From assembly GCA_023213315.1 (NCBI GenBank), contig JAKCPI010000523.1, positions 1-64,000 of the forward strand: DNA of 64,000 bases, read 5' to 3'. A program made the translations under genes and the position numbers. The notes below the pieces were generated by a model. That model searched no databases. It saw only the letters and a program-made list of their open reading frames with translations, and was not told where the DNA came from. Below, piece after piece: positions 1-64,000 of this stretch; position 1 is the first letter of the stretch, and every line of letters begins with the position of its first letter. The DNA is from Euborellia annulipes. Its lineage: Eukaryota > Arthropoda > Insecta > Dermaptera > Anisolabididae.

Positions 1-360
1 TCTTTCTACACGTTTTAAATTCCCTTTCCAGGCCCTTCCTTCCATAGAGCCAATGTTAAATCCCTATGGGGATTTTTATGTTAATTTCGATTCAAAAGGG
101 GGTCGCCCCTCTTTGGAACTTTTACGCATTTAAAAAATTTTTTCCAATTCTTATGAAATTTTGTATTTCTTTAAGGATTCTCTATTGTGTATAAAATGTC
201 CAAATATGAGATTTAAATTTTGAAAAATAACCATAGTTTATTTCAAGCAGTCAACATTTAAAATAGAGGTGAAATACAGTATTAAGAGCCTATGGAAATA
301 TTGAATCAATTCACTTTTTTACTTGAAGTTGTGAAACTTAACTGAATCTAAGATCCTATG
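1..360. other. AT-rich DNA, nothing recognised
   Basis: No open reading frame of note, no RNA gene and no recognisable repeat end. The sequence is plain AT-rich DNA up to the F1 fragment that follows. Confidence 0.6.
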
Positions 361-428
361 GAAACTAAATATATCTCGACACAAAAAAATCTGGTGTGAC
401 AGCACAGTACACAAATTTTCAATTTACC
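361..428 (+). repeat. F1 3' hairpin remnant
   Basis: The lead-in GAAACTAAATATATCTCGAC, the A-run and TCTGGTGTGAC match the inner arm of the 3' hairpin of full F1 copies (for example 4935-5050). The outer arm, GTCACACCAGA, is missing, so this is a broken copy. Confidence 0.75.
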
Positions 429-1224
429 CATTTCAAACTATACTAATTTTTATACGTATCCTTATTTAATATATGTTTCATACAAAAGTCTACTAAATAA
501 TCCTATTACCCATCAAGGAAAGTGATATTGATAACTATAATCCAATTCTATCGCGAGTAAATGTATTAATTAGGAATTTCTTGAACAATAATGGTCCTAT
601 AGCCCATTTGCCTTTGCGAGATTATAGAAATTGCCAATTAATACCAACTTTTTTCGTGTTAGATTGAATTATACTTATCAATATCTTATGCAGGTTACAG
701 CTTGTCGTAGATGGCAAGAGTCTACCTGTCTTGGGGGTATAGAGCATTTAGTAGTGAGTGTGTCGCCGAGAAAGAGAGGTTGGGCCCACGTTGGATTCTC
801 TCTCATAGAGGCTTTATACGTTTAGTGTTGTGGGTGCCATTGAAGAGTGCAGTTGGGCGCCCCGTGGTCTTTCTTCAAAAAATTCAATTTCTCATAAACT
901 ACGAGCCCGATTTCCAGTAAATTCCTTCCCAATTATATTATAGAATTCTATTTTAACTATTTATAATATAATTTAAGAATATTTTTTACTTTTAATTGAT
1001 AAATTAGCAATTCGTCTCAAAAATTTTTTGTGAGGGTAGGAATCAAAACAATTTTATTCCTTTTAAGTGGAGAGAAAATTTGATTTTTTTAACATTCCTA
1101 TCTTAAGAGATATTTCATAATTTATTAATTTATTTGTGAAAATTCCAAAAATACACGCTTTACATAGGGAATAAATTGTATATTATCGATGGCTCTCAAG
1201 TAATTTAGGCATCTAAGATTTAAT
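429..1224. other. Intergenic, one slightly GC-richer patch
   Basis: Mostly AT-rich. Bases 690-880 are richer in G and contain two overlapping short open frames (64 and 69 codons) without similarity I recognise and without a convincing splice context. I see no gene here. Confidence 0.5.
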
Positions 1225-1236
1225 TCAATATGTTCT

Positions 1237-1275
1237 CCGACGTTTCGGGTGCTCGAGACACCCTTCCACAGGCCA
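1237..1275 (-). ncRNA. Diverged hammerhead-like relic
   Basis: Read on the minus strand: CTGTGGA (consensus CTGANGA), a strong helix II with GGGTG pairing CACCC around a 7-base loop, then GAAACGTC. One invariant A of the first core box is changed to T, so it is probably inactive. It resembles the better-preserved hammerhead arms at 29.7 and 48.9 kb and is probably a Penelope-like or retrozyme remnant. Confidence 0.4.
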
Positions 1276-1290
1276 GAGCCCTATTCATGT

Positions 1291-1623
1291 TATTTTTTAA
1301 AAATAAATATCTGACCATCTATGATATATTTATTTCTTCTATTCCAAAGTAGACCGTTTCGATTCTCGATAAGATCATTAACAACTATTTCAATGTTCAT
1401 TCTCTCTTTATAATGCATTATAATTCTTTTTAAGTGTTTAAATTAAAAAAATAAATAAATAAATCATAACTCTAGATAGAAATTTTACCTAAAAAATTGT
1501 GAAATAATTAATAATGGCACCAAAAACTTTTTTGGCTACTTGAAATAACGTTGAACTCATTTCATTCTTATTGCAAATCGTTTGGGAATTTGTACATTCT
1601 CTCGGCCAAAATATATAGTAGAA
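1291..1623. other. AT-rich DNA, nothing recognised
   Basis: No feature supported in this stretch. Confidence 0.55.
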
Positions 1624-1798
1624 TTTTTTTTTTTTTAGACACTCCCACTTTTTCCCATTCACACTCACATTCACACAAGCATACACCCAATCTTTTCGGC
1701 AACTTAGGCCATTTAAGACTTTAAACGATACCCGTTATTTGTAAATATTTCAATTGGGTGTCCAGGCATTCTTATTTAAGCCATTTGGTATCCAAATT
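1624..1798 (-). repeat. SINE A, 5'-truncated
   Basis: On the minus strand this is the 3' half of SINE A: palindrome arm, GCCTGGAC, the AACGGGTATCG block, TTGCCGAAAAG, the TGTGAG-rich segment and a poly(A) tail (poly(T) on +). The tRNA-like head is absent. Truncation falls in the central palindrome, as in several other copies. Confidence 0.8.
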
Positions 1799-2049
1799 AG
1801 TAGAACCGATGTAGTTTTGAGTTTTTTTTTTATCTTCTCAAAAATTTGATCAAACGATTTTGATTAAAATTCATAAATCACTTGTTTTTAAAAATATACA
1901 GTATATTAATAAATTTTAATGAAAAATATAAAATCTTTAGGATTTATAAAACTTATTTATTCTCTATATGATTTCCGGAGATATTTAAGTGTCTTGTTCT
2001 GTGTGTTCAAATTCATTTACATTATTTTGTCTACCAATTTACCTAAATA

Positions 2050-2160
2050 ATGGATCTTAGGAAAGTAGATGCGCTGCTAAGAGAATAAAAAAAATTTAAA
2101 TTATTTTGGTCGACATTTCGGATGCCAATCGCGTCCTTCTTCGGGATCACAGGTTGTTAT
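2050..2160 (-). repeat. Hammerhead-element arm (relic)
   Basis: The minus-strand order is helix I, CCGAAGA, short helix II (GGA with TCC), GAAA, TGTC, GACC, then an A/T-rich tail and GCGCATCTACTTTCC. The + strand at 5113-5217 has the same order and the same tail, so both are copies of one hammerhead-bearing family. The first core box has C for the second base (CCGAAGA), so activity is doubtful. Core region 2109-2147. Confidence 0.55.
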
Positions 2161-2343
2161 GAAATACACATATATGTTATCGTGTAATATAGGCTTATAA
2201 AATATTTAAAGAGGCATCTTTTTGTGTGCTTTGTTTTTTTTCTATTTGGAAAAAAAAACATTGAAAAATTAAAAAAAAAAACGCACAGAGAGCTCTTCCC
2301 GTACACAAAAAGATACCACTTTCAATATTGTATAAATATTCTA
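2161..2343. other. AT-rich spacer
   Basis: Nothing recognised; it ends at the 5' TC of the Helitron-like element. Confidence 0.5.
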
Positions 2344-2636
2344 TCTCAGCCAAAAACATCGGAGATGCAAAAAGGGCGCCTCGCATTATTTTGCCCAGCG
2401 TCGAGGTGAAATCAAAAAAATGCGCCTCGCTTTTCTGATTTATATAAAAACGAGGAAATATTTTCACTTAAATAAAACCCCTACAGAATTTTATTTGTTT
2501 CATATATCCTCGCTTTTATATAAATCAGAAAAGCGAGGCGCATTTTTTTGATTTCACCTCGACGCTGGGCAAAAATAATGCGAGGCGCCCCTTTTGCATC
2601 TCCGATGTTTTTGGCTGAGATTTCACTTCTTTTTGT
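2344..2636. repeat. Large palindrome at Helitron-like 5' end
   Basis: Two arms of about 130 bp. One starts TCTCAGCCAAAAACATCGG, the other ends with its reverse complement near 2628. They flank a unique spacer of about 60 bp that contains AAACCCCTACAG. Both arms carry GCGAGGCGCA and the GTCGAGGTGAAATC block. The spacer has the same orientation relative to the element in copy 2, so the palindrome is an inherited part of the element and not a recent inversion. Confidence 0.85.
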
Positions 2637-2740
2637 GAAATATTACATTTAAATTTTATTTAATAATTTTTGTTTATTAAATATTAAGTTATCCCATGAA
2701 TAGATCTTTTAATATGCATTCCAAACAGTAAAAAATAAAT

Positions 2741-3423
2741 ACATCGTTTGGTATCCATTCGAAACGATAAACATAGGATTTCCCTAAATTTTATAAAATT
2801 TTAGAATTTTTATTTTTGTTATGTTGGTAGAATGTAAATACATCGTTTGGTATTCATTCGAAACGATAAACATAGGATTTCACCTAATTTTATAAAATTT
2901 TAGAATTTTTATTTTTGTTATGTTGGTAGAATGTAAATACATCGTTTGGTATCCATTCGAAACGATAAACATAGGATTTCCCTAAATTTTATAAAATTTT
3001 AGAATTTTTATTTTTGTTATGTTGGTAGAATGTAAATACATCGTTTGGTATCCATTCAAAACTATAAACATAGGATTTCACCAAATTTTATAAAATTTTA
3101 GAATTTTTATTTTTGTTATGTTGGTAGAATGTAAATACATCGTTTGGTATCCATTCGAAACGATAAACATAGGATTTCACCAAATTTTATAAAATTTTAT
3201 AATTTTTATTTTTGTTATGTTGGTAGAATGTAAATACATCGTTTGGTATCCATTCGAAACGATAAACATAGGATTTCCCAAATTTTATAAAATTTTAGGT
3301 TTTTTATTTTTGTTATGTTGGTAGAATGTAAATACATCGTTTGGTATCCATTCAAAACGATAAACATAGGATTTCACCAAAATTTATAAAATTTTAGGTT
3401 TTTTATTTTTGTTATGTTGGTAG
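2741..3423 (+). repeat. 99-bp tandem array, about 7 units
   Basis: Units begin near 2741, 2839, 2939, 3038, 3137, 3236 and 3335 with ACATCGTTTGGTATCCATTC and end TTATGTTGGTAGAATGTAAAT with small changes. The period is 99 bp. Each unit carries a near-palindrome (ATCGTTT then AAACGAT). The array is internal to the Helitron-like element; copy 2 has about 8 units. Confidence 0.9.
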
Positions 3424-4172
3424 CACTCCTTCTTATCACGTTAATCTATTTCTATCTGAATGGATCTATCCTAAAAAATTTTATTCCATTAGGGATGAAA
3501 ATTACTAATAATAATATATATGTTCCTAGATGACGTCATCAGGGAGCAAAATAGTTCGAATTGTCTTTTCGCCACGTTAAAGATAGGACAAATTTGAAAT
3601 TTTGAATACCTCTCAAAAAGTCACTTTTGATCCAAAATGAAATTTTATATCAAAGGTATCGGGTTTTTGATAGTATCTATTTGTATTTTAAATTTCATCC
3701 AAATCGGTCCAGCAGGGAAACCTGTAGCTTTGTCTAAAAATTTGAAAATTGAAGAAAAGAATGAAAAAAAAGAAAAAAAAAAAAAAAAGGAAAAAATAAG
3801 AGACTAACTTTTGACCTTCCGAAATCGGCAAAACCTCAACTTTGAGCCTCTGCCATTCTGTTTGGCACTGGAATTTTTTTTTGAATTTGTTCTCAAAATA
3901 ATCCTTATTTATTCTAGTTTAATATAAAAAAAATTTGGCTCCGATATCTTAAAAACTTTTTGAGATATTCGCCCAGAAAGAGAAAAGTTTCTCAAAAAAA
4001 TTTTTTCACGTCCCTATCTTTTATTAAGGATTTAAAATCATTCTTGATAATATAGTCTAGGGACGACTCGTCCATCTAAATGCAATGGGCCATTGGCATC
4101 TATTGGAATGTCAACTAAATGGTAGTATTAAGAGTTTCTTTGCTTTCTTTTGCTTTTCACATGCTCGGCGAC

Positions 4173-4190
4173 GAGTCGCTCCCGCGACTC
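4173..4190 (+). repeat. 3' subterminal hairpin of Helitron-like element
   Basis: GAGTCGC, loop TCCC, GCGACTC: a perfect 7-bp stem with a 4-base loop. It sits four bases (TTGA) before the inferred 3' end, which is the expected site of a Helitron termination hairpin. The same hairpin is present at 35138-35155 on the other strand. Confidence 0.8.
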
Positions 4191-4378
4191 TTGATATATT
4201 ACACCATTACATATTACGTAACGTCTTTTTTGACGATTTTCTTGACCCCCCCCCCCCATGTCACAGTTAGTCACATACAAACAAACCCCCTACAAATATT
4301 ATGTATCAACATAGAACTACTCCCTCCCCTTAATAAAATTTCTTATACAAAATTCATATCATTTTACTTTTTTTTTTT

Positions 4379-5050
4379 ACTTTCTCTTACCTATGTATAT
4401 ATGTAATATATATATAGAGAGAAAGTATTGGATTCATGTCAAAAATTCGATGTCGAGATTTTGATGGATCTTCACGTTTTGAGGTCCCTGAATCCAAAAA
4501 AGTGGTTTTCGCGACATGGTCTGTCTGGTGTGTGTGGGTGGGTGGGTGGGTGTGTGTGTGTGTGTTCAATTTTAAGCATGAAGGAATTGAGCTAGGAGGA
4601 TGAAATTTTATATTTAAGTTAAATACCTCCCGGGACCGGAAAAATAAGCTTTTAATCAAAATTGGCCAAAGAGTACTAGTACTTTACTGATGTACTTTTC
4701 AGTTTTTTTCGATTTTCTCAAAATTCGCTCTAACGATTTTGATTAAAATTCAAAAATCAATTATTTTTTAGATGCTCTTTCAAATGTATATTCTCGTTTT
4801 GCCCTCAAAATTGTTTGAAGCACACTTTACTCTTGTATTTCATAGGAAAGATAGGAGAAATGGTTGCCATGGTAACAAAATATAAATATTTTCCCATGTT
4901 TATAAATTTGACATCTTAAATTCTAATATATTGGCGGAAACTAAATATATTTCGACACAAAAAATCTGGTGTGACAAGCACAGAACACAACTTTCGATTA
5001 CCGAAGGTAAGAGAAAGTTGTGTGCTGTGCGCCAGTCACACCAGATTTTT
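4379..5050 (+). repeat. F1 element, full copy
   Basis: Starts with the 5' hairpin (ACTTTCTCTTACC, AT loop, AGAGAGAAAGT). The body begins GGATTCATGTCAAAAATTCG and contains GAGGTCCC..TGAATCC, GCGACATGGTCTGTCTG, a (TG)n/(GGGTG)n tract, GAGTACTAGTACTTTACTGA and GGTTGCCATGGTAACA. It ends in the 3' hairpin (TCTGGTGTGAC to GTCACACCAGA). Flanks are T-runs. It is non-coding: the open frames across it come from the TG tract. The family has both ends folded and no known class that I can name. Confidence 0.85.
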
Positions 5051-5112
5051 TTTTCTTTTAGCAAATTCCCCCCCCCCCTAACGCTTTACTTAATATGTGG
5101 ACGACCCCTATG

Positions 5113-5217
5113 TGTATTTCATAACAATCTTTGAAGAAGGACGCAATTGGCTACCGAAACGTCGACCAAAAGAATTAAAAAAAATTTTTTACTCTACTGA
5201 CTGCGCATCTACTTTCC
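5113..5217 (+). ncRNA. Hammerhead-element arm with core (relic)
   Basis: The + strand carries TTGAAGA (consensus CTGANGA, first base changed), a weak helix II, then CCGAAACGTCGACC. The tail reads through an A/T tract to CTGACTGCGCATCTACTTTCC. A similar tail follows the hammerhead in the palindrome at 29.8 kb, which links single-arm relics to that family. The first-base change and weak helix II make self-cleavage unlikely. Confidence 0.5.
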
Positions 5218-5267
5218 TTAAGATTTATATATTACAGACTTCTTACTTTTATTAAATAAAGGATAAC

Positions 5268-5494
5268 TTTTTTTTTAAACACTCACACTTTTTTCTAATT
5301 CCCCCTCACACTCATATTCACACAGTCTTTTCGGCAACTCAGGCCATATAAGACTTTGACAATATCCGTTATTGATTAATATACATATTGGAAGTCCAGG
5401 CATTTTTATTTAAGTAATTTGGTATCCAAATGCCTTAAATAAAATCATCGGACTGCCTGGGATCCAAACCTGTGAATTTTGGTATACGAGGTTA
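5268..5494 (-). repeat. SINE A, near full length
   Basis: Minus-strand SINE with poly(A), TG-rich tail, TTGCCGAAAAG block, the TTTGG/CCAAA palindrome and GGCAGTCCGATGATTTTA. The tRNA-like head is degraded after the B-box region (GGTTTGGATCCCAGG on the minus strand). Confidence 0.8.
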
Positions 5495-5515
5495 GAAATA
5501 AAGGATATGGAAGGT

Positions 5516-5746
5516 GGTCAATTTCCACTACGTCGTGCCGCTGCCGTGCCCCTGCTGTGCGATGCCATCAGCCGTAATCGTTCAAAAGGAATTGCTATTT
5601 AAATAGCGTTGGAGAGGCCGTTTCAATTTCCACAAGACGTGCCGTGCCGCTCACCAATGCTATTTAATTAGTCCGTTTGAGAGATTACGGCAGACGGCAT
5701 CGCACGGCAGGGGTACGGCAGCGGCACGACCTAGTGGAAATTGGCC
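5516..5746. mobile_element. GC-rich inverted-repeat element (MITE-like)
   Basis: Terminal inverted repeats of about 65 bp: GGTCAATTTCCACTACGTCG on the left and the matching CTAGTGGAAATTGGCC on the right. Both continue through GTGCCGCTGCCGTGCC and CCGTAATC. The total is about 231 bp and clearly GC-richer than its surroundings. No target duplication is clear, so the superfamily is open. Confidence 0.7.
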
Positions 5747-6301
5747 TTTATATGGTTATTTTTTCCTAATGTTAAAATAAAATTATTTATTTATTTATCG
5801 TTGATTGTTTGGGCTGGATATTTAGATAGATAAATAGGATATAAGACCAGCACCTGTTTATCCACCATGCACACTATTTATTTGCAAATATTTATTTATG
5901 TTTCAGATATTTCTCCGCCATTATGAATTAATGAATAGGCGACTGAGTGATTAAGTGATCTAGTGAATAAGTGAATCCATGCAGAGCATCCGGCATCAGA
6001 CATCGCCAGGCAGCCACTACAGCAGAGTCCACGAGTGTAGCAGCTACATTTAAAGTCTGTATGAACATTTACGTGGGCGTAGAGTAAGCAGTTTAGGATT
6101 TTCAAAATTGTATGTGAATTTTCTTATTTCGGCCTAAATAAAGAATATTTTAGAATAGGTTCATGGATAGGATGTTATTAATAATGACATTTAATTCTCC
6201 CATTTCAGAGTCCCTTTTAGATAACTTAGTTAATGATTTAAATTCAAAATTTTAAAATTAAAAATGAATTATTATTATTATTTTTTTAAATTCATTTAAT
6301 T
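5747..6301. other. Intergenic, nothing recognised
   Basis: AT-rich. Bases 5930-6090 are of mixed composition with a 69-codon open frame on the minus strand that I cannot relate to a protein. Confidence 0.5.
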
Positions 6302-6350
6302 ACTTTCTCTTAACCTATATATGAAATATATATAGAGAGAAAGTATTGCG
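6302..6350 (+). repeat. F1 solo 5' hairpin
   Basis: ACTTTCTCTTAACC, AT loop, AGAGAGAAAGTATTG, then unrelated sequence. Only the 5' hairpin of F1 is present. Confidence 0.75.
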
Positions 6351-6869
6351 ATTTTTTATTTAAAATCACTAAAGATAATTTTTAAAATTTTTTCTAAATT
6401 CATTTAATATCATAAATTTAACATTTTAATCTAATAAAGAATAGGTTTTTTTATATTTCAGTACCCAATGCAGGTTTCGTTTCTCAAGGTAAAGGGATGG
6501 ATGAATGTTCAATGTGTAAAAGGTATACGATTATTGGTAAATGTGAAAAAGGTATAGGGCATATATGTGATTATTGGTAATAAGTTGATCATGCACAGTA
6601 CTCATTTCATCCCTTTACCCCACGCGGGAGCAACATCAACATATGAGACAATTCAAGTGTGCATGTATTATTATTTTAACTATTATTATTTAATTCAGTT
6701 TTAGGTTTTGCGTGTATGTGATTATTAACAAATACTATTTAAGGGGATCTATCTCTTTATGTTTAATGTTTAAGAATGCACGCAATTCTTATTAGATTAT
6801 TTAGAAATAGATAGGATCTATATAGAGGGCGCATAATTAGAAAATCTCTACGCTCACGCATTTATATAT

Positions 6870-7597
6870 TAATGGGGTTTTAGGCCTTCTATGTCGGAAT
6901 TCTCTGATGTTCTCTTGAATTGACGTTCAATTGTGAATTGGTTCCTCAATACTGGCATAGGGTGTTGTTGTTCGTCCCATTTAGGTTTAGGCAGGGCTCC
7001 CAGTAGAGGATCACTTCACCTTTGGCCGTTGTTCAAGGGAAATAGGAGAATTCTTCCTTCGTGTGTTTCCCTCTTTCGCGCATTTGAGAGAAAGAGTGTT
7101 TTCTCTTTCTCCGGGGCTCTTTGTCCATCAGTGCTGAGTTCTGGGCCTTGGTTGTTTCAGGACAGAGTGAGTTAATGTTCAAGATGTTAGGAGTTCGTAT
7201 AGGGTGTTGTTAGCTTGTAGGGTTCTTTTTTTTCAGCATGCATCTTGAACAACGTCATTCTGTTTCTGAGATGAGCAATCAAGGGGGATCTTCAGTATTG
7301 TATTGGCCGGGCTTCCTTCCTAACTCGTGAATGATTATCAGATCAATTAACTTTGCTCTATTTTAGTTCGCTATTAAACGACATTGATTAGGCAGGTGGG
7401 TGGAGATTAATTGATCTGTTATGTTTCTTAGTACATATGTACTGTATGTGTTCCATTTCCTCTTTACCTTTCTTTGGGTTTTTTGTGGGCGCGTTTTCAC
7501 CGTATCGTTTCGAAGTGATATAATGAAGGCTTACCTGCCTTCCGGGAGTGTCCGCGTTTCGCGATCGTCTCAAGAAAGAAGAGGAACTTCATTTTAG
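6870..7597 (+). other. GC-richer block, possible upstream exon region
   Basis: After about 500 bp of plain AT-rich DNA (6351-6870) the composition shifts, with CT-rich and G-rich stretches. A candidate donor (GACAGA then GTGAGT) lies at about 7166. No long frame is convincing. It may be 5' exon or promoter sequence of the spliced candidate that follows. Confidence 0.25.
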
Positions 7598-7686
7598 AAT
7601 TAGATGGCCGTCCCGGTCATAGATAGTGTGGGATTAGGTTAGTTTTTAGGGAAGACCTCGTTGAGCCGAAAGAAGCAGTCTACAGT
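7598..7686 (+). other. Candidate exon 1 of spliced transcript
   Basis: Preceded by TTCATTTTAG and followed by the strong donor GTAAGTT at 7687. It contains ATGGCCGTCCCGGTCATAG, which stops quickly, so this may be non-coding or 5' UTR. Read with the next two segments it gives three consecutive AG...GT-bounded islands of higher GC. Confidence 0.3.
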
Positions 7687-7774
7687 GTAAGTTAAAAAAA
7701 TTTTCAAAATTTTTCATAAAATATTACGTAACATCAATGATATAAACTAATTGTTTCTTTCTTTTTTGTTTTAG

Positions 7775-7842
7775 ATGGTTAGGGTGGCAGTGGGGGCTGA
7801 GATCGTCGAGATTCTTCAGGGCATAACCAACGGGATCCGTTC
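7775..7842 (+). other. Candidate exon 2 of spliced transcript
   Basis: The acceptor has a long pyrimidine tract (TTTCTTTCTTTTTTGTTTTAG) and the donor is GTAAGTAA. The segment starts with ATG and is open throughout (22 codons, MVRVAVGAEIVEILQ...). Spliced to the next exon the frame stops after 11 further codons, so the product would be a peptide of about 34 residues. It is either a micro-ORF or a non-coding RNA. Confidence 0.35.
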
Positions 7843-8256
7843 GTAAGTAATATTAAATCTAACAAATCTCTTAAGAAACAGCTAAACATTTTAATAAAAT
7901 AAATTTCCAATATTTTTTTTCTTTTTTTACTTTTTTTTGGAGATAAAATGAAAATATTTTTTTGGCTCCAAAGGATAGGGGGCGAGATTGTAAAGGTTAA
8001 ACTTGAAAGAAATTTGTCTTTTACAACATGAGCCGTTTTAAATTTGATTTTATTCCGAAATGTGAGCGAAAGTGTTGTAACTATGTTGTCGATTTATTTG
8101 CCATTATTAAAATAAGTAAATTTTTTCTATCCTCAACTTAAATTGGAAATGATATAGCATAATAAACCCTTTGCCCTTCTCTTGCACACATACCTACATA
8201 CCATCCTCATATATTCTGGAGATCTACTTTTCTACATATTATTATTCTTGTTACAG

Positions 8257-8374
8257 ATGGTTCAGAACGGCTTCAAACCTCGCTATCTTCTGAGAGCAAA
8301 TGTCAGTCTTGTTTGAGAAGCTTTCCCCTGGGCAGTAGGACTTTGTCGCTCAGCACCAGGATTTCTAGATTTTG
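8257..8374 (+). other. Candidate exon 3 of spliced transcript
   Basis: Acceptor TTATTCTTGTTACAG, donor GTGAGC after ATTTTG. The composition is GC-richer than the flanking introns. Stops occur in all frames, so it would be an untranslated or terminal part. Seen only as splice signals; expression is unknown. Confidence 0.3.
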
Positions 8375-10430
8375 GTGAGCACATTTATAATTGATGATTA
8401 GATTTCCTTAAGGGTTAAATTATGGTATAGAATAGTATAAAAATGACTTCGTTAAATGCTTTATTAAAGATGAATTCAGAAACATTATTTAAATATTTAA
8501 TTTTATAATTGAATAAAATAATAAAAGAATTTAATCTCCTTTGTTAACGTTTCGGTGACTAATTACCAAGATTTATAGTCATATTTCCTTTTTTCAAACT
8601 TTCCTCTATAAAGAAATATTTATTTTTATTAGTAATTTTATTATTATTCGATTGGAAACATAATATTAAATGAAAATGGGTGACTCGAGATGTAGACTCA
8701 GATTTATTAAATGTTAACTGATATTTATTTGTATCTATAGTTGAAATATTCTTTAATCTTCACTTTTCATGCCTTCAAGGTGTAACGAAAGACATGGTTA
8801 AAATAATTCATTCATAATTTATTTAAATCGTTTATTGAAATTTCTATCATTTTGAATGGGAACCGAGTGTATGAGAAGGGAGAAACTTACTTATGTGTGC
8901 TGTGGGCCAGTCACACCAGATTTTTTTCAATTTTCTCAAAAAACAAAAACAAAAATAAAACCGAACTCCAGCTCGGTCAACACGGAACTATTTAGTTATA
9001 TAAATTTTGTTTCGCGGCTTACATACGCGATGTATATAATATCTTAAATATTGTATATGAATTTCTTATTTATTAAATAAATTTGTTTTTAGATTTTTAT
9101 TTTCCAAATTGAATAATTATTGCCTCATTATTGAGGAATTGAAGATCACTTTCTCTTTCAAAAAAAATATGAAAAATTTCGAAGGCCCTTTGAACACAAG
9201 GCCTGAAGCGTGCGCCCGATGCGCTCCCACCCCTACTAGGACTAAAAACACTTATTGTAAATAGGCCTACTGAAAAGGAGTGGAATAGCAATTGATGAAA
9301 AAACATACAAAATCCGAACCTTATTTATAACTCTCACTTGGAGCTTCTTGAGCATCTTTTTCTTAATAAATACTCTTTCGTTTTAAAAAAGATTATGAAT
9401 AATTAAAAAACTATTTTATTATATATTTAATAACATTTAATTTGTTTATGAAATTAAATTTGATACCTTTCGAAAAATAATAATATATATTTAATCTATT
9501 AATATAATTATAAATAGATTTCCTGTGAGAAAGTGTTAATTACTTTTTGTGGTGTGAAAATTAGTCTCATTTAAACTAAAAGAGGTGAAACACTTTGACT
9601 TTCCAATTAAAGTAAATTTTCATCTGACTTTCCCTATTTAAAGGAAATTAATAATATACTTGATGTTAGTGTGGGAGGTGGGGGAGAGCAGTCAATGGGT
9701 TGGGTTGGTCTATTATTCATCCGGCTGTCATTGGGGTGGGATGAGCGCCTCCACCACCAAAAGGTCACTAAAAGGCCAAGAGGGTTGCGAGGGTGCTGAA
9801 TAATTCGCAACTCGGAGGGTTGCCTGCCTTCTACCCCAAAGGGCCTTCATCATCCATAATGCATGCCAACTAATGGAATTCCGTTGTATCGAAATTTTAT
9901 CAAATAACGAACGAAACTTGCACGAAAGCTAAGTCAAGGAATTATTAATAGCGGTCAATGAAATTGATTTATATTCTAGGACTCTTAATGGTGGTAAATA
10001 ATAAACCATTTTCTACGAAATTTATTTCTATTTTTCTATACACTCAAAAGAGAAAAACAAAAAGCTATCATGATTTCAAAAAGTGATCCTGTGTTTATTT
10101 GTGCTTTAAAGACACGATTATGAATGCTTTGATGAGTCAAAACAAAATTTTCTAAAATAAGCTCCATCACAAAAGACAGCGTACACAATAACCAATGACG
10201 GAAGTCAGAATTTAAGAGGCCACCGAGTTGATATTATTATCGCAAGTAACAAAACGTCTAAAACAATAAATTATTTGTTTCTTTGATTGAATTTAAAAAA
10301 AAAAACAATATTTGATAATTTTTTTTATAATCTTCTCACAGTGATAAATTTTTTTTTAAGTCTTTTTATAGACTTTAAACTCTATTTAAATATTTTAATT
10401 ATTAATTATACAAATGATGGAGTCATTTTT
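8375..10430. other. Intergenic; one F1 scrap and one GC-rich patch
   Basis: AT-rich overall. Bases 8894-8927 carry GTGTGCTGTGGGCCAGTCAC, the outer arm of an F1 3' hairpin. Bases 9660-9860 form an isolated G/C-rich block without a frame I trust, with direct GGGTTGC copies. The rest holds nothing recognised. Confidence 0.5.
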
Positions 10431-10706
10431 ACTTTCTCTTACCTCTATATATATTAATATATATAGAGAGAAAGTATTGGATTGATGTCAAAAATTTGAT
10501 GTCGAGATTTTGACGGATATACACGTTTTGAGGTCCCCTGAATCCAAAAAGTGGTTTTCGCGACAGGGTCTGTCTGTGAATCTCTGAACAAAATATCTCT
10601 AGAACGAAAAGAGCTAGGAAGTTGAAATTTTATATTTAAGTTAGGCACGAAGCTTTTGAACAAAATTAGCCAAAGAGTACTAGTAGGCCTACTTGACTGA
10701 TGTAAT
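10431..10706 (+). repeat. F1 element, 3'-truncated
   Basis: Complete 5' hairpin and body up to GAGTACTAGTA, with the TG tract replaced by a short non-repetitive spacer that includes ATATCTCTAGAACG. The same alternative spacer (ATATTTTGTTCACA on the reverse strand) occurs in the copies at 29.2-30.2 and 63.5-64.0 kb, which defines an F1 subfamily. The 3' third is missing. Confidence 0.8.
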
Positions 10707-11828
10707 TGGAAGTAGTCTTCCAGATGACGTATTTACTCCAAAAGTTGATAGAAATCTACAATTTTAGTGTAAGGAGTATATACTCAATAAATAGCATAAC
10801 TCTGCTTACACCTAAAATGCTGCCCCCAATTTCTGGCGAACCTGAACCAATTCCAAAGCTACCCCCTCCCCCCTCTCCCACCATCCTATAGCGGCTCTAG
10901 ATAAATGATTCAAGATAAACATATTTAATAATTCTTTTTAGATAAATTTGTTATTTTTTGTCTTCACTACAATCATTATTATGAATAATACAATTTTTTT
11001 TGTAAAAAAACGCTGCCAAGGCCCTTTCTTTAATGCGTCCCGGCCGCCGCCCCCTCGGCCCCTCCCTTGTTGCAGCACTGAATCTAATCTAAAATATATA
11101 TTACTAAAAGCCTACAATTCTTTACCTTGAATATTCTTGAATTCTATAAGACCTCTACTGCCAGAAGATTAAATTCTCTTACCGATTAGATATATTACAA
11201 AAATATATAAATTCGAGAATATAGACAAGTTGCTTTCTAACTTTACATGTTGACTCTTTTGACTATATGTCAATTAGCAAGTATATAAAAATTTAATAAA
11301 ATTTATCTGGTGTTAATTTGTGCCAAGTAACACCACGAATGACGTAATCTATCTGCTAGTGTTTATAATGAACTTAGACCAAATACTTGAAAATAAACTC
11401 TCCCAATATTATTTGATATTAGTCAAGATTAAAAATATAAAATTTTAATTATTGACCATTAAATTTTTCAACGCCATTTTAAATAATTAGGAAAAAAAAA
11501 CTGAAACAATTTATTAGCTGTTAATTTGTTTATTTACTTTCCTATTTAATTTTTTTAATTATTTATAGAAATTTTATTATTCATTTTGTCTAATTGTAAA
11601 ATAAAATATTCGTAATAAATTTCTTTCTTAAACTAGTTTTTTTATTCATTTCTCTAGGAATAAAAAAACTAACTAGGTTAATGCAACTTTAAAAATATTT
11701 TTCTTGGTTTCAATTAATGCTGCCAAATACGGGGTATTTTTGATTGTTTGTTTCATTTCAAAAAATATATTTCTATTAAACTCGTGAGGCTTAATATTTA
11801 TTATTTGTCTCAAAAAGCCGAAAAAATG
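10707..11828. other. Intergenic, nothing recognised
   Basis: Two short proline-rich open frames (10706-10891 and 10948-11130) come from C-rich runs such as CCCCCTCCCCCCTC. I do not treat them as genes. Confidence 0.5.
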
Positions 11829-11910
11829 GGTCTCACAGGAAGATAAACCACGGATCTGTCAAATTATACTCAGTAAGCCCTACCTCTAGGCCATAGCACT
11901 AAACTCGTCT
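11829..11910 (-). repeat. SINE C (tRNA-like), partial
   Basis: The minus strand has GCTATGGCCTAGAGGTAGGG (A-box region) and GACAGATCCGTGGTTTATC (B-box region). The same order appears at 56466-56540 and around 59.67-59.77 kb. tRNA-derived by its box layout; body and tail are not clear. Confidence 0.5.
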
Positions 11911-12034
11911 ATTTGACTTTAATATTTAGCTTAAGATCGTTAGTTATCGTCAATGCCGAGTACAAATTGGCAGATCTCTGATTCAATTATTTATTTCGAC
12001 CTTTTGAGATAATAAATATAATCAATTATTGTTT

Positions 12035-12170
12035 GGCTTGATGTAGTTGGTAACGTGCTTACCTTGATTGAATACCAAGGGTCGCGGGTTCGGATCCTAG
12101 GCAGTCCGATGATTTTATTTAAGCCATTTGGATACCAAATGACTTAAATGGCATTCTTATGCCTGGTTAT
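12035..12170 (+). repeat. SINE A, head and palindrome only
   Basis: The A box (TTGATGTAGTTGGTAACGTG) and B box (GCGGGTTCGGATCC) of the tRNA-like head are followed by GGCAGTCCGATGATTTTATT and the full TTTGG/CCAAA palindrome. The copy ends at ATGCCTGG, so the 3' half is lost. Confidence 0.85.
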
Positions 12171-12340
12171 TGGTCTCTGAGTGGTAATCCGACTAAACTT
12201 TTCTTTGACATTTTTTTGTTTCCTAACTTTCTTCTCTAAATTACTCTTTTTCTTCTCTAATACCATCTTATATGTTAAATTTTTCTTAAAATTGACTATT
12301 ACCCAAAACCAATTAGTAAATAATTACATATTTGTCAATT

Positions 12341-12518
12341 GAATTCTAAGGACCTTCGGCCAAAAACAAATACTTTTGCGTATTACCCGTTTATTTAATT
12401 ATAAAAATTGCATTCATGGAATGCTGAGCAATTTTGTTACATCACTGAGATCGAAATATCTACAAATAAACGGATAATACGCAAAAGTATTTATTTTTGG
12501 CCGATAGTCCTTAGAATT
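12341..12518. mobile_element. Short inverted-repeat MITE
   Basis: Inverted repeats of about 50 bp (GAATTCTAAGGACCTTCGGC on the left, GCCGATAGTCCTTAGAATT on the right, both with ACTTTTGCGTATTA inside) around about 75 bp. A fragment of the same family lies at 21292-21362. No target duplication could be fixed. Confidence 0.65.
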
Positions 12519-12837
12519 AAATTGATTTTTCTTACGGACTTCTACAAACAACAATTACATATTTGTAACTGTCTAATTCTTAAATTAAATTTATTATATC
12601 TGATAAATAATGAATTATTTTAACTAAAGTTACATCTTATAAAAAAATTAATCAGAGAGTTTTCTTTTTCCTCTCACTCTTCGTTAAATGAATGATATAA
12701 TGCTGCATCAGATCTTGGCTTATGACCCCCCCTTAATGACCCCTCACTGGTCCAGCTGGTAATTGATTGTGTGGTGTGCGGTGCGGAATTCTTTTTACGG
12801 GATCCTAAGGAGAGGGTAAAAGTTGGGTAACTTTCCC
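12519..12837. other. AT-rich DNA grading into GC-rich block
   Basis: AT-rich to about 12690, then GC-rich up to the open segment that follows. The last part could be 5' UTR or promoter of that segment; no TATA motif is clear. Confidence 0.35.
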
Positions 12838-13020
12838 ATGGCTGCCCACATGGCGAACCCCGTCTATTCTGTTTCTTTAGACGAGCCTCCTGCTTTTCTC
12901 TCTCTCTCACTCCTTGATGCTGGGTCGGTATTGTCCAACCCCAAAACAGCCGGGGCTCATTTCGATCGTCACCTGGGCATCTTTCAACGCAACCCCAGCC
13001 CCAAGAACAAGAAGCTGCTT
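12838..13020 (+). CDS. Candidate first coding exon, unknown protein
   Basis: An ATG in fair context (CCCATGG) opens 61 codons that run without a stop to a GTAAGA donor at 13021, phase 0. The peptide starts MAAHMANPVYSVSLDEPP, then has a hydrophobic FLSLSLL stretch and ends in a basic RNPSPKNKKLL. An in-frame stop lies upstream at 12817, so this would be an initiating exon. The GC content is clearly above the flanks. I recognise no domain. A downstream partner exon is not established: the open segments at 17.4 and 18.1 kb are in other phases. It could also be a chance frame. Confidence 0.3.
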
Positions 13021-13283
13021 GTAAGAATCAGCCTCTATGTACGCAGGTGTTTACGCCCTTCCCTATATGTATGAGTGTGCGTGTCAATGTGTGTGTATGT
13101 GTGCCTGTGTATCTAATGCGGCTGCACATGGATGAGAATGACACGCCACAAAAAAAAAATCAGAGTCACTTTATAAAAGGTGACGCGTTTTTTTTTTTAA
13201 GTCTTTTAACTTTAACTCTTTTTCAAATTTTCTTTGATATGTCGTAGGCTCCCGAATTATAAAAGTTTTATTTATAACTTATT
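13021..13283. other. TG-rich and AT-rich spacer
   Basis: A GTGTGTGTATGTGTGCCTGT tract near 13090 and A/T runs; no gene seen. Confidence 0.5.
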
Positions 13284-13373
13284 ACTTTCTCTTATCCTAT
13301 AATATGAAATATATATAGAGAGAATCATGTCAAAAATTAGATGTTGAGATTTTGATGGATATACATGTTTTGA
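13284..13373 (+). repeat. F1 5' fragment
   Basis: 5' hairpin with a shortened second arm, then ATCATGTCAAAAATTAGATG and GAGATTTTGATGGATATACA, ending at the CATGTTTTG site. The remainder of the element is absent. Confidence 0.75.
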
Positions 13374-14388
13374 TTACTTATGAGTAGAGACCGGATTTTA
13401 AGCAAAATGCTTATTGCTCAATTTTATAAGCAACCATTAGATATTTAATTTCTATACGAATTAGGAAAAACTAAGTGTATTGAGATTGCATTTTTTATGC
13501 TTTTTTTGAGTTTTTATGCTTTTTTTTCCCTTTCGTGCTTATTTTAACTTATTTTACGAATATTTATAATTTTTTTTTTCTTTATTAAAAAACACACTTT
13601 TTCCCATTTGCACACGCATACACCAGGGACGTATATAAGGGGGGGGGGGGCCCAAAAAAAAACCCCGCAGTGTGAAAAAATATATAAAAATTTTTCCGCA
13701 GGGTGAAAAAATTTGGTTCCGCGAAAACAAAAGTTTTCGCAGGGCGGGGCGGAATAAATTTAGTTTATTTAAAAAAAAATTTGTATACGCCATTGGTATG
13801 AGTAAAAATTGCTTATGAGATGCTTTTTTTCAACTTTTATGCTTATTTAACAACTTTTTATTCAAGTTTTTTATGCTTTTTTAAGCACTTTTTTTCCATT
13901 TTTTTATGCTTTTTTGTCCGGTCTTTACTTATGAGAGTTTCTTCATTCTCTCAAATCTACCATTTTCCTAATAAGTTTTTTTAATTATTATTATCTACTC
14001 TCAAGTAATAAAACATTTACTGAAAATCAAAACTTCGGCTATAACTTAAGTAAAAAAAAAATCCCGAGCGTAAATCACGTGAAAACGTTAATTCAACTCC
14101 TTTAGGTGCACGGGGGGCTATTTTTGTTATTTTCAAATTTAAGATAAATGGTAATTTGTTTAGAATCGTTTAGTAGATACAATATTTTATTTTTTGAGAA
14201 ATGATAAAGTCCCGTTCCATTTATATCAATAGGAAATAAAATAATATTTGAAGTTTTGACTGTATGCTCTCGTGATGGTCATGAAAAACAGATAAATCAT
14301 TTTTCAAGAGATCTGTTCAAAGATCAAAATGAAAAAAAAATTAAGCTGCCTAAAATTTCAAATTTTTTTTTAAATTATTAATATTTAC
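13374..14388. other. AT-rich, low-complexity runs
   Basis: Repeated TTTTTATGCTTTTTT-like strings at 13490-13530 and 13820-13920 suggest a degenerate low-complexity repeat. A SINE tail scrap with CACACTTTTTCCCATT lies at 13590-13620, and a G-run at 13641-13650. No gene. Confidence 0.5.
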
Positions 14389-14580
14389 AAGTGGCATACG
14401 GCGGCTCTTCCCAGGAGACTGCGCCACCGCCAAATGCATCAAATTTATTCTTGTTTGAAAATTTTAAATTTCTCAATTTGACTCAACCTCCTTTTATTCC
14501 GGCCAATCAGCGCCATGATAGGCACATACACACAGGGACAGGAAGTCAGCCGCTAATTCTTTATATTATTGTATGATGAT
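14389..14580 (+). repeat. Repeat X, copy 1
   Basis: ACAAGTGGCA, AAATGCATCAAA, GGCCAATCAGCG and the end TATTGTATGATGAT occur in the same order at 23117-23415, where the middle is longer. It is a dispersed repeat of unknown class. Confidence 0.55.
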
Positions 14581-14602
14581 TTTTCGGCCCTCGAACAAAT
14601 AC

Positions 14603-14747
14603 AAATTTTATTTACTTAAATTAAAATTTAAAAATAAAATATTTGATTATCTGTTTCAAGATATTTTTTAATTAAAATAAATTAACACCTTAAAACCTCT
14701 AATCAAATATTTTATTTTTAAATTTTAATTTAAGTAAATAAAATTTT
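14603..14747. repeat. Perfect 47-bp inverted repeat
   Basis: AAATTTTATTTACTTAAATT at the left returns as its reverse complement at the right end. Arms run from about 14603 to 14648 and 14700 to 14747 with very little divergence, around a spacer of about 50 bp. It is very AT-rich. Probably a fold-back element. Confidence 0.75.
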
Positions 14748-15658
14748 AGTTTCAGGAAGCTTAATTTTTTTGTTTCATTTTGAACTTTAAACCGGTCTCT
14801 TGAAAAATTATTTATCTAGTTTTTCACGACCAGCAGAGATATCTCTATATTTTTAAGATGTAATGAAAAATATTGGGTATTTCAAAATTGTCTTTAGAAA
14901 ATTTATTAAGACATACCGTATAGAAAATTCATAATCAATGGTTAACAATGTTGGTGAAACTGAATTGTGATTGCTTAAACAATTAAATTTTCTCGTGGAT
15001 AAATATGATCATTAAGACTAAAGAGCACTCTGAAAATTTAGAAAAGCATTAAATAGAATTTGACAGCTGCTAACAAACCGAAAGTCTCATTTGTTTTATT
15101 GATCTCTCTTCTTTCCTATTTGGTAATTGGTTTTCAACTGGAGCCGTTGTGACCCTTTTGCCCGCATTTCTGGCATATCGCGTGATTGGATTCTCCTCTC
15201 TTACGCTACTCCTGCATGCACTTTTGAATGGTGGCAGTAGCCAGGTGCTCACCTTCGTGTTAGAGTATTCAGGCCCTTTAGAGAGCCTACGGCTTTGTAT
15301 TTATATACCTTAAATAATAAATGTGAATATAATATGTGCCCAAGGCCAGTATTGTTTGTCCAAGATAACAGGAGGGCCAGTTTATTTCCTTTCTCCTTCT
15401 CTAAGAATGACAAGAAATAAAGTTATCTTTCATCCATTTGTTTCCACAACTAAAGAAATTCTTTTACACTAAAAGACACTAAAAGCCTGTATTTAAGACA
15501 GCCTCTTCCAGGTTAAAAATTTTTCATTTCTAAATAATACCTTGAAACTTACAGCTGGCTATATACTAATTGTCTTTAATGCTAATAAAAGATCCTTAAC
15601 AATACGAACTTTTTTAATGTAAAATTTAATATTTCGCACCCCGGCAAGGGAAAAAAAT
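14748..15658. other. Intergenic, nothing firm
   Basis: Bases 15060-15290 are GC-richer and hold a 60-codon minus-strand frame, without a motif that holds up. Elsewhere AT-rich. Confidence 0.45.
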
Positions 15659-15836
15659 CATCACACTTTTTTCCCACACACACCCACATACACACAGTCT
15701 TTTCGGGCACTCAGGCTATATAAGACTAAACGACACTCATTATTTGTTAATATATACCTATATAAATATATATATATCGGTAATATATAATATGGGGTTC
15801 CAGGCATATTTATTTAAGCTATTTGGTATACAAATT
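15659..15836 (-). repeat. SINE A, 5'-truncated at palindrome
   Basis: On the minus strand the 3' half of SINE A, from the palindrome arm through GCCTGGAACC to the TG-rich tail. An AT-dinucleotide expansion lies in the middle (15757-15790). Confidence 0.75.
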
Positions 15837-16433
15837 CAAAATTTAAAAACCCTTTTATTTTTATTAGCTCTATAACTCAACAATTTTATCAACCCCTTTA
15901 GTACATCTTTAAATAAAAGTATTTTTCTTTTCGCGATTAAAGAAAAAACCTCTTCAGGATCTCTAATGCCTTGCAATATTTCGGAATCAAATTTTATAAA
16001 TATAGTTAAATATTTTTCGAGATCTATTTAATGTATATTTGAATAAGATAATAGTATTCAAAATACCTCGATTCGGACTAAACAAGTCATAGATATATTC
16101 AACAATATAGTATATCTATCTCTAACTGATTGAGTCTTATAGTACCTTTACATTAAGTGAGCAATTGTTCCTTCTACCAGATTTCTCACCTAGTCCGTTT
16201 CTATCTTGTATGGATTTTTGCTTAGCTAGTGCAAGCCTAATGAATTTGTTTTAATCGAGGATCTAATAACAAATCACAATCTCAAATATTTTTTCATTTA
16301 TTATTATACCAGTATTTTTTGTCTCAATTGTCATTCCTATTGTCTTGACTTTTCTTCTTAATTATATTTTTTTTCCTTCGTTAAACAATTAGTTTAATTA
16401 GGGCCTTTTCATTTGTGATTCATTCCTCTTCTT
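15837..16433. other. AT-rich, nothing recognised
   Basis: No supported feature; the last 14 bases are the left TSD of the next SINE. Confidence 0.5.
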
Positions 16434-16701
16434 TTTTTTTTTTTTTTTTTAACATTCACACTTTTTCTCATTCACACTCACATTCACATACACATTCATG
16501 CAGTCTTTTCGGCAACTTACGCCATATAAGACTTTGACGATAACCGTTGTAGAGAATATATCAATTGTGGGGTCAGGCATTTCTATTTAAGCCATCTGGT
16601 ATCCAAATGGCTTAAATAAAATCCTCGGACTGCCTGGGTCCGAACCCGCGACGTTTGGTATAGGAGGTAGGCACGCTACCTACTACGCCACACCCGGGGG
16701 C
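16434..16701 (-). repeat. SINE A, full length with TSD
   Basis: A complete copy of 268 bp on the minus strand: tRNA-like head with B box CGCGGGTTCGGACCC, the 16-bp palindrome, body, TG-rich tail and poly(A). It is flanked by the 14-bp direct repeat TCATTCCTCTTCTT at 16420-16433 and 16702-16715. This proves retrotransposition by a LINE-type machinery and fixes both ends of the family. Confidence 0.92.
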
Positions 16702-16715
16702 TCATTCCTCTTCTT

Positions 16716-17388
16716 AATTTTACATTAAATTCACTTTTTACATTTTTTTAATTGGAAAGAAATTCTTTTATTTTTTCCTCTAATAAAAAATATCTGATAT
16801 ACATTTATAAACATTTCATAATGCCAACATTGGTAAAGTTATATTTGAAGGTGGCAGCCAGGAAGGAGTGTCTCTAAATCAATGAATCTCCCAAAGATTC
16901 GCGACGTTTCGGTCCAAATTTATTTTTCAATTATATATTAAAAGAATATCACCCTTGATAGAGATCTCTTTTAACTCTAATCATGGTATAAATATCAGGT
17001 TTTTTTAATTAATATATGTAAAAAATAATTTTTTGAGTTAATCAATCCACCAACATGTCAAAACAGACATATATAATTTAACCTAAGACCTCTCATTTGT
17101 TTATTTCTTCTTTTCAATTAGGGACATGACATATAAGACAAGTTATCCAATTATAATTGGCGAAAAACCTTGACATTCATATTCATATTTAATACTCCCT
17201 ATTCAAATGATAATAAAATACGTAATAGCTTATATATCGACAATCTCCAATTGTTATTACTATCCCCTTTCGAAAGGGTGTCTTAAGAGCCCTGATTTTA
17301 CATACTCTCTGCTAGCTCTAATTTATTTTAATGTGAATCCAATCTCGGATCTCTTCTCCTTTCTACATTGAATTGTTTTCTCAATTAG
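16716..17388. other. AT-rich, hammerhead-like scrap
   Basis: GGCAGCCAG (16854) and CGACGTTTCGGTCC (16911) recall one end of the hammerhead palindromes, but no ribozyme core can be completed. No gene seen. Confidence 0.4.
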
Positions 17389-17536
17389 GTTGTAGCCACT
17401 TCCGGCGTGATCTGACAGCAGATAAGACGCTTTCGAATCTGAGACCAAGCATGCGGGCCTTGATTTGGGAAATTCATGCTGTGTCAGTGGCTTTTCTTTG
17501 GGCTATCAATGATTTACCTCCCCTAGAACGTTAGAA
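17389..17536 (+). CDS. Weak candidate exon, unknown protein
   Basis: After the acceptor-like TTTTCTCAATTAG the frame is open for 48 codons to TAG. The peptide contains CSHFRRDLTADKTLSNL and IWEIHAVSVAFLWAINDLPP. The block is GC-richer than its surroundings, but no donor of quality is present before the stop and no family is recognised. It may be a terminal exon or chance. Confidence 0.18.
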
Positions 17537-17716
17537 CTAATTCTAAATTGTGAATAACGGAATTTTAGGAAAAAATATAACATTTGTACGGAAAGAGAAT
17601 CTGCGGCATGGAAAATTAAAAAAAAAAAAATTAAGATCTTTATAAAAAGCTTATATTGCTTAAGATACCAGAGTGACAAAAAATTATAAAGGCCATATGT
17701 TAGAAATTACTTTATT

Positions 17717-17760
17717 ACTTTCTCTTATCTATATAGAAACAGATAGTAATGGATTCAAGT
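17717..17760 (+). repeat. F1 5' hairpin fragment
   Basis: ACTTTCTCTTATC, short loop, degraded second arm, GGATTCAAG. Joined directly to repeat R3. Confidence 0.6.
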
Positions 17761-17888
17761 AACTTTCATGGAATAATACTGAGATAGATTCCCGATTCCT
17801 TCCTCAAGAGAAGGCCACTCATATAGAGTTAGATAATTTTTGCCATGAGGCTGATTTGAATTTGTCTTCAACTCAGGAGCTTGACTAT
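17757..17888 (+). repeat. Repeat R3, copy 1
   Basis: AGTAACTTTCATGGAATAAT, TTTTTGCCATGAG and TTCAACTCAGG occur in the same order at 20991-21140 (+) and 50650-50785 (-). On the opposite strand the sequence has a B-box-like GAATTCAAATCC, so a SINE origin is possible. Confidence 0.6.
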
Positions 17889-18108
17889 TTAATACCCTGG
17901 TTAATAGCCTATATGGAATATAGTAGGCCTACTACTTTTAAATTAAATTAATTTTGCTGATTTGTTTTGTGATGGAGTTGTTGTTAAAAAAATGATCTTT
18001 ATTATCGAGAACACATATTTCCAACGCGTGAAGTGACGTGATCCGTGTTAGCCATTTGTTTTACAAATTATGAAATTTCTACTTTGGTTGTTTATTTCTT
18101 AATAATAG

Positions 18109-18296
18109 CGAAAACCGGCAGTATAGTCTATACACCTTCGCTATTTGTTTTTATACAAATTCCCCCGGTGAAGGATTGAAAGCTATGAACCTTGGCGAAA
18201 GAGGGGAGTTGATGTCCTCGGGCGCCTCGGAAGCCTCAGGCTTCATGAATGAAGACGAAGAAAAAAGGAGAAGAATGAATGCCTGGTTCTCCTCAG
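18109..18296 (+). CDS. Candidate exon A of unknown gene
   Basis: Bounded by an acceptor (TTTATTTCTTAATAATAG) and the donor CAG/GTGAAT. One frame is open across the whole segment and from 18074 upstream. A possible start ATG lies at 18185, followed by MNLGERGELMSSGASEASGF and a charged NEDEEKRRRMNAWFSS. If translation starts there, 37 codons plus one base are coded, which matches the phase of the exon at 19817. Codon composition and GC are unlike the flanks. No domain recognised. Without the splice the frame ends three codons later. Confidence 0.4.
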
Positions 18297-19816
18297 GTGA
18301 ATGGTGAACCATTCATAGAAAACCACTCATTAAGCAAAAGCCACAGCCAGTCTACTCACCGAAGCCAGCGTTTGTTTTTGCTTCTTTTTTTTCAACAAAA
18401 ATAACAAAAACAAATCATTCGTTTAGTAAACAATCCGCAATTACGAACGAATTGGCTATTGTATGTGTATGAGTGTTCATCACTCATTAAACATTCAGGA
18501 GTTAATTAAACTCTGTCAAGAATAGTTGTATAATTGAATTGTCTTTGTCTTAAGAAGAATAAGATCGAGTAGCCAAATGTCTAAAAAAAAAAAAAAAAAG
18601 ATGGTTAAAAATTCGTCGAAATTCTTAATTATTAGAGAAATTTAAATATCGTAAAGCTCGCCGCAGATTATGCACCATATTAATGTTCTAATTAAATATG
18701 TGAGGTCTTTAGCCTAACTTGTACAGGGGTCCGGAGTTCAAGTCAAGCCTAGGTCAAGGTCATGACATATTAAAATTATTTAATGAGTTAAATTGTTGAA
18801 TATGTCTTAATTTTCTTAAAAAAAAAATTTCCTAAATTAAATAAATTTTATTCTAATTATTTTTATCTTTACGGCATCTGAAGAGAAATGCAGGCATATT
18901 TGTTTATACCACTTGGTTTAAATAAATATTTATTAGATTCTGCTGGAATCCGAATCAACATCTCTTGGCTTGAATGGTTAACAATATTGAGATTGTCACT
19001 ATCTCCAACCTTTCGACCATGAGATAGCTACCAAGTGTGGAGGGTTTTCGAGGGTTTAAAATTTTTTTCAAGCATTACTCAATCAAATTTTTGATCTTTT
19101 TTATTCAGAAAGAAAATATTACGCCGTCTTTTTTTAGGGAACGTTTTTCTTTTTTTTTTCTTTTTTGGAATTTGCTTTAAAGTTTTTCAAAAACACTTAG
19201 GCCTATAAATTTTTTAATATTTCATTCAAATATTTAAAAATAATGAGTATCGTATACAGTGTATAAAGCCCGAAAGAACTAAAACTACATATTTGAGGGG
19301 GTTGTCCAATATCTTTTCTCTTGACGGTATATCTTATATTGTAGTTAAGTACTCAAATCTATGAATTCAGGAACGAAAAAGGGTTGATGAAAAGTTCTCG
19401 CTCAAAGCAAAAAAAATATAATAAATAAATCCAAAAAAATTTATTTCAAAAAAAAAAGAACCAAAAAAATTTAAAGTTAAAACAAGGAAAAAATTGAAAA
19501 AATTATTCTCCCTTCTTTGGTAACTACATGACTACATATTCTCTTCATTAAAATAACTATTACATAAAATCATTAAAAATTTCCAATTCAGCTATTAAAT
19601 TAAGAATTCTCATAAACTTGCTATTAAAAAAACGCAAATTCTTAAGGTGAAAGCCTATTGATTTTAGGAAGAAGAAGTGTGATCTATCCGCTATTTCCCA
19701 CACTTTTATATGGAAAATAAAATTAATAGCAGTATCAATCGTTCGTTATTTCTTTCTTAGAATTCCTCGCTGAGGTTGTTCTCGAATTATAATTGGAATA
19801 TAAATTTCCATTCTAG
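18297..19816 (+). other. Inferred intron between candidate exons
   Basis: GT...AG bounded (GTGAATGG to TTTCCATTCTAG), 1520 bp, AT-rich, with A-runs at 18581-18598. It contains vague tRNA-like scraps at 18715-18780 and 18940-19030 but no intact element. Confidence 0.3.
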
Positions 19817-20076
19817 GTCATCCTATAGGGATGTCCAGACAATCGAACACACACACATACACACATATGTTGCACAACTTGACAGATTATAGACCGCCCA
19901 AGTCTACTATTAACAATAAATTGGATGATTGGAAGATGGAAAAAAGATTTATTTTCAACAATGTTTCCAAACAACAACAACCCGAGGTTTTAGGTATCAG
20001 TTCAAGACAATATGATTATGGTCTCTCGAAATCATTCCGTTTAATTGAGTCCGGCCCCGGCGAAGAGGATTTTTAG
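19817..20076 (+). CDS. Candidate terminal exon B of unknown gene
   Basis: Acceptor CCATTCTAG, then 85 codons to TAG at 20074. The sequence begins with a His/Thr-rich part derived from an ACACAC tract. It continues with LTDYRPPKSTINNKLDDWKM, KQQQPEVLG and a C-terminal LIESGPGEEDF. The two leading bases complete the codon left open by exon A, giving a 123-residue joined product if the start is 18185. AATAAA occurs at 20309. It is coding-like in composition, but no family is recognised. Confidence 0.4.
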
Positions 20077-20523
20077 GCTTGTAATTCTTTTAAACGAAGC
20101 CTCAATCACTCTCTATTATATCATAGCATTGGCTATATATGAAAAGTCAATTAAAAATTAACGGTGCACTCACTCACTCAACTGATGATATCTGACTGTG
20201 GTTTATTTTTTTTAGGTTCAGTTGCTTACTATATTAATTTATTGTAAACCAGACAAGCGCCATATACGTTTGTACTATATAAAGAGAGAGAGATGAAAAA
20301 AGAAATCAGAATAAAGAACCCTCCTTTTTTTAATTATAGAAAGATAGTGGCGTAGATCTAAGCCCCATACACAATCTTTAGCTTTATAAACAATAAATAA
20401 AATACTAAGCTTATATATAAATTAACCATAATTTACTCCTGTATTTACCTACATTTGTTTTTGTCACCTTTTTTTTCTTTTGAAACAAAGATAGTCTCAT
20501 TTGTCTTCTGATATCTATTAATA
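20077..20523. other. 3' flank of candidate gene
   Basis: AT-rich, with a GAGAGAGAG run and one AATAAA at 20309 that could serve as a polyadenylation signal. Nothing else is seen. Confidence 0.4.
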
Positions 20524-20810
20524 AATAATAATAGATGAAAGGAGCAGGCAGCCAGATAGTTAGTCTCCACGAAATGAAACTCCCTGTTTAGGAAACAGTT
20601 TCGGCTTTAATTAAATATAACGACATTTTCATCATAATCGAGAGTATGAACTGAAATGACAAAGTCATTGAGTCATATTGTGGACTTTGTCATTTAAGTT
20701 CATACTCTCAATAAAGTGGCCTGATATTTCATTAAAACCGAAACTGTTTCCTAAACAGAGAGTTTCATTTCGTGGAGACTAACCACCCTTTCATCTATTA
20801 TTATTTAAAT
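20524..20810. mobile_element. Fold-back element, about 287 bp
   Basis: Imperfect inverted arms. Left: AATAATAATAGATGAAAGG, TTAGTCTCCACGAAATGAAA, CTGTTTAGGAAACAGTTTCGG and AGAGTATGAACT. Right: the reverse complements in mirrored order, ending CCCTTTCATCTATTATTATT. GGCAGCCAG near the left end and ACCGAAACTG in the right arm recall the hammerhead palindromes, but the core boxes are not intact. Relationship to them is inferred only. Confidence 0.7.
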
Positions 20811-20990
20811 ACATCAGCCACTTTATTTCTTCAAAGCTATTAATAAATTACTTTCATCCTATTCCATCTTCTGGAAGAGAAATTAACGTTGAGTTCTTCA
20901 AAAGTAAATCTCGATTAGGGGTAGATCAATAAAATTATTTCAAAAAGTGAAAATATCGATTGTAGAAGGTGATTCTCTTTATCTTCAGGC

Positions 20991-21140
20991 ATTAGTGTCA
21001 GAACTGACATTGGGTTACTCTGAGGAGTAACTTTCATGGGAATAATACTGAGGAGGGTTCCTGTTTAATTCCTCATAAGGAGGCATCTATATATAATTGA
21101 ATAATTTTTTGCCATGAGATGGATATGAACTCGAGTGTAT
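20991..21140 (+). repeat. Repeat R3, copy 2
   Basis: The longest R3 copy. It begins TTAGTGTCAGAACTGACATT (with an internal GTCAGAACTGAC palindrome) and goes through AACTTTCATGGGAATAATAC to TTTTTTGCCATGAGATGG. It matches 50650-50785 in reverse over its whole length. Confidence 0.65.
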
Positions 21141-22289
21141 TCAAGAAAGGGATTAATGAAGATTAATTTTCATGATTATAAAATTTTTCATGGCAAACAT
21201 ATCTACTTTAACGTTGTATAGGATTTGCAAAACATCCTTTGCTTGTTTAGAAGATGATTTTCTTAGTATTGAAAGATTCCAACACTCTGGAATTGAAATA
21301 TCTACAAATTAAAAGGAGCATTCGCAAATTATTTTTTCTAGCCGATAGTCCTTATGAAAATTAAAATTATACAAAATTTTAGATAGTGTAGTTGTGTCTT
21401 TAGCATTGATCACCACCTTTCTTCTCACTCCCAAAATGTTCTCTGGATTTCTCTAATAAAATTCATTCTTCGATTTTAAAAATTTTCAGTTATATTGACA
21501 AATAGAAAAAAAATGAAATTAATTCAAAAGGTGAATGTCTATTATATGGCCTTAGGAGATGCCTTTTGCTTCATGCAACCCATTTATTTATTTTACCATA
21601 AAGTGTAATTTTTCTATTTTCCACTTATAATGATAGTGTTTAAATTCACTTTGAAAATATCAAAATTAGAAAATAGAACGCCAACTCTCTAACTGTACTT
21701 AAAAAAAAAAAAACTTATTGTTCTAAATAAATTTTGCTACGCTTTTACCAAAATGGGAATATTTTTTTATCTGACCGCAAATAACTCTTTTTACTACTAC
21801 TTTTCATCAGATTTTTATAATATAATCAAGCGTTGTATATGAATCAATGGTTGAATGGAGCTTTCGAAACAGTGAATGGTCATTGAAAGAACGGATGGAA
21901 TCCTTTCAATAAAAATAAGTCCACCTACATAATAATGAATGATTATATGGTGGAGTCGTCGAAGCGAGGCGATGTTGCCGGCGCCCCGGATACACACGGG
22001 GCGGAGTCCTTTTTTTAAAAAGGGGCGATGCACTTCCGTACCGGAAGTCCCCGAGATTGAAAAGGTCCGATGCACACGATAGGCTGATTAGCTCTGCCAT
22101 TTGAATGCATTTATGTTATTATCAATGCAAAATTAAAACAGATATACTCTATATCAATTTTTTTTTTTAATATTAATTGGATATCATAAATTATATTGTT
22201 TTTCGGTGGGAAAATTAATTTATCTAAATGTGTTTATCCCTTGTAATAGTGATAAATAAATAAATACCATTTGTTTCAATTCCAATAAC
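21141..22289. other. Intergenic with MITE scrap and GC-rich patch
   Basis: Bases 21292-21362 match one half of the MITE at 12341-12518 (GAAATATCTACAAAT and GCCGATAGTCCTTA). Bases 21950-22090 are GC-rich (GGCGCCCCGGATACACACGG) with two overlapping minus-strand frames and no recognisable product. Confidence 0.5.
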
Positions 22290-22553
22290 TTTTTTTTTTT
22301 AAACACTCACGCTTTTTTCTCATTCACACTCACACTCACACGCACAATCACACAGTCATTTCGGCAACTCAAGCCTTATAAGACTTTAAACGATAACCGT
22401 TATTGAATATATATATTTCGGGTCCAGGCATTCTTATTTAAGGCATTTGATATCCAAATTGCTTAAATAAAATCATCTGACTGCTTGCGATCCGAACCCG
22501 CGACCCTTGGTATACAAGGGCAGCACGCTAACCCCTACACCAAGCCCGAGGGC
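22290..22553 (-). repeat. SINE A, full length
   Basis: All parts are present on the minus strand: head (GCCCTCGGGCTTGGTGTAGG, B box GCGGGTTCGGATCG), palindrome, body, TG-rich tail, poly(A). No clean target duplication could be read. Confidence 0.9.
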
Positions 22554-23116
22554 ACATCTAAATTTGAGAAAGATAATAATAAAAATTTAAATATTTGTAT
22601 TAATCTTACAAAATTTATTTATCCTTGTTTGGCTAAAAAAAAAAGAAATCGATAGATTGATAGGTTTATTTATTTTTAAAAGGATTTATTACTAATAAAT
22701 TTTTTCAACGATAAGGTTATTCTTATAGGTATGTTTCTGAATATTTTGAAATTGAAATGCGATTGACATGCTTTTATAAGTAATTCTAGTCATAAACATA
22801 TCACTAGATTTTATCTATTATTTATTTATTTATTTTTTTTGTTTTAGAAAATCGACTTGAATTTATTTAAACAAATGATAAAAGCATTTAACATAAAGTG
22901 TGTATGTTTTATATCCGAATCGAGGTATATTGAATATTAATATCTTAACAAGACTATGTTTTTTGTTGGTGAGGCCAAGCGCCTCTTGGGGCTGAATCGA
23001 GGTATTTTGAATACTAATATCTTATTCAAATATATAGATCTCGAAAAATATTTAACTTTAAATTTAAAAATGATAAAATGCTACTCATAATTGGTCCCCA
23101 TTTCGAAATAATTATT
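22554..23116. other. AT-rich, nothing recognised
   Basis: Two near-copies of AATCGAGGTATNTTGAATA lie at 22919 and 22995, a short direct repeat. No gene. Confidence 0.45.
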
Positions 23117-23415
23117 CTTTTACAAGTGGCAAAGTCCGACTTCGGCGGGCTTTCCCACTTGCCAGGGGGTGTGCCCCTGGAACCCTTTGCTCGCCTTCGG
23201 CGAGCAAATGCATCAAAATTAATTTTGTTCACTGTTGGAAAATTTTAAAGTTTTAAATTTCACTTACTGTCTCAACATCCATTGTCTCTGGCCAATCAGC
23301 GAGAGAGAGTGGTAAACAGGAACATTTCGGAAGTCAGTGGCTAGCGTTTTATATAGAATAGTAGGACGTGGCTGTTGCTGATCTTTCCTATAGCGTTTTA
23401 TATTATAGTATGATG
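23117..23415 (+). repeat. Repeat X, copy 2 (longer)
   Basis: Shares ACAAGTGGCA, AAATGCATCAAA, GGCCAATCAGCG and TATAGTATGATGAT with 14389-14580. It has an additional GC-rich part with GGCGGGCTTTCCC and a CGCCTTCGGCG hairpin. The TTTATATNATAG string is repeated twice near the end. Confidence 0.55.
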
Positions 23416-23442
23416 ATTTCAAAAAAAAATTATAACCCTTTT

Positions 23443-23485
23443 ACTTTCTCTTACCTATATGTATATGTTAATATACATATTAAAT
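23443..23485 (+). repeat. F1 5' hairpin fragment
   Basis: ACTTTCTCTTACC and the AT-rich loop; the second arm is lost. Confidence 0.55.
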
Positions 23486-23766
23486 GTTCTGGAAGGTTTC
23501 CGCGAACGGATGTATGTAAAGATAAGTTTTCTCGGGTTAAGTCGCGTGGGGTGCTGAGATTTACTCGACGTTTCGGCTCTCCTTTTGGAGCCATTTTCAA
23601 GAGAGAAGGAAGTTAGGATGTAATGGTGGAGGGGGGTTGTTTACGGGGTCGCAGTCTTCCTGGTCCCCAGGTCAATTTGCTGGATGACTCAGAGGCGTGG
23701 ATTGGTCTCTGAGAGCTGGAGGAAGGTGCCTCAATCAGCCTACTCCCCAAGTCGGTGTATTGGTGG
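23486..23766 (-). mobile_element. Penelope-like/hammerhead relic region
   Basis: On the minus strand, bases 23566-23608 show TTGAAAA (two changes from CTGANGA), a good helix II (GGCTCC, AAAA loop, GGAGAGCC), then GAAACGTC and a 3-bp helix I. The flanking DNA is unusually GC-rich. The segment 23680-23757 (CTCAGAGG, GTCTCTGAG, CCTCAATC, CCCAAGTCGG) is repeated in degenerate form at 24190-24305, a tandem duplication interrupted by the hAT MITE. Probably a decayed hammerhead-bearing retroelement. Confidence 0.45.
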
Positions 23767-24166
23767 TAGGAACCGACCGAATATTCGGTTTCGGTTACGG
23801 TTTCGGCCAGTTTCGGCCAAAAATCATGGTTTCGGCCGTAGTTTCGGTTTCGGCCAAAAAGTGGCCGAACCTTTCGGCCGGCCGAAACCAGAGTCTGAAA
23901 AAATGGGATGAGACTCGCATGCAAAAAAAAATAAAAAAGGTCAAATAATTTGCTCTTGAGGGAGAAAAAAATTTTAGTCTCCCTAAAAAAAAGGTAAAAT
24001 GATTTTCACGGGAGGGAAAAAAATTCAAAAAAAAAAAAGGTAAAATGAAAAAAAATTTTTATAGGAAATACAAGTTTCGGTTTCGTTCGGTTTCGGCCGA
24101 AACTAAGGTTGAGGCCGAATATTCGGTTTCGGTTTCGGCTGAAAATCTTGTTTCGGTCGGACCCTA
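23767..24166. mobile_element. hAT-type MITE with 8-bp TSD
   Basis: Starts TAGGAACCGACCGAA and ends TTTCGGTCGGACCCTA (inverted repeat with two mismatches). The 8-bp duplication ATTGGTGG lies at 23759-23766 and 24167-24174. The interior is rich in TTTCGGCCGAAA-type motifs near both ends. An 8-bp TSD with short TIRs starting TAGG is characteristic of the hAT superfamily. No transposase; 400 bp. Confidence 0.9.
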
Positions 24167-24315
24167 ATTGGTGGTGTGTTTGGTGGGTGCCTCAGAGGTC
24201 TGGGTTTGTCTCTGAGGAATGGACAGTGGTTGGTTCTGTGTAATCGGGTTTGTGTTTGGTTTGGGTTGACTTTGGGGCCTCAATCTGCTTACTTCCCAAG
24301 TCGGGGTGTTACACA

Positions 24316-24959
24316 CATATACATATATATATATATAGAGAGAAAGTATTGGATTCATGTCAAAAATTCGATGTCGAGTTTTTGATGGGTCTTCACGTTT
24401 TGAGGTCCCCTGAATCCAAAAAAGTGGTTTTTGCGACATGGTCTGTCTGACTGTGTGTCTGTGTGTCTGGGTTCAATTTAAAGCATGAAGGAATTGAGCT
24501 AGGAGGTTGAAATTTTATATTTAAGTTAGGCACCCACCTGAGGCGTGAAAATAAGCTTTTAATCAAAATCGGCCAAAGAGTACTAGTACTTTACTGATGT
24601 ACTTTTTCAGTTTTTTTCGATTTTCTCAAAATTCGCTCCAACGATTTTGATTAAAATTCAAAAATCAATTATTTTTTAGATGCTCTTTCAAATGCATATT
24701 CTCATTTTGCTATTGAAATCTTCTGAAGACCATTTTACTCTTGTGCTTCATAGGAAAGATAGGTTGAAATGGTTGCCATGGTAACAAAATATATATATTT
24801 TCCCAAGTTTATGAATTTGACATCTTAAATTCTAATATATTGGCGGAAACTAAATATATGTCGACACAAAAATCTGGTGTGACAAGCACAGAACACAACT
24901 TTCGATTACCGAAGGTAAGAGAAAGTTGTGTGCTGTGCGCCAGTCACACCAGATTTTTT
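24316..24959 (+). repeat. F1 element, nearly full
   Basis: The first arm of the 5' hairpin is lost (it begins in ATATATATAGAGAGAAAGT). Body and 3' hairpin are complete to CCAGATTTTTT. A short GTGTGTCTGTGTGTCTGG stands for the TG tract. Confidence 0.85.
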
Positions 24960-26307
24960 AAATTTTAGATAGTGATGGGATTTGTTAAAAACTCAGTCAC
25001 CAATAGCGAAAATATTAAATAGATTTGTTAGTACTATGCAACCTTATAACAACCTTTCATGATTTTTATTTAATTAAAAACATCTTTGATTCTTTTTCTT
25101 TCATTCGTTGGTAAAAGAAGTGTTTTTTGTAAAAGTGAATGTGAAAGAAGCATTTTAACAAAAAAAAAAATTCATTTATTTAAAATCTCTTTTTGAATTC
25201 ATTAAAAAAAAAAAGAACTTTAATAATTCTATTTTTTATAAAAAAGAAAATACATCAAATTCCGTGGGTTCCATGTCTAAGATTTTTTTTTTATTTATTC
25301 AATTTACATATAATTTAAAAATAATTATAACACCTTTCAGGTGTGAAGAAAAATTTAAATTATTATATAAAAAAAAAAATGATCCCTTTTCACATTTAAA
25401 TAATAAATTTCCTTTTAAATTCATAATCATCTAATTTTCTCTAAATTTAATTCTAACACCTGAAAACATAAACAGCAATAATTTTTCATGTTCCAAATAC
25501 ATATTAAAAAAGGTGCGACCAAAAATCCCAATGAAAGTTTTTTGAAGACACCTCCATCTTCACTTTATAATTAAATATGAACTAGACGTTTGTTATTATC
25601 TAAGAATTACTATTATTAAGAGTTAGAAGTACGACGACTTAATTTTAAAGAAGGGATTAAATTAAGACCAAATTCCGTTAGATTTGAATCTCTCTGAGAT
25701 TCTAAATTGACTTGTAGTCTATAAGTATAAAAATTTTTATATTTATAATGTTTTTTTTATTTAATTAGACTGGTAATCAATCATGGAACAAAACACGTGC
25801 TTATTGAACAGTTTAATTTAAAAATAACTAATTTGAGATCAGGCATTAACCAACTAGAATAAATCTTAACTTTCTAAGACGTATAATAAAACATAATTTT
25901 TTATTAGAATTGCAATAAATAATAATTTATTCTAATAGTTTCTCTAATGTTTATATGATTAGTTAGGAGATGTATTATTTTTCTTCTTATAAATAATTTA
26001 TTTAATTATATTTATTAGTTAACGAGGAGTTCCACCCTCCTGGGCCCCTTATCTTATTAAAAAAAAATACTTATATTGAGGAGGAGAGAAATTAAAATGC
26101 AGTTAGATTCTATTTCATTAATCCCAGCCAAGCCATTCCATAGAGGCAGCCAGGATTTTTTTATCCCCCCCTCCCCCCTAATTGCTTTGGAGTATATGTT
26201 GTCCGAATATATATTGTTAATTAATTAACAATTGAATTACAATCTATAAAACATAAATTTTATTTTGTTCTCTTCCTAAAAATTCCTTTCCCTGAGCATC
26301 TATTTTT
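24960..26307. other. AT-rich, nothing recognised
   Basis: Long A and T runs, no usable frame, no repeat end. A C-run lies at 26165-26178. Confidence 0.55.
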
Positions 26308-26514
26308 ACTTTCTCTTACCCTGTATATGAAATATATATAGGGAGAAAGTATTGCAATCATGTCAAAAATTCGATGTCGAGATTTTGATGGATATACATG
26401 TTTTGAGTCCAAAAAAAGTGGGCCCCGCAAATTGGTCTGTGTGTGTGTGTGGACGTTTTTGACCATGAAGGAAATGAGCTAGGAGGTTGAAATTTTATAT
26501 TTAAGTTAGGCACC
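26308..26514 (+). repeat. F1 element, 5' third
   Basis: 5' hairpin, body with GCAATCATGTCAAAAATTCG and a shortened GTGTGTGTGTGTGG tract, ending at TTAGGCACC. The following TCGAAACGTCGGC (26531) is a hammerhead 3' half without its core partner, so another element probably joined or replaced the rest. Confidence 0.75.
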
Positions 26515-27643
26515 TTCCGAACTCTAGGACTCGAAACGTCGGCAAGCTTTTTTATTTTACCTGGCTACAGTTCCCGGGAAGGTTCACGTCAATTTCTTCT
26601 AATTATAAAATTATATTTGAATTTTGTAAAATGTGTTGCCACCCTCCCCCGGGCTCACTTGGGCTAGTGAAGTGTCTAAGTTCTTTCACAATTTTTTTTT
26701 TAATCTTTCTAAGACTCTCTTTCCCTTCTCTTTCTAAACTTCATAAAAGGAGTTATTTAATTTTTTTTTTCGATCTCTACTTCTTTCAATCGAATAATTT
26801 ATTCCCAAGCTACGCGACTGCGATAATGATTTAGCTAAATAATGTTATGTATGTATAATAATATGTATAGATGTAGCTACTTAGCTTTACTTACGTATTA
26901 TTAAAGTATTATCTTTCTATTATATAATAAGTTAATATAGAAGAGGAATCATCGTCCGAATCTTTTCCTCTCTCCCACAATTATAGTCGTCAGGATATTA
27001 TGGGGCTATTAAACTCAAAAATTTATAAAATTTCAAAGTTGCACGACTTTTAATATTTAGACCTATTAAAATTTTTTACAAAATATATTTCTATTTAAAA
27101 GAATTTTATTATATAGCCTATTATCAGTGAGACTACGTCATTGAGGTGGGGTTTTAGCACCAGGCGTCAGATTCAAGATTTGAATATGAAAATAATTATT
27201 AGAGTTCTGCCCCAGGGGCTGTTCTTTCTCAGTTAAAAGTGATTAGTTGTTCAGTCACTACAGACAGACTTTTTGTTGAGATAGATAGACCTATAGTTAC
27301 GATACACCAGAACGCGAGAGATTTGTTCCTTTCTTTGTCAGAGACCATAAGGGCAAATATCACAATAATGTAAATAACAAAAAAATTAGTAAAATAATCC
27401 ATCACCTACAGAAGAAAATTTATATTAATTTTTTTCTAGTAATGTATTTTAGTATTTTTATTACTATTAATGATACTTTACAAATGTTTTTGTTATTTTA
27501 TTGTATTAAAGTGCTGTTAGGCAATGGCAAAGCATGGCTAAATTTCGGTTTGGTGGGTGCAACGTCCCTCGGTAGCCATTGGTATTGATTATATAGTATT
27601 ATTAAAAATGCTTAAAAATATTATTTTCGCGTTTAGGGGAGTA
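26515..27643. other. AT-rich, nothing firm
   Basis: Apart from the GAAACGTCGGC scrap, no feature supported. A 67-codon frame at 26631-26834 is phenylalanine-rich from T-runs. Confidence 0.5.
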
Positions 27644-27869
27644 TAGTGAGCGCCATAATTAACTCCCCACCTGGGAGTTAGAACCTTAAGTATATGGTAA
27701 AGTAGTGAAATAATTTTAATGACCGAAAAGGTAAAATAAAATCTGATACAGATGATTTTATTTTACTTTTTCAAATTTAAAAATATTTCACTATATACCA
27801 TATAGGCCTACTATACCATATACTTAAGGCTCTAACTCCCAGGTGGGGAGTTAATTGGGGCGCTCACTG
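27644..27869. mobile_element. TA-flanked MITE (Tc1/mariner-like)
   Basis: TIRs start TAGTGAGCGCC on the left and CAGTGAGCGCC on the right (reverse complement). They continue through ACTCCCCACCTGGGAGTTAG and AAGTATATGGTA for about 70 bp. TA lies on both sides (27642-27643 and 27870-27871). The element is 226 bp with no coding part. Confidence 0.8.
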
Positions 27870-27876
27870 TAAGGGC

Positions 27877-27982
27877 TCCCCCCCCAGCAAGGATGGCTGG
27901 TCTCATGCCTCCCCCCAGCAAGGATGGCTGGTCTCATGCCCCCCCCCCAGCAAGATTGTTTGGTCTCATGCCCTCCCCCTAA
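27877..27982 (+). repeat. GC-rich minisatellite, 3 units
   Basis: Three units of about 35 bp with a C-run followed by AGCAAGGATGGCTGGTCTCA. They abut the MITE end. The C-runs vary in length, as expected for slippage. Confidence 0.85.
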
Positions 27983-28108
27983 GCCAAATTCCTTAGTTAC
28001 GCCCATGCTTAACTTAAATATCACACACTTAAAGACAGACAAAATATTTTGTGAGACCCATTTTTTGAAATGAGTGATGCTCACAAACATATTTTTCTAT
28101 TAAAAGTT

Positions 28109-28177
28109 TGACATCGAATTTTCGACACGATCGCAATACTTTCTCTCTAAATATTACTTATATAAGTAAGAGAAAGT
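28109..28177 (-). repeat. F1 5' end fragment
   Basis: Minus-strand F1 start: hairpin arms AGAGAAAGT and ACTTTCTCT with an AT loop, and ATTGCGATCG...TCGATGTC of the body. Confidence 0.7.
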
Positions 28178-29245
28178 AATAGCTAAACAAAAATCGGATT
28201 TTTTGTTTTCCACTTGTTAATATAATTACAGAGTCGGTAAACGAAATTAATGATTTGGAAAATAAGGGACGTTTCTAATATTTTTACTAAAATCACTCAG
28301 GCAAAAAATGAAGGCATTATTTTTTACTTTTTTATTATTATTAATGAGAAAAAATATTTTATGAAAAAAAAAACAAAAAAACAAAGGAAGGATATGATGA
28401 TTGGTTAGACGTATAACGGAAACATGTTTATCTAAGCATCCTAATTGATTACCGATTTTCATAGGACCAAATATGAAAATCAATTTTTTAGCTCATCCGT
28501 TATAAATAATACTAAAATTAATTTCTTCTTTGAACTTTTATTCTATAAACATTTATTTGAATTTCAATTTTCTCTAGCTGTGATTTATTTATTTTCATTT
28601 CCAAATATGGCTGAGGGGAAAAAATAAACATTTTTCAAATAGATTATAACCGGCTTCATTATATCATCAAAGTCGTAGTTAAATAAAAAAAAAAATTACA
28701 AAAGATAATGAAAGAAAGAGTAAAAATATAAATTGATTGACTAATAAGCAATAAATTTTAATCATAGTAAGATATTTACTAATAAACTAAAACAAATAAG
28801 GTAATGAAAAATTAAATTTCTGTCTCTTTCAATTACAAAGACATGCTTACAGTGAAATTTAAATTATTATTATTATTTATGCATTCTTTTATAGACGATC
28901 TAAATGTGGTTAAAAGGTCAGAAAAGATAATCACACAGAATCTTAAATACTATAATGATTTGCTGAAAATAGTCGTTAAGGTTTACGACCCAAGACGAGA
29001 CCACCCAGCGAAATTTTTAGAGAAATCGAGAATAATTAATTATATTTAAATATTAAAATAATGGAAATTTAAATAAAGAATTAATGTGCGATTTGTGGCT
29101 TTCTCCTTTTAAATAGTTTTTAATTGGTCCATTTGGGAAAGAATGCTTGTTCTTCCGTCCCTTTGTAATTTTCCTCTTTGACTTGTTTTTTTTTTCTTTA
29201 TAAAGTATTTTATATGCTATCAATGAGAATTGATATTTAAATATA
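28178..29245. other. AT-rich; one short open frame of doubtful value
   Basis: A 68-codon + frame at 28843-29049 includes LNVVKRSEKIITQ and YDPRRDHPAKFLEKS. It is the least simple-sequence frame here but has no recognisable family. Nothing else is seen. Confidence 0.35.
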
Positions 29246-29620
29246 TCTGGTGTGACTGGTCGCACAGCACACAACTTTCTCTTACCTTCGGTAATCGAAA
29301 GTTGTCATCTGTACTTGTCACACCAGATTTTTTGTGTCGACATATATTTAGTTTTCGACAGTATGGTACATTCTATTATCAAGTTATAAGTATGGGAGAA
29401 TATTTATGTTTTGTTATCATGGCAACCATTTCTCCTATCTTTTCTATGGAGTACAAGAGTAAAGTGGTCTTCAGAAGATTTCAATGGCAAAATTAGAATA
29501 TACATTTTAAAGAGCATCTAAAAAATAATTGATTTTTGAATTTTAATCAAAATCGTTGGAGCGAATTTTGAGAAAATCGAAAAAAACTGAGAAAATGAAG
29601 TAAAATACTAGTACTCTTTG

Positions 29621-29917
29621 ACAGAAACAGGTATGTAGGCAGCCAGTAAAGAATAAAAACTTTATTTAAATATCGTCGACGTTTCGGGAACGCATCGCTC
29701 TCATCTTCAGGACGATAAATTGTTAATGTTGTTTAGATTGATACATGTAGGTCATACAAAATTATAATATCTAAACAACAATAACAATTTAAAAAGATGG
29801 GAGCGATGCGTTCTCGATACGTCGACGATATTTAAATAAAATTTTTATTCTTTCCTGACTGCCTACATCTACCTGTTCCTGTTGATTATCACTCAGCCAT
29901 TAATTTTTTTTTATTTT
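29621..29917. mobile_element. Palindromic hammerhead element with 13-bp TSD
   Basis: A 297-bp insertion bounded by CTAGTACTCTTTG at 29608-29620 and 29918-29930. Other F1 copies show one uninterrupted CTAGTACTCTTTGG here. The arms are inverted: AATAAAAACTTTATTTAAAT, CGTCGACG, GCATCGCTC on the left, mirrored on the right. The left arm carries a minus-strand hammerhead; the right arm carries a + strand relic (GAAGATGGGAGCGATGCGTT, then GATACGTCGACGAT) with its GAAA changed to GATA. A 13-bp TSD points to retrotransposition, probably by a Penelope-like element. Confidence 0.8.
29671..29717 (-). ncRNA. Hammerhead ribozyme motif
   Basis: Minus strand, 5' to 3': helix I strand TATCGTC, core CTGAAGA, one extra T, helix II GAGA/TCCC (one mismatch; GGGA in the other arm), GAAA, C, GTC, then GACGATA, which closes helix I with 7 perfect pairs. 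All invariant core bases are present. Helix III is only AC/GT, as in hammerheads of Penelope-like elements, which are thought to act best as dimers. The predicted cut is after the C complementary to 29678. Confidence 0.7.
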
Positions 29918-30194
29918 CTAGTACTCTTTGGCTGATTTTATTCAAAAGCTTCGAGTTACGTCTCAGGGGAGTGTCTAACTTAAATATAAAATTTCAATCT
30001 CTTAGCTCTTTACGTTCTTGAGATATTTTGTTCACATACAGACAGACAGACCATGTTTGAAAAAAATAAACACTTTTTTGGACTCAGAGGACCTAAAAAC
30101 GTGTATATTCATGAAAATCTCGACATCGATTTTTTGACATGAATCCAATACTTTCTCTCTCTATATATTAACATTTATAGAGGTAAGAGAAAGT

Positions 30195-30772
30195 AAAAAC
30201 TATAAATAGGTAATTTTATTTACCTTATCTAATCTACTCTTTATATATTAGTTTTTTACTCGATTTGTAATCTTATGTTTCAGGGACATAAGAATAAGGG
30301 GATTTAGCACGTAGGTTTATAGCAAATATATTGATATTTCCAGCATTTAGGGAAGGCTAAAATATTTTTTTTTTTTTTTTTTAGAGAATTGCGACAATTT
30401 TTCTTAGTCTTTTTGTCAAAATGTTATTTGAATCTTCGCTAAATTTACAGAATTTTTGATTTTTCTAAGGGAAAAATTAGATTAGCCTATTTTTATCAAA
30501 TTAACTGTGTTTTTGCTAATTACCGCTTGTTGTGGAATGCTTCTCTCTTTATATAAATATAATTATGAAAACGGAAGTCTTAAGATCAACATTCTAGGTT
30601 TTGAGTTAATCTTTAAGTTTTTTGAGGATGATCCTAAATTAGAACCGAAATGTCGCCCTAGTTTTTGTTGAATAATTTTAGCTTTAAGTGCTCCGTTAGT
30701 TCTTTCATTTTTTCTACATAATCTGACTGATCTTTAGTCTATTTTTTCCAACACCTGATATTCATATTCAAA
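30195..30772. other. AT-rich with degenerate hammerhead-like segment
   Basis: Bases 30625-30665 read TTGAGGATGATCC, then ACCGAAATGTCGCCC, in hammerhead order but with base changes and no good helix II. Otherwise plain AT-rich. Confidence 0.35.
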
Positions 30773-31880
30773 TAAACTTATTAACTTATTTTATTTTGTT
30801 TATTTATACCAAATAATTCACCATAGTAGAACGAATTATACATGTTCATACAATTTCAGAAAAGTTTTAATAAAAGCCCCTTGGGTAGAAAATTTTCCAA
30901 CCAAGGGTCTCGAGCCCTGCGGGAATTAATCAGAAAAATGTATTATATGCCAATATTTGGCCAATAACGTCAGGTCAAAATGGCAAAAGCCTCTGTACTT
31001 TGAAGTAGAGATAATACTATTTAAATGGCTAAAAATTAAATAATTATGATACGAAACTCATCAAGTTTATAAGTTTAGATTTCTTGCAATAAAATTGACG
31101 CCAATTTATTGCAAATTTGTTCCAAAATAGAAATTAACTTTTGTAAATATTCTCTTCTAGTTGAATTGAATAATTTAAATAACCATCAGCAAATGAATCA
31201 TCAAATTTTTAACATTTAATTAATTAATGATTAATCATAATTAAAAAAAAAAAAATCAGCGAACTCATACCTTCATCAAATCATCTCTTTATATAAATAT
31301 ACAATTATAATGATTTGGTGTTTTTTTTTAAATATGACAACCATATGGGACTAAAAAAATTTAAATAGTCTTTGAATAAAAGACGCCTTTTGTTTAGATT
31401 CGATGAATAATTAATTACACGCATAAGAATCCTCTAATGTTTCAGAAACGTTATTCTCTCATCTGTTTGTTTGCTTTTAACATACTATTTATTAATCGAC
31501 ACGCTATATTACAATCTATAGATGTATTTTTTATCAAACATCATCTTAAAAGGCTCATTTGAATATGCCATATTGAGCCCAAACAAGAATGCTTTTTAGA
31601 TTTTCTTCTTATAAAATTTAATTCTAAATGAAAAGAATAAATCAAATATTAAAATTAACTGGCAGCTCCTTGTTTAAGATTCTTATTTATTTATTATTTC
31701 CATCTAAGAAAGAGCGGATGTTTTACAATACTATCATTGAGCCCCCATGATTTTTTTTAAATCTATTTTCTCATTAATATTTTTATACATTTTAGTACAG
31801 TGATTAAACTTATTAACTTATTTTATTTCATTTATTTATACCATGGAGTTCAACATTGTAGAACGAATTACTCATGTTAA
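30773..31880. repeat. 75-bp direct repeat pair, 1 kb apart
   Basis: AAACTTATTAACTTATTTTA, TTTATTTATACCA and GTAGAACGAATTA occur at 30773-30846 and again at 31806-31880 in the same orientation. They could be ends of an LTR-like or other element, but the DNA between them has no frame and no known motif. The interval is otherwise AT-rich. Confidence 0.45.
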
Positions 31881-32722
31881 TAATCAATAATACATGGAAA
31901 TTTATTAGAAATGGGAAAGTATTGATAGAATAGAATAATATTATTTTATTTATAAAATTCTCAAGACCTTTGTGGCACCAATAGGCCTAAATATTTTCCA
32001 ATGTCCTAAATTTTTAGATTTTTTCTTAGTTTTATAATCAAATCCATTTTAAAGGACAAGAAAAAATCAAAAGGACCTCACTAATTAATGGACATCATAC
32101 TATTAATATTTTAAATATTAAATATTCTTTTAGGTTTAGATATTATTTATTTAAACATATGTCTTTGTAATTAAACTTTTAAATTCCGTAAGGTCAGCTG
32201 GTACTGAATTTTTACAACTATATCTATAGTTTAAATGGCAAAAACACTTTAAAAAAATTTCTTCCACTAGAATAAAAAGACATGAAAAATGGCCATTTTA
32301 CAAATAATTACAAGCTTTATTCATATAAGTAATAAATAAGCTTGCTCTTTACTGTCCAGAATGGAAATTTTATTTGTACAAATTAATAACATGTTTATAT
32401 AGTTGAATTTACGACTTGCAAATTTCATAAAATTCCTTTAGTTAAGTGTAAATATTTATTTTTTCCTTGACTTCAAAGAAGTAAAGTTACTAAAACTAAG
32501 TAGATTTCAAACTTTCCAGTAAAATATTTTCTCTAAATCTTCAAATATTAATTTTTTTTAGACATATTTTTTTGACACAATTTTTTTTGACTTAAGTTTA
32601 TAAAAAAAATCTTAGGCCTATACTTATTCGGTGTTTATTCAGAGGATACTACTACTATGTAACAAAATTTTGTTTTAGTTAATTTTTTTTTGTTTCTGAT
32701 GCACTGTGTTTCAAAACAATAT
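31881..32722. other. AT-rich, nothing recognised
   Basis: No frame, no repeat boundary seen before the TIR element. Confidence 0.5.
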
Positions 32723-34400
32723 GAGTCATTCTACGTCAAATCGATACACTTTTTAACCTCACCTCGGCACCTACACCTTCGAGAAAGTCGAGAACTTCAC
32801 TTACCTTGGCTCATTAGTAAACGCTACAAACAACATTAGCGAAGAAATAAAAAATAGAATACTTTCCGCAAATAGGTGCTATTTGGGACTTACGAGGATA
32901 TTTAGACTCCCACTTTCTATCTAGAAGGACCAAGTGCACACTCTACAAAACCCTCGTAAGGCCCGTGCTAACGTACGCTTCGGAAACGCGGACCATCAGT
33001 AAGAAGGACGAAAGAGCTATAAACATCTTTGAAAGAAAAGTTCTCAGACGGATATTTGGGCCCGTTAATGATGGCGGAGGGTGGAGAACCCGATTCAACC
33101 AAGAGGTGTATCATGATGGCCCCCATGTACTCCCACCTCTTAAAACTCGCCACTTAAGAATCGGAAGGCTCAGGTGGCTTCGGGCATGTGCAGCGCATGG
33201 ACGAAGGCGAGATGGCGAAACGAGTCATGAAGGGTAACCCTGGGGGATACAGGAAGATTGGAAGACCGAGGCTGAGCTTGCTCGATGGAGTGTCGACGGG
33301 ACTGCAAGATGCTGGGCGTGGCGAACTGGGCTACCGCCGCGTTGGACAGGGACGGATGGCGTCGTATTCTGGAGGCACTGTGTTTCAAGACCCATAGTGG
33401 GTTGTAGAGCTCGGGACGATCAAATCGATGACGATGATGATTTTAACCTCACCATCTCAGATTTCTATGGAATTTGGTTCATAGGTAGAGTCAATAGAGA
33501 CTAAGAAAAAGCCCCAATTTCAACTTGATATCTCACTCGTTTAAAAGATATGGCGTGTTAAAGTTGTCAAAAATGGCAAAAAATCGACCTATACCACATC
33601 CTATTTAAATTGCTATAAAATCACTTAGGATAAGAGAGAGATGAATGAGGTGTCATTTTACAGCTTTTTAGATGTCCTTTCCAATGATATACATACAATA
33701 CAACTAGGGTGGTAATAAAAAAATCTTTTCTAATTTCAAAATCAAAAATTTAAAGTAATTTTTTCTCAAAAAAGTACCCCTTCGAAAATTTTGCAAAAAT
33801 TCTAAAAAATAATCCTTGTTTCAAGCATTAAAGATAAAACTAAGTTTCATCATGGGATCCTAATGGGTTCATATAGAAAAATTAATTTGAAACAACCCTT
33901 TCTTTAGATCCTTGCCATAAAAGTGCAAAAAAATAATTTTTTTTTTCAAAATGTAGGCTACCTAGAGAATATAACGATTTAATAGAAATTCTGCTCTAAA
34001 GTGGCTCTTATTTGAGTTTTCTAGATGTTTTTATGGTGTTTTCTCTTAAAAATATCCAAGTAGCTAAAATACATAGAAATCTAAAGATTCAGCCCAATTG
34101 GAGGTGATTAGTGGTGCAAAATACGGCTAATAGAGTAAAAAAAGCTGTAAAATGACACCTCATTCATCTATCTCATCTCCCAGTGATTTTTAGAGCAATT
34201 TTAAAGGATGTGGTTAGGTCGATTTTTTGCCATTTTTGACAACTTTAACACGCCATATCTTTTAAACGAGTTGAGATATCAAGGTTGAAATTGGGGCTTT
34301 TCTTAGAATCTATTGACATCTGCCTATGACCCAAATTTCATAGAAATCTGAAAAATTAATTGAGGTTAAAAAGTGTATCGATTTGACGTGGGAATGACTC
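32723..34400. mobile_element. Long-TIR DNA element, split by a LINE
   Basis: Ends GAGTCATTCTACGTCAAATC (left) and its near reverse complement GGAATGACTC (right end 34400). TIRs are about 270 bp and include ACTTTAACACGCCATATCTT and GCTGTAAAATGACACCTCAT. Without the LINE and one TSD the element is about 988 bp. The middle has no coding frame. Flanks (AT and CTAT) do not settle the TSD, so the superfamily is open. Confidence 0.8.
32764..33440 (+). pseudogene. 5'-truncated non-LTR retrotransposon (RT C-terminus)
   Basis: Perfect 13-bp TSD TTTTAACCTCACC at 32751-32763 and 33441-33453, and a short GAT-repeat tail. The conceptual product runs through three frames. First frame: TYTFEKVENFTYLGSLVNAT, stop near 32923. 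Second: RRTKCTLYKTLVRPVLTYAS, then FERKVLRRIFGP. Third: KGNPGGYRKIGRPRL. The last part reads GVANWATAALDRDGWRRIL and ends in TAG near 33407. This is the typical C-terminus of a LINE reverse transcriptase with the GRPRLxWLDG motif region; the clade is not resolved. Dead through frameshifts. Confidence 0.9.
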
Positions 34401-34598
34401 CTATGTAAACAATTTTTCATATGGGAAATTTGTTTTTTGAGATGAAAATTTAGAAAAATGTAACAAAACAGTCTGGATTATTATGCTTATAATAACGGGA
34501 GATACGCCATTATTCATCAATAATGTCAATCTGTATATTTTTATTAAATTTCTTACAAAAGCAAACTCATTTTTAAAATGAATTTTTCTATTATTTTT
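34401..34598. other. AT-rich spacer
   Basis: Nothing recognised. Confidence 0.5.
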
Positions 34599-35133
34599 AC
34601 TTTCTCTTACCTATGTATATATGTAATATATATATAGAGAGAAAGTATTGGATTCATGTCAAAAATTCGATGTCGAGATTTTGATGGATCTTCACGTTTT
34701 GAGGTCCCCTGAATCCAAAAAAGTGGTTTTCGCGACATGGTCTGTCTGGGGGGGTGGGTGGGTGGGTGTGGGGGGGTGGGTGGGTGGGTGTGTTCAATTT
34801 TAAGCATGAAGGAATTGAGCTATGAGGCTGAAATTTTATATTTAAGTTAAGCACCCCCCAGGACCGGAAAAATAAGCTTTTAATCAAAATCGGCCAAAGA
34901 GTACTGGTACTTTACTGATGTACTTTTTCAGTTTTTTTCGATTTTCTCAAAATTTGCTCCAACGATTTTTTTTTTAAATTCAAAAATCAATTATTTTTTA
35001 GATGCTCTTTAAAATGTATATTCTCATTTTGCGATTGAAATGTTCTGAAGACCCACTTTACTCTTGTACTTCATAGGGAAGATAGGAGAAATGGTTGCCA
35101 TGGTAACAAAATATAAATATTTTCCCATACTTA
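34599..35133 (+). repeat. F1 element, left part (host of Helitron-like copy 2)
   Basis: 5' hairpin, a GGGTG-rich tract, and body to TTTCCCATACTTA. The element continues at 37102 with TAAATTTTTACATC. In complete F1 copies (for example 58272) CATACTTATAAATTTTACAT is continuous, so this copy was split by the Helitron-like insertion. Confidence 0.9.
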
Positions 35134-37101
35134 TCAAGAGTCGCGGGAGCGACTCGTCGCCGAGCAAGTAAAAAGCAAAAGAAAGCAAAGAAACTCTTAA
35201 TACTACCATTTAGTTGACATTCCAATAGATGCCAATGGCCCATTGCATTTAGATGGACGAGTCGTCCCTAGACTATATTATCAAGAATGATTTTAAATCC
35301 TTAATAAAAGATAGGGACGTGAAAAAATTTTTTTGAGAAACTTTTCTCTTTCTGGGCGAATATCTCAAAAAGTGTTTAAGATATCGAAGCCAAATTTTTT
35401 TTTATATTAAACTAGAATAAATAAGGATTATTTTGAGCACGAATTCAAAAAAAAATTCCAGTGCCAAACAGAATGGCAGAGGCTCAAAGTTGAGATTTTG
35501 CCGATTTCGGAAGGTCAAAAGTTAGTCTCTTATTTTTCCTTTTTTTTTTTTTTTTTTTTTTTCTTTTTTTTTTTTTCATTCTTTTCTTCAATTTTCAAAT
35601 TTTTAGACAAAGCTACAGGTTTCCCTGCTGGACCGATTTGGATGAAATTTAAAATACATATAGATACTATCAAAAACCCGATACCTTTGATATAAAATTT
35701 TATTTTGGATCAAAAGTGACTTTTTGAGGGGTATTCAAAATTTCAAATTTGTCCTATCTTTAACGTGGCGAAAAGACAATTCTAACTATTTTGCTCCCTG
35801 ATGACGTCATTTAGAAACATCTATTGATATTAGTAATTTTCATCCCTAATGGAATAAAAAATTTTAGGATGGATCCCTTGAGATAGAAATACAATAAATA
35901 GATTAACGTGATAAGAAGAAGTGCTACCAACATAACAAAAATAAAAAACCTAAAATTTTATAAAATTTAGAGAAATCTATGTTTATCGTTTCGAATGGAT
36001 ACCAAATGATGTATTTACATTCTACCAACATAACAAAAATAAAAATCCTAAAATTTTATAAAATTTGGTGAAATCCTATGTTTATCGTTTTGAATGGATA
36101 CCAAATGATGTATTTACATTCTACCAACATAACAAAAATAAAAAACCCTAAAATTTTATAAAATTTGGTGAAATCCTATGTTTATCGTTTTGAATGAATA
36201 CCAAACGATGTGTTTACATTCTACCAACATAATAAAAATAAAAAACCTAAAATTTTATAAAATTTAGGGAAATCCTATGTTTATCGTTTCGAATGGATAC
36301 CAAACGATGTATTTACATTCTACCAACATAACAAAAATAAAAAACCTAAAGTTTTATAAAATTTGGTGAAATCCTATGTTTTTCGTTTTGAATGGATACC
36401 AAACGTTGTATTTACATTCTACCAACATAACAAAAATAAAAAACCTAAAATTTTATAAAATTTGGTGAAATCCTATGTTTATCGTTTTGAATGGATACCA
36501 AACGATGTATTTACATTCTACCAACATAACAAAAATAAAAAACCGAAAATTTTATAAAATTTAGGGAAATCCTATGTTTATCGTTTTGATTGGATACCAA
36601 ACGATGTATTTACATTCTACCAACATAACAAAAATAAAAAAAACTAAAATTTTATAAAATTTGGTGAAATCCTATGTTTTTCGTTTTGAATTAATACCAA
36701 ACGATGTATTTATTTTTTACTGTTTGGAATGCATATTAAAATATCTATTCATGGGATAACTTAATATTTAATAATTATTAAATAATATTTAAATGCAATA
36801 TTTCACAAAAAGAAGTGAAATCTCAGCCAAAAAACATCGAAGATGCAAAAAGGGGCGCCTCGCATTATTTTTGCCCAGCGTCGAGGTGAAATCAAAAAAA
36901 TGCGCCTCGCTTTTCTGATTTATATAAAAGCGAGGATATATGAAACAAATAAAATTCTGTAGGGGTTTTATTTAAGTGAAAATATTTCCTCGCTTTTATA
37001 TAAATCAGAAAAGCGAGGCGCATTTTTTGATTTCACCTCGACGCTGGGCAAAAATAATGCGAGGCGCCCCTTTTTGCATCTTCGATGTTTTTGGCTGAGA
37101 C
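35134..37101 (-). mobile_element. Helitron-like non-autonomous element, copy 2
   Basis: Inverted copy of 2344-4194, 1968 bp. In minus-strand order: 5' palindrome (36812-37101), 99-bp array with about 8 units (35924-36710), unique part with a long A-run (T-run 35540-35577 on +), 3' hairpin at 35138-35155 and TTGA. It sits exactly between A and T of an F1 copy, and no bases are duplicated. No coding capacity; the open frames inside come from shared non-coding parts. It must depend on a helper elsewhere. Confidence 0.8.
35924..36710 (-). repeat. 99-bp tandem array, about 8 units
   Basis: Minus-strand units homologous to those at 2741-3423. The unit AACATAACAAAAATAAAA (on +) recurs every 98-101 bp. 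Several units have AAAACGATA where copy 1 has mostly GAAACGATA, so the arrays have begun to diverge. Confidence 0.88.
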
Positions 37102-37265
37102 TAAATTTTTACATCTTGAATTCAAATTGTTCCCTACTGCCGGGAAACTAAATACATGTCGACACAAAAAATCTGGTGTGACAAGCACTGTACACAACTT
37201 TCGATTACCGAAGGTAAGAGAAAGTTGTGTGCTTGCTTGCGCTAAGTCACTATCCAGATTTTTTT
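37102..37265 (+). repeat. F1 element, right part
   Basis: Continuation of the F1 copy from 34599-35133: TAAATTTTTACATCTTGAAT, CTACTGCCGGGAAACTAAAT, then the 3' hairpin, with a changed outer arm (GTCACTATCCAGATTTTT). Confidence 0.88.
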
Positions 37266-37690
37266 AAATAACCACGTATTGTGAAGTGCACATAAAAACA
37301 TAAAAAAAAAGTTTTCAAGATTAATTTTTAATGCAAAAGTAAATTTTCATTAAGTAATATAATCAAAATATATAAACTAATTTTTTTTTAGGTAAATTTA
37401 TTTTGGTGATGGGATTGGTGGGCTATAAATTTGGTTAAATAAAATAAAAACATAAACTTAATAATAATACAAATGAAGAAAACATTTTGTTAAGAGTCTA
37501 TCGTTATTATCTATTGGTATCAATAACCATCCAATTTTGTTGTTTTGAAGCTTTTAATATATACAGTAAGTAAATACAATTTAAAGGCATATTTTTGAAA
37601 TTTGCCCTTCTACCAGCTAGAGTTAGCTACGCCCCTGTTTATTTGAACTTGTTTGTGGGTGATCAAATTTGATAATTTTTTCTGCATTTT
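37266..37690. other. AT-rich, nothing recognised
   Basis: No supported feature. Confidence 0.5.
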
Positions 37691-37749
37691 ACTTTCTCTT
37701 ACTCTATATATGTTAATATATATAGAGAGAAAGTATTGGATTCATGTCA
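37691..37749 (+). repeat. F1 solo 5' hairpin
   Basis: ACTTTCTCTTACT, AT loop, AGAGAGAAAGTATTGGATTC, then unrelated DNA after ATGTCAATA. Confidence 0.75.
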
Positions 37750-37933
37750 ATAAGTAGACTACTCATCTCAAATAAAAATTTGAATTTTAACTTATTCTTT
37801 CAAATTTCGAATATAAATTTTACTTTAGAGTGAACCTATTAGTATTTTACCATTTTCGGTAAAAATAATTGAAATGAAATGAATATTCTCATTGTTGTTC
37901 TTATTATTTTTTTATTTATTCAAATAGAAATCG

Positions 37934-38034
37934 CGCCCTCGGGGCATGGGGTGAGGGGGGGGGGGCTAACCTCGTGTGCCAAACGCCCCGGGTTGGGCCC
38001 CCAGGCGGTCCGATGATTTTATATAAAACAGTTT
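37934..38034 (+). repeat. SINE A head, degenerate
   Basis: GCCCTCGGGGCATGGGGTGA, a G-run, GGTTGGGCCCCCAGGCGGTC and CGATGATTTTATATAAA match the tRNA-like head and first body part with many changes. The 3' part is lost. Confidence 0.6.
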
Positions 38035-38458
38035 GTTTCACAATGACTTGATATAATAATTGCCCCCCCCCAATTATGATTATTAATTAAGGTTTTCGTC
38101 TTAAGTTTTAAAAGGCCTAAGTTGGCGGAGAGTGTGGGTGGGTGTGGGTGGGGGTGGGGGGGGGGGATGAAAATGTGGGTGAATTTTAAAAAAAAAAAAA
38201 AAAAAAAAATAGAAATCGCATTCCAGTTGAGCTTTGGTGGTCGAAAGTGTTTGTCGCCTTTTGAACAAGTGTCTATTTAAGAGGAAGACTTGCGATTCTT
38301 GAGCAAACAAAAGGCACCTGCCCAGTCGGACCCTCGGTTTATAAACATCTCTGTTGACATTACGTACGCATATGTGTACATAAACAATCGAGGTGAAACT
38401 TGTTTTTTTTTTTTTTTATTGACAAATTTTCTATTTTATTTAATCAACTCGTATTGGG
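38035..38458. other. Low-complexity G and A runs
   Basis: A (GGGTG)n tract at 38135-38170 and an A-run at 38190-38209. Bases 38210-38400 are of mixed composition without a credible frame. Confidence 0.45.
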
Positions 38459-38634
38459 CACTCGGGCCTTGGAGTAGTGGTTAGCGTGCTGGCCTTCTGC
38501 ACCAAGTGTCGCAGGTACGATACGACAAAAATTTATTTCAATCTAATTGGATACCAATAAATTGAAATAAATAGAGACGGGGTCTAAATGGCCTCCGATG
38601 CCGAAAAAGAACTTGAATAAATAAAAAAAAAAAA
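38459..38634 (+). repeat. SINE B, copy 1
   Basis: tRNA-like head (CTTGGAGTAGTGGTTAGCGT, then TGTCGCAGGTACGATACG). The body AAAATTTATTTCAAT..ATTGAAATAAATAG is itself palindromic, followed by GGGGTCTAAATGGCC, GCCGAAAAAGAACTT and an A-rich tail. The body matches the copy at 54410-54582, whose head is different, so two SINE heads share one body. Confidence 0.75.
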
Positions 38635-39683
38635 CTCGCATTGGAGGATTATTTTGTTTTTTTAAATTCTAAAAAAAAAGAAACTCGCTGTGAAGGGAGC
38701 ACAAAAAAGTCTTAATTAATGGAAATGTTCTTTGTTCTTACTCAAGATTGTTATTAAAGTACGTGAATGGCTGGTATTTTTCTTTATATTTCTTTCTATC
38801 CCAACTTTCCCAAGCGTCAGGCCATGCGACGGGCCGGTTTTTTCTTCTCTCTCGGTCAAGTTCCTCTTTAAAATTAAATCCGAATTAAAACCGACCCCTC
38901 CTAAGGCTAAGACCATTAAATTTATCATTGAAAAATAAAATCCTAAAATTTACACCTTTCAATTTTATATGATTCATATTTATTTTCTTTTAAATAGCAT
39001 TTATTTTCAATTTACCCTTAACAATAAATAATAACCGCCTACCTATAATAATCTTTTAAATTGCGCAGCTTCCTTATGTATCACTTTTCAGAGCTTGAAC
39101 CTGTTAAGTTATAAATAATAATTGACATGAAAGATTTTACGAGCTCAATCTCATTTTACATGGCCATCATTCTTATTGCGAATATATCTTTCCTTTTGTT
39201 TCTCTCAAAAACAATTAAACCATTCAATTCAATTTATTTCATTACCAGTTGTTATTTCTTGGGTGGCAAAAACATAAAATGCTCATTAAAATCAACTTGA
39301 TTGTTTTTAATAATACATGTTCGCAAAATTAGAGAACGAAATCAATGATTTGTTTACGTCAGAGCTATTTAGACTCCTCCTATTATTATTTAAATTAATT
39401 GATAAGACTTTTTTTTCATTTCGGCATCTTAGGCCATACAGACGATATTTGTATGCTAATGTGATATGTGATCCAAGGACATTGGAAATACTTGAAAAGC
39501 TCCTTTTCCATGAGGTTCACTTCGAAATTTTAAGTATTATATTTTAAAACTAGATCTTTTTTTCACACCTGACACTACAAAATGAGTAATTGCAAATGTT
39601 AACTATTTTCTTTTTTTTTCCTTTCTCTAAAAATATAATTATTATATATTTCTCGGAGACTTTTTTTTAATAAATAAAAAAAA
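38635..39683. other. AT-rich; short frames of no recognised family
   Basis: A 76-codon + frame at 39317-39547 contains FRHLRPYRRYLYANV and CDPRTLEILEKLLFHEVHF, which looks less random than other frames but matches nothing I know. No splice or promoter context seen. Confidence 0.3.
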
Positions 39684-39811
39684 AAAAAAAAAAAAACACT
39701 TTTTTCTCATTCACACTCACACACCCCCTTAACATATACATATAGGTAAAAGGAAGTAAAAACACACTTTTTTCTCATTCACACTCACATTCACCCAAAG
39801 TCTTTTCGAGT
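39684..39811 (-). repeat. SINE A tail with F1 hairpin scrap
   Basis: Two TTTTTTCTCATTCACACTCA tails are separated by CTTAACATATACATATAGGT and GGAAGTAAAA, the outer part of an F1 5' hairpin. Either an F1 scrap inserted in a SINE tail or two SINE tails flank it. Confidence 0.55.
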
Positions 39812-41119
39812 ATTTACGGAATCGAAGAAAAATCTAATTATTTTATTTTTCCTCAGTTGTCATTCGTAATAATCTCTTGTTCAATGAAATCTTCAATTAA
39901 GTAAATTAATAAAAACACGGAATATTTCATTAATGAGGTAGTAATTTTTTTAATTATTTTATTTTTGATGTTTCGGTGAGAGTAGTTTTGGCCACGAGGA
40001 GAGGGGATATTAAAATATTTGAATAATGCACATCACAACAGTAATATATATTCATTCAAATTTCATTGAAGGGAAAGAATAAGTTTGTAGGGAGCAAATT
40101 GCATAGGCCTACTTAAAAAAAACCGCGAGAATGAAAAATAGAAACCATATAGGCTAAGCTAATAAAATGAAAGGAATAAAAAATCCATCACTTGAATTTC
40201 AGTTGATATAAATAAATATATATACCTGGATCATATACCAGTATTACGTCAATAATATATTATAATATTATATTATATTATATTATTATACTTTAAGTAT
40301 CGTTTAAACCTATGTGGCAAAAGACAGAAAAAAAAATTCATCTTTTCACTCGACTATTATATGATAATTAAAATTTATTCATTGATTTAAATTACAATAA
40401 TATTAAATATTTAAATTATGAATGAATTTTTTCTAAATACTAACTATAATGAAGTCGTTGATTAAAATTTTTTATAGACAATCGTCTATGTTTTTTATTA
40501 ATCGCCCAACCTATTTATCATTTTAACTCTCTTCGACCTTCGGTCAATTAAAATTCGAAACAAAAGTTGGTATACAGGTCAGATTTAATTATTTATTTAT
40601 AAATTTTTTGAATTATTCATGCTCCCCTCCATCTATCTAAAAACAATGGCTTATTCAAATGCCTCTCAAGTAGAGAAGGAATTAAAATCGTCGCTCATTA
40701 GATTTTTTTTTATTTATTTATTTAGACGTTATATAGAAATCAGAGTAAATATTTACGTTATTAAATTGAAATTAAAATGTCAAATCTATAAGATAAATAA
40801 CTCCTTCGTCTAATTTAAAATTAAAAGTAGATTTATGGCTGATCAATTTAATTTATTCATATCATATTGGAATTTGTGGAATATTTTATTAATGACCAAA
40901 CCATGATTCGATTAGCCTTAATTAATTTAATTTGATTTAATAATTTATAAATACACGGCGTTATTAGGAATTTGAAAAAAAAAATAAATAATCGAAATAA
41001 TCAATTCAAATTGGGACGTGCATGTCTAAGTAAAAGATTTTCATAAGTCCAGGATAAATAACAAACTGCATATCAATGAATTCAGGAAAAAAATCTTTTT
41101 TATATGATTATAAATACAT
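39812..41119. other. AT-rich, AT microsatellite
   Basis: A TATTATATTA-type microsatellite lies at 40252-40290. GATGTTTCGGTGAGAG at 39968 is a weak hammerhead-family scrap. No gene. Confidence 0.5.
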
Positions 41120-41218
41120 ATATGTCGACACAAAAAATCTGATGTAAAAAGCACAGAACACAACTTTCAATTTTCGAAGGTAAGTTGTGTGCTGTGCGAC
41201 CAGTCACATCAGATTTTT
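41120..41218 (+). repeat. F1 solo 3' hairpin
   Basis: TGTCGACACAAAAAATCTGA, the inner arm, AAGGTAAG, and the outer arm CAGTCACATCAGATTTTTTT. Only the 3' hairpin of F1 is present. Confidence 0.75.
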
Positions 41219-41731
41219 TTAATTAAAATTCATAATTTTTATTTATTCTTATAAATATTAAAACATTAATTTTATTATAAAATAAAATTCATAAACAGAA
41301 AAGTAATTAATGAATTTATTACAATTTCTAATTAGTAGTTTTGTCCGTTCATAAGCTTTCTATTGCCCAAATAAAATCCGTTTTGAAATTAATCTAAAAA
41401 ACTTTTAAATGAACTAAAGCGTGAAAAATGTTTTTGTTGTTTTATTAAGCTTGCTAGGGTGTATGTAATTTATAAAACCATCTGACAATTTCACGTGTGA
41501 GTTAATTTTTGACATTTCGGTGGGAATCTTGTTAAGTTCGGAACGCTCATTAGTTACTGAAATTGAATCCTGGGGGGGGGGGGGCGGAGTCTATAACCGA
41601 AACGAGCGCAATCATTCGGATCAATGGTCAAAAACGCACCCACATCGACACCTGACTTGAACTTATTCTCTCTCTTTTTCTCCTTGTTAAAAAAGGCAAA
41701 CTTGATTTTGTTTAAATAAAGTAACAAGAAC
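41219..41731. other. AT-rich, G-run
   Basis: A 12-base G-run at 41573-41584; no feature supported otherwise. Confidence 0.5.
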
Positions 41732-41876
41732 TTTTTTTTTTTTAACACTCGCACTTTTTTTCCCACTCACATTCACACTCACACACCCATACACAAAGTC
41801 TTTTTCGGCAACTTAAGACATATAACACTTAAACGATACCCGTACTTTATTAATATTTCTATTGAGGGTTCAGACA
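41732..41876 (-). repeat. SINE A, 3' part (split copy)
   Basis: Minus-strand tail and body from the poly(A) to TGTCTG. The copy continues at 43751-43833 after the TA-type element. AACTTTT flanks both outer ends (41729 and 43834 regions) as a short TSD. Confidence 0.85.
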
Positions 41877-41878
41877 TA

Positions 41879-43748
41879 TCGCTCTATTAGAATAACAAGG
41901 TTCTAACTGCACCAACACTAGTTTTGAGAAAAATGAAGTCAAAGATTGTAATAGCTGTAGTACGTTAAATATAACCGTTTTCGTCCCAAATTTTTTTAAA
42001 TAAGTTGTTTACATTAAAGTTATTATTTTCCAATGTTTGGATGATAAAAAAACATTATCATTGATTTAAAAAAAATAATAGCATTTTGCAGATAGAACTT
42101 TGTTATTCTGTAAATGAGCATTTTCAGAATAACTTAGTTCTAACTGCACATTTGGGGGGCCGCAAAAGACAAAATTTTTTAATTTCTTTCGGCCGAACCT
42201 TGTAAAAGTTGCCTTTTGGCTAGAAAATGATAATGGCAAAGTTTTAGCTAATTTGGATAACGTTAACCCGTGCCTCAACGGGGTTAAAATTTTGAAAAAG
42301 TGCGATTTTATGTAAAAATTCATAGTTTTTACTTCATAAAATGAAAACCAGTTGTCGTAGAAAACTGATTCTTGTCTCATTTTGTAGCAAATTTAATTCT
42401 CTTGAAGTTTTATCATAACGATTTTTTCGTTAAAATCTATAGATTTAATGATATTTTTAAAAATAAGTGGAAAATCACAATACAGACCATTCGATATAAC
42501 TTTTTTCCGGAAAAATATTCGAAAGGAATGAAATTTTTACAGGTTATTTGGGGGTACTCTAGGATGTCTATCCTAGATTATTAACCTCGAGGGCCCTCAG
42601 TGAGGGGGGGTGAGTGGAGGGTGACAAAGACCTCAAAAATTTGAGAATTATTTAGATTTTTCGCTTATATCTCGTAAACTAATCTTATTTTGCGAACCAT
42701 AGCACCATGCAAAGTTGTAGAGCATTAAATTTACTAAAATATGGTACACTATACGAATTCGTAGACTCAATACTGATCGAGGTACGGCCGGTCAAAGTTA
42801 GACGAATTTTCTCAAAATGTAAAAAATGTCCGAAAACACGAATAGTCCTGAGGATATCCACTTTTTACCTAGAAAGTATTCCAAAGTAAATTAAATTTTT
42901 AACAAGTTATTTGTCTATTCTAAGTCTTAGACTTCGTGACTTTGTCCTAACTTGGAGAGGGGCAGGAGAGGAAAACACCTCAAAGATGTTAAACTTTTTT
43001 CAGTTTTTCGCATATATATCGATAACTAACTAATTTAGACAAAATGTTATATTTCAGGAAAATTTATCAAACTTTGACCGGCCGTACCTCGGTCAGTATT
43101 GAGTCTACGAATTCGTTTAGTGTACCATATTTTAGTAAATTTAATACACTACAACTTTGTCTTGGACTATGGTAATCAAAATATGCTTATTATTAACCTT
43201 TATTAAAGTTTACGATATATATGCGAAAAACTAAAAAAAGTTCAAAATGTTCCCGTTCGACCTGAAAATGTTTCTGGCCACAATGCGCAATACACCTTCT
43301 TGGTTACAGTAAAATATGCCGTAAGATTGTATATGTTTAGTTTTTTTAAAAAGGCTGCTGATATCTGCATGAGGGGTCATGATGACAGTTAGAACCATGT
43401 TAACCCAAAACAAACTTGCTGTTAGTTTTTTTTTCGCTTAAATAGAAATGCCTGAACCCACAATAGATTAATATATATTTCAACGGTTATCGTCAAAGTC
43501 TTAAATGGCCTAAGTTGCCGAAAAGACTGTGTGAATGTGTGTGTGAGTGTGAGTGTGAATGAGAAAAAAAAAAAACTTGCTGTTAATGTCAGATAGAACC
43601 TTGTTATTCTGGATAGTTCCCTTATTTTCCAACATATCGCATCCTAAGTCAGTTCCCTGCATAGATATACGAAAGAGATATTCATTAATGATGTAAACTC
43701 AATTTCGCCAAAAATGTCAGTTAGAACCTTGTTATTCTAATGGAGCGA
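41879..43748. mobile_element. TA-flanked TIR element, 1.87 kb, inside a SINE
   Basis: TIR TCGCTCTATTAGAATAACAA on the left, and its reverse complement (one mismatch) ending GGAGCGA on the right. TA lies at 41877-41878 and 43749-43750. Further inverted parts occur inside, for example ATACGAATTCGTAGACTCAA at 42752 mirrored at 43096, so most of the element folds back. Related TIR pieces (TTAGTTCTAACTGCACA, GATAGAACCTTGTTATTCTG) occur subterminally. No transposase frame. Probably Tc1/mariner-like by TSD. Confidence 0.8.
43436..43575 (+). repeat. SINE A 3' half, nested
   Basis: GCTTAAATAGAAATGCCTGA, the ACGGTTATCGTCAAAGTCTT block, GCCTAAGTTGCCGAAAAGAC, the TGTGAG-rich part and A-run. It begins within the palindrome, like other truncated copies, and is inserted in the TIR element. 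Confidence 0.85.
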
Positions 43749-43750
43749 TA

Positions 43751-43833
43751 TGTATTTAAACCATTTGGGATCCGAACCCGCGACCCTTGGTATAGAAGGC
43801 CAGCAAGCTACCAACTAGACCAAGCACGAGGGC
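43751..43833 (-). repeat. SINE A, head part (split copy)
   Basis: ATTTAAACCATTTGGGATCC, GAACCCGCGACCCTTGG and ACCAAGCACGAGGGC: the tRNA-like head on the minus strand. The central palindrome is shortened to one arm. Confidence 0.85.
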
Positions 43834-43888
43834 AACTTTTAATTAAAATGTGGGCTACGATCAAAAATTAATATAAGAAAATAATAAT

Positions 43889-44076
43889 TTTTTTTTTTTT
43901 TTTTTTTTAAACATTCACACTTTTTTCTCATTCACACTCACACTCACACTCACACACACATTCACACAGTCTTTTCGACAACTTAGGCCATTTAAGACTT
44001 TGACGATAACCGTTGTAATATATATTAATCTATTGTGGGTTCAGGCATTTCTATTTAAGCCATCTGGTAACCAAAA
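43889..44076 (-). repeat. SINE A, 5'-truncated at palindrome
   Basis: Poly(T) on +, long CACACT tract, CTTTTCGACAACTTAGGCC, and GGCATTTCTATTTAAGCC, ending at CTGGTAACCA in the palindrome. Confidence 0.85.
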
Positions 44077-44236
44077 ATAATAAATTGGAATTTCCAAATT
44101 CAACATTCAGGGAAAATAGAATGGTTTAAAATGGGAAATTAGATAAAATATTTATAACATCTTGTGCATTTGAGATTAAATCTATTTATTTTCTTATTTT
44201 AATTTTTGATTGTAGCCAACTTTTTAATTAAAGGCT

Positions 44237-44466
44237 GCCCTCGGGCTTGGTGTAGTTGGAAGCGTGCTGGCCTTCTATACCAAGGGTTGCGGGTTCGGAT
44301 CCCAAATGGCTTAAATAAATATGCCTGGACCCCCAATCGAAATGTTAATACCGTACCTGTATCTTTAAATTATTGTATTATATGTCCTAAGTTGCCGAAA
44401 GACTGTGTGTATGTGTGTGTGAGTGTCAATGTGAGTGGGAAAAAAGTGTGTGCTTAAAAAATAATA
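44237..44466 (+). repeat. SINE A, + strand, internal deletion
   Basis: The head GCCCTCGGGCTTGGTGTAGT, AGCGTGCTGG and B box GCGGGTTCGGATCCC is joined directly to one palindrome arm (AAATGGCTTAAATAAATATG), so the GGCAGTCCGATG part is missing, as in the copies at 43751 and 56701. Body, TG-rich tail and A-run follow. Confidence 0.88.
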
Positions 44467-44691
44467 AATAAATTATTTTTACTATTCGTAATTTCTCAGG
44501 CATTTATTAAAACTACTAACAGGTCGACAAACTTTCTTATTCAGGACTATTGTGTTGTCATTAAATACAATTTTTTATAATTTTCGTCTTGAAATATGCC
44601 TGAGTCGTTTAATCAAAACTCCGAATTTGATTGAATTCACTTTGCCTATCTCTTCCAATATATTCATTTCATTCACTTAATTTTTCAACAA

Positions 44692-44844
44692 ATGAAGAAG
44701 GCGGTTTACTCTATTTAGTTGGCGTTGTAGGTGAAGGAAGAAAAAATTTTAAGATTAAAATCTCCGGTAATAATTTTTTCTTAAAATTATTTCCTCTTGC
44801 ATCTCTAACTCCAACTAAATAGAGTAAACCTCATTTGATGAATT
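44692..44844. repeat. Inverted repeat, about 150 bp
   Basis: GGTTTACTCTATTTAGTTGG at 44703 returns as CCAACTAAATAGAGTAAACC at 44811, with AAATGA.../...TCATTT outside and AATTTTAAG inside. A short fold-back MITE of unknown family. Confidence 0.75.
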
Positions 44845-45780
44845 TGGTTCGATCCGTTTCTATAAACATTTAATTTTTTGTAAATTTTTTTTCTTGTTTA
44901 AGATCTACTGTATACCATGTAGACCCCATCATACCTATATACTATTGATTGATAAAATGATAATTGAAATATATTTTCTTCGGGAAGGGATGTGAATTCC
45001 TGACCTCTAGTAGTAATCTACCACTGTACTCAGAGTTTAAAATTTATTATTTCTTTTCTTATTAAATTTTTACCTAAAAAAAATATTCATTTAGTTAAAT
45101 CTTTTTCTCATCAATTCCACCTGTCGATTCGCGGCCAAATAAATGGAATTTCTTTTTTATTAAGAAATTAACGAAACGTGATATATTTTCTAATGTTTTC
45201 TCAGCTCTCCAACAAAAAGGTAATAAATTTTATTTGAAAAAGGAATAAATCAATGTTATAATATTACTAATAGGAATATAAAATTAATTCAAACTTGATC
45301 TCTTATTTAAATTAATTTAAAAACTCGAAATACATACAAATTGATTCCTGTTTAATTTATTAAAAGAAAAAAAAAGGTTAATAATTAAAAAAAGAACATA
45401 ATTAATGACGTTAAATTAAAATTAAAATCAACCTACAAAGTTTATTGCCTCTAAATGAATGAATTAAAACATCTTTTACTATATGAATTAAATTAAATAG
45501 CTTTTTGATAATTTACATCTTATTAAAAATTAGGGCTTATGAAAAAAATAAAAAATTGCTCTTCTCTGATTAATACTTTTTATTTATATTCATTTCGTTC
45601 ATTTTGATCGTTTCCTTGGGTTTATCCCTTTGCGGACTCTGCACTTTTATTTTTAATGTAACAGAGAAAAAGAATCCGAATCGTCTTACCGTCTGATATT
45701 TGAAGTGGGAAAGGAAAAAAGGCTGGCAAATAGAAAAGGAAGAAATGCCAACTCGTGGTCGCCATACACGTACTAAGATC
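44845..45780. other. AT-rich, nothing recognised
   Basis: No feature supported. A vague tRNA-like segment lies near 45000-45045 on the minus strand. Confidence 0.45.
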
Positions 45781-46444
45781 CCACCACGTACCGTTTTCGG
45801 GGGACAGCCCCCTACTTATATCCACCCCTTTTCGTTAATCTTAAATTTGGAGGGATGCAAAGGAATATTTTGGCCTTAACATTTCTTCAGAAGGTCTAGA
45901 GAGGGGAGAAGTTCAAAAACATGAACATTTGGTTCCAAGGGGGAACATTTGGTTGTGAGGGAGGATTTTGTCCCTTAAATTGCAAAAATAAAACATTCAT
46001 AATGATCGATTTTTTCTGTTTTTTCGCAGTTTTTTCACTGCTTTTCTACATATTCCAGCTAACAGATCCTCTTCAGTATTCCTTAAACATCCCTCAACAA
46101 AAACAAGTATATAGGATAAAGAGAGTAGTCAGGTGAAGAGCGACGGGGTCGGTTAGATGGAATATGTAGAAAAGCAGTGAAAAAACTGCGAAAAAAAAAA
46201 CAGAAAAAATCGATAATTTTTAATGATTTTTGTAATTTAATAGACAAAAGCCTCTCCCTCATCTCCCCCTTAAAACCAAATTTTCATGTTTTTGATCTTT
46301 TCCTACTTCTCTAGACCTTTAGAAAATCACCAAGGCTAAAATATTCCTTTTCATCCCCTCCAAATTTAATTCATGGTCCTAAGATTAACGAAAAGGGGTG
46401 GAAATAAGTAGAGGGGCTGTCCCCCGAAAACGATACGTGGAGGG
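45781..46444. mobile_element. Large fold-back element, about 664 bp
   Basis: The arms mirror each other over about 280 bp each. Left order: CACGTACCGTTTTCGGGGGA, AACGAAAAGGGG region, GGTCTAGAGAGG, CAAAAACATGAACATTTGGT, then TCGATTTTTTCTGTTTTTTC and CACTGCTTTTCTACATATTC. The right order is the reverse. The loop is about 90 bp. Arms differ by many substitutions and a tandem copy of GGGGGAACATTTGGTT on the left only. No TSD fixed. Confidence 0.8.
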
Positions 46445-47285
46445 GAAACGGAGGTCATATTTGGATTCAGGAGGTCATTTTACTTAAGAATCTGAAGGAA
46501 TTATCTAGGGGCTAGTAGTGTTATTTACCTAGCATTTCAATTTTCAGCAAATTTATTAATAATTTTTTCTCAAATCAAATTTTTTCTAAATATTATTTTT
46601 ATGCAGTGCTTCTTTTTAGTATTTTCTAAACATACTTTTATTCACTATTATTTTTAAAATGTCTCTTATATGCAATGGAAACATATTCGTCTCCTTGGCA
46701 ATTCAAATATAACTTAATGCCAAGTTGTTAGGCAATCACTCAAGTATAGTGATAAGAAAGCTATTCTATTCCATAGAATGACGACAACTCAAAAAAATTT
46801 TCATTATTTTGGGCAAATGATTTGTTTTTAGTTGATGCGGTAAACCTTGCAAAAAATTCAATTAATAACACGAAATTTTTATTCAAAGTAAAATCACATT
46901 TTTTTTCAACATTCATTTAATTTTAAGGCTTATAATAAAGAGAAAAATAACTGTGGTTATATATATTTTCTTTGCTCAATATAAAAAACCACAAATTCAA
47001 TTTATTAAATAGAAAAATTTCATCAATAAAGGTTACCAAATGTTATTGAAATAGTTTTTTTTTATCACAATGCGGGAACAACCAACCCGGATGTACAGTG
47101 CGGTTCTGAAAAAGCTAAACCTAAATATTCTGAGCCAAGCTTTTATTTTTACATTAATATTTCTGCATTCTATAATTTTATAAGTTAATTTTTTTCATAG
47201 TTTTAATCCGAAAAGTTTTGTAAGAAATAAGTAAGAAAATGTCCATATAAACAATTACATAGTACTACAAATCCTAGTAGAAAAA
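46445..47285. other. AT-rich, nothing recognised
   Basis: No feature supported. Confidence 0.5.
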
Positions 47286-47977
47286 TCTGGTGTGATTGAT
47301 CGCATAGAAGACAACTTTCCCTAACCTTTGGTAAGAGAAAGTTGTGTTCTGTGTTTGGCACACCAGATTTTTTGTCTCGACACATATTTAGTTTCCGACA
47401 GAACAGTACATTTGAATTCAAGATATAAAATTTATAAACATGGGAGAATATTTATATTTTGTTACCATTATTATTATCATTATTATTATTATGTGTTACA
47501 ATTATTTCTCCTATCTTTCCTATGAAGTACAATAGTAAAGTAGTCTTCAAAAGATTTCAGGGGCAAAATGAGAATATACATTTTAAAGAGCATCTAAAAA
47601 ATATTTGATTTTTGAATTTTAATCAAAATCGTTGATTTTGAATCGGTGAATTTTGAAAAAAAAAAAAAAAAAAAATCAGTAAAGTACTAGTACTCTTTGG
47701 CCGATTTTGATTAAAAGGTTATTTTCGCACCCTTCGGGGGTGCCTAACTTAAATATAAAATTTAAACCTCTTAGCTCAATTCCTTCTTGCTTTAAATTGA
47801 ACACACCCAGAAAGACAGACAGACCATGTCACGAAAAACCCCTTTTTTGAATTCAGGGGACCTCAATACTTGTATATCCACCAAAATCCCGACATCAAAT
47901 TTTCGACATAAATCCAATACCGTACTTTCTATATATATGTATACCCCTTAACATATACTATATAGGTAAGAGGAAGT
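47286..47977 (-). repeat. F1 element, full copy
   Basis: Minus-strand F1 from 3' hairpin (TCTGGTGTGATTGATCGCAT) to 5' hairpin (TATAGGTAAGAGGAAGT). It has an ATTATTATTATC-type expansion at 47467-47492 in place of the usual GCCATGGTAACC part, and an A-run at 47657-47677. Confidence 0.85.
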
Positions 47978-48668
47978 AAAAAGATTTGATGAAAATTGTG
48001 CATTTTTTTCAATTTTTTTTTCTTTTCTCTTAATTATTTTGAACAGCTAATCAGGGAAGTCCGGTATTTAAAAAAAAGAGGGTCCTTCTCTGATTGATTC
48101 GGTGAGTCGAGTGCAGGAAATGACATGTAAATAAATCAGCGGAGCTTGAAACGAACCCTTGGAACCCAATGACCAGAAGTCAGAGAGACAGACAGGATGC
48201 TGGACACGCCACGCCCGTGATTTGTGATTTAGTTCACACGTTCCATGCCACTCCACACCGATACGTTCCTCAAGACCAGGTGCCAGACATGCAAATGCGA
48301 AGAGATTCACACGGGGACAGCCAAGAACATGAAGGGCATCACATCCCTTTTCCTTCCTCTCTCATTCTACTGACTATCAATCGCCAAGTGGGTCTTTGAT
48401 AATTTCTTTTGACACACACCCACTCATAGAGAACCTTTTTTTAATATAAGTAAATAATTATTATTGTTAATGACTCCTTAAGTGTCCCTTTGATCAGATC
48501 TGAGAACGAATAATTTGAGAATCTTTTAATCTATAACAGTTTAAAAAATTATTTGCCAACCGGTTCTTTTAATTTCCTTAAAATTATTTGTCTTATCTCA
48601 AATGATGATTGTTTTAATTAAAATAAGACAAAAGTATACTTTTGGCTTATTATAGTCGATCCGTTGTA
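47978..48668. other. GC-richer island of unknown nature
   Basis: Bases 48060-48410 are GC-richer than their flanks and repeat-free. They hold open frames on both strands (76 codons +, 80 codons -), with dense CAGACATGCAAATGCGAAGA-like sequence. An ATGCAAAT octamer occurs at 48288-48295. It could be a conserved element or exon. The rest is AT-rich. Confidence 0.3.
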
Positions 48669-48793
48669 TTTTTTTTTTTAAACACACTTTTTCTCATTCA
48701 CACTCACACTCACACACACATTCAAACAATCTTTTCGGCAACTTAGGCCATATAAGGCCTTACGATAACCATTATATTAATTATATACTGTAT
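48669..48793 (-). repeat. SINE A, 3' part (split copy)
   Basis: Poly(T), CACACT tract, CTTTTCGGCAACTTAGGCCA and TACGATAACC to the TSD ATTATATACTGTAT. Continues at 49184-49309. Confidence 0.9.
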
Positions 48794-48880
48794 TTGAAGG
48801 AGGTATATAGCTGAGTGTTGATAATCAAATAGGAAGAATAAATGAGCAAACAGCTAGTTATATTTCAATTTATTAAAAAA

Positions 48881-48930
48881 CCAGGGCCGACTTTTCGGTC
48901 ACATATGGGACCATCTTCAGGACCTGGTTA
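48881..48930 (-). ncRNA. Hammerhead ribozyme motif, left arm
   Basis: Minus strand, 5' to 3': AACCAGG(T)C, core CTGAAGA, an extra T, helix II GGTC/GACC with loop CCATATGT, GAAA, A, GTC, then GGCCCTGGTT. Helix I has at least 8 pairs. The second pair of helix III is lost (A opposite G, where the other arm has C opposite G), so this copy is probably weaker. Predicted cut after the C complementary to 48889. Confidence 0.7.
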
Positions 48931-49065
48931 ATGTCTGAAAATACATATCATCATTCACTCTCTGTCCATGGTATGATAACAATAAAATTTGAGGCATAAT
49001 CATGATTAATCTAATTGTGAATGCCCAATATAACTTGGCGAGGATTATATGTATTTTCAGACATT

Positions 49066-49116
49066 AACCTGGCCCTGAAGAAGGTCCCATATTTGACCGA
49101 AACGTCGGTCCTGGTT
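49066..49116 (+). ncRNA. Hammerhead ribozyme motif, right arm
   Basis: + strand: helix I strand AACCTGGCC, core CTGAAGA (49075-49081), one A, helix II GGTC (49083-49086) and GACC (49095-49098) around CCATATTT, GAAA (49099-49102), CGTC (49103-49106), then GGTCCTGGTT closing helix I with about 8 pairs and one bulge. All invariant bases of the CTGANGA...GAAA...TH consensus are present. Helix III is AC/GT without a loop, as in hammerheads of Penelope-like elements. Predicted cut after C49106. Activity is not shown by sequence alone. Confidence 0.75.
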
Positions 49117-49183
49117 TGTTAATAAATTAAAATATAACTAGCTGCTTGCTCATTTATTCTTCCCATTTGATTATATACTGTAT

Positions 49184-49309
49184 ATAGGCCTATAGTATTT
49201 GGGATCCAGGCATATTTAAGCCATTTGGTATCCAAATCCCTGAGATCCGAATCCGCGACCCTTGGTATACAAGACCAGCACGCTAACCCCTTCGCCAAAC
49301 TCGCGGGCT
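49184..49309 (-). repeat. SINE A, head part (split copy)
   Basis: GGGATCCAGGCATATTTAAG, one palindrome arm, then the tRNA-like head on the minus strand: CGCGGATTCGGATCTC and GGCGAAGGGGTTAGCGTGCT. Completes the SINE begun at 48669. Confidence 0.88.
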
Positions 49310-50649
49310 ATCACTTGTATTATAATACAACTGATTGACTCATAATAATAAAAAAATTTAAAATTTAATTCTATTCTGGTAAATATCAACAACAAATCTG
49401 CTCTCCATACTTAGGTTTAGCTAAAGCGCGGCAAAAGCTCCGGATTGGTGACCTCGAGCAATTAGCGTGTGGAGCGTATTTCAAAAATATATAAATTCAA
49501 CTCCTAAAAGGCATCTGTAGCCGAAAAGGATTTAAAAATTAAATTAACTTTACCTGTCCAACCTACGGTTGATGGGCAAAGTTAAAAAGATTTAGCTATT
49601 TTCCTTTATATATTCTTTATATATTTCAATAATATAAGCTTAAAGAATATTTACACGCTCCATCCAAAAAAATCATTGAATTATTAAACCCCTGATCGGT
49701 GGTGAAAAACAGGAGGTAAATAATTAATAAAAAATGTTTAATAAAGTGTATTTAATAACTTTTATTATCTTTTTAGATATTAACAACACAAAAGGATGAA
49801 AAAAATTTGAAGTATCATTTCATGGATATTTTACTCGATTAATACGGTTTAAATTTAGCACAGTATACATTAACGGTGTAAACGCGGTGGTATTACAGTA
49901 AAAGAGAAAAGAACTACTTATACGTGCATAACGAAAGGCAACTAAATAAAAAAAGATCAAAATCTATCTTATACCAAGATATAACTCTAAAAAAAAGAAA
50001 TAATTGAAATAAAAAGAAAAAAATGAGGTTAAAATTATTTAAAATTTGAATAATATACTGTATATATTGAATTGAAATTCGTCACTAATTTCAATTTCAA
50101 AATAAAATTATTGACTGGGCTCTTGCTCTGAATGAGGCCAAAAAATTCCAGGCCATATCTATGACAAGGTCTTCATTTTTTTTTCTGTTTCATTCCACAA
50201 ATGCCAACCAACTTATTTAATATTGTACTATGAGGAATTTAGTCTTATTATAATATATTGTTTAAATTTTATCCCTATTCGTTTGTCAGGAGATGTTCGT
50301 TCAAATGTCGCTCCTGGCGATATTAATTATGATATATTAAACAATTAGATCAATAAGGATGAATTTATAACAGATTTCGGCTCTAGTAATTGGACATTAT
50401 CTTTAAATTACTCAATTTAATCTATTTATCTTGCGGTTGGGTTGTCTGTAAAGAAATCGTGAAATTTATTAAAATTAGTCATTTAGAAAATATAATAAAT
50501 TTTAATTAAGGTGAGAGTAACTAGTCATACGGATCTGTTTATTACTTCTGTCTGGAGGGTAAAATATGTGTTTCAAATTATTTGTTATGGACCTATGAAA
50601 TTTCTAATAGAATTTTTTATTTCGCCTCTATTAGCCAAAGGGATAAGTT
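49310..50649. other. AT-rich, degenerate SINE scrap
   Basis: Bases 49437-49545 have GATTGGTGACCTCGAGCAAT and GGCATCTGTAGCCGAAAAGG, a decayed SINE B/A-like body. Nothing else recognised. Confidence 0.4.
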
Positions 50650-50785
50650 TAAAACCCTGAGTTGAAGACAACTCGAATTCAAATCCACCTCATGGCAAAA
50701 AAATTATCCAACTCTAGTATTATTCCCATGAAAGTTACACCTCAGAGTGACCTCAACGTGTCAGTTCTGACACTAATGACTGAAT
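50650..50785 (-). repeat. Repeat R3, copy 3
   Basis: Reverse-oriented R3: CCTGAGTTGAAGACAACTCG, CCACCTCATGGCAAAAAAAT, ATTATTCCCATGAAAGTTAC, GTCAGTTCTGACACTAATG. It matches 20991-21140 and 17757-17888. Confidence 0.65.
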
Positions 50786-50889
50786 AGAATATGACTGAAG
50801 AGAGGGAGAGTCCTCATAATGTTTAGTTTCCGACCTACTGATAAATAAGATTTAAACTTTCGACCGTTGGTTCTCGTTGAAACATTTTG

Positions 50890-51035
50890 TAAATTAAAAT
50901 TAAATATACAAATTAAACACTAGGTTATTTCGACAAGGATGTCGTCGGAATACGTATCAAGTGTTAATTTTTTAATTAATAAAACCTTTGAAACAAATTA
51001 TCTAGTGTTTAATTTGTATATTTAATTTTAATTTA
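50890..51035. repeat. Perfect 34-bp inverted repeat
   Basis: The arm TAAATTAAAATTAAATATAC continuing AAATTAAACACTAG (50890-50923) returns exactly as its reverse complement at 51002-51035. The spacer is 78 bp. It sits a hundred bases from R3 copy 3. Class unknown. Confidence 0.8.
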
Positions 51036-51135
51036 CTGATAAATAGTCTCTTGGATGCATAAATTTTTGATTTTTGACCCATGACTGAGAGGTTAGAGAT
51101 ATTGAAAAATATCAATATTGATAATCTTAAAACCA

Positions 51136-51320
51136 CGCGGCGCGGGTTCGGATTCCAGGCAGTCCGATAAATATTTATTTAAATCATTTGGATACCAAAT
51201 GGTGTATATAAATGTGTCTGGACCCCCATTTAATTCAATCCCTATTTATTCATTTAAATAATGCTATTGTTAAAGTCTTTATAGCCTAAAATGCCGAAAA
51301 GACTTAAATAAAAATAAAAA
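51136..51320 (+). repeat. SINE A, 5'-truncated within head
   Basis: B box GCGGGTTCGGATTCCAGGCA, GTCCGATAAATATT, full palindrome, GTCTGGACCCCCATT, TGCCGAAAAGACTT and A-rich tail. The TG-rich segment is replaced by an A-rich end. Confidence 0.8.
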
Positions 51321-51413
51321 TGGATGTCGTTTTCAAAATTTTGAAATAGTGCTAAAGGGGATGTGATCATAAAAGATATACCAGTAATTAATAATAGAAA
51401 AGTGGAACACATT

Positions 51414-52124
51414 TAGTGTATATAAAATTAAAGAAAGTTATACTCCTTTTAAAACTATTCAAAAGTGAAAAAGTTTTTTACCTAATCCTTTTGTCTTCGT
51501 TTATTTAAATATGTGGATAAAACAATATATTATTTTGTTTATATGTGAACCAATCTTAAGAAGAACCTCCGACGCAATTAATCGAAAAATTTTGTGTTCC
51601 AACATTAAGGAACTACGACATTTGTCGTATATAGAGACTACAAACTCTTTAAGATTAACCCCAGAGTAGGTTCTTTAAGATCAACGATGGACGAGCCTTT
51701 TATAAGGATCTGGTTTAGTCATATCTCCTAAAAAAATATTGACTTTATGGATGAAAATGTATTTGCTGCTAGCATTGTGAGATTCTATTCTGGAGTTAAT
51801 CATAGACTAATTATAGCATCCACTCCCGATGCTGGAAGGTAGACAATCCAAATGACTTATTCAAGAATTGATTTTTCGATTAATTGTTCCAGTGAGCTCC
51901 TTAAGACTTAAGATAAATACATTTTGTATTTCTTTATTAAGTCCATTTGCTTCCGGCTAAATGTGCAAAAAAAAAAAAAAATTAATTAAATAATACATTA
52001 TATTAATATGAACAAAGCAATAATAATTTAGAAAAGTGAAAACAAAAGGATTAGGTAAAACTTTTTTCACTCTTGAGTAACAGTTTCTAAAAGAGAATAA
52101 CTTTCTTTAGTTTTATATACACTG
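51414..52124. mobile_element. TIR element, about 710 bp
   Basis: TIRs of about 85 bp: TAGTGTATATAAAATTAAAG on the left, CAGTGTATATAAAACTAAAG on the right (reverse complement). Both continue to ACCTAATCCTTTTGT. TA follows the right end; the left flank is TT. The interior has no frame. Likely Tc1/mariner-like by the CAGT start. Confidence 0.65.
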
Positions 52125-53029
52125 TATGTATGTGCACATCTCAGTTTCTCTTATTCATTATTAAAATTATTAAATATTAAAAATTGTAATTTAAATTATA
52201 ACATTACGTTAATTTATTTTTTAAATTTCTGAGTTTTTTTTTTTTTTTAATGATTTAAACAAGGACATCTGAAGGTATCTGAAATCTGTTCCTGTTTACT
52301 AAAAAGGAAATAAATTTACAGTAATATAAACACGTATATATGTAACATATAATAAAAATTTTATTATTATCGTATTAAAAATTTATTTTAAATAATTATC
52401 CACTTATCTATTTTCTAAGTGATAATTATAATAACACTAATACCTAAATTGGTTTTTATATTTGCCGTGAGAGGACGGACAGACAATCAGGTGATTTTTT
52501 TACGAGCCTTTTGTCGGCCAATCTGTCCCTCACTTTAACAAGGCATCGGCAGGATTGAGATTTTCTAAAGAGAGAGAGAGCTCTTTTTTGGGTACACATG
52601 TTCAATAATTATATTATTTCGTGATGAGTCCAATGAATTTTATCCTGGGACAATAGCAACTAAACATAGGCGGCTTCTCTTTTGCGCCCTATAATTTTCG
52701 TGGAGGGTCGATCGCCCTTCGGCTGTCAAATTTGGGATAATTTCTACCTATTTGGCTCAATGACGAAGGCTGATATTTTCATATCACCTCATTCATTCAC
52801 GCATTCAAACACAAAGATCCTTATTAAATGTCAAAAAGCTAGCGACTTTCACACGTTTTGTAAAAAAAAAAAATTGATTATTAGGTTGTGTGGGATAATG
52901 CATCACCACAAAAGAAATTTGGGTAGACACCAAAAAATCAACCATAATTTTTAACCGTAAAAATTTGCATGATCAATAAAAGATTATTGCAAAATAATTA
53001 GTTACTGAAAAAATTTTAAATTAGATATA
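52125..53029. other. AT-rich; 90-codon frame without family
   Basis: A 90-codon + open stretch at 52682-52954 begins in CCCTATAATTTTCGTGGAGG. No motif is recognised and no splice or promoter context is seen. Otherwise AT-rich. Confidence 0.35.
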
Positions 53030-54011
53030 GAGGTAAAGGTGGTAATATGAGCCCTGTAGGTATTATGAGCCCCCAATATATCTCGTCATAGAGTTCACAC
53101 AATCTAATGGGGATTGATGGAAACACTGTGTTCCGTTCTTTTTTAGGCCTCTAGAGAGCTTTGGTTCAGTTGTTGATGATAGATGGTGGATAAATCAGGT
53201 GTTTGTGTTTTCTTCTACTAAAAAACTTTGAAAGGTACCTATTTAGCCCTTAATTATGATTATTATTCGATTGCATTTACTCTAATAGGCTACGCAATCT
53301 AATAGAGTAGGTTTTAAGCTTTGATTTAATGTAGGTGATAATTAATTTAGACAGTAACAAAGATAAAATATGCTTTGAGGAAATTCAATATGGCTATGTC
53401 GGTAATGTGAGCCCCCTTCTGTGCCTGGTATATGAGCCCCACTTTTTGATGGTCCGTCAATACCGAAAAGTCCGTTTTGGAAATGCCAGTGGGAGTTGAT
53501 AATCCCGGAGATGAGCATACGCCCTGTAAGTTTTGTGAAGGACTTTAGTCTGCCAATCATCAAGGAGAACTGTGGATATAGTGCCTGATGTGTGAAATGT
53601 GGGCGCACAATGACTGTGCTGGGACTGAAAAAGATGTTTATATTTGTGACTTTTGCAGATCATAAAATATTTTCTGTTTTCCAACTTATTTACACTAATA
53701 TAGTTTTGTAATTAACAAAATACAATTTTCATAAAGGATATTTGTATTACTAACCTCTTTTTAACACTCTTTTTCATGTATTTACTCTAGGGGCTCATAA
53801 TACCAGCACAGAAAATTTTTTCAACAAAACGAACTTTTTTGATTTTTTGTTATTATTTCACTTTCTGTGTATTTAATCGACTGCATACTTTTTAAATATA
53901 TTCATCAATTGTTATAGTTGAAGTTCAACACAAATAATTTAGCAAAAATTATTTAAAAAAATTTATTATAACAAAAAAGAAACTAGGGGCTCATAATACC
54001 ACCTTTACCTC
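53030..54011 (+). mobile_element. pogo/Tigger-like element, deleted, TA TSD
   Basis: TIR GAGGTAAAGGTGGTAATATG (left) and its reverse complement with one mismatch (right), TA at 53028-53029 and 54012-54013. TIR-like GGTAATGTGAGCCCCC and GGGGCTCATAATACC copies also occur inside. It carries a PHD-finger relic on + (53498-53665), the known C-terminal part of many DDE transposases of the pogo group in invertebrates. The DDE domain itself is deleted, so it is non-autonomous. Confidence 0.78.
53498..53665 (+). pseudogene. Transposase C-terminal PHD-finger relic
   Basis: One frame reads DNPGDEHTPCKFCEGL, stop, SANHQGELWI, stop, CLMCEMWAHNDCAGTEKD, VYICDFCRS and a terminal TAA. Cysteine and histidine spacing is C-x2-C, C-x2-C, H-x2-C, C-x2-C, the C4HC3 pattern of a PHD finger. 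The two internal stops are TAG (53546, 53579). The context between GGGGCTCAT-type repeats and a TA-flanked TIR element supports a transposase origin. Not functional. Confidence 0.75.
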
Positions 54012-54409
54012 TACCTATGTTAAAATTTTGATACTAAACAATAGAAATATTCCATCAAAAAAATGAAATTTATCTCAATTTCTACGATGGAGGATTAATT
54101 AAAATTTTTAATCTAGAAAATGTGACAAGAATGCAAGTCAGCCATTTGGGTAATCTTAATCGAATAAAACTCTAAAGGCGGATACATACGTAACTGCAAA
54201 CTTGACAAGCATGCATGTGCAATCTTTTTGTACAAGCAAACTGTAGCGTCTATAGGAGAATTATGCGGAAGCATGTTAATTGTGGAAGCCGCTTGATACT
54301 CGATTGAGTTTTAATCATACACAAACATATTTGCGCAAGCAAAACTCTCCGCCATTTTATAGGCGTCTTGACATTTGATATTTATTTAATATATATTAAT
54401 TCATTTAAA

Positions 54410-54582
54410 CCCGGGAGCCGTGGCTCAGAGAGATGACACCAGCCTCTCGCGCCGGAGTCCCGGGTTCGCTTCCCGTCCCAAGCGAGAAAAATTTATTTCA
54501 TTTGATTTGACTACAAATCATTTGAAATAAATAGGGATGGGGCCTAAATGGCCTTAGTTGTCGAAAAAGTCTTAAAAAAAAA
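54410..54582 (+). repeat. SINE B, copy 2, with TSD
   Basis: tRNA-like head with A box GTGGCTCAGAGAGATGACAC and B box GGGTTCGCTTCCC, palindromic TTTCA...TGAAA body, GGGGCCTAAATGGCC, GTCGAAAAAGTCTT and A-run. TSD TCATTTAAA at 54401-54409 and 54583-54591. It is the best-preserved B copy. Confidence 0.88.
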
Positions 54583-54605
54583 TCATTTAAAATTTCAATA
54601 AAATA

Positions 54606-54760
54606 TTTTTTTTTTTTTTTTTTTTTAAACACACTTTTTTCTCATTCACTCTCACATTCACACACAGTCTTTTCGGCAACTTAGGCCATTTAAGACTTTT
54701 ACGATAACCGTTATTTAATAATATATATTTATTTGGGGTCCAGGCATTCTTATTTAAGCA
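54606..54760 (-). repeat. SINE A, 5'-truncated at palindrome
   Basis: Poly(T) on +, CACACT tract, CTTTTCGGCAACTTAGGCC, ACGATAACCG and CAGGCATTCTTATTTAAGC; it stops there, at the first palindrome arm. Confidence 0.85.
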
Positions 54761-54964
54761 ATAAAATATTAATATTTATTGTATCTCTGTTTAAAGCAAG
54801 TGATTATCATCGAATAAATAACCTTCCGAGTTTGACATTTTAGGTTAATTTTCGGCATAAGCTGTTTCTTGCATAAGCATGCTTGTGCCGAGTGGTGACG
54901 GAAGGGGATTTGTGCATGCTGGTACAAAAAGATTGCACATGCCTGCTTAAAGTCTCCTTTAGAG

Positions 54965-56465
54965 AGTTAGAGGCTACCCTACTGATTGACTTCCTCTCCT
55001 GTCACATTTTCTGATTCGCGAACAGCCACCCACCTTTATTTTCGTCATAATCTAGACATTATTTAATTTATTTACAATAATTAAGCCCCTAGGGAACAGT
55101 TGCCTCTTGTAGTAGGGACCATGGGTTCGCTCAATCGATGCAATTTTTTTTTTTTAATTAAATTGACTAAGCCTATCATTCAAAAAATATTTATAATTAA
55201 TCCTGTTTTACTTTTTCGGGCAGAGAAAGAGCTCATACTTCTTTATCTAAGAATCTGAGCCTGCAATTTATTAACCTAATTTAAAGATGAGCATTATCTA
55301 ATTAAAGATAATGAAAAAGTACTATATTCTCAAAGATTTTCTGAAGAAAATGAGAAAAATCCATCGAAACCTCATGCTTTCAATTTCACCTGAATATGGT
55401 GACATTTCATATTTCTTTTTATAAAATAAATTTCCAAGTTATTGAAATCGTTATCACTCAGAATGGTTCATTGAATAAGCAAAAACTTATTTGATATTCA
55501 ACTTTTATGAATTTTAAATAAATCTGATTGGATTCATTGATTCAAGTTTACATAATTGTTTTCCTTTTTCCTTTATTTTATTGTATAAATAGGCTCTATG
55601 AATAATACTTTTTAAACATTATATAATAATCATAAAAATTTTATTTAAGGTTCCCATGATATTTTGTTGTCATTAAATAATTCTACAAATTAAATATTAC
55701 AAACAATCAGAGTTATAGATAAGTCAATAGAAATATGTTAATGACGCCAGAGGGAATAAATTATTAATGCAAATTTTATAACAGGTAAAAAAGGGTGAGA
55801 AAAAGGGAAACTGAAATTAATGAATTATTTAAAAAGGAAATATTAAAATTCAGATTTTTTTTCTAGATTCAAATCCAAATAACATCTGTCGATTGGAAAA
55901 TAATATCTAAATTTCATTATGTTATTGTACTATTAGTATATCAATTTTCAATAAGAAATAATAATAAAAATTAATTAGCGATTTAATTTATTCAATTGGA
56001 ACGGAATGAGCCGTAAAAGGTAAAAATTTATGCAAAAAATATTTTTTTTTAGATTAGTTTTTATTAATTAATTATTTTTTTAAGTAGTTTTTTTTTATTC
56101 CTCCGAAGTAGCCTAGATGACTAGTGAAGCGTTAAGAATTGATTAAGAAAGACCTTGTGATTAAGTTTTAATTCGAGAAATTTTGTATATTTTACCTTCA
56201 AATTGCTTAAAGCAAAACAATCATGTCGCTGAGGTTTTATTTTTTTATATTTTTTATGAAATAGGCCTATGTCCTAAAAAAATTTATCTTTAATGTAAAA
56301 GCTTAAAATTATTTTTACAATATTTCAATACAGAATTTTCATTTTGCAAAAATGATTTATTATTACCTAACACGATAATAGATATTCTTAATTGTCCATC
56401 AAGATTGCGTCTGATTGGCAGATTTCTCCTGATTTTTTAAAAGCAATCTGTTTAAATTCAAATAG
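54965..56465. other. AT-rich, nothing recognised
   Basis: No feature supported. Confidence 0.55.
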
Positions 56466-56540
56466 CCGAATGCGATGCTATGATCTTGTGGTAGGGCATG
56501 CTAAGTACAAATCGGCAGATTCATGTTTCGCATCCGACTG
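56466..56540 (+). repeat. SINE C (tRNA-like)
   Basis: GATGCTATGATCTTGTGGTA, GGGCATGCTAAG and GCAGATTCATGTTTCGCATC in tRNA box order; related to 11829-11910 and 59.67-59.77 kb. Confidence 0.5.
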
Positions 56541-56700
56541 TTTGATTTAGTAAATACATATTAATTAATATGAATTTTCTTCACGGACCTAAACGTGATG
56601 TAGGCCCTATATATTTTCTTATTCATCTATAAAAATTTATTAACAGGCGCCATTCCTTACTAAGGAAAATTTGTAAATATAAATAAACTGGCTTTTGAGT

Positions 56701-56942
56701 TTTTTTTTTTTCTTTTGAACACTCACACTTTTTTCCAAATCACACTCACATACACACACACATACACCCACTCTTTTCGGCAAATCAGGTCATTTAAGAC
56801 TTTAAACGATAACCGTTATTAGGAAAATATATATGTTACTATATTGGGGTCCAGACATTCTTATTTAAGCCATTTGGGATCCGAACCCTCGACCCTTGGT
56901 ATGCAAGGCAGGCGCGCTACCAACTACGCCAAGCTCGAGGGC
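56701..56942 (-). repeat. SINE A, internally deleted, TSD
   Basis: Minus-strand copy with head, one palindrome arm, body, TG tract and poly(A). GGCTTTTGAGTT (56690-56701) and GGCTTTTAAGTT (56943-56954) form a TSD with one mismatch. Shares the head-palindrome deletion with 44237 and 43751. Confidence 0.9.
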
Positions 56943-57222
56943 GGCTTTTAAGTTATTAATATAAATGTGTTGAGTCTAATCGCGTCGACAGCTGCCCTTT
57001 TCTTTTTACACAGTGATGTCATTACATAAGAACATTTAAATTTTTTTGGGCTTTTGAATATGTGACCACAAACTAACTCAAGAAGTCATTGGAGGGCGGC
57101 GCTAAGTAGAGGGGATGCAGCGTTTCTTAAAGCTTTGAGGAACGAGAATCGAAATTGTTTTAAAGAAGTTTCACTTCAAAAACAAGGAATTTCTTCGCCG
57201 ATTAATTAATTGTCAATCTATA
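56943..57222. other. Spacer, nothing recognised
   Basis: Mixed composition; no frame and no repeat. Confidence 0.5.
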
Positions 57223-57469
57223 CACGATGTTTCTCAAATAGACTGCTAAACTCTATCATGGCTAAACTCAGCAAGTACCATGTCAAATTCCATTTTCAAA
57301 CCATTCTGTAGATAAAAAAAATTTAGTGAAAAAACAAAAAATAAAATCAAAATGGCGGCTAGCAGAAAAACGAATCATTTTTGGACCTAGGCTATAAGAA
57401 ACTTTTTTCTTTATTTGAATATAAGAAAACCATTCCAGAAGTTTAACAGCCTATTTCAGAAACACCCTG
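57223..57469. mobile_element. TA-flanked MITE (Tc1/mariner-like), 247 bp
   Basis: Ends CACGATGTTTCTCAAATAG and CTATTTCAGAAACACCCTG, inverted with a few mismatches. TA on both sides (57221-57222, 57470-57471). The inside has TCAAAATGGCGGCTAGCAG. CAGGGTGTTTC ends are common among arthropod mariner-type elements (family knowledge). Confidence 0.75.
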
Positions 57470-57736
57470 TATATCTATATATTTTTTTTTATAAATACAG
57501 ATATTACATGTGGTAAATTAATCTAATTTTTTTCTTTTATAATTAAAATGAATACTAAATATTTTATTATTTTTTGACATTTCGTGTTTGTACTGATAAA
57601 TTTAAAAAAAAATCTCTAACCTTTAAAAATATCTGATTGAATGAATTTTTATGAGTTTTTTTTTTTTTGTTTCTAATCGCCTGTTTTTAATTTCTTCTAA
57701 AATATTTAATTAAATATTGAATAATATATATTTTTT
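57470..57736. other. AT-rich spacer
   Basis: Nothing recognised. Confidence 0.5.
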
Positions 57737-57882
57737 ACTTTCTCTTACCTATGTATATATGTAATATATATATAGAGAGAAAGTATTGGATTCATGTCAA
57801 AATTCGATGTCGAGATTTTGATGGATCTTCACGTTTTGAGGTCCCCTGAATCCAAAAACTGGTTTTCGCGACATGGTCTGTC

Positions 57883-57916
<34 letters not shown>

Positions 57917-58422
57917 GGTGGGTGGGTGGGTGTGTGTTCAATTTTAAGCATGAAGGAATTGAGCTAGGAGGTTGAAATTTTATAATTAAGTTAAACACCC
58001 CCGGGACCGGAAAAATAAGCTTTTAATCGAAATCGGCCAAAGAGTACTAGTACTTTACTGATGTACTTTTTCAGTTTTTTTCGATTTTCTCAAAATTTGC
58101 TCCAACGATTTTTTTTAAAATTCAAAAAACAATTATTTTTTAGATGCTCTTTCAAATGTATATTCTCATTTTGCGATTGAAATCTTCTGAAGACCACTTT
58201 ACTCTTGTATTTCATAGGGAAGATAGGAGAAATGGTTGCCATGGTAACAAAATATAAATATTTTCCCATACTTATAAATTTTACATCTGAATTCATGTTC
58301 CATACTGTCGGGAACTAAATACATGTCGACACAAAAATCTGGTGTGACAAGCACAGAACACAACTTTCGATTACCGAAGGTAAGAGAAAGTTGTGTGCTG
58401 TGCGCCAGTCACACCAGATTTT
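57737..58422 (+). repeat. F1 element, full copy
   Basis: Both end hairpins are present, a long (TG)n then (GGGTG)n tract at 57884-57936, and the continuous CATACTTATAAATTTTACAT that serves as the empty-site reference for the Helitron-like insertion at 35134. Confidence 0.92.
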
Positions 58423-59544
58423 TATAATTTACATTCACATTTTTCAACGCCGAGTCATCTATTTATCAAAGGCGTTCGGTTAAACAGGAAATAAGCGATA
58501 TACGTATGCCTGGTCGGTTGTTAAATTTTTACCTCGTGTAATAATAATTAATATAATATTTGATGACATGATTTCATTTCAATTCAAAGCTTATCTTTCA
58601 ATTTCTAAACAATAGAATTTTTCTATAAAAGCGCTTATCAATTTGACTCATGATTGGATTGCCTGTAAAATGAAAAATTTTCCATTTGAAAAATTATTTA
58701 TATTAACTTGACTATACTCTAATTATAGTTAGAAGTATAATATTATTTCTAATGTAGTCAATTTCCACTACAAATATATTTCCAAATCTCTGACACGTGT
58801 AAATATTTTGATCGGCATTCCAAGTGCCAAGTAAGCCAATTTGACTTTGATATATTTCAAATAAGCTTCAGAAAATGTAAACAAGATAGTATTTGGAAAC
58901 ACTTAACAAGGCACTCGTTGGTTGGAAAGTCTCATCTGACCATGGCTAAGGTGTGGCTATAATTGTTTCTAGGTGCGAAAAACCCTTCCGGGCCCGAAAT
59001 AATTGCCCCTCAGAAAATTGACACCCTGTAGGTGCATATATTAATATAGAAGAGACAGAAAGAAAGTGAGTTTCGATTTTTGTTAGTAGGAAATTGCGAA
59101 TAATTTATTCGAGTTTTATTCTCTCATTTTTGATTCAGTCTATAACTAGGAGACTAGAGAGATATAAATCGAATTTATTTCAGTATAAAAATCTTTAACA
59201 AGTTTTTTTCTATATTTATTAACCATTTACAAAAGTAGTATTAGTTTCTTTCATTTTTATTAACTTGCATCCTATAGTAAGGAAATTAAAAAAAATGGTA
59301 GCGACTAAATGATTTGAGTTATATTTCAAATAATTAACTTATTTTGAAAATACTCATAGTATTTTTATTTTAATGATTGATTGATTTTTCAATTGTGTTT
59401 TAGGTATATTGGCATTACAAAATTCTTGGTCATTTGGAAGTTACGATGAAACTCTTTTGTAGGTAGCAAAGTTAAAAGTTGGTAATTCATTTTCGTCCAT
59501 CTGTATGGTTAACTAAAAACAAAAGTTAAGAATTATATATATCC
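58423..59544. other. AT-rich, nothing recognised
   Basis: No feature supported. Confidence 0.5.
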
Positions 59545-59590
59545 CCAGATAGCACATGTACGTACATAAGACGTACTGTGCTATCTGGGT
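59545..59590. repeat. Strong 46-bp hairpin
   Basis: CCCAGATAGCACA at the left pairs with TGTGCTATCTGGG at the right, around a loop with ACGTAC copies. Could be a tiny MITE core or an RNA hairpin; context gives no function. Confidence 0.6.
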
Positions 59591-59628
59591 CATGTGTTGG
59601 TCCATGAAGTAATTATGAAAAACATATA

Positions 59629-59805
59629 ACCAAGTATTTATTAATTTAAATAAGCGAAAAATGTAGGTACTGCCGGGAGTCGCACCACGGATCTGTCGAT
59701 TTAGCGATCTATCAAATTTAAATAAGCGAGTGCGGTACTGTGGTCCAGTAGTAGGGCATGTTGAGCTACATTTTTCGCTTATTTAAATTAATAAATACTT
59801 GGTTA
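59629..59805. repeat. Inverted repeat carrying SINE C heads
   Basis: AACCAAGTATTTATTAATTT continuing AAATAAGCGAAAAATGTA (59629-59666) returns exactly reversed at 59768-59805. Inside is a tRNA-like SINE C in one direction (GGAGTCGCACCACGGATCTG) and another in the other (TACTGTGGTCCAGTAGTAGG), i.e. a head-to-head pair. Confidence 0.7.
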
Positions 59806-60038
59806 AACAAAAGTTAACAAAATATGATTTGTAATTATCTAATTGCAAGAAAAGAACAAAATTATTTTTAAATATATTTTTTTTGAGCTTGGTGAATTGG
59901 GATTAATTAGGTGAATTACCTGAATTAGAGTATCGAATACATCGATACATTCTTAATATTGAAACGAAAGGTTCGATGTTCAGATACCATTTAATTTTCA
60001 AAAAAATATCGATTGAATATGATTGCAATGGGAAAAGA

Positions 60039-60242
60039 AAGGCAGCCAGCAGAAATAAAAAAATGTTTATATCATTTCATCAACGTTTCGGGAACACATT
60101 GCTCCCATCTTCAGGAAGAGATAATTATCACACAGTACCAAGTAAACCATTAATATATACTGCGACAATTATTTTGTTCTGAAGATGCGTTCCAGAAACG
60201 TCGGCGAAATAATATAAAAATTATTTTATTTTTCGTGGCTGC
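60039..60242. mobile_element. Palindromic hammerhead element, third copy
   Basis: Arms: GGCAGCCAGCAGAAATAAAA, TCAACGTTTCGGGAAC on the left; CCAGAAACGTCGGCGA, TATTTTTCGTGGCTGC on the right. The left arm holds a minus-strand hammerhead; the right arm holds CTGAAGATGCGTTCCAGAAA, in which half of helix II is deleted. No TSD could be read. Confidence 0.7.
60077..60119 (-). ncRNA. Hammerhead ribozyme motif
   Basis: Minus strand: TCTTC, core CTGAAGA, one T, helix II GGGA/TCCC around a 9-10-base loop, GAAA, C, GTT, then GATGA. Helix I has 4 of 5 pairs near the core. The cleavage-site base is T, which the UH rule allows. Core complete. Confidence 0.6.
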
Positions 60243-62022
60243 AATATGCATGCATCCCTACTCCTGGAAGCTCAAAAATTTTTTTGTTCTTATTTTCTAA
60301 TGCTTGTAAAAAAAAGTTGTGCAAAATTTTCAAATAAATTATATTATTTTTCTATAATGTCAAATTAATTATAAATTTTGAAAATAAATGCAAAAATATT
60401 TTTCGTTTCCAATTAGGGCTCGAGTTTTTTAAATTTCTTTTTAAGGAATTTCTTCCTTAAAAATTAATTATAAACACAAACTTCGGATTCATAATGGCTT
60501 AGTTTAAAATTGAATTTTATCGGTCTTCTAAAATTCAAATAATACCTGGTATTCTAAGAGTTAATGCAGGTGTAAAAAAAACCTTTTATCATTTCCTGAG
60601 ATATCTAAAAAATTTTTTTATTTAACATTTGTTCAATCTTTAAAACAACACACTCTGTTTGACCAATCAGGTTGTAAGTTAATATTGGCATCCCCCTTCC
60701 TTTGCTTATAAGCACAGGTGTGTGTTTACAAGCGCATCTCCTTTGGTTTGTTCCTGATAAATGCTGATAAATTTCTGATAAAAAAAATTCAATCGCAAAA
60801 GGAAGGAAAGCCACGACTCTGTCTAATCTCGGAAGGAACTGACTTCCAGGCTAGCGGTTTTACACGGTTTCGCCATTAGATTTATTATTGTATTATAAAT
60901 TAAATAGTTAACTGTTATATTTTAAATAAAAAAAAAGAAGTTTAAATGGAGAGAGGTTCTTAAAACTTTTTTTCACCCATCTTGTGAGTGCGTGGATAGT
61001 AACTACGAGTTTCATGAGCTAAAGCTGACATGTATACCGTTCAATTTAAATCAGTTTTCACCTTTTTGCCATCAATTGTCGGGGCGAGCAAGTGACCTAC
61101 TTGTTTCTTCTCTCTTTGTTAAAATGTCTATATAAAATGTTTATATAAAATTTCTAAGGATAAAAGTTTGATCGATTTTCTCGAAAAAATTTCAAAATAT
61201 TTACTTAAAATTTTTTTGTTTTGTTGCTTTTCCACTTAAAACTTTTGTCTAAATATTTTCTTAAATCAGCTCAATTAATTAACAAAGAATAATAAAATTT
61301 TTATTACATTTTTCCAATTTATAAGACTACATATTTCAGAGCAACGTATAAACATTTCTCTTAATAACCTTATATTATAATAATTAGCTGAATTTTCTGT
61401 TTCCTGGATTAAAAACAATGAACCATATAAATTGAAGGTAGGCAGATTCCTGGCGGACACGCGTAATGCATTTAAGCACTAATTTCAGCTACCAACGCTA
61501 TTTTCATTTTCTTTTATTCTCATAGAAAAAGTCCCCACTTCTCCTTTTTAATCTTCTATTTCTTATATTTATGGAAGAATTAATTCTAGAGATTTTCATT
61601 TTCATTCAAGCTGCATACAAGAATTTAATTAAAATTCATACTAATAAAATAATTAAGTATACAATTTTAAATTAATATTTACATATTTTATTAAATATTT
61701 ATTTTATATAAAAAAAAAAAAAAATTTAAGACCTAATTACAAAATGAAAAATTCTTGAACTTTTTATTTTTAGCCTTATAAGGAGAGAAAAAGAGTTAAT
61801 AATTAATAATTAATTTAACAAAAAATTATATTTCTTTCTCTTTCTAATAATTAATGATATAATTAAGTTGTAAGTTTATTTATTTATTTATTTAATTCAA
61901 ATGAGGACGGAGGTGAAGCTTCTTTGAGCAAAAACTGTTATTCAATAATAATAATTCTGTGGTTGAGGCGGCTTCAAAAAAATATTTCAAGACAAAAATA
62001 AGCCTGTATTTACACAGTTTTT
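60243..62022. other. AT-rich, nothing firm
   Basis: Bases 60640-60860 are GC-richer with GACCAATCAGG and GGAAGGAACTGACTTCC, and resemble part of repeat X in composition only. Short frames, no gene. Confidence 0.45.
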
Positions 62023-62151
62023 ACTTTCTCTTACCTATGTATATATGTAATATATATATAGAGAGAAAGTAGGCTATTGGATTCATGTCAAAAATTCGAT
62101 ATCGAGATTTTGATGGATCTTCACGTTTTGAGGTCCCCTGAATCTAAAAAA
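62023..62151 (+). repeat. F1 element, left part (host of nested F1)
   Basis: 5' hairpin and body to CCCTGAATCTAAAAAA. It continues at 62811 (AAAAAGTGGTTTTCGCG), so a second F1 copy interrupts this one. Confidence 0.9.
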
Positions 62152-62810
62152 TCTGGTGTGACTGGCGCACAGCACACAACTTTCTCTTACCTTCGGTAAT
62201 CGAAAGTTGTGTACTGTGCTTGTCACACCAGATTTTTCGTGTCAGAATATATTTAGTTCCCGACAGTACGTACGGAACATTTGAATTCAGATGTAAAATT
62301 TATAAGTATGGGAAAATATTTATATTTTGTAACCATGGCAACCATTTCTCCTATCTTTCCTATGAAACACAAGAGTAAAGTGGTCTTCAGAAGATTTCAA
62401 TCGCAAAATGAGAATATACATTTTAAAGAGCATCTAAAAAATAATTGATTTTTGAATTTTAAAAAAAATTGTTGGAGCAAATTTTGAGAAAATCGAAAAA
62501 AACTGAAAAAGTACATCAGTAAAGTACTAGTACTCTTTGGCCGATTTTGATTAAAAGCTTATTTTTCCGGTCCCGGGGGTGTTTAACTTAAATATAAAAT
62601 TTCAACCTCGTAGCTCAATTCCTTCATCCTTAAAATTGAACACCCACCCACACACACCCACAGACAGACCATGTCGCGAAAACCACTTTTTTGGATTCAG
62701 GGGACCTCAAAACGTGAAGATCCATCAAAATCTCGACATCGAATTTTTGACATGAATCCAATACTTTCTCTCTATATATATATTACATATATACATAGGT
62801 AAGAGAAAGT
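62152..62810 (-). repeat. F1 element, nested in another F1
   Basis: Full minus-strand copy, 659 bp, from TCTGGTGTGAC to AGAGAAAGT. It lies in the A-run of the host F1 at a site that other copies show as AATCCAAAAAAGTGG. This fixes both ends of F1 and shows insertion into an oligo-A/T site. Confidence 0.92.
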
Positions 62811-63343
62811 AAAAAGTGGTTTTCGCGACATGGTCTGTCTGTAGTGGGTGTGTGTTCAATTTTAAGCATGAAGGAATTGAGCTATGAGGCTGAAATTTTA
62901 TATTTAAGTTAAACACCCCCGGGACCGACAAAATAAGCTTTTAATCAAAATCGGCCAAAAAGTACTAGTACTTTACTGATGTACTTTTTCAGTTTTTTTC
63001 GATTTTCTCAAAATTTGCTGCAACGATTTTTTTTTAAATTCAAAAATCAAGTATTTTTTAGATTCTCTTTAAAATGTATATTCTCATTTTGTGATTGAAA
63101 TCTTCTGAAGACCACTTTACTCTTGTTCTCCATAGAAAAGATAGGAGAAATGGTTGCCATGGTAACAAAATATAAATATTTTGTCATACTTATAAATTTT
63201 ACATCTGAATTCAAATATTCCCTACTGCCGGGAACTAAATACATGTCGACACAAAATCTGGTGTGACAAGCACAGTACACAACTTTCGTTTACCGAAGGT
63301 AAGAGAAAGTTATGTGCTGTGCGCCAGTCACACCAGATTTTTT
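62811..63343 (+). repeat. F1 element, right part of host copy
   Basis: AAAAAGTGGTTTTCGCGACA to the 3' hairpin (GTCACACCAGATTTTT). Completes the copy begun at 62023. Confidence 0.9.
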
Positions 63344-63455
63344 CTTTTATTATGACTAAAATAAGGAGAAAATTGATTCCCTGAAATGCTCCAAGGGGTT
63401 CACTAAAAAATAAAGTATAATTTTTCTTGAAGTTAATTTATTTAAATAGTAAAAA

Positions 63456-63964
63456 TCTGGTGTGACTGGTCGTACAGCACACAACTTTCTCTTACCTTCA
63501 GGAATATAAAGTTATGTTCTATGCTTATCACACCAGATTTTTTTGTGTCGAGATATATTTAGTTTCCGTCGATATATTAGAATTCATGAATTACAAGAGT
63601 AAAGTGGTAAAAAATAATTGATTTTTGAATTTTAATCAAAATCGTTAGAGCGAATTTTGAGAAAATCGAAAAAAAGTACATCAGTAAAGTATTAGTACTC
63701 TTTGGCCGATTTTGTTCAAAAACTTCGTGTCACGTACCAGTGGGGTACCTAACTTAAATATAAAATTTCAACCTCCTAGCTCTTTTCGTTCCTGAGATAT
63801 TTTGTTCACAGACACACAGACAGAACATGTCGCGAAAACCACTTTTTTTGATTCAGGGGACCTCAAAACGTGTATATCCATCAAAATCTCGACATCGAAT
63901 TTTTGACATGAATCCAATATTTTCTCTCTCTATATATATTGCATATATAGAGGTAAGAGAAAGT
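63456..63964 (-). repeat. F1 element with internal deletion
   Basis: Both end hairpins are present, but about 100 bp containing GGTTGCCATGGTAACA are missing (junction near 63609). Belongs to the ATATTTTGTTCACA spacer subfamily. Runs almost to the window end. Confidence 0.88.
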
Positions 63965-64000
63965 AAAAATAAACAAAACGGAGAAAACAAAGAAAATATG

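Follow-up and report, generated by a model that had tools for sequence, protein, structure and literature searches.

A head-to-head pair of hammerhead-bearing units in Euborellia annulipes, likely formed anew by two-ended copying of a Penelope-related RNA

Results

Layout of the insertion and its relatives in the window

We analyzed a window of 64,000 nucleotides (69% AT), the features of which are collected in Table 1. The element considered here, E1, is an insert with inverted arms bounded by a perfect 14-bp target site duplication (TSD). The original prediction for this DNA had described such an insertion, with a hammerhead core on each arm reading outward on opposite strands, and in these respects it was accurate. 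The arms (48821-48952 and 49043-49174) are 132 nt each and 92% complementary, with a spacer of 90 nt, and they are unequal, the left having 32 additional nucleotides at its outer end and the right 90 at its inner end. A search with the 90-nt centre alone identified it as the 5' part of a unit of about 217 nt that comprises a fixed 5' end, a hammerhead and an optional 32-nt 3' tail. The right unit starts at the family's fixed 5' end, ATTCACTCTCTGTCC, and the left unit has a few nucleotides of junction filler at its inner end. The arms are therefore placed head-to-head with their 3' ends outward, and not tail-to-tail as had been stated. Transcripts of the unit are predicted to begin near ATTCACTC (48953).

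Table 1. Positions of the elements and hammerhead-type cores in the 64,000-nt window
Feature	Position	Strand	Remarks
E1 insert	48794..49169		376 bp
E1 TSD, left copy	48780..48793	none	ATTATATACTGTAT, identical to right copy
E1 TSD, right copy	49170..49183	none	ATTATATACTGTAT, perfect match
E1 left unit	48794..48952	minus	5'-truncated copy, 3' end outward (probe coordinates 91-249)
E1 optional 3' tail, 32 nt	48794..48825	minus	left arm only
E1 right unit	48953..49169	plus	complete 217-nt unit, without tail
E1 right hammerhead-type core	49075..49106	plus	CTGAAGA..GAAACGTC; C3 at 49075, C17 at 49106
E1 left hammerhead-type core	48889..48920	minus	CTGAAGA..GAAAAGTC; C3 at 48920, C17 at 48889
E2, second palindromic element	29621..29917	both	E1-type layout, 13-bp TSD
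E2 TSD	29608-29620 and 29918-29930	none	CTAGTACTCTTTG
E2 complete untailed unit	about 29621-29769	minus	
E2 truncated tailed unit	about 29770-29917	plus	
E2 hammerhead-type core	29678..29710	minus	pattern match
E2 plus-strand hammerhead arm	29794-29823	plus	decayed
E3, third head-to-head element	60032..60250	both	ends approximate
E3 left hammerhead-type core	60082..60114	minus	
E3 right hammerhead-type core	60179..60202	plus	helix II shortened
Unit A, related family	2042..2172	minus	hammerhead-like core 2112-2144, U4 -> C
Unit B, unit A's family	5109..5233	plus	faces opposite way to A

The flanks of E1 belong to a dispersed repeat. Ten other copies of this repeat lack the insert and run through from one flank to the other, with the join falling in an AT-rich, poorly aligning stretch. 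The claim of a clean insertion in a SINE thus stands for the dispersed host repeat; its assignment as a tRNA-type SINE was made by eye only, and ARAGORN found no tRNA in 43800-57500. At 376 bp (at most 125 codons), E1 is too short for an open reading frame (ORF) encoding reverse transcriptase (RT) and GIY-YIG domains, and because this ORF is absent we file E1 as a likely non-autonomous relative of Penelope-like elements (PLEs) rather than as a PLE. This agrees with the original classification as non-autonomous and probably Penelope-related; the clean TSD and the presence of a hammerhead-type core on each strand are likewise upheld.

E2 also lies in a host repeat, and in nine other copies of that repeat the flanks meet at a single TSD. 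No clear TSD was found for E3, nor for units A and B when read as a single interrupted palindrome; the 3 kb between A and B consist largely of repeats. Decayed hammerheads are present in unit B, in G23566 and in the plus arm of E2. A profile built from eight arms in the window recovered its own training arms at E <1e-22, as it must by construction, and nothing else better than 0.0059. Four ORFs in the window had no Pfam match.

A hammerhead fold without a closed helix III

The core pattern matches four times in the window, compared with 0.02 matches expected. Both arms of E1 contain the conserved core (CUGANGA / GAAA / UH), with the stem III position changed to AG in the left one, and the core is kept in 43 of the 50 arms of the 25 elements in the E1 set described below. 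Across 11 cores, from the window and from the autonomous element L182, 91.7% of helix I and II cells are paired, and the covariation score is 0.616, compared with 0.211 +- 0.051 after shuffling (0/500) and at most 0.152 after sliding, some of these cores being of the same family and not all independent. Swapping helix I strands among six arms weakened the pairing, with 10 of 720 permutations as good as the true one. In these alignments, the hammerhead fold is maintained by compensatory change in helices I and II across families.

These cores have a single nucleotide between A9 and helix II. The two sides of helix III follow each other directly (GAAA-CG-UC), without a loop nucleotide, so that a monomer cannot form this helix. 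The helix III position reads ACGU, and AUAU in L182; both are self-complementary, which suggests that helix III could pair only between two molecules. Hammerhead cleavage, if any, is thus predicted to need dimerised RNA or protein. Small Penelope-associated hammerheads reportedly cleave as dimers, according to work from 2017. The distance from ATG to the cut is 26 nt in the left arm of E1 (E1L) and 27 nt in E2a and E3L, and AAG replaces ATG in the right arm (E1R).

Folding predictions bear on what the palindrome itself might do. The full E1 transcript is predicted to form a hairpin of -190 kcal/mol, compared with -87 kcal/mol when the ribozyme is held apart, and on this model it would not be expected to act as a ribozyme; single-unit or dimerised RNA, or RNA with protein, might do so, if anything does. 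A transcript spanning E1 from end to end is consequently unlikely to be the self-cleaving RNA that was originally proposed for either strand. The covariance search suggested at the same time gave no match to the Rfam hammerhead models at gathering score in the window, and none up to E = 10 in 48700-49300. This search and the proposed cleavage assay are weak tests here, because the Rfam models miss the variant and because the one relative examined biochemically cleaves only with protein, in the portion of PMC11167929 used here. Rfam microRNA matches to the palindromes were below gathering score and reflect hairpins.

Our own covariance model, applied to 70 loci (228,675 bases), found 160 hammerhead-like sites. 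Among bystander sites, defined as those outside the element through which their locus was retrieved, all eight neighbouring pairs less than 400 nt apart face outward (L105, L112, L115, L118, L129, L169, L171 and L182), the pair in L182 having belonged to the training set of the model. Ten neighbour relations within the same distance join a bystander to a main element, five of them inward (L103, L115, L129, L171, L182) and five on one strand (L169, L173, L178 and two in L125); we read these ten as neighbouring separate insertions. Two sites in L102 lie 510 nt apart and face inward. In L125, a palindromic element is nested within another outward-facing hammerhead pair.

Copies in the genome

Copy searches on the window's own 903-Mb assembly confirmed dozens of further insertions. 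The E1 query returned 2534 unconfirmed first-look candidates, of which 40 were scored (some of them duplicates); each of the 40 alignments covers most of the palindrome (query start 1-53, end 354-376), and the 39 places other than E1 itself are 83-93% identical to it. The E2 query returned 2402 candidates, and among the 40 scored some have only one E2 half. Thirty loci from each query were then reduced to distinct insertions: the E1 set to 27 by removal of the identical L107, L108 and L114, and to 25 by removal of L094 and L109; the E2 set to 21 and, after removal of L135, to 20. A third set of 30 loci, found with the 90-nt centre of E1 as query, came down to 25 without L152 (E1 itself), L168, L170, L174 and L180. 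Later removals in each set had flanks 96-99% identical to those of a kept locus, or an identical TSD. Pairs could not be read in L113, L175, L177 and L178, and L171 was read separately, with 266 nt between its two units.

Twelve of the 25 distinct insertions in the centre set look like single units, and one-ended insertion therefore also occurs. Six of the twelve have a candidate TSD of 9-13 bp, L158 is broken, and both tailed and untailed single units are seen.

Candidate relatives outside this genome were rejected. A strict pattern had no match in viral contigs, a looser one had eight viral matches and another matched 83 bacterial or archaeal genome contigs; these look like chance, as the pattern scan found no head-to-head pair in the 91 loci. 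A few of them matched an nhmmer profile, mainly over the core (best E 2.5e-4), and three of the 13 to which the covariance model was applied scored 24-28 bits. Taken by itself, this model does not tell a distant chance motif from a decayed copy.

Target duplications and inner junctions

TSDs are perfect in 24 of the 25 distinct insertions of the E1 set (9-16 bp, 91% AT; 22 are at least 12 bp and 12 is the commonest length), the exception being L113, which has none. The 20 distinct insertions of the E2 set include 14 with perfect TSDs (12-19 bp, 86% AT), three with one mismatch and three without. TSDs were chosen as the closest match in a span of a few bases around the aligned ends, which leaves room for chance among the shortest (9-11 bp); none of 3000 random breakpoints placed in these loci, with similar slack, produced a perfect 12-mer. 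At 9-19 bp across sets, and mostly 12-14 bp, TSD length is not fixed.

The 5' end of the complete unit is constant, whereas across 31 distinct insertions (32 rows, less the duplicate L094) its truncated partner has 26 different starting points, as read from alignment ends that are accurate to within a few nucleotides. Inner junctions often contain a few nucleotides of filler, and in L095, L113 and L116 they hold a short piece of the unit's 5' end in inverse orientation. The two units of L184 (G000:C16886:400-1250), which lie head-to-head within a 13-bp TSD identified by eye, are separated by about 200 nt of unrelated DNA, with snap-back pieces on both sides. Because inner junctions mostly differ between insertions, the sequences indicate that palindromes arise anew with each insertion and are not inherited.

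Both arms come from one source

Arms within an element differ by a distance of 0.035, compared with 0.059-0.065 between elements whichever side is taken, and no alignment column separates left from right arms (27 rows in each case). At nine common polymorphic sites, partners mismatch in 10 of 200 within-element comparisons, compared with 80.6 after shuffling of partners (0/5000 as few). The arms of six of the 25 elements are identical over the 101-119 sites compared. Of the within-element differences that do exist, 96 of 104 are not common polymorphisms, as expected for later mutation; the arms of E1 itself have 10 differences in 120 sites, and since none is a shared polymorphism we read them in the same way. 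By this sequence evidence, the two arms of one element derive from one source.

One tail per pair

Exactly one tail is present in 53 of the 55 readable distinct pairs. This count combines all 24 readable pairs of the E1 set (25 distinct insertions), 19 of 20 in the E2 set, where L126 has two tails and no TSD, nine of ten in the centre set, where L154 has no tail and the rest are three unreadable and the 12 single insertions, and one further pair in L184. L115 was counted as one-tailed from its coordinates, a neighbouring piece having placed it under 'other'. If the two ends chose their starts independently and with identical odds, at most half of all pairs would have one tail, and the nine or more of ten in the centre set have p <=0.011. 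Only this set is free of tail bias, its query having no tail; the E1 and E2 sets come from tailed whole-element queries that under-sample tail-less pairs, and their smaller probabilities are not to be taken at face value.

With duplicates removed and L115 added, the tail is on the truncated copy and absent from the complete one in 14 distinct pairs of the E1 set and five of the centre set, 19 together, and the reverse holds in seven and one. Relative to the asymmetric centre, the tail is on one side in 20 rows and on the other in 7 of the same 27 (two duplicates, a few mixed centres). The tail measures 32 nt in E1 and about 37 nt in E2, and by coordinates the units end 63 and 95 nt past the hammerhead cut in E1, and 57 and 94 nt past it in E2.

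A tandem array, L183 (G000:C25443:16050-16800), consists of three direct 153-nt repeats, each of unit and target duplication, beside a head-to-head pair that is one-tailed by eye, with a shortened tail, and was left out of the counts. We considered and rejected a circular-RNA origin for the array, as each repeat includes the target duplication (by eye); it is probably a DNA duplication that followed insertion.

Autonomous relatives

The original prediction called for a search for full-length parents with a GIY-YIG/RT ORF. Such elements do exist in the genome, several of them with the E1-type layout, though none carrying the E1 unit was found by searching it. GIY-YIG (PF01541) has at least 118 matches among 150 scored of 710 candidates, with open frames of up to 852 aa, and L182 has an 851-aa ORF with RVT_1 and GIY-YIG. 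This element has a hammerhead-like core, 668-nt direct repeats and, on the left, an inverted copy of its 3' part that reaches the start of the contig. The autonomous ORF had no match in the PDB. Adjacent GIY-YIG pairs within 6 kb on one contig number 11, and by eye nine face outward, two lie on one strand and none faces inward; with a chance of 0.25, nine outward has a probability of 1.3e-4 if the pairs are independent insertions, which they need not be. A further pair, on C12946, is 9.3 kb apart and faces inward.

Discussion

In regard to the origin of E1, we consider it likely (probability about 0.7) that its two head-to-head copies of a unit of about 217 nt arose here de novo: a Penelope-type enzyme would have cut the target on both strands, and each end would have primed copying of the same RNA, from starts 32 nt apart. 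In this scheme a Penelope-like enzyme would move the protein-less unit, and staggered cuts in the target would leave 3' overhangs. One cDNA would start at the inner site and lack the tail while the other would start at the outer site and include it, such that the outer ends of the units may represent RT start sites, and the cDNA ends would be joined in the middle, sometimes after a short snap-back. Two-ended priming on one RNA would give a head-to-head pair flanked by a TSD, with a single tail and arms of common origin, and its inner junction would fall wherever the two cDNAs stop, which is the pattern observed. As to why the tail should be single, the chances seem to us evenly balanced that two RTs, one per strand of the break, run along a single RNA from adjacent starts and cannot share a start, leaving one tail per palindrome. 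Our preference for one RNA molecule over two RNAs from one source copy is drawn from the one-tail rule, the sequences giving no distinction between them.

The biochemistry of a relative bears on this proposal. In the parts of PMC11167929 drawn on here, purified PAc from Anolis cuts both target strands and extends them, with a preference for AT-rich DNA containing an ATT motif, and it begins copying at two positions inside the RNA whose interval corresponds to the 30-40-bp tail. Its hammerhead cuts 26 bp after the start codon and one start lies 111-118 bp after that codon; arithmetic on these figures puts that start 85-92 nt beyond the cut and, given the tail length, the second one about 45-62 nt beyond it, on an assumption as to which of the two is outermost. 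The same source also counts against a two-ended, two-site model, in that no strand-dependent choice of start site was seen for PAc in bulk, and its hammerhead, which needs the protein for cleavage, is dispensable for insertion in vitro. We also list against the model the one-ended insertions, the failure to find an autonomous element with the E1 unit, the inward pair on C12946, the decayed hammerheads and the U4 -> C change in units A and B; L154 and L126 run counter to the one-tail rule.

Alternatively, a single cDNA or antisense RNA may fold back and copy itself into an inverted second arm, as proposed in 2013 for the A. vaga Penelope (PMC3846280, in the passages used here). Self-priming would produce the head-to-head layout and arms of one source, and would be in keeping with the inverted 5'-end scraps at the junctions of L095, L113 and L116 and the snap-back pieces at both inner ends of L184. 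Yet a copied arm cannot gain a 32-nt tail that its template lacks, and the model fails for the 19 pairs with the tail on the truncated copy only, because there the complete copy has no tail to copy; moreover, a self-copied arm would continue into its primer and not stop at the other start site. We regard self-priming as unlikely. Somewhat more doubtful is a non-autonomous palindrome whose transcript is re-inserted whole, which would account for the 40 scored places that align over most of E1, 39 of them being elsewhere in the genome. The scatter of truncation points, the occurrence of the tail on either side of the asymmetric centre and the grouping of arms by element rather than by side all speak against it. 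The distinct lineage breeding as a palindrome that was originally envisaged is not upheld, given these truncation points and the single source of the arms.

A cDNA begun on sense RNA could also break off and continue on antisense RNA of that locus. Such a template jump would yield one complete and one truncated arm, and bidirectional pLTR promoters are raised in the excerpted text of PMC3846280, but it requires antisense RNA 5' ends at both RT start sites and leaves the near-universal single tail unexplained, which makes it a decidedly improbable account. We give least credence of all to a foldback or MITE-type DNA transposon with terminal repeats that are merely hammerhead-like. Although inverted repeats, TSDs, many copies and the lack of an ORF are all features of such elements, the tail on one side makes the ends here asymmetric, TSD length ranges over 9-19 bp and inner junctions are variable. 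In addition, single units are inserted with candidate TSDs of their own, and paired hammerhead positions covary from family to family.

Inverted pLTRs, tails and hammerheads of PLEs are already known. Within the cited sections of PMC11167929 (PAc) and PMC3846280 (Pen2a, the A. vaga Penelope), Penelope/Poseidon-type PLEs have, as here, a hammerhead with stems I and II at the start of the pLTR/ORF, an ATG-to-cut distance (26 nt in PAc, 26-27 here), an optional tail (30-40 bp, compared with 32 and about 37 here), AT-rich targets, short TSDs and inverted head-to-head pLTRs; the pLTRs of Pen2a are mostly head-to-head, with a 31-bp tail on one and a TSD. Unlike these PLEs, the E1 family has no ORF and only about 217 nt per unit, and unlike in these papers, as far as the cited sections extend, the one-tail pairs and single-source arms are here quantified and ascribed to two-ended copying.

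Retrozymes carry direct tandem hammerhead repeats. This layout is absent in E1, E2 and the readable pairs, all of which are inverted, and L183 is the one tandem array encountered. Like animal and plant retrozymes, as outlined in the extracts of PMC7229834 and PMC4918200 used here, the E1 family comprises small non-autonomous retroelements with hammerheads; it differs from them in its inverted pairing of units, a helix III without a loop and no sign of circular-RNA templates. In LINE-1 twin priming, a single RNA is reverse-transcribed from primers at both target ends, which gives an inversion. The proposed two-ended priming on one RNA resembles this process and its inverted product, except that both ends would use one of two fixed starts near the RNA 3' end, whereas the second LINE-1 primer lands at an arbitrary internal place.

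Our findings fit into a broader question, as how PLEs complete integration and why inverted ends are so frequent are left open in the sections of PMC11167929 and PMC3846280 cited here. A many-copy, protein-less family is useful in this respect, since the ends, junctions, tails and arm haplotypes of dozens of products in one genome set integration models against each other. If two RTs do run along a single RNA in this way, PLE inverted repeats would ordinarily arise from two-ended copying and not from self-priming. The scheme also offers a simple explanation for a tail that is 'optionally' present on one arm. It is also of interest that a hammerhead fold is kept by covariation when helix III seems possible only between two molecules. 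A quantified one-tail rule, single-source arms and varying junctions in a protein-less family did not turn up in searches of open-access papers.

Other repeats in the window

The window contains further repeated DNA. A repeated element occurs at 2333-4196 and 35132-37111 on opposite strands, about 94% identical between copies, and includes a 99-bp tandem array of 7-8 units that is adjoined by a near-palindromic stretch (2343-2621, 36820-37100). A dispersed repeat is found at 4373-5051, 24317-24959, 57731-58423, 62146-62815 and other places, with about 90% identity between several copies, and E2 is inserted into one copy of this family. Hammerhead-like relics at 1239-1271 and 23567-23600 (minus) have a strong helix II and a damaged core. 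The longest inverted repeat reported in the window (62270-62651 / 62844-63225, with 382-nt arms of 94% identity) overlaps copies of the dispersed repeat.
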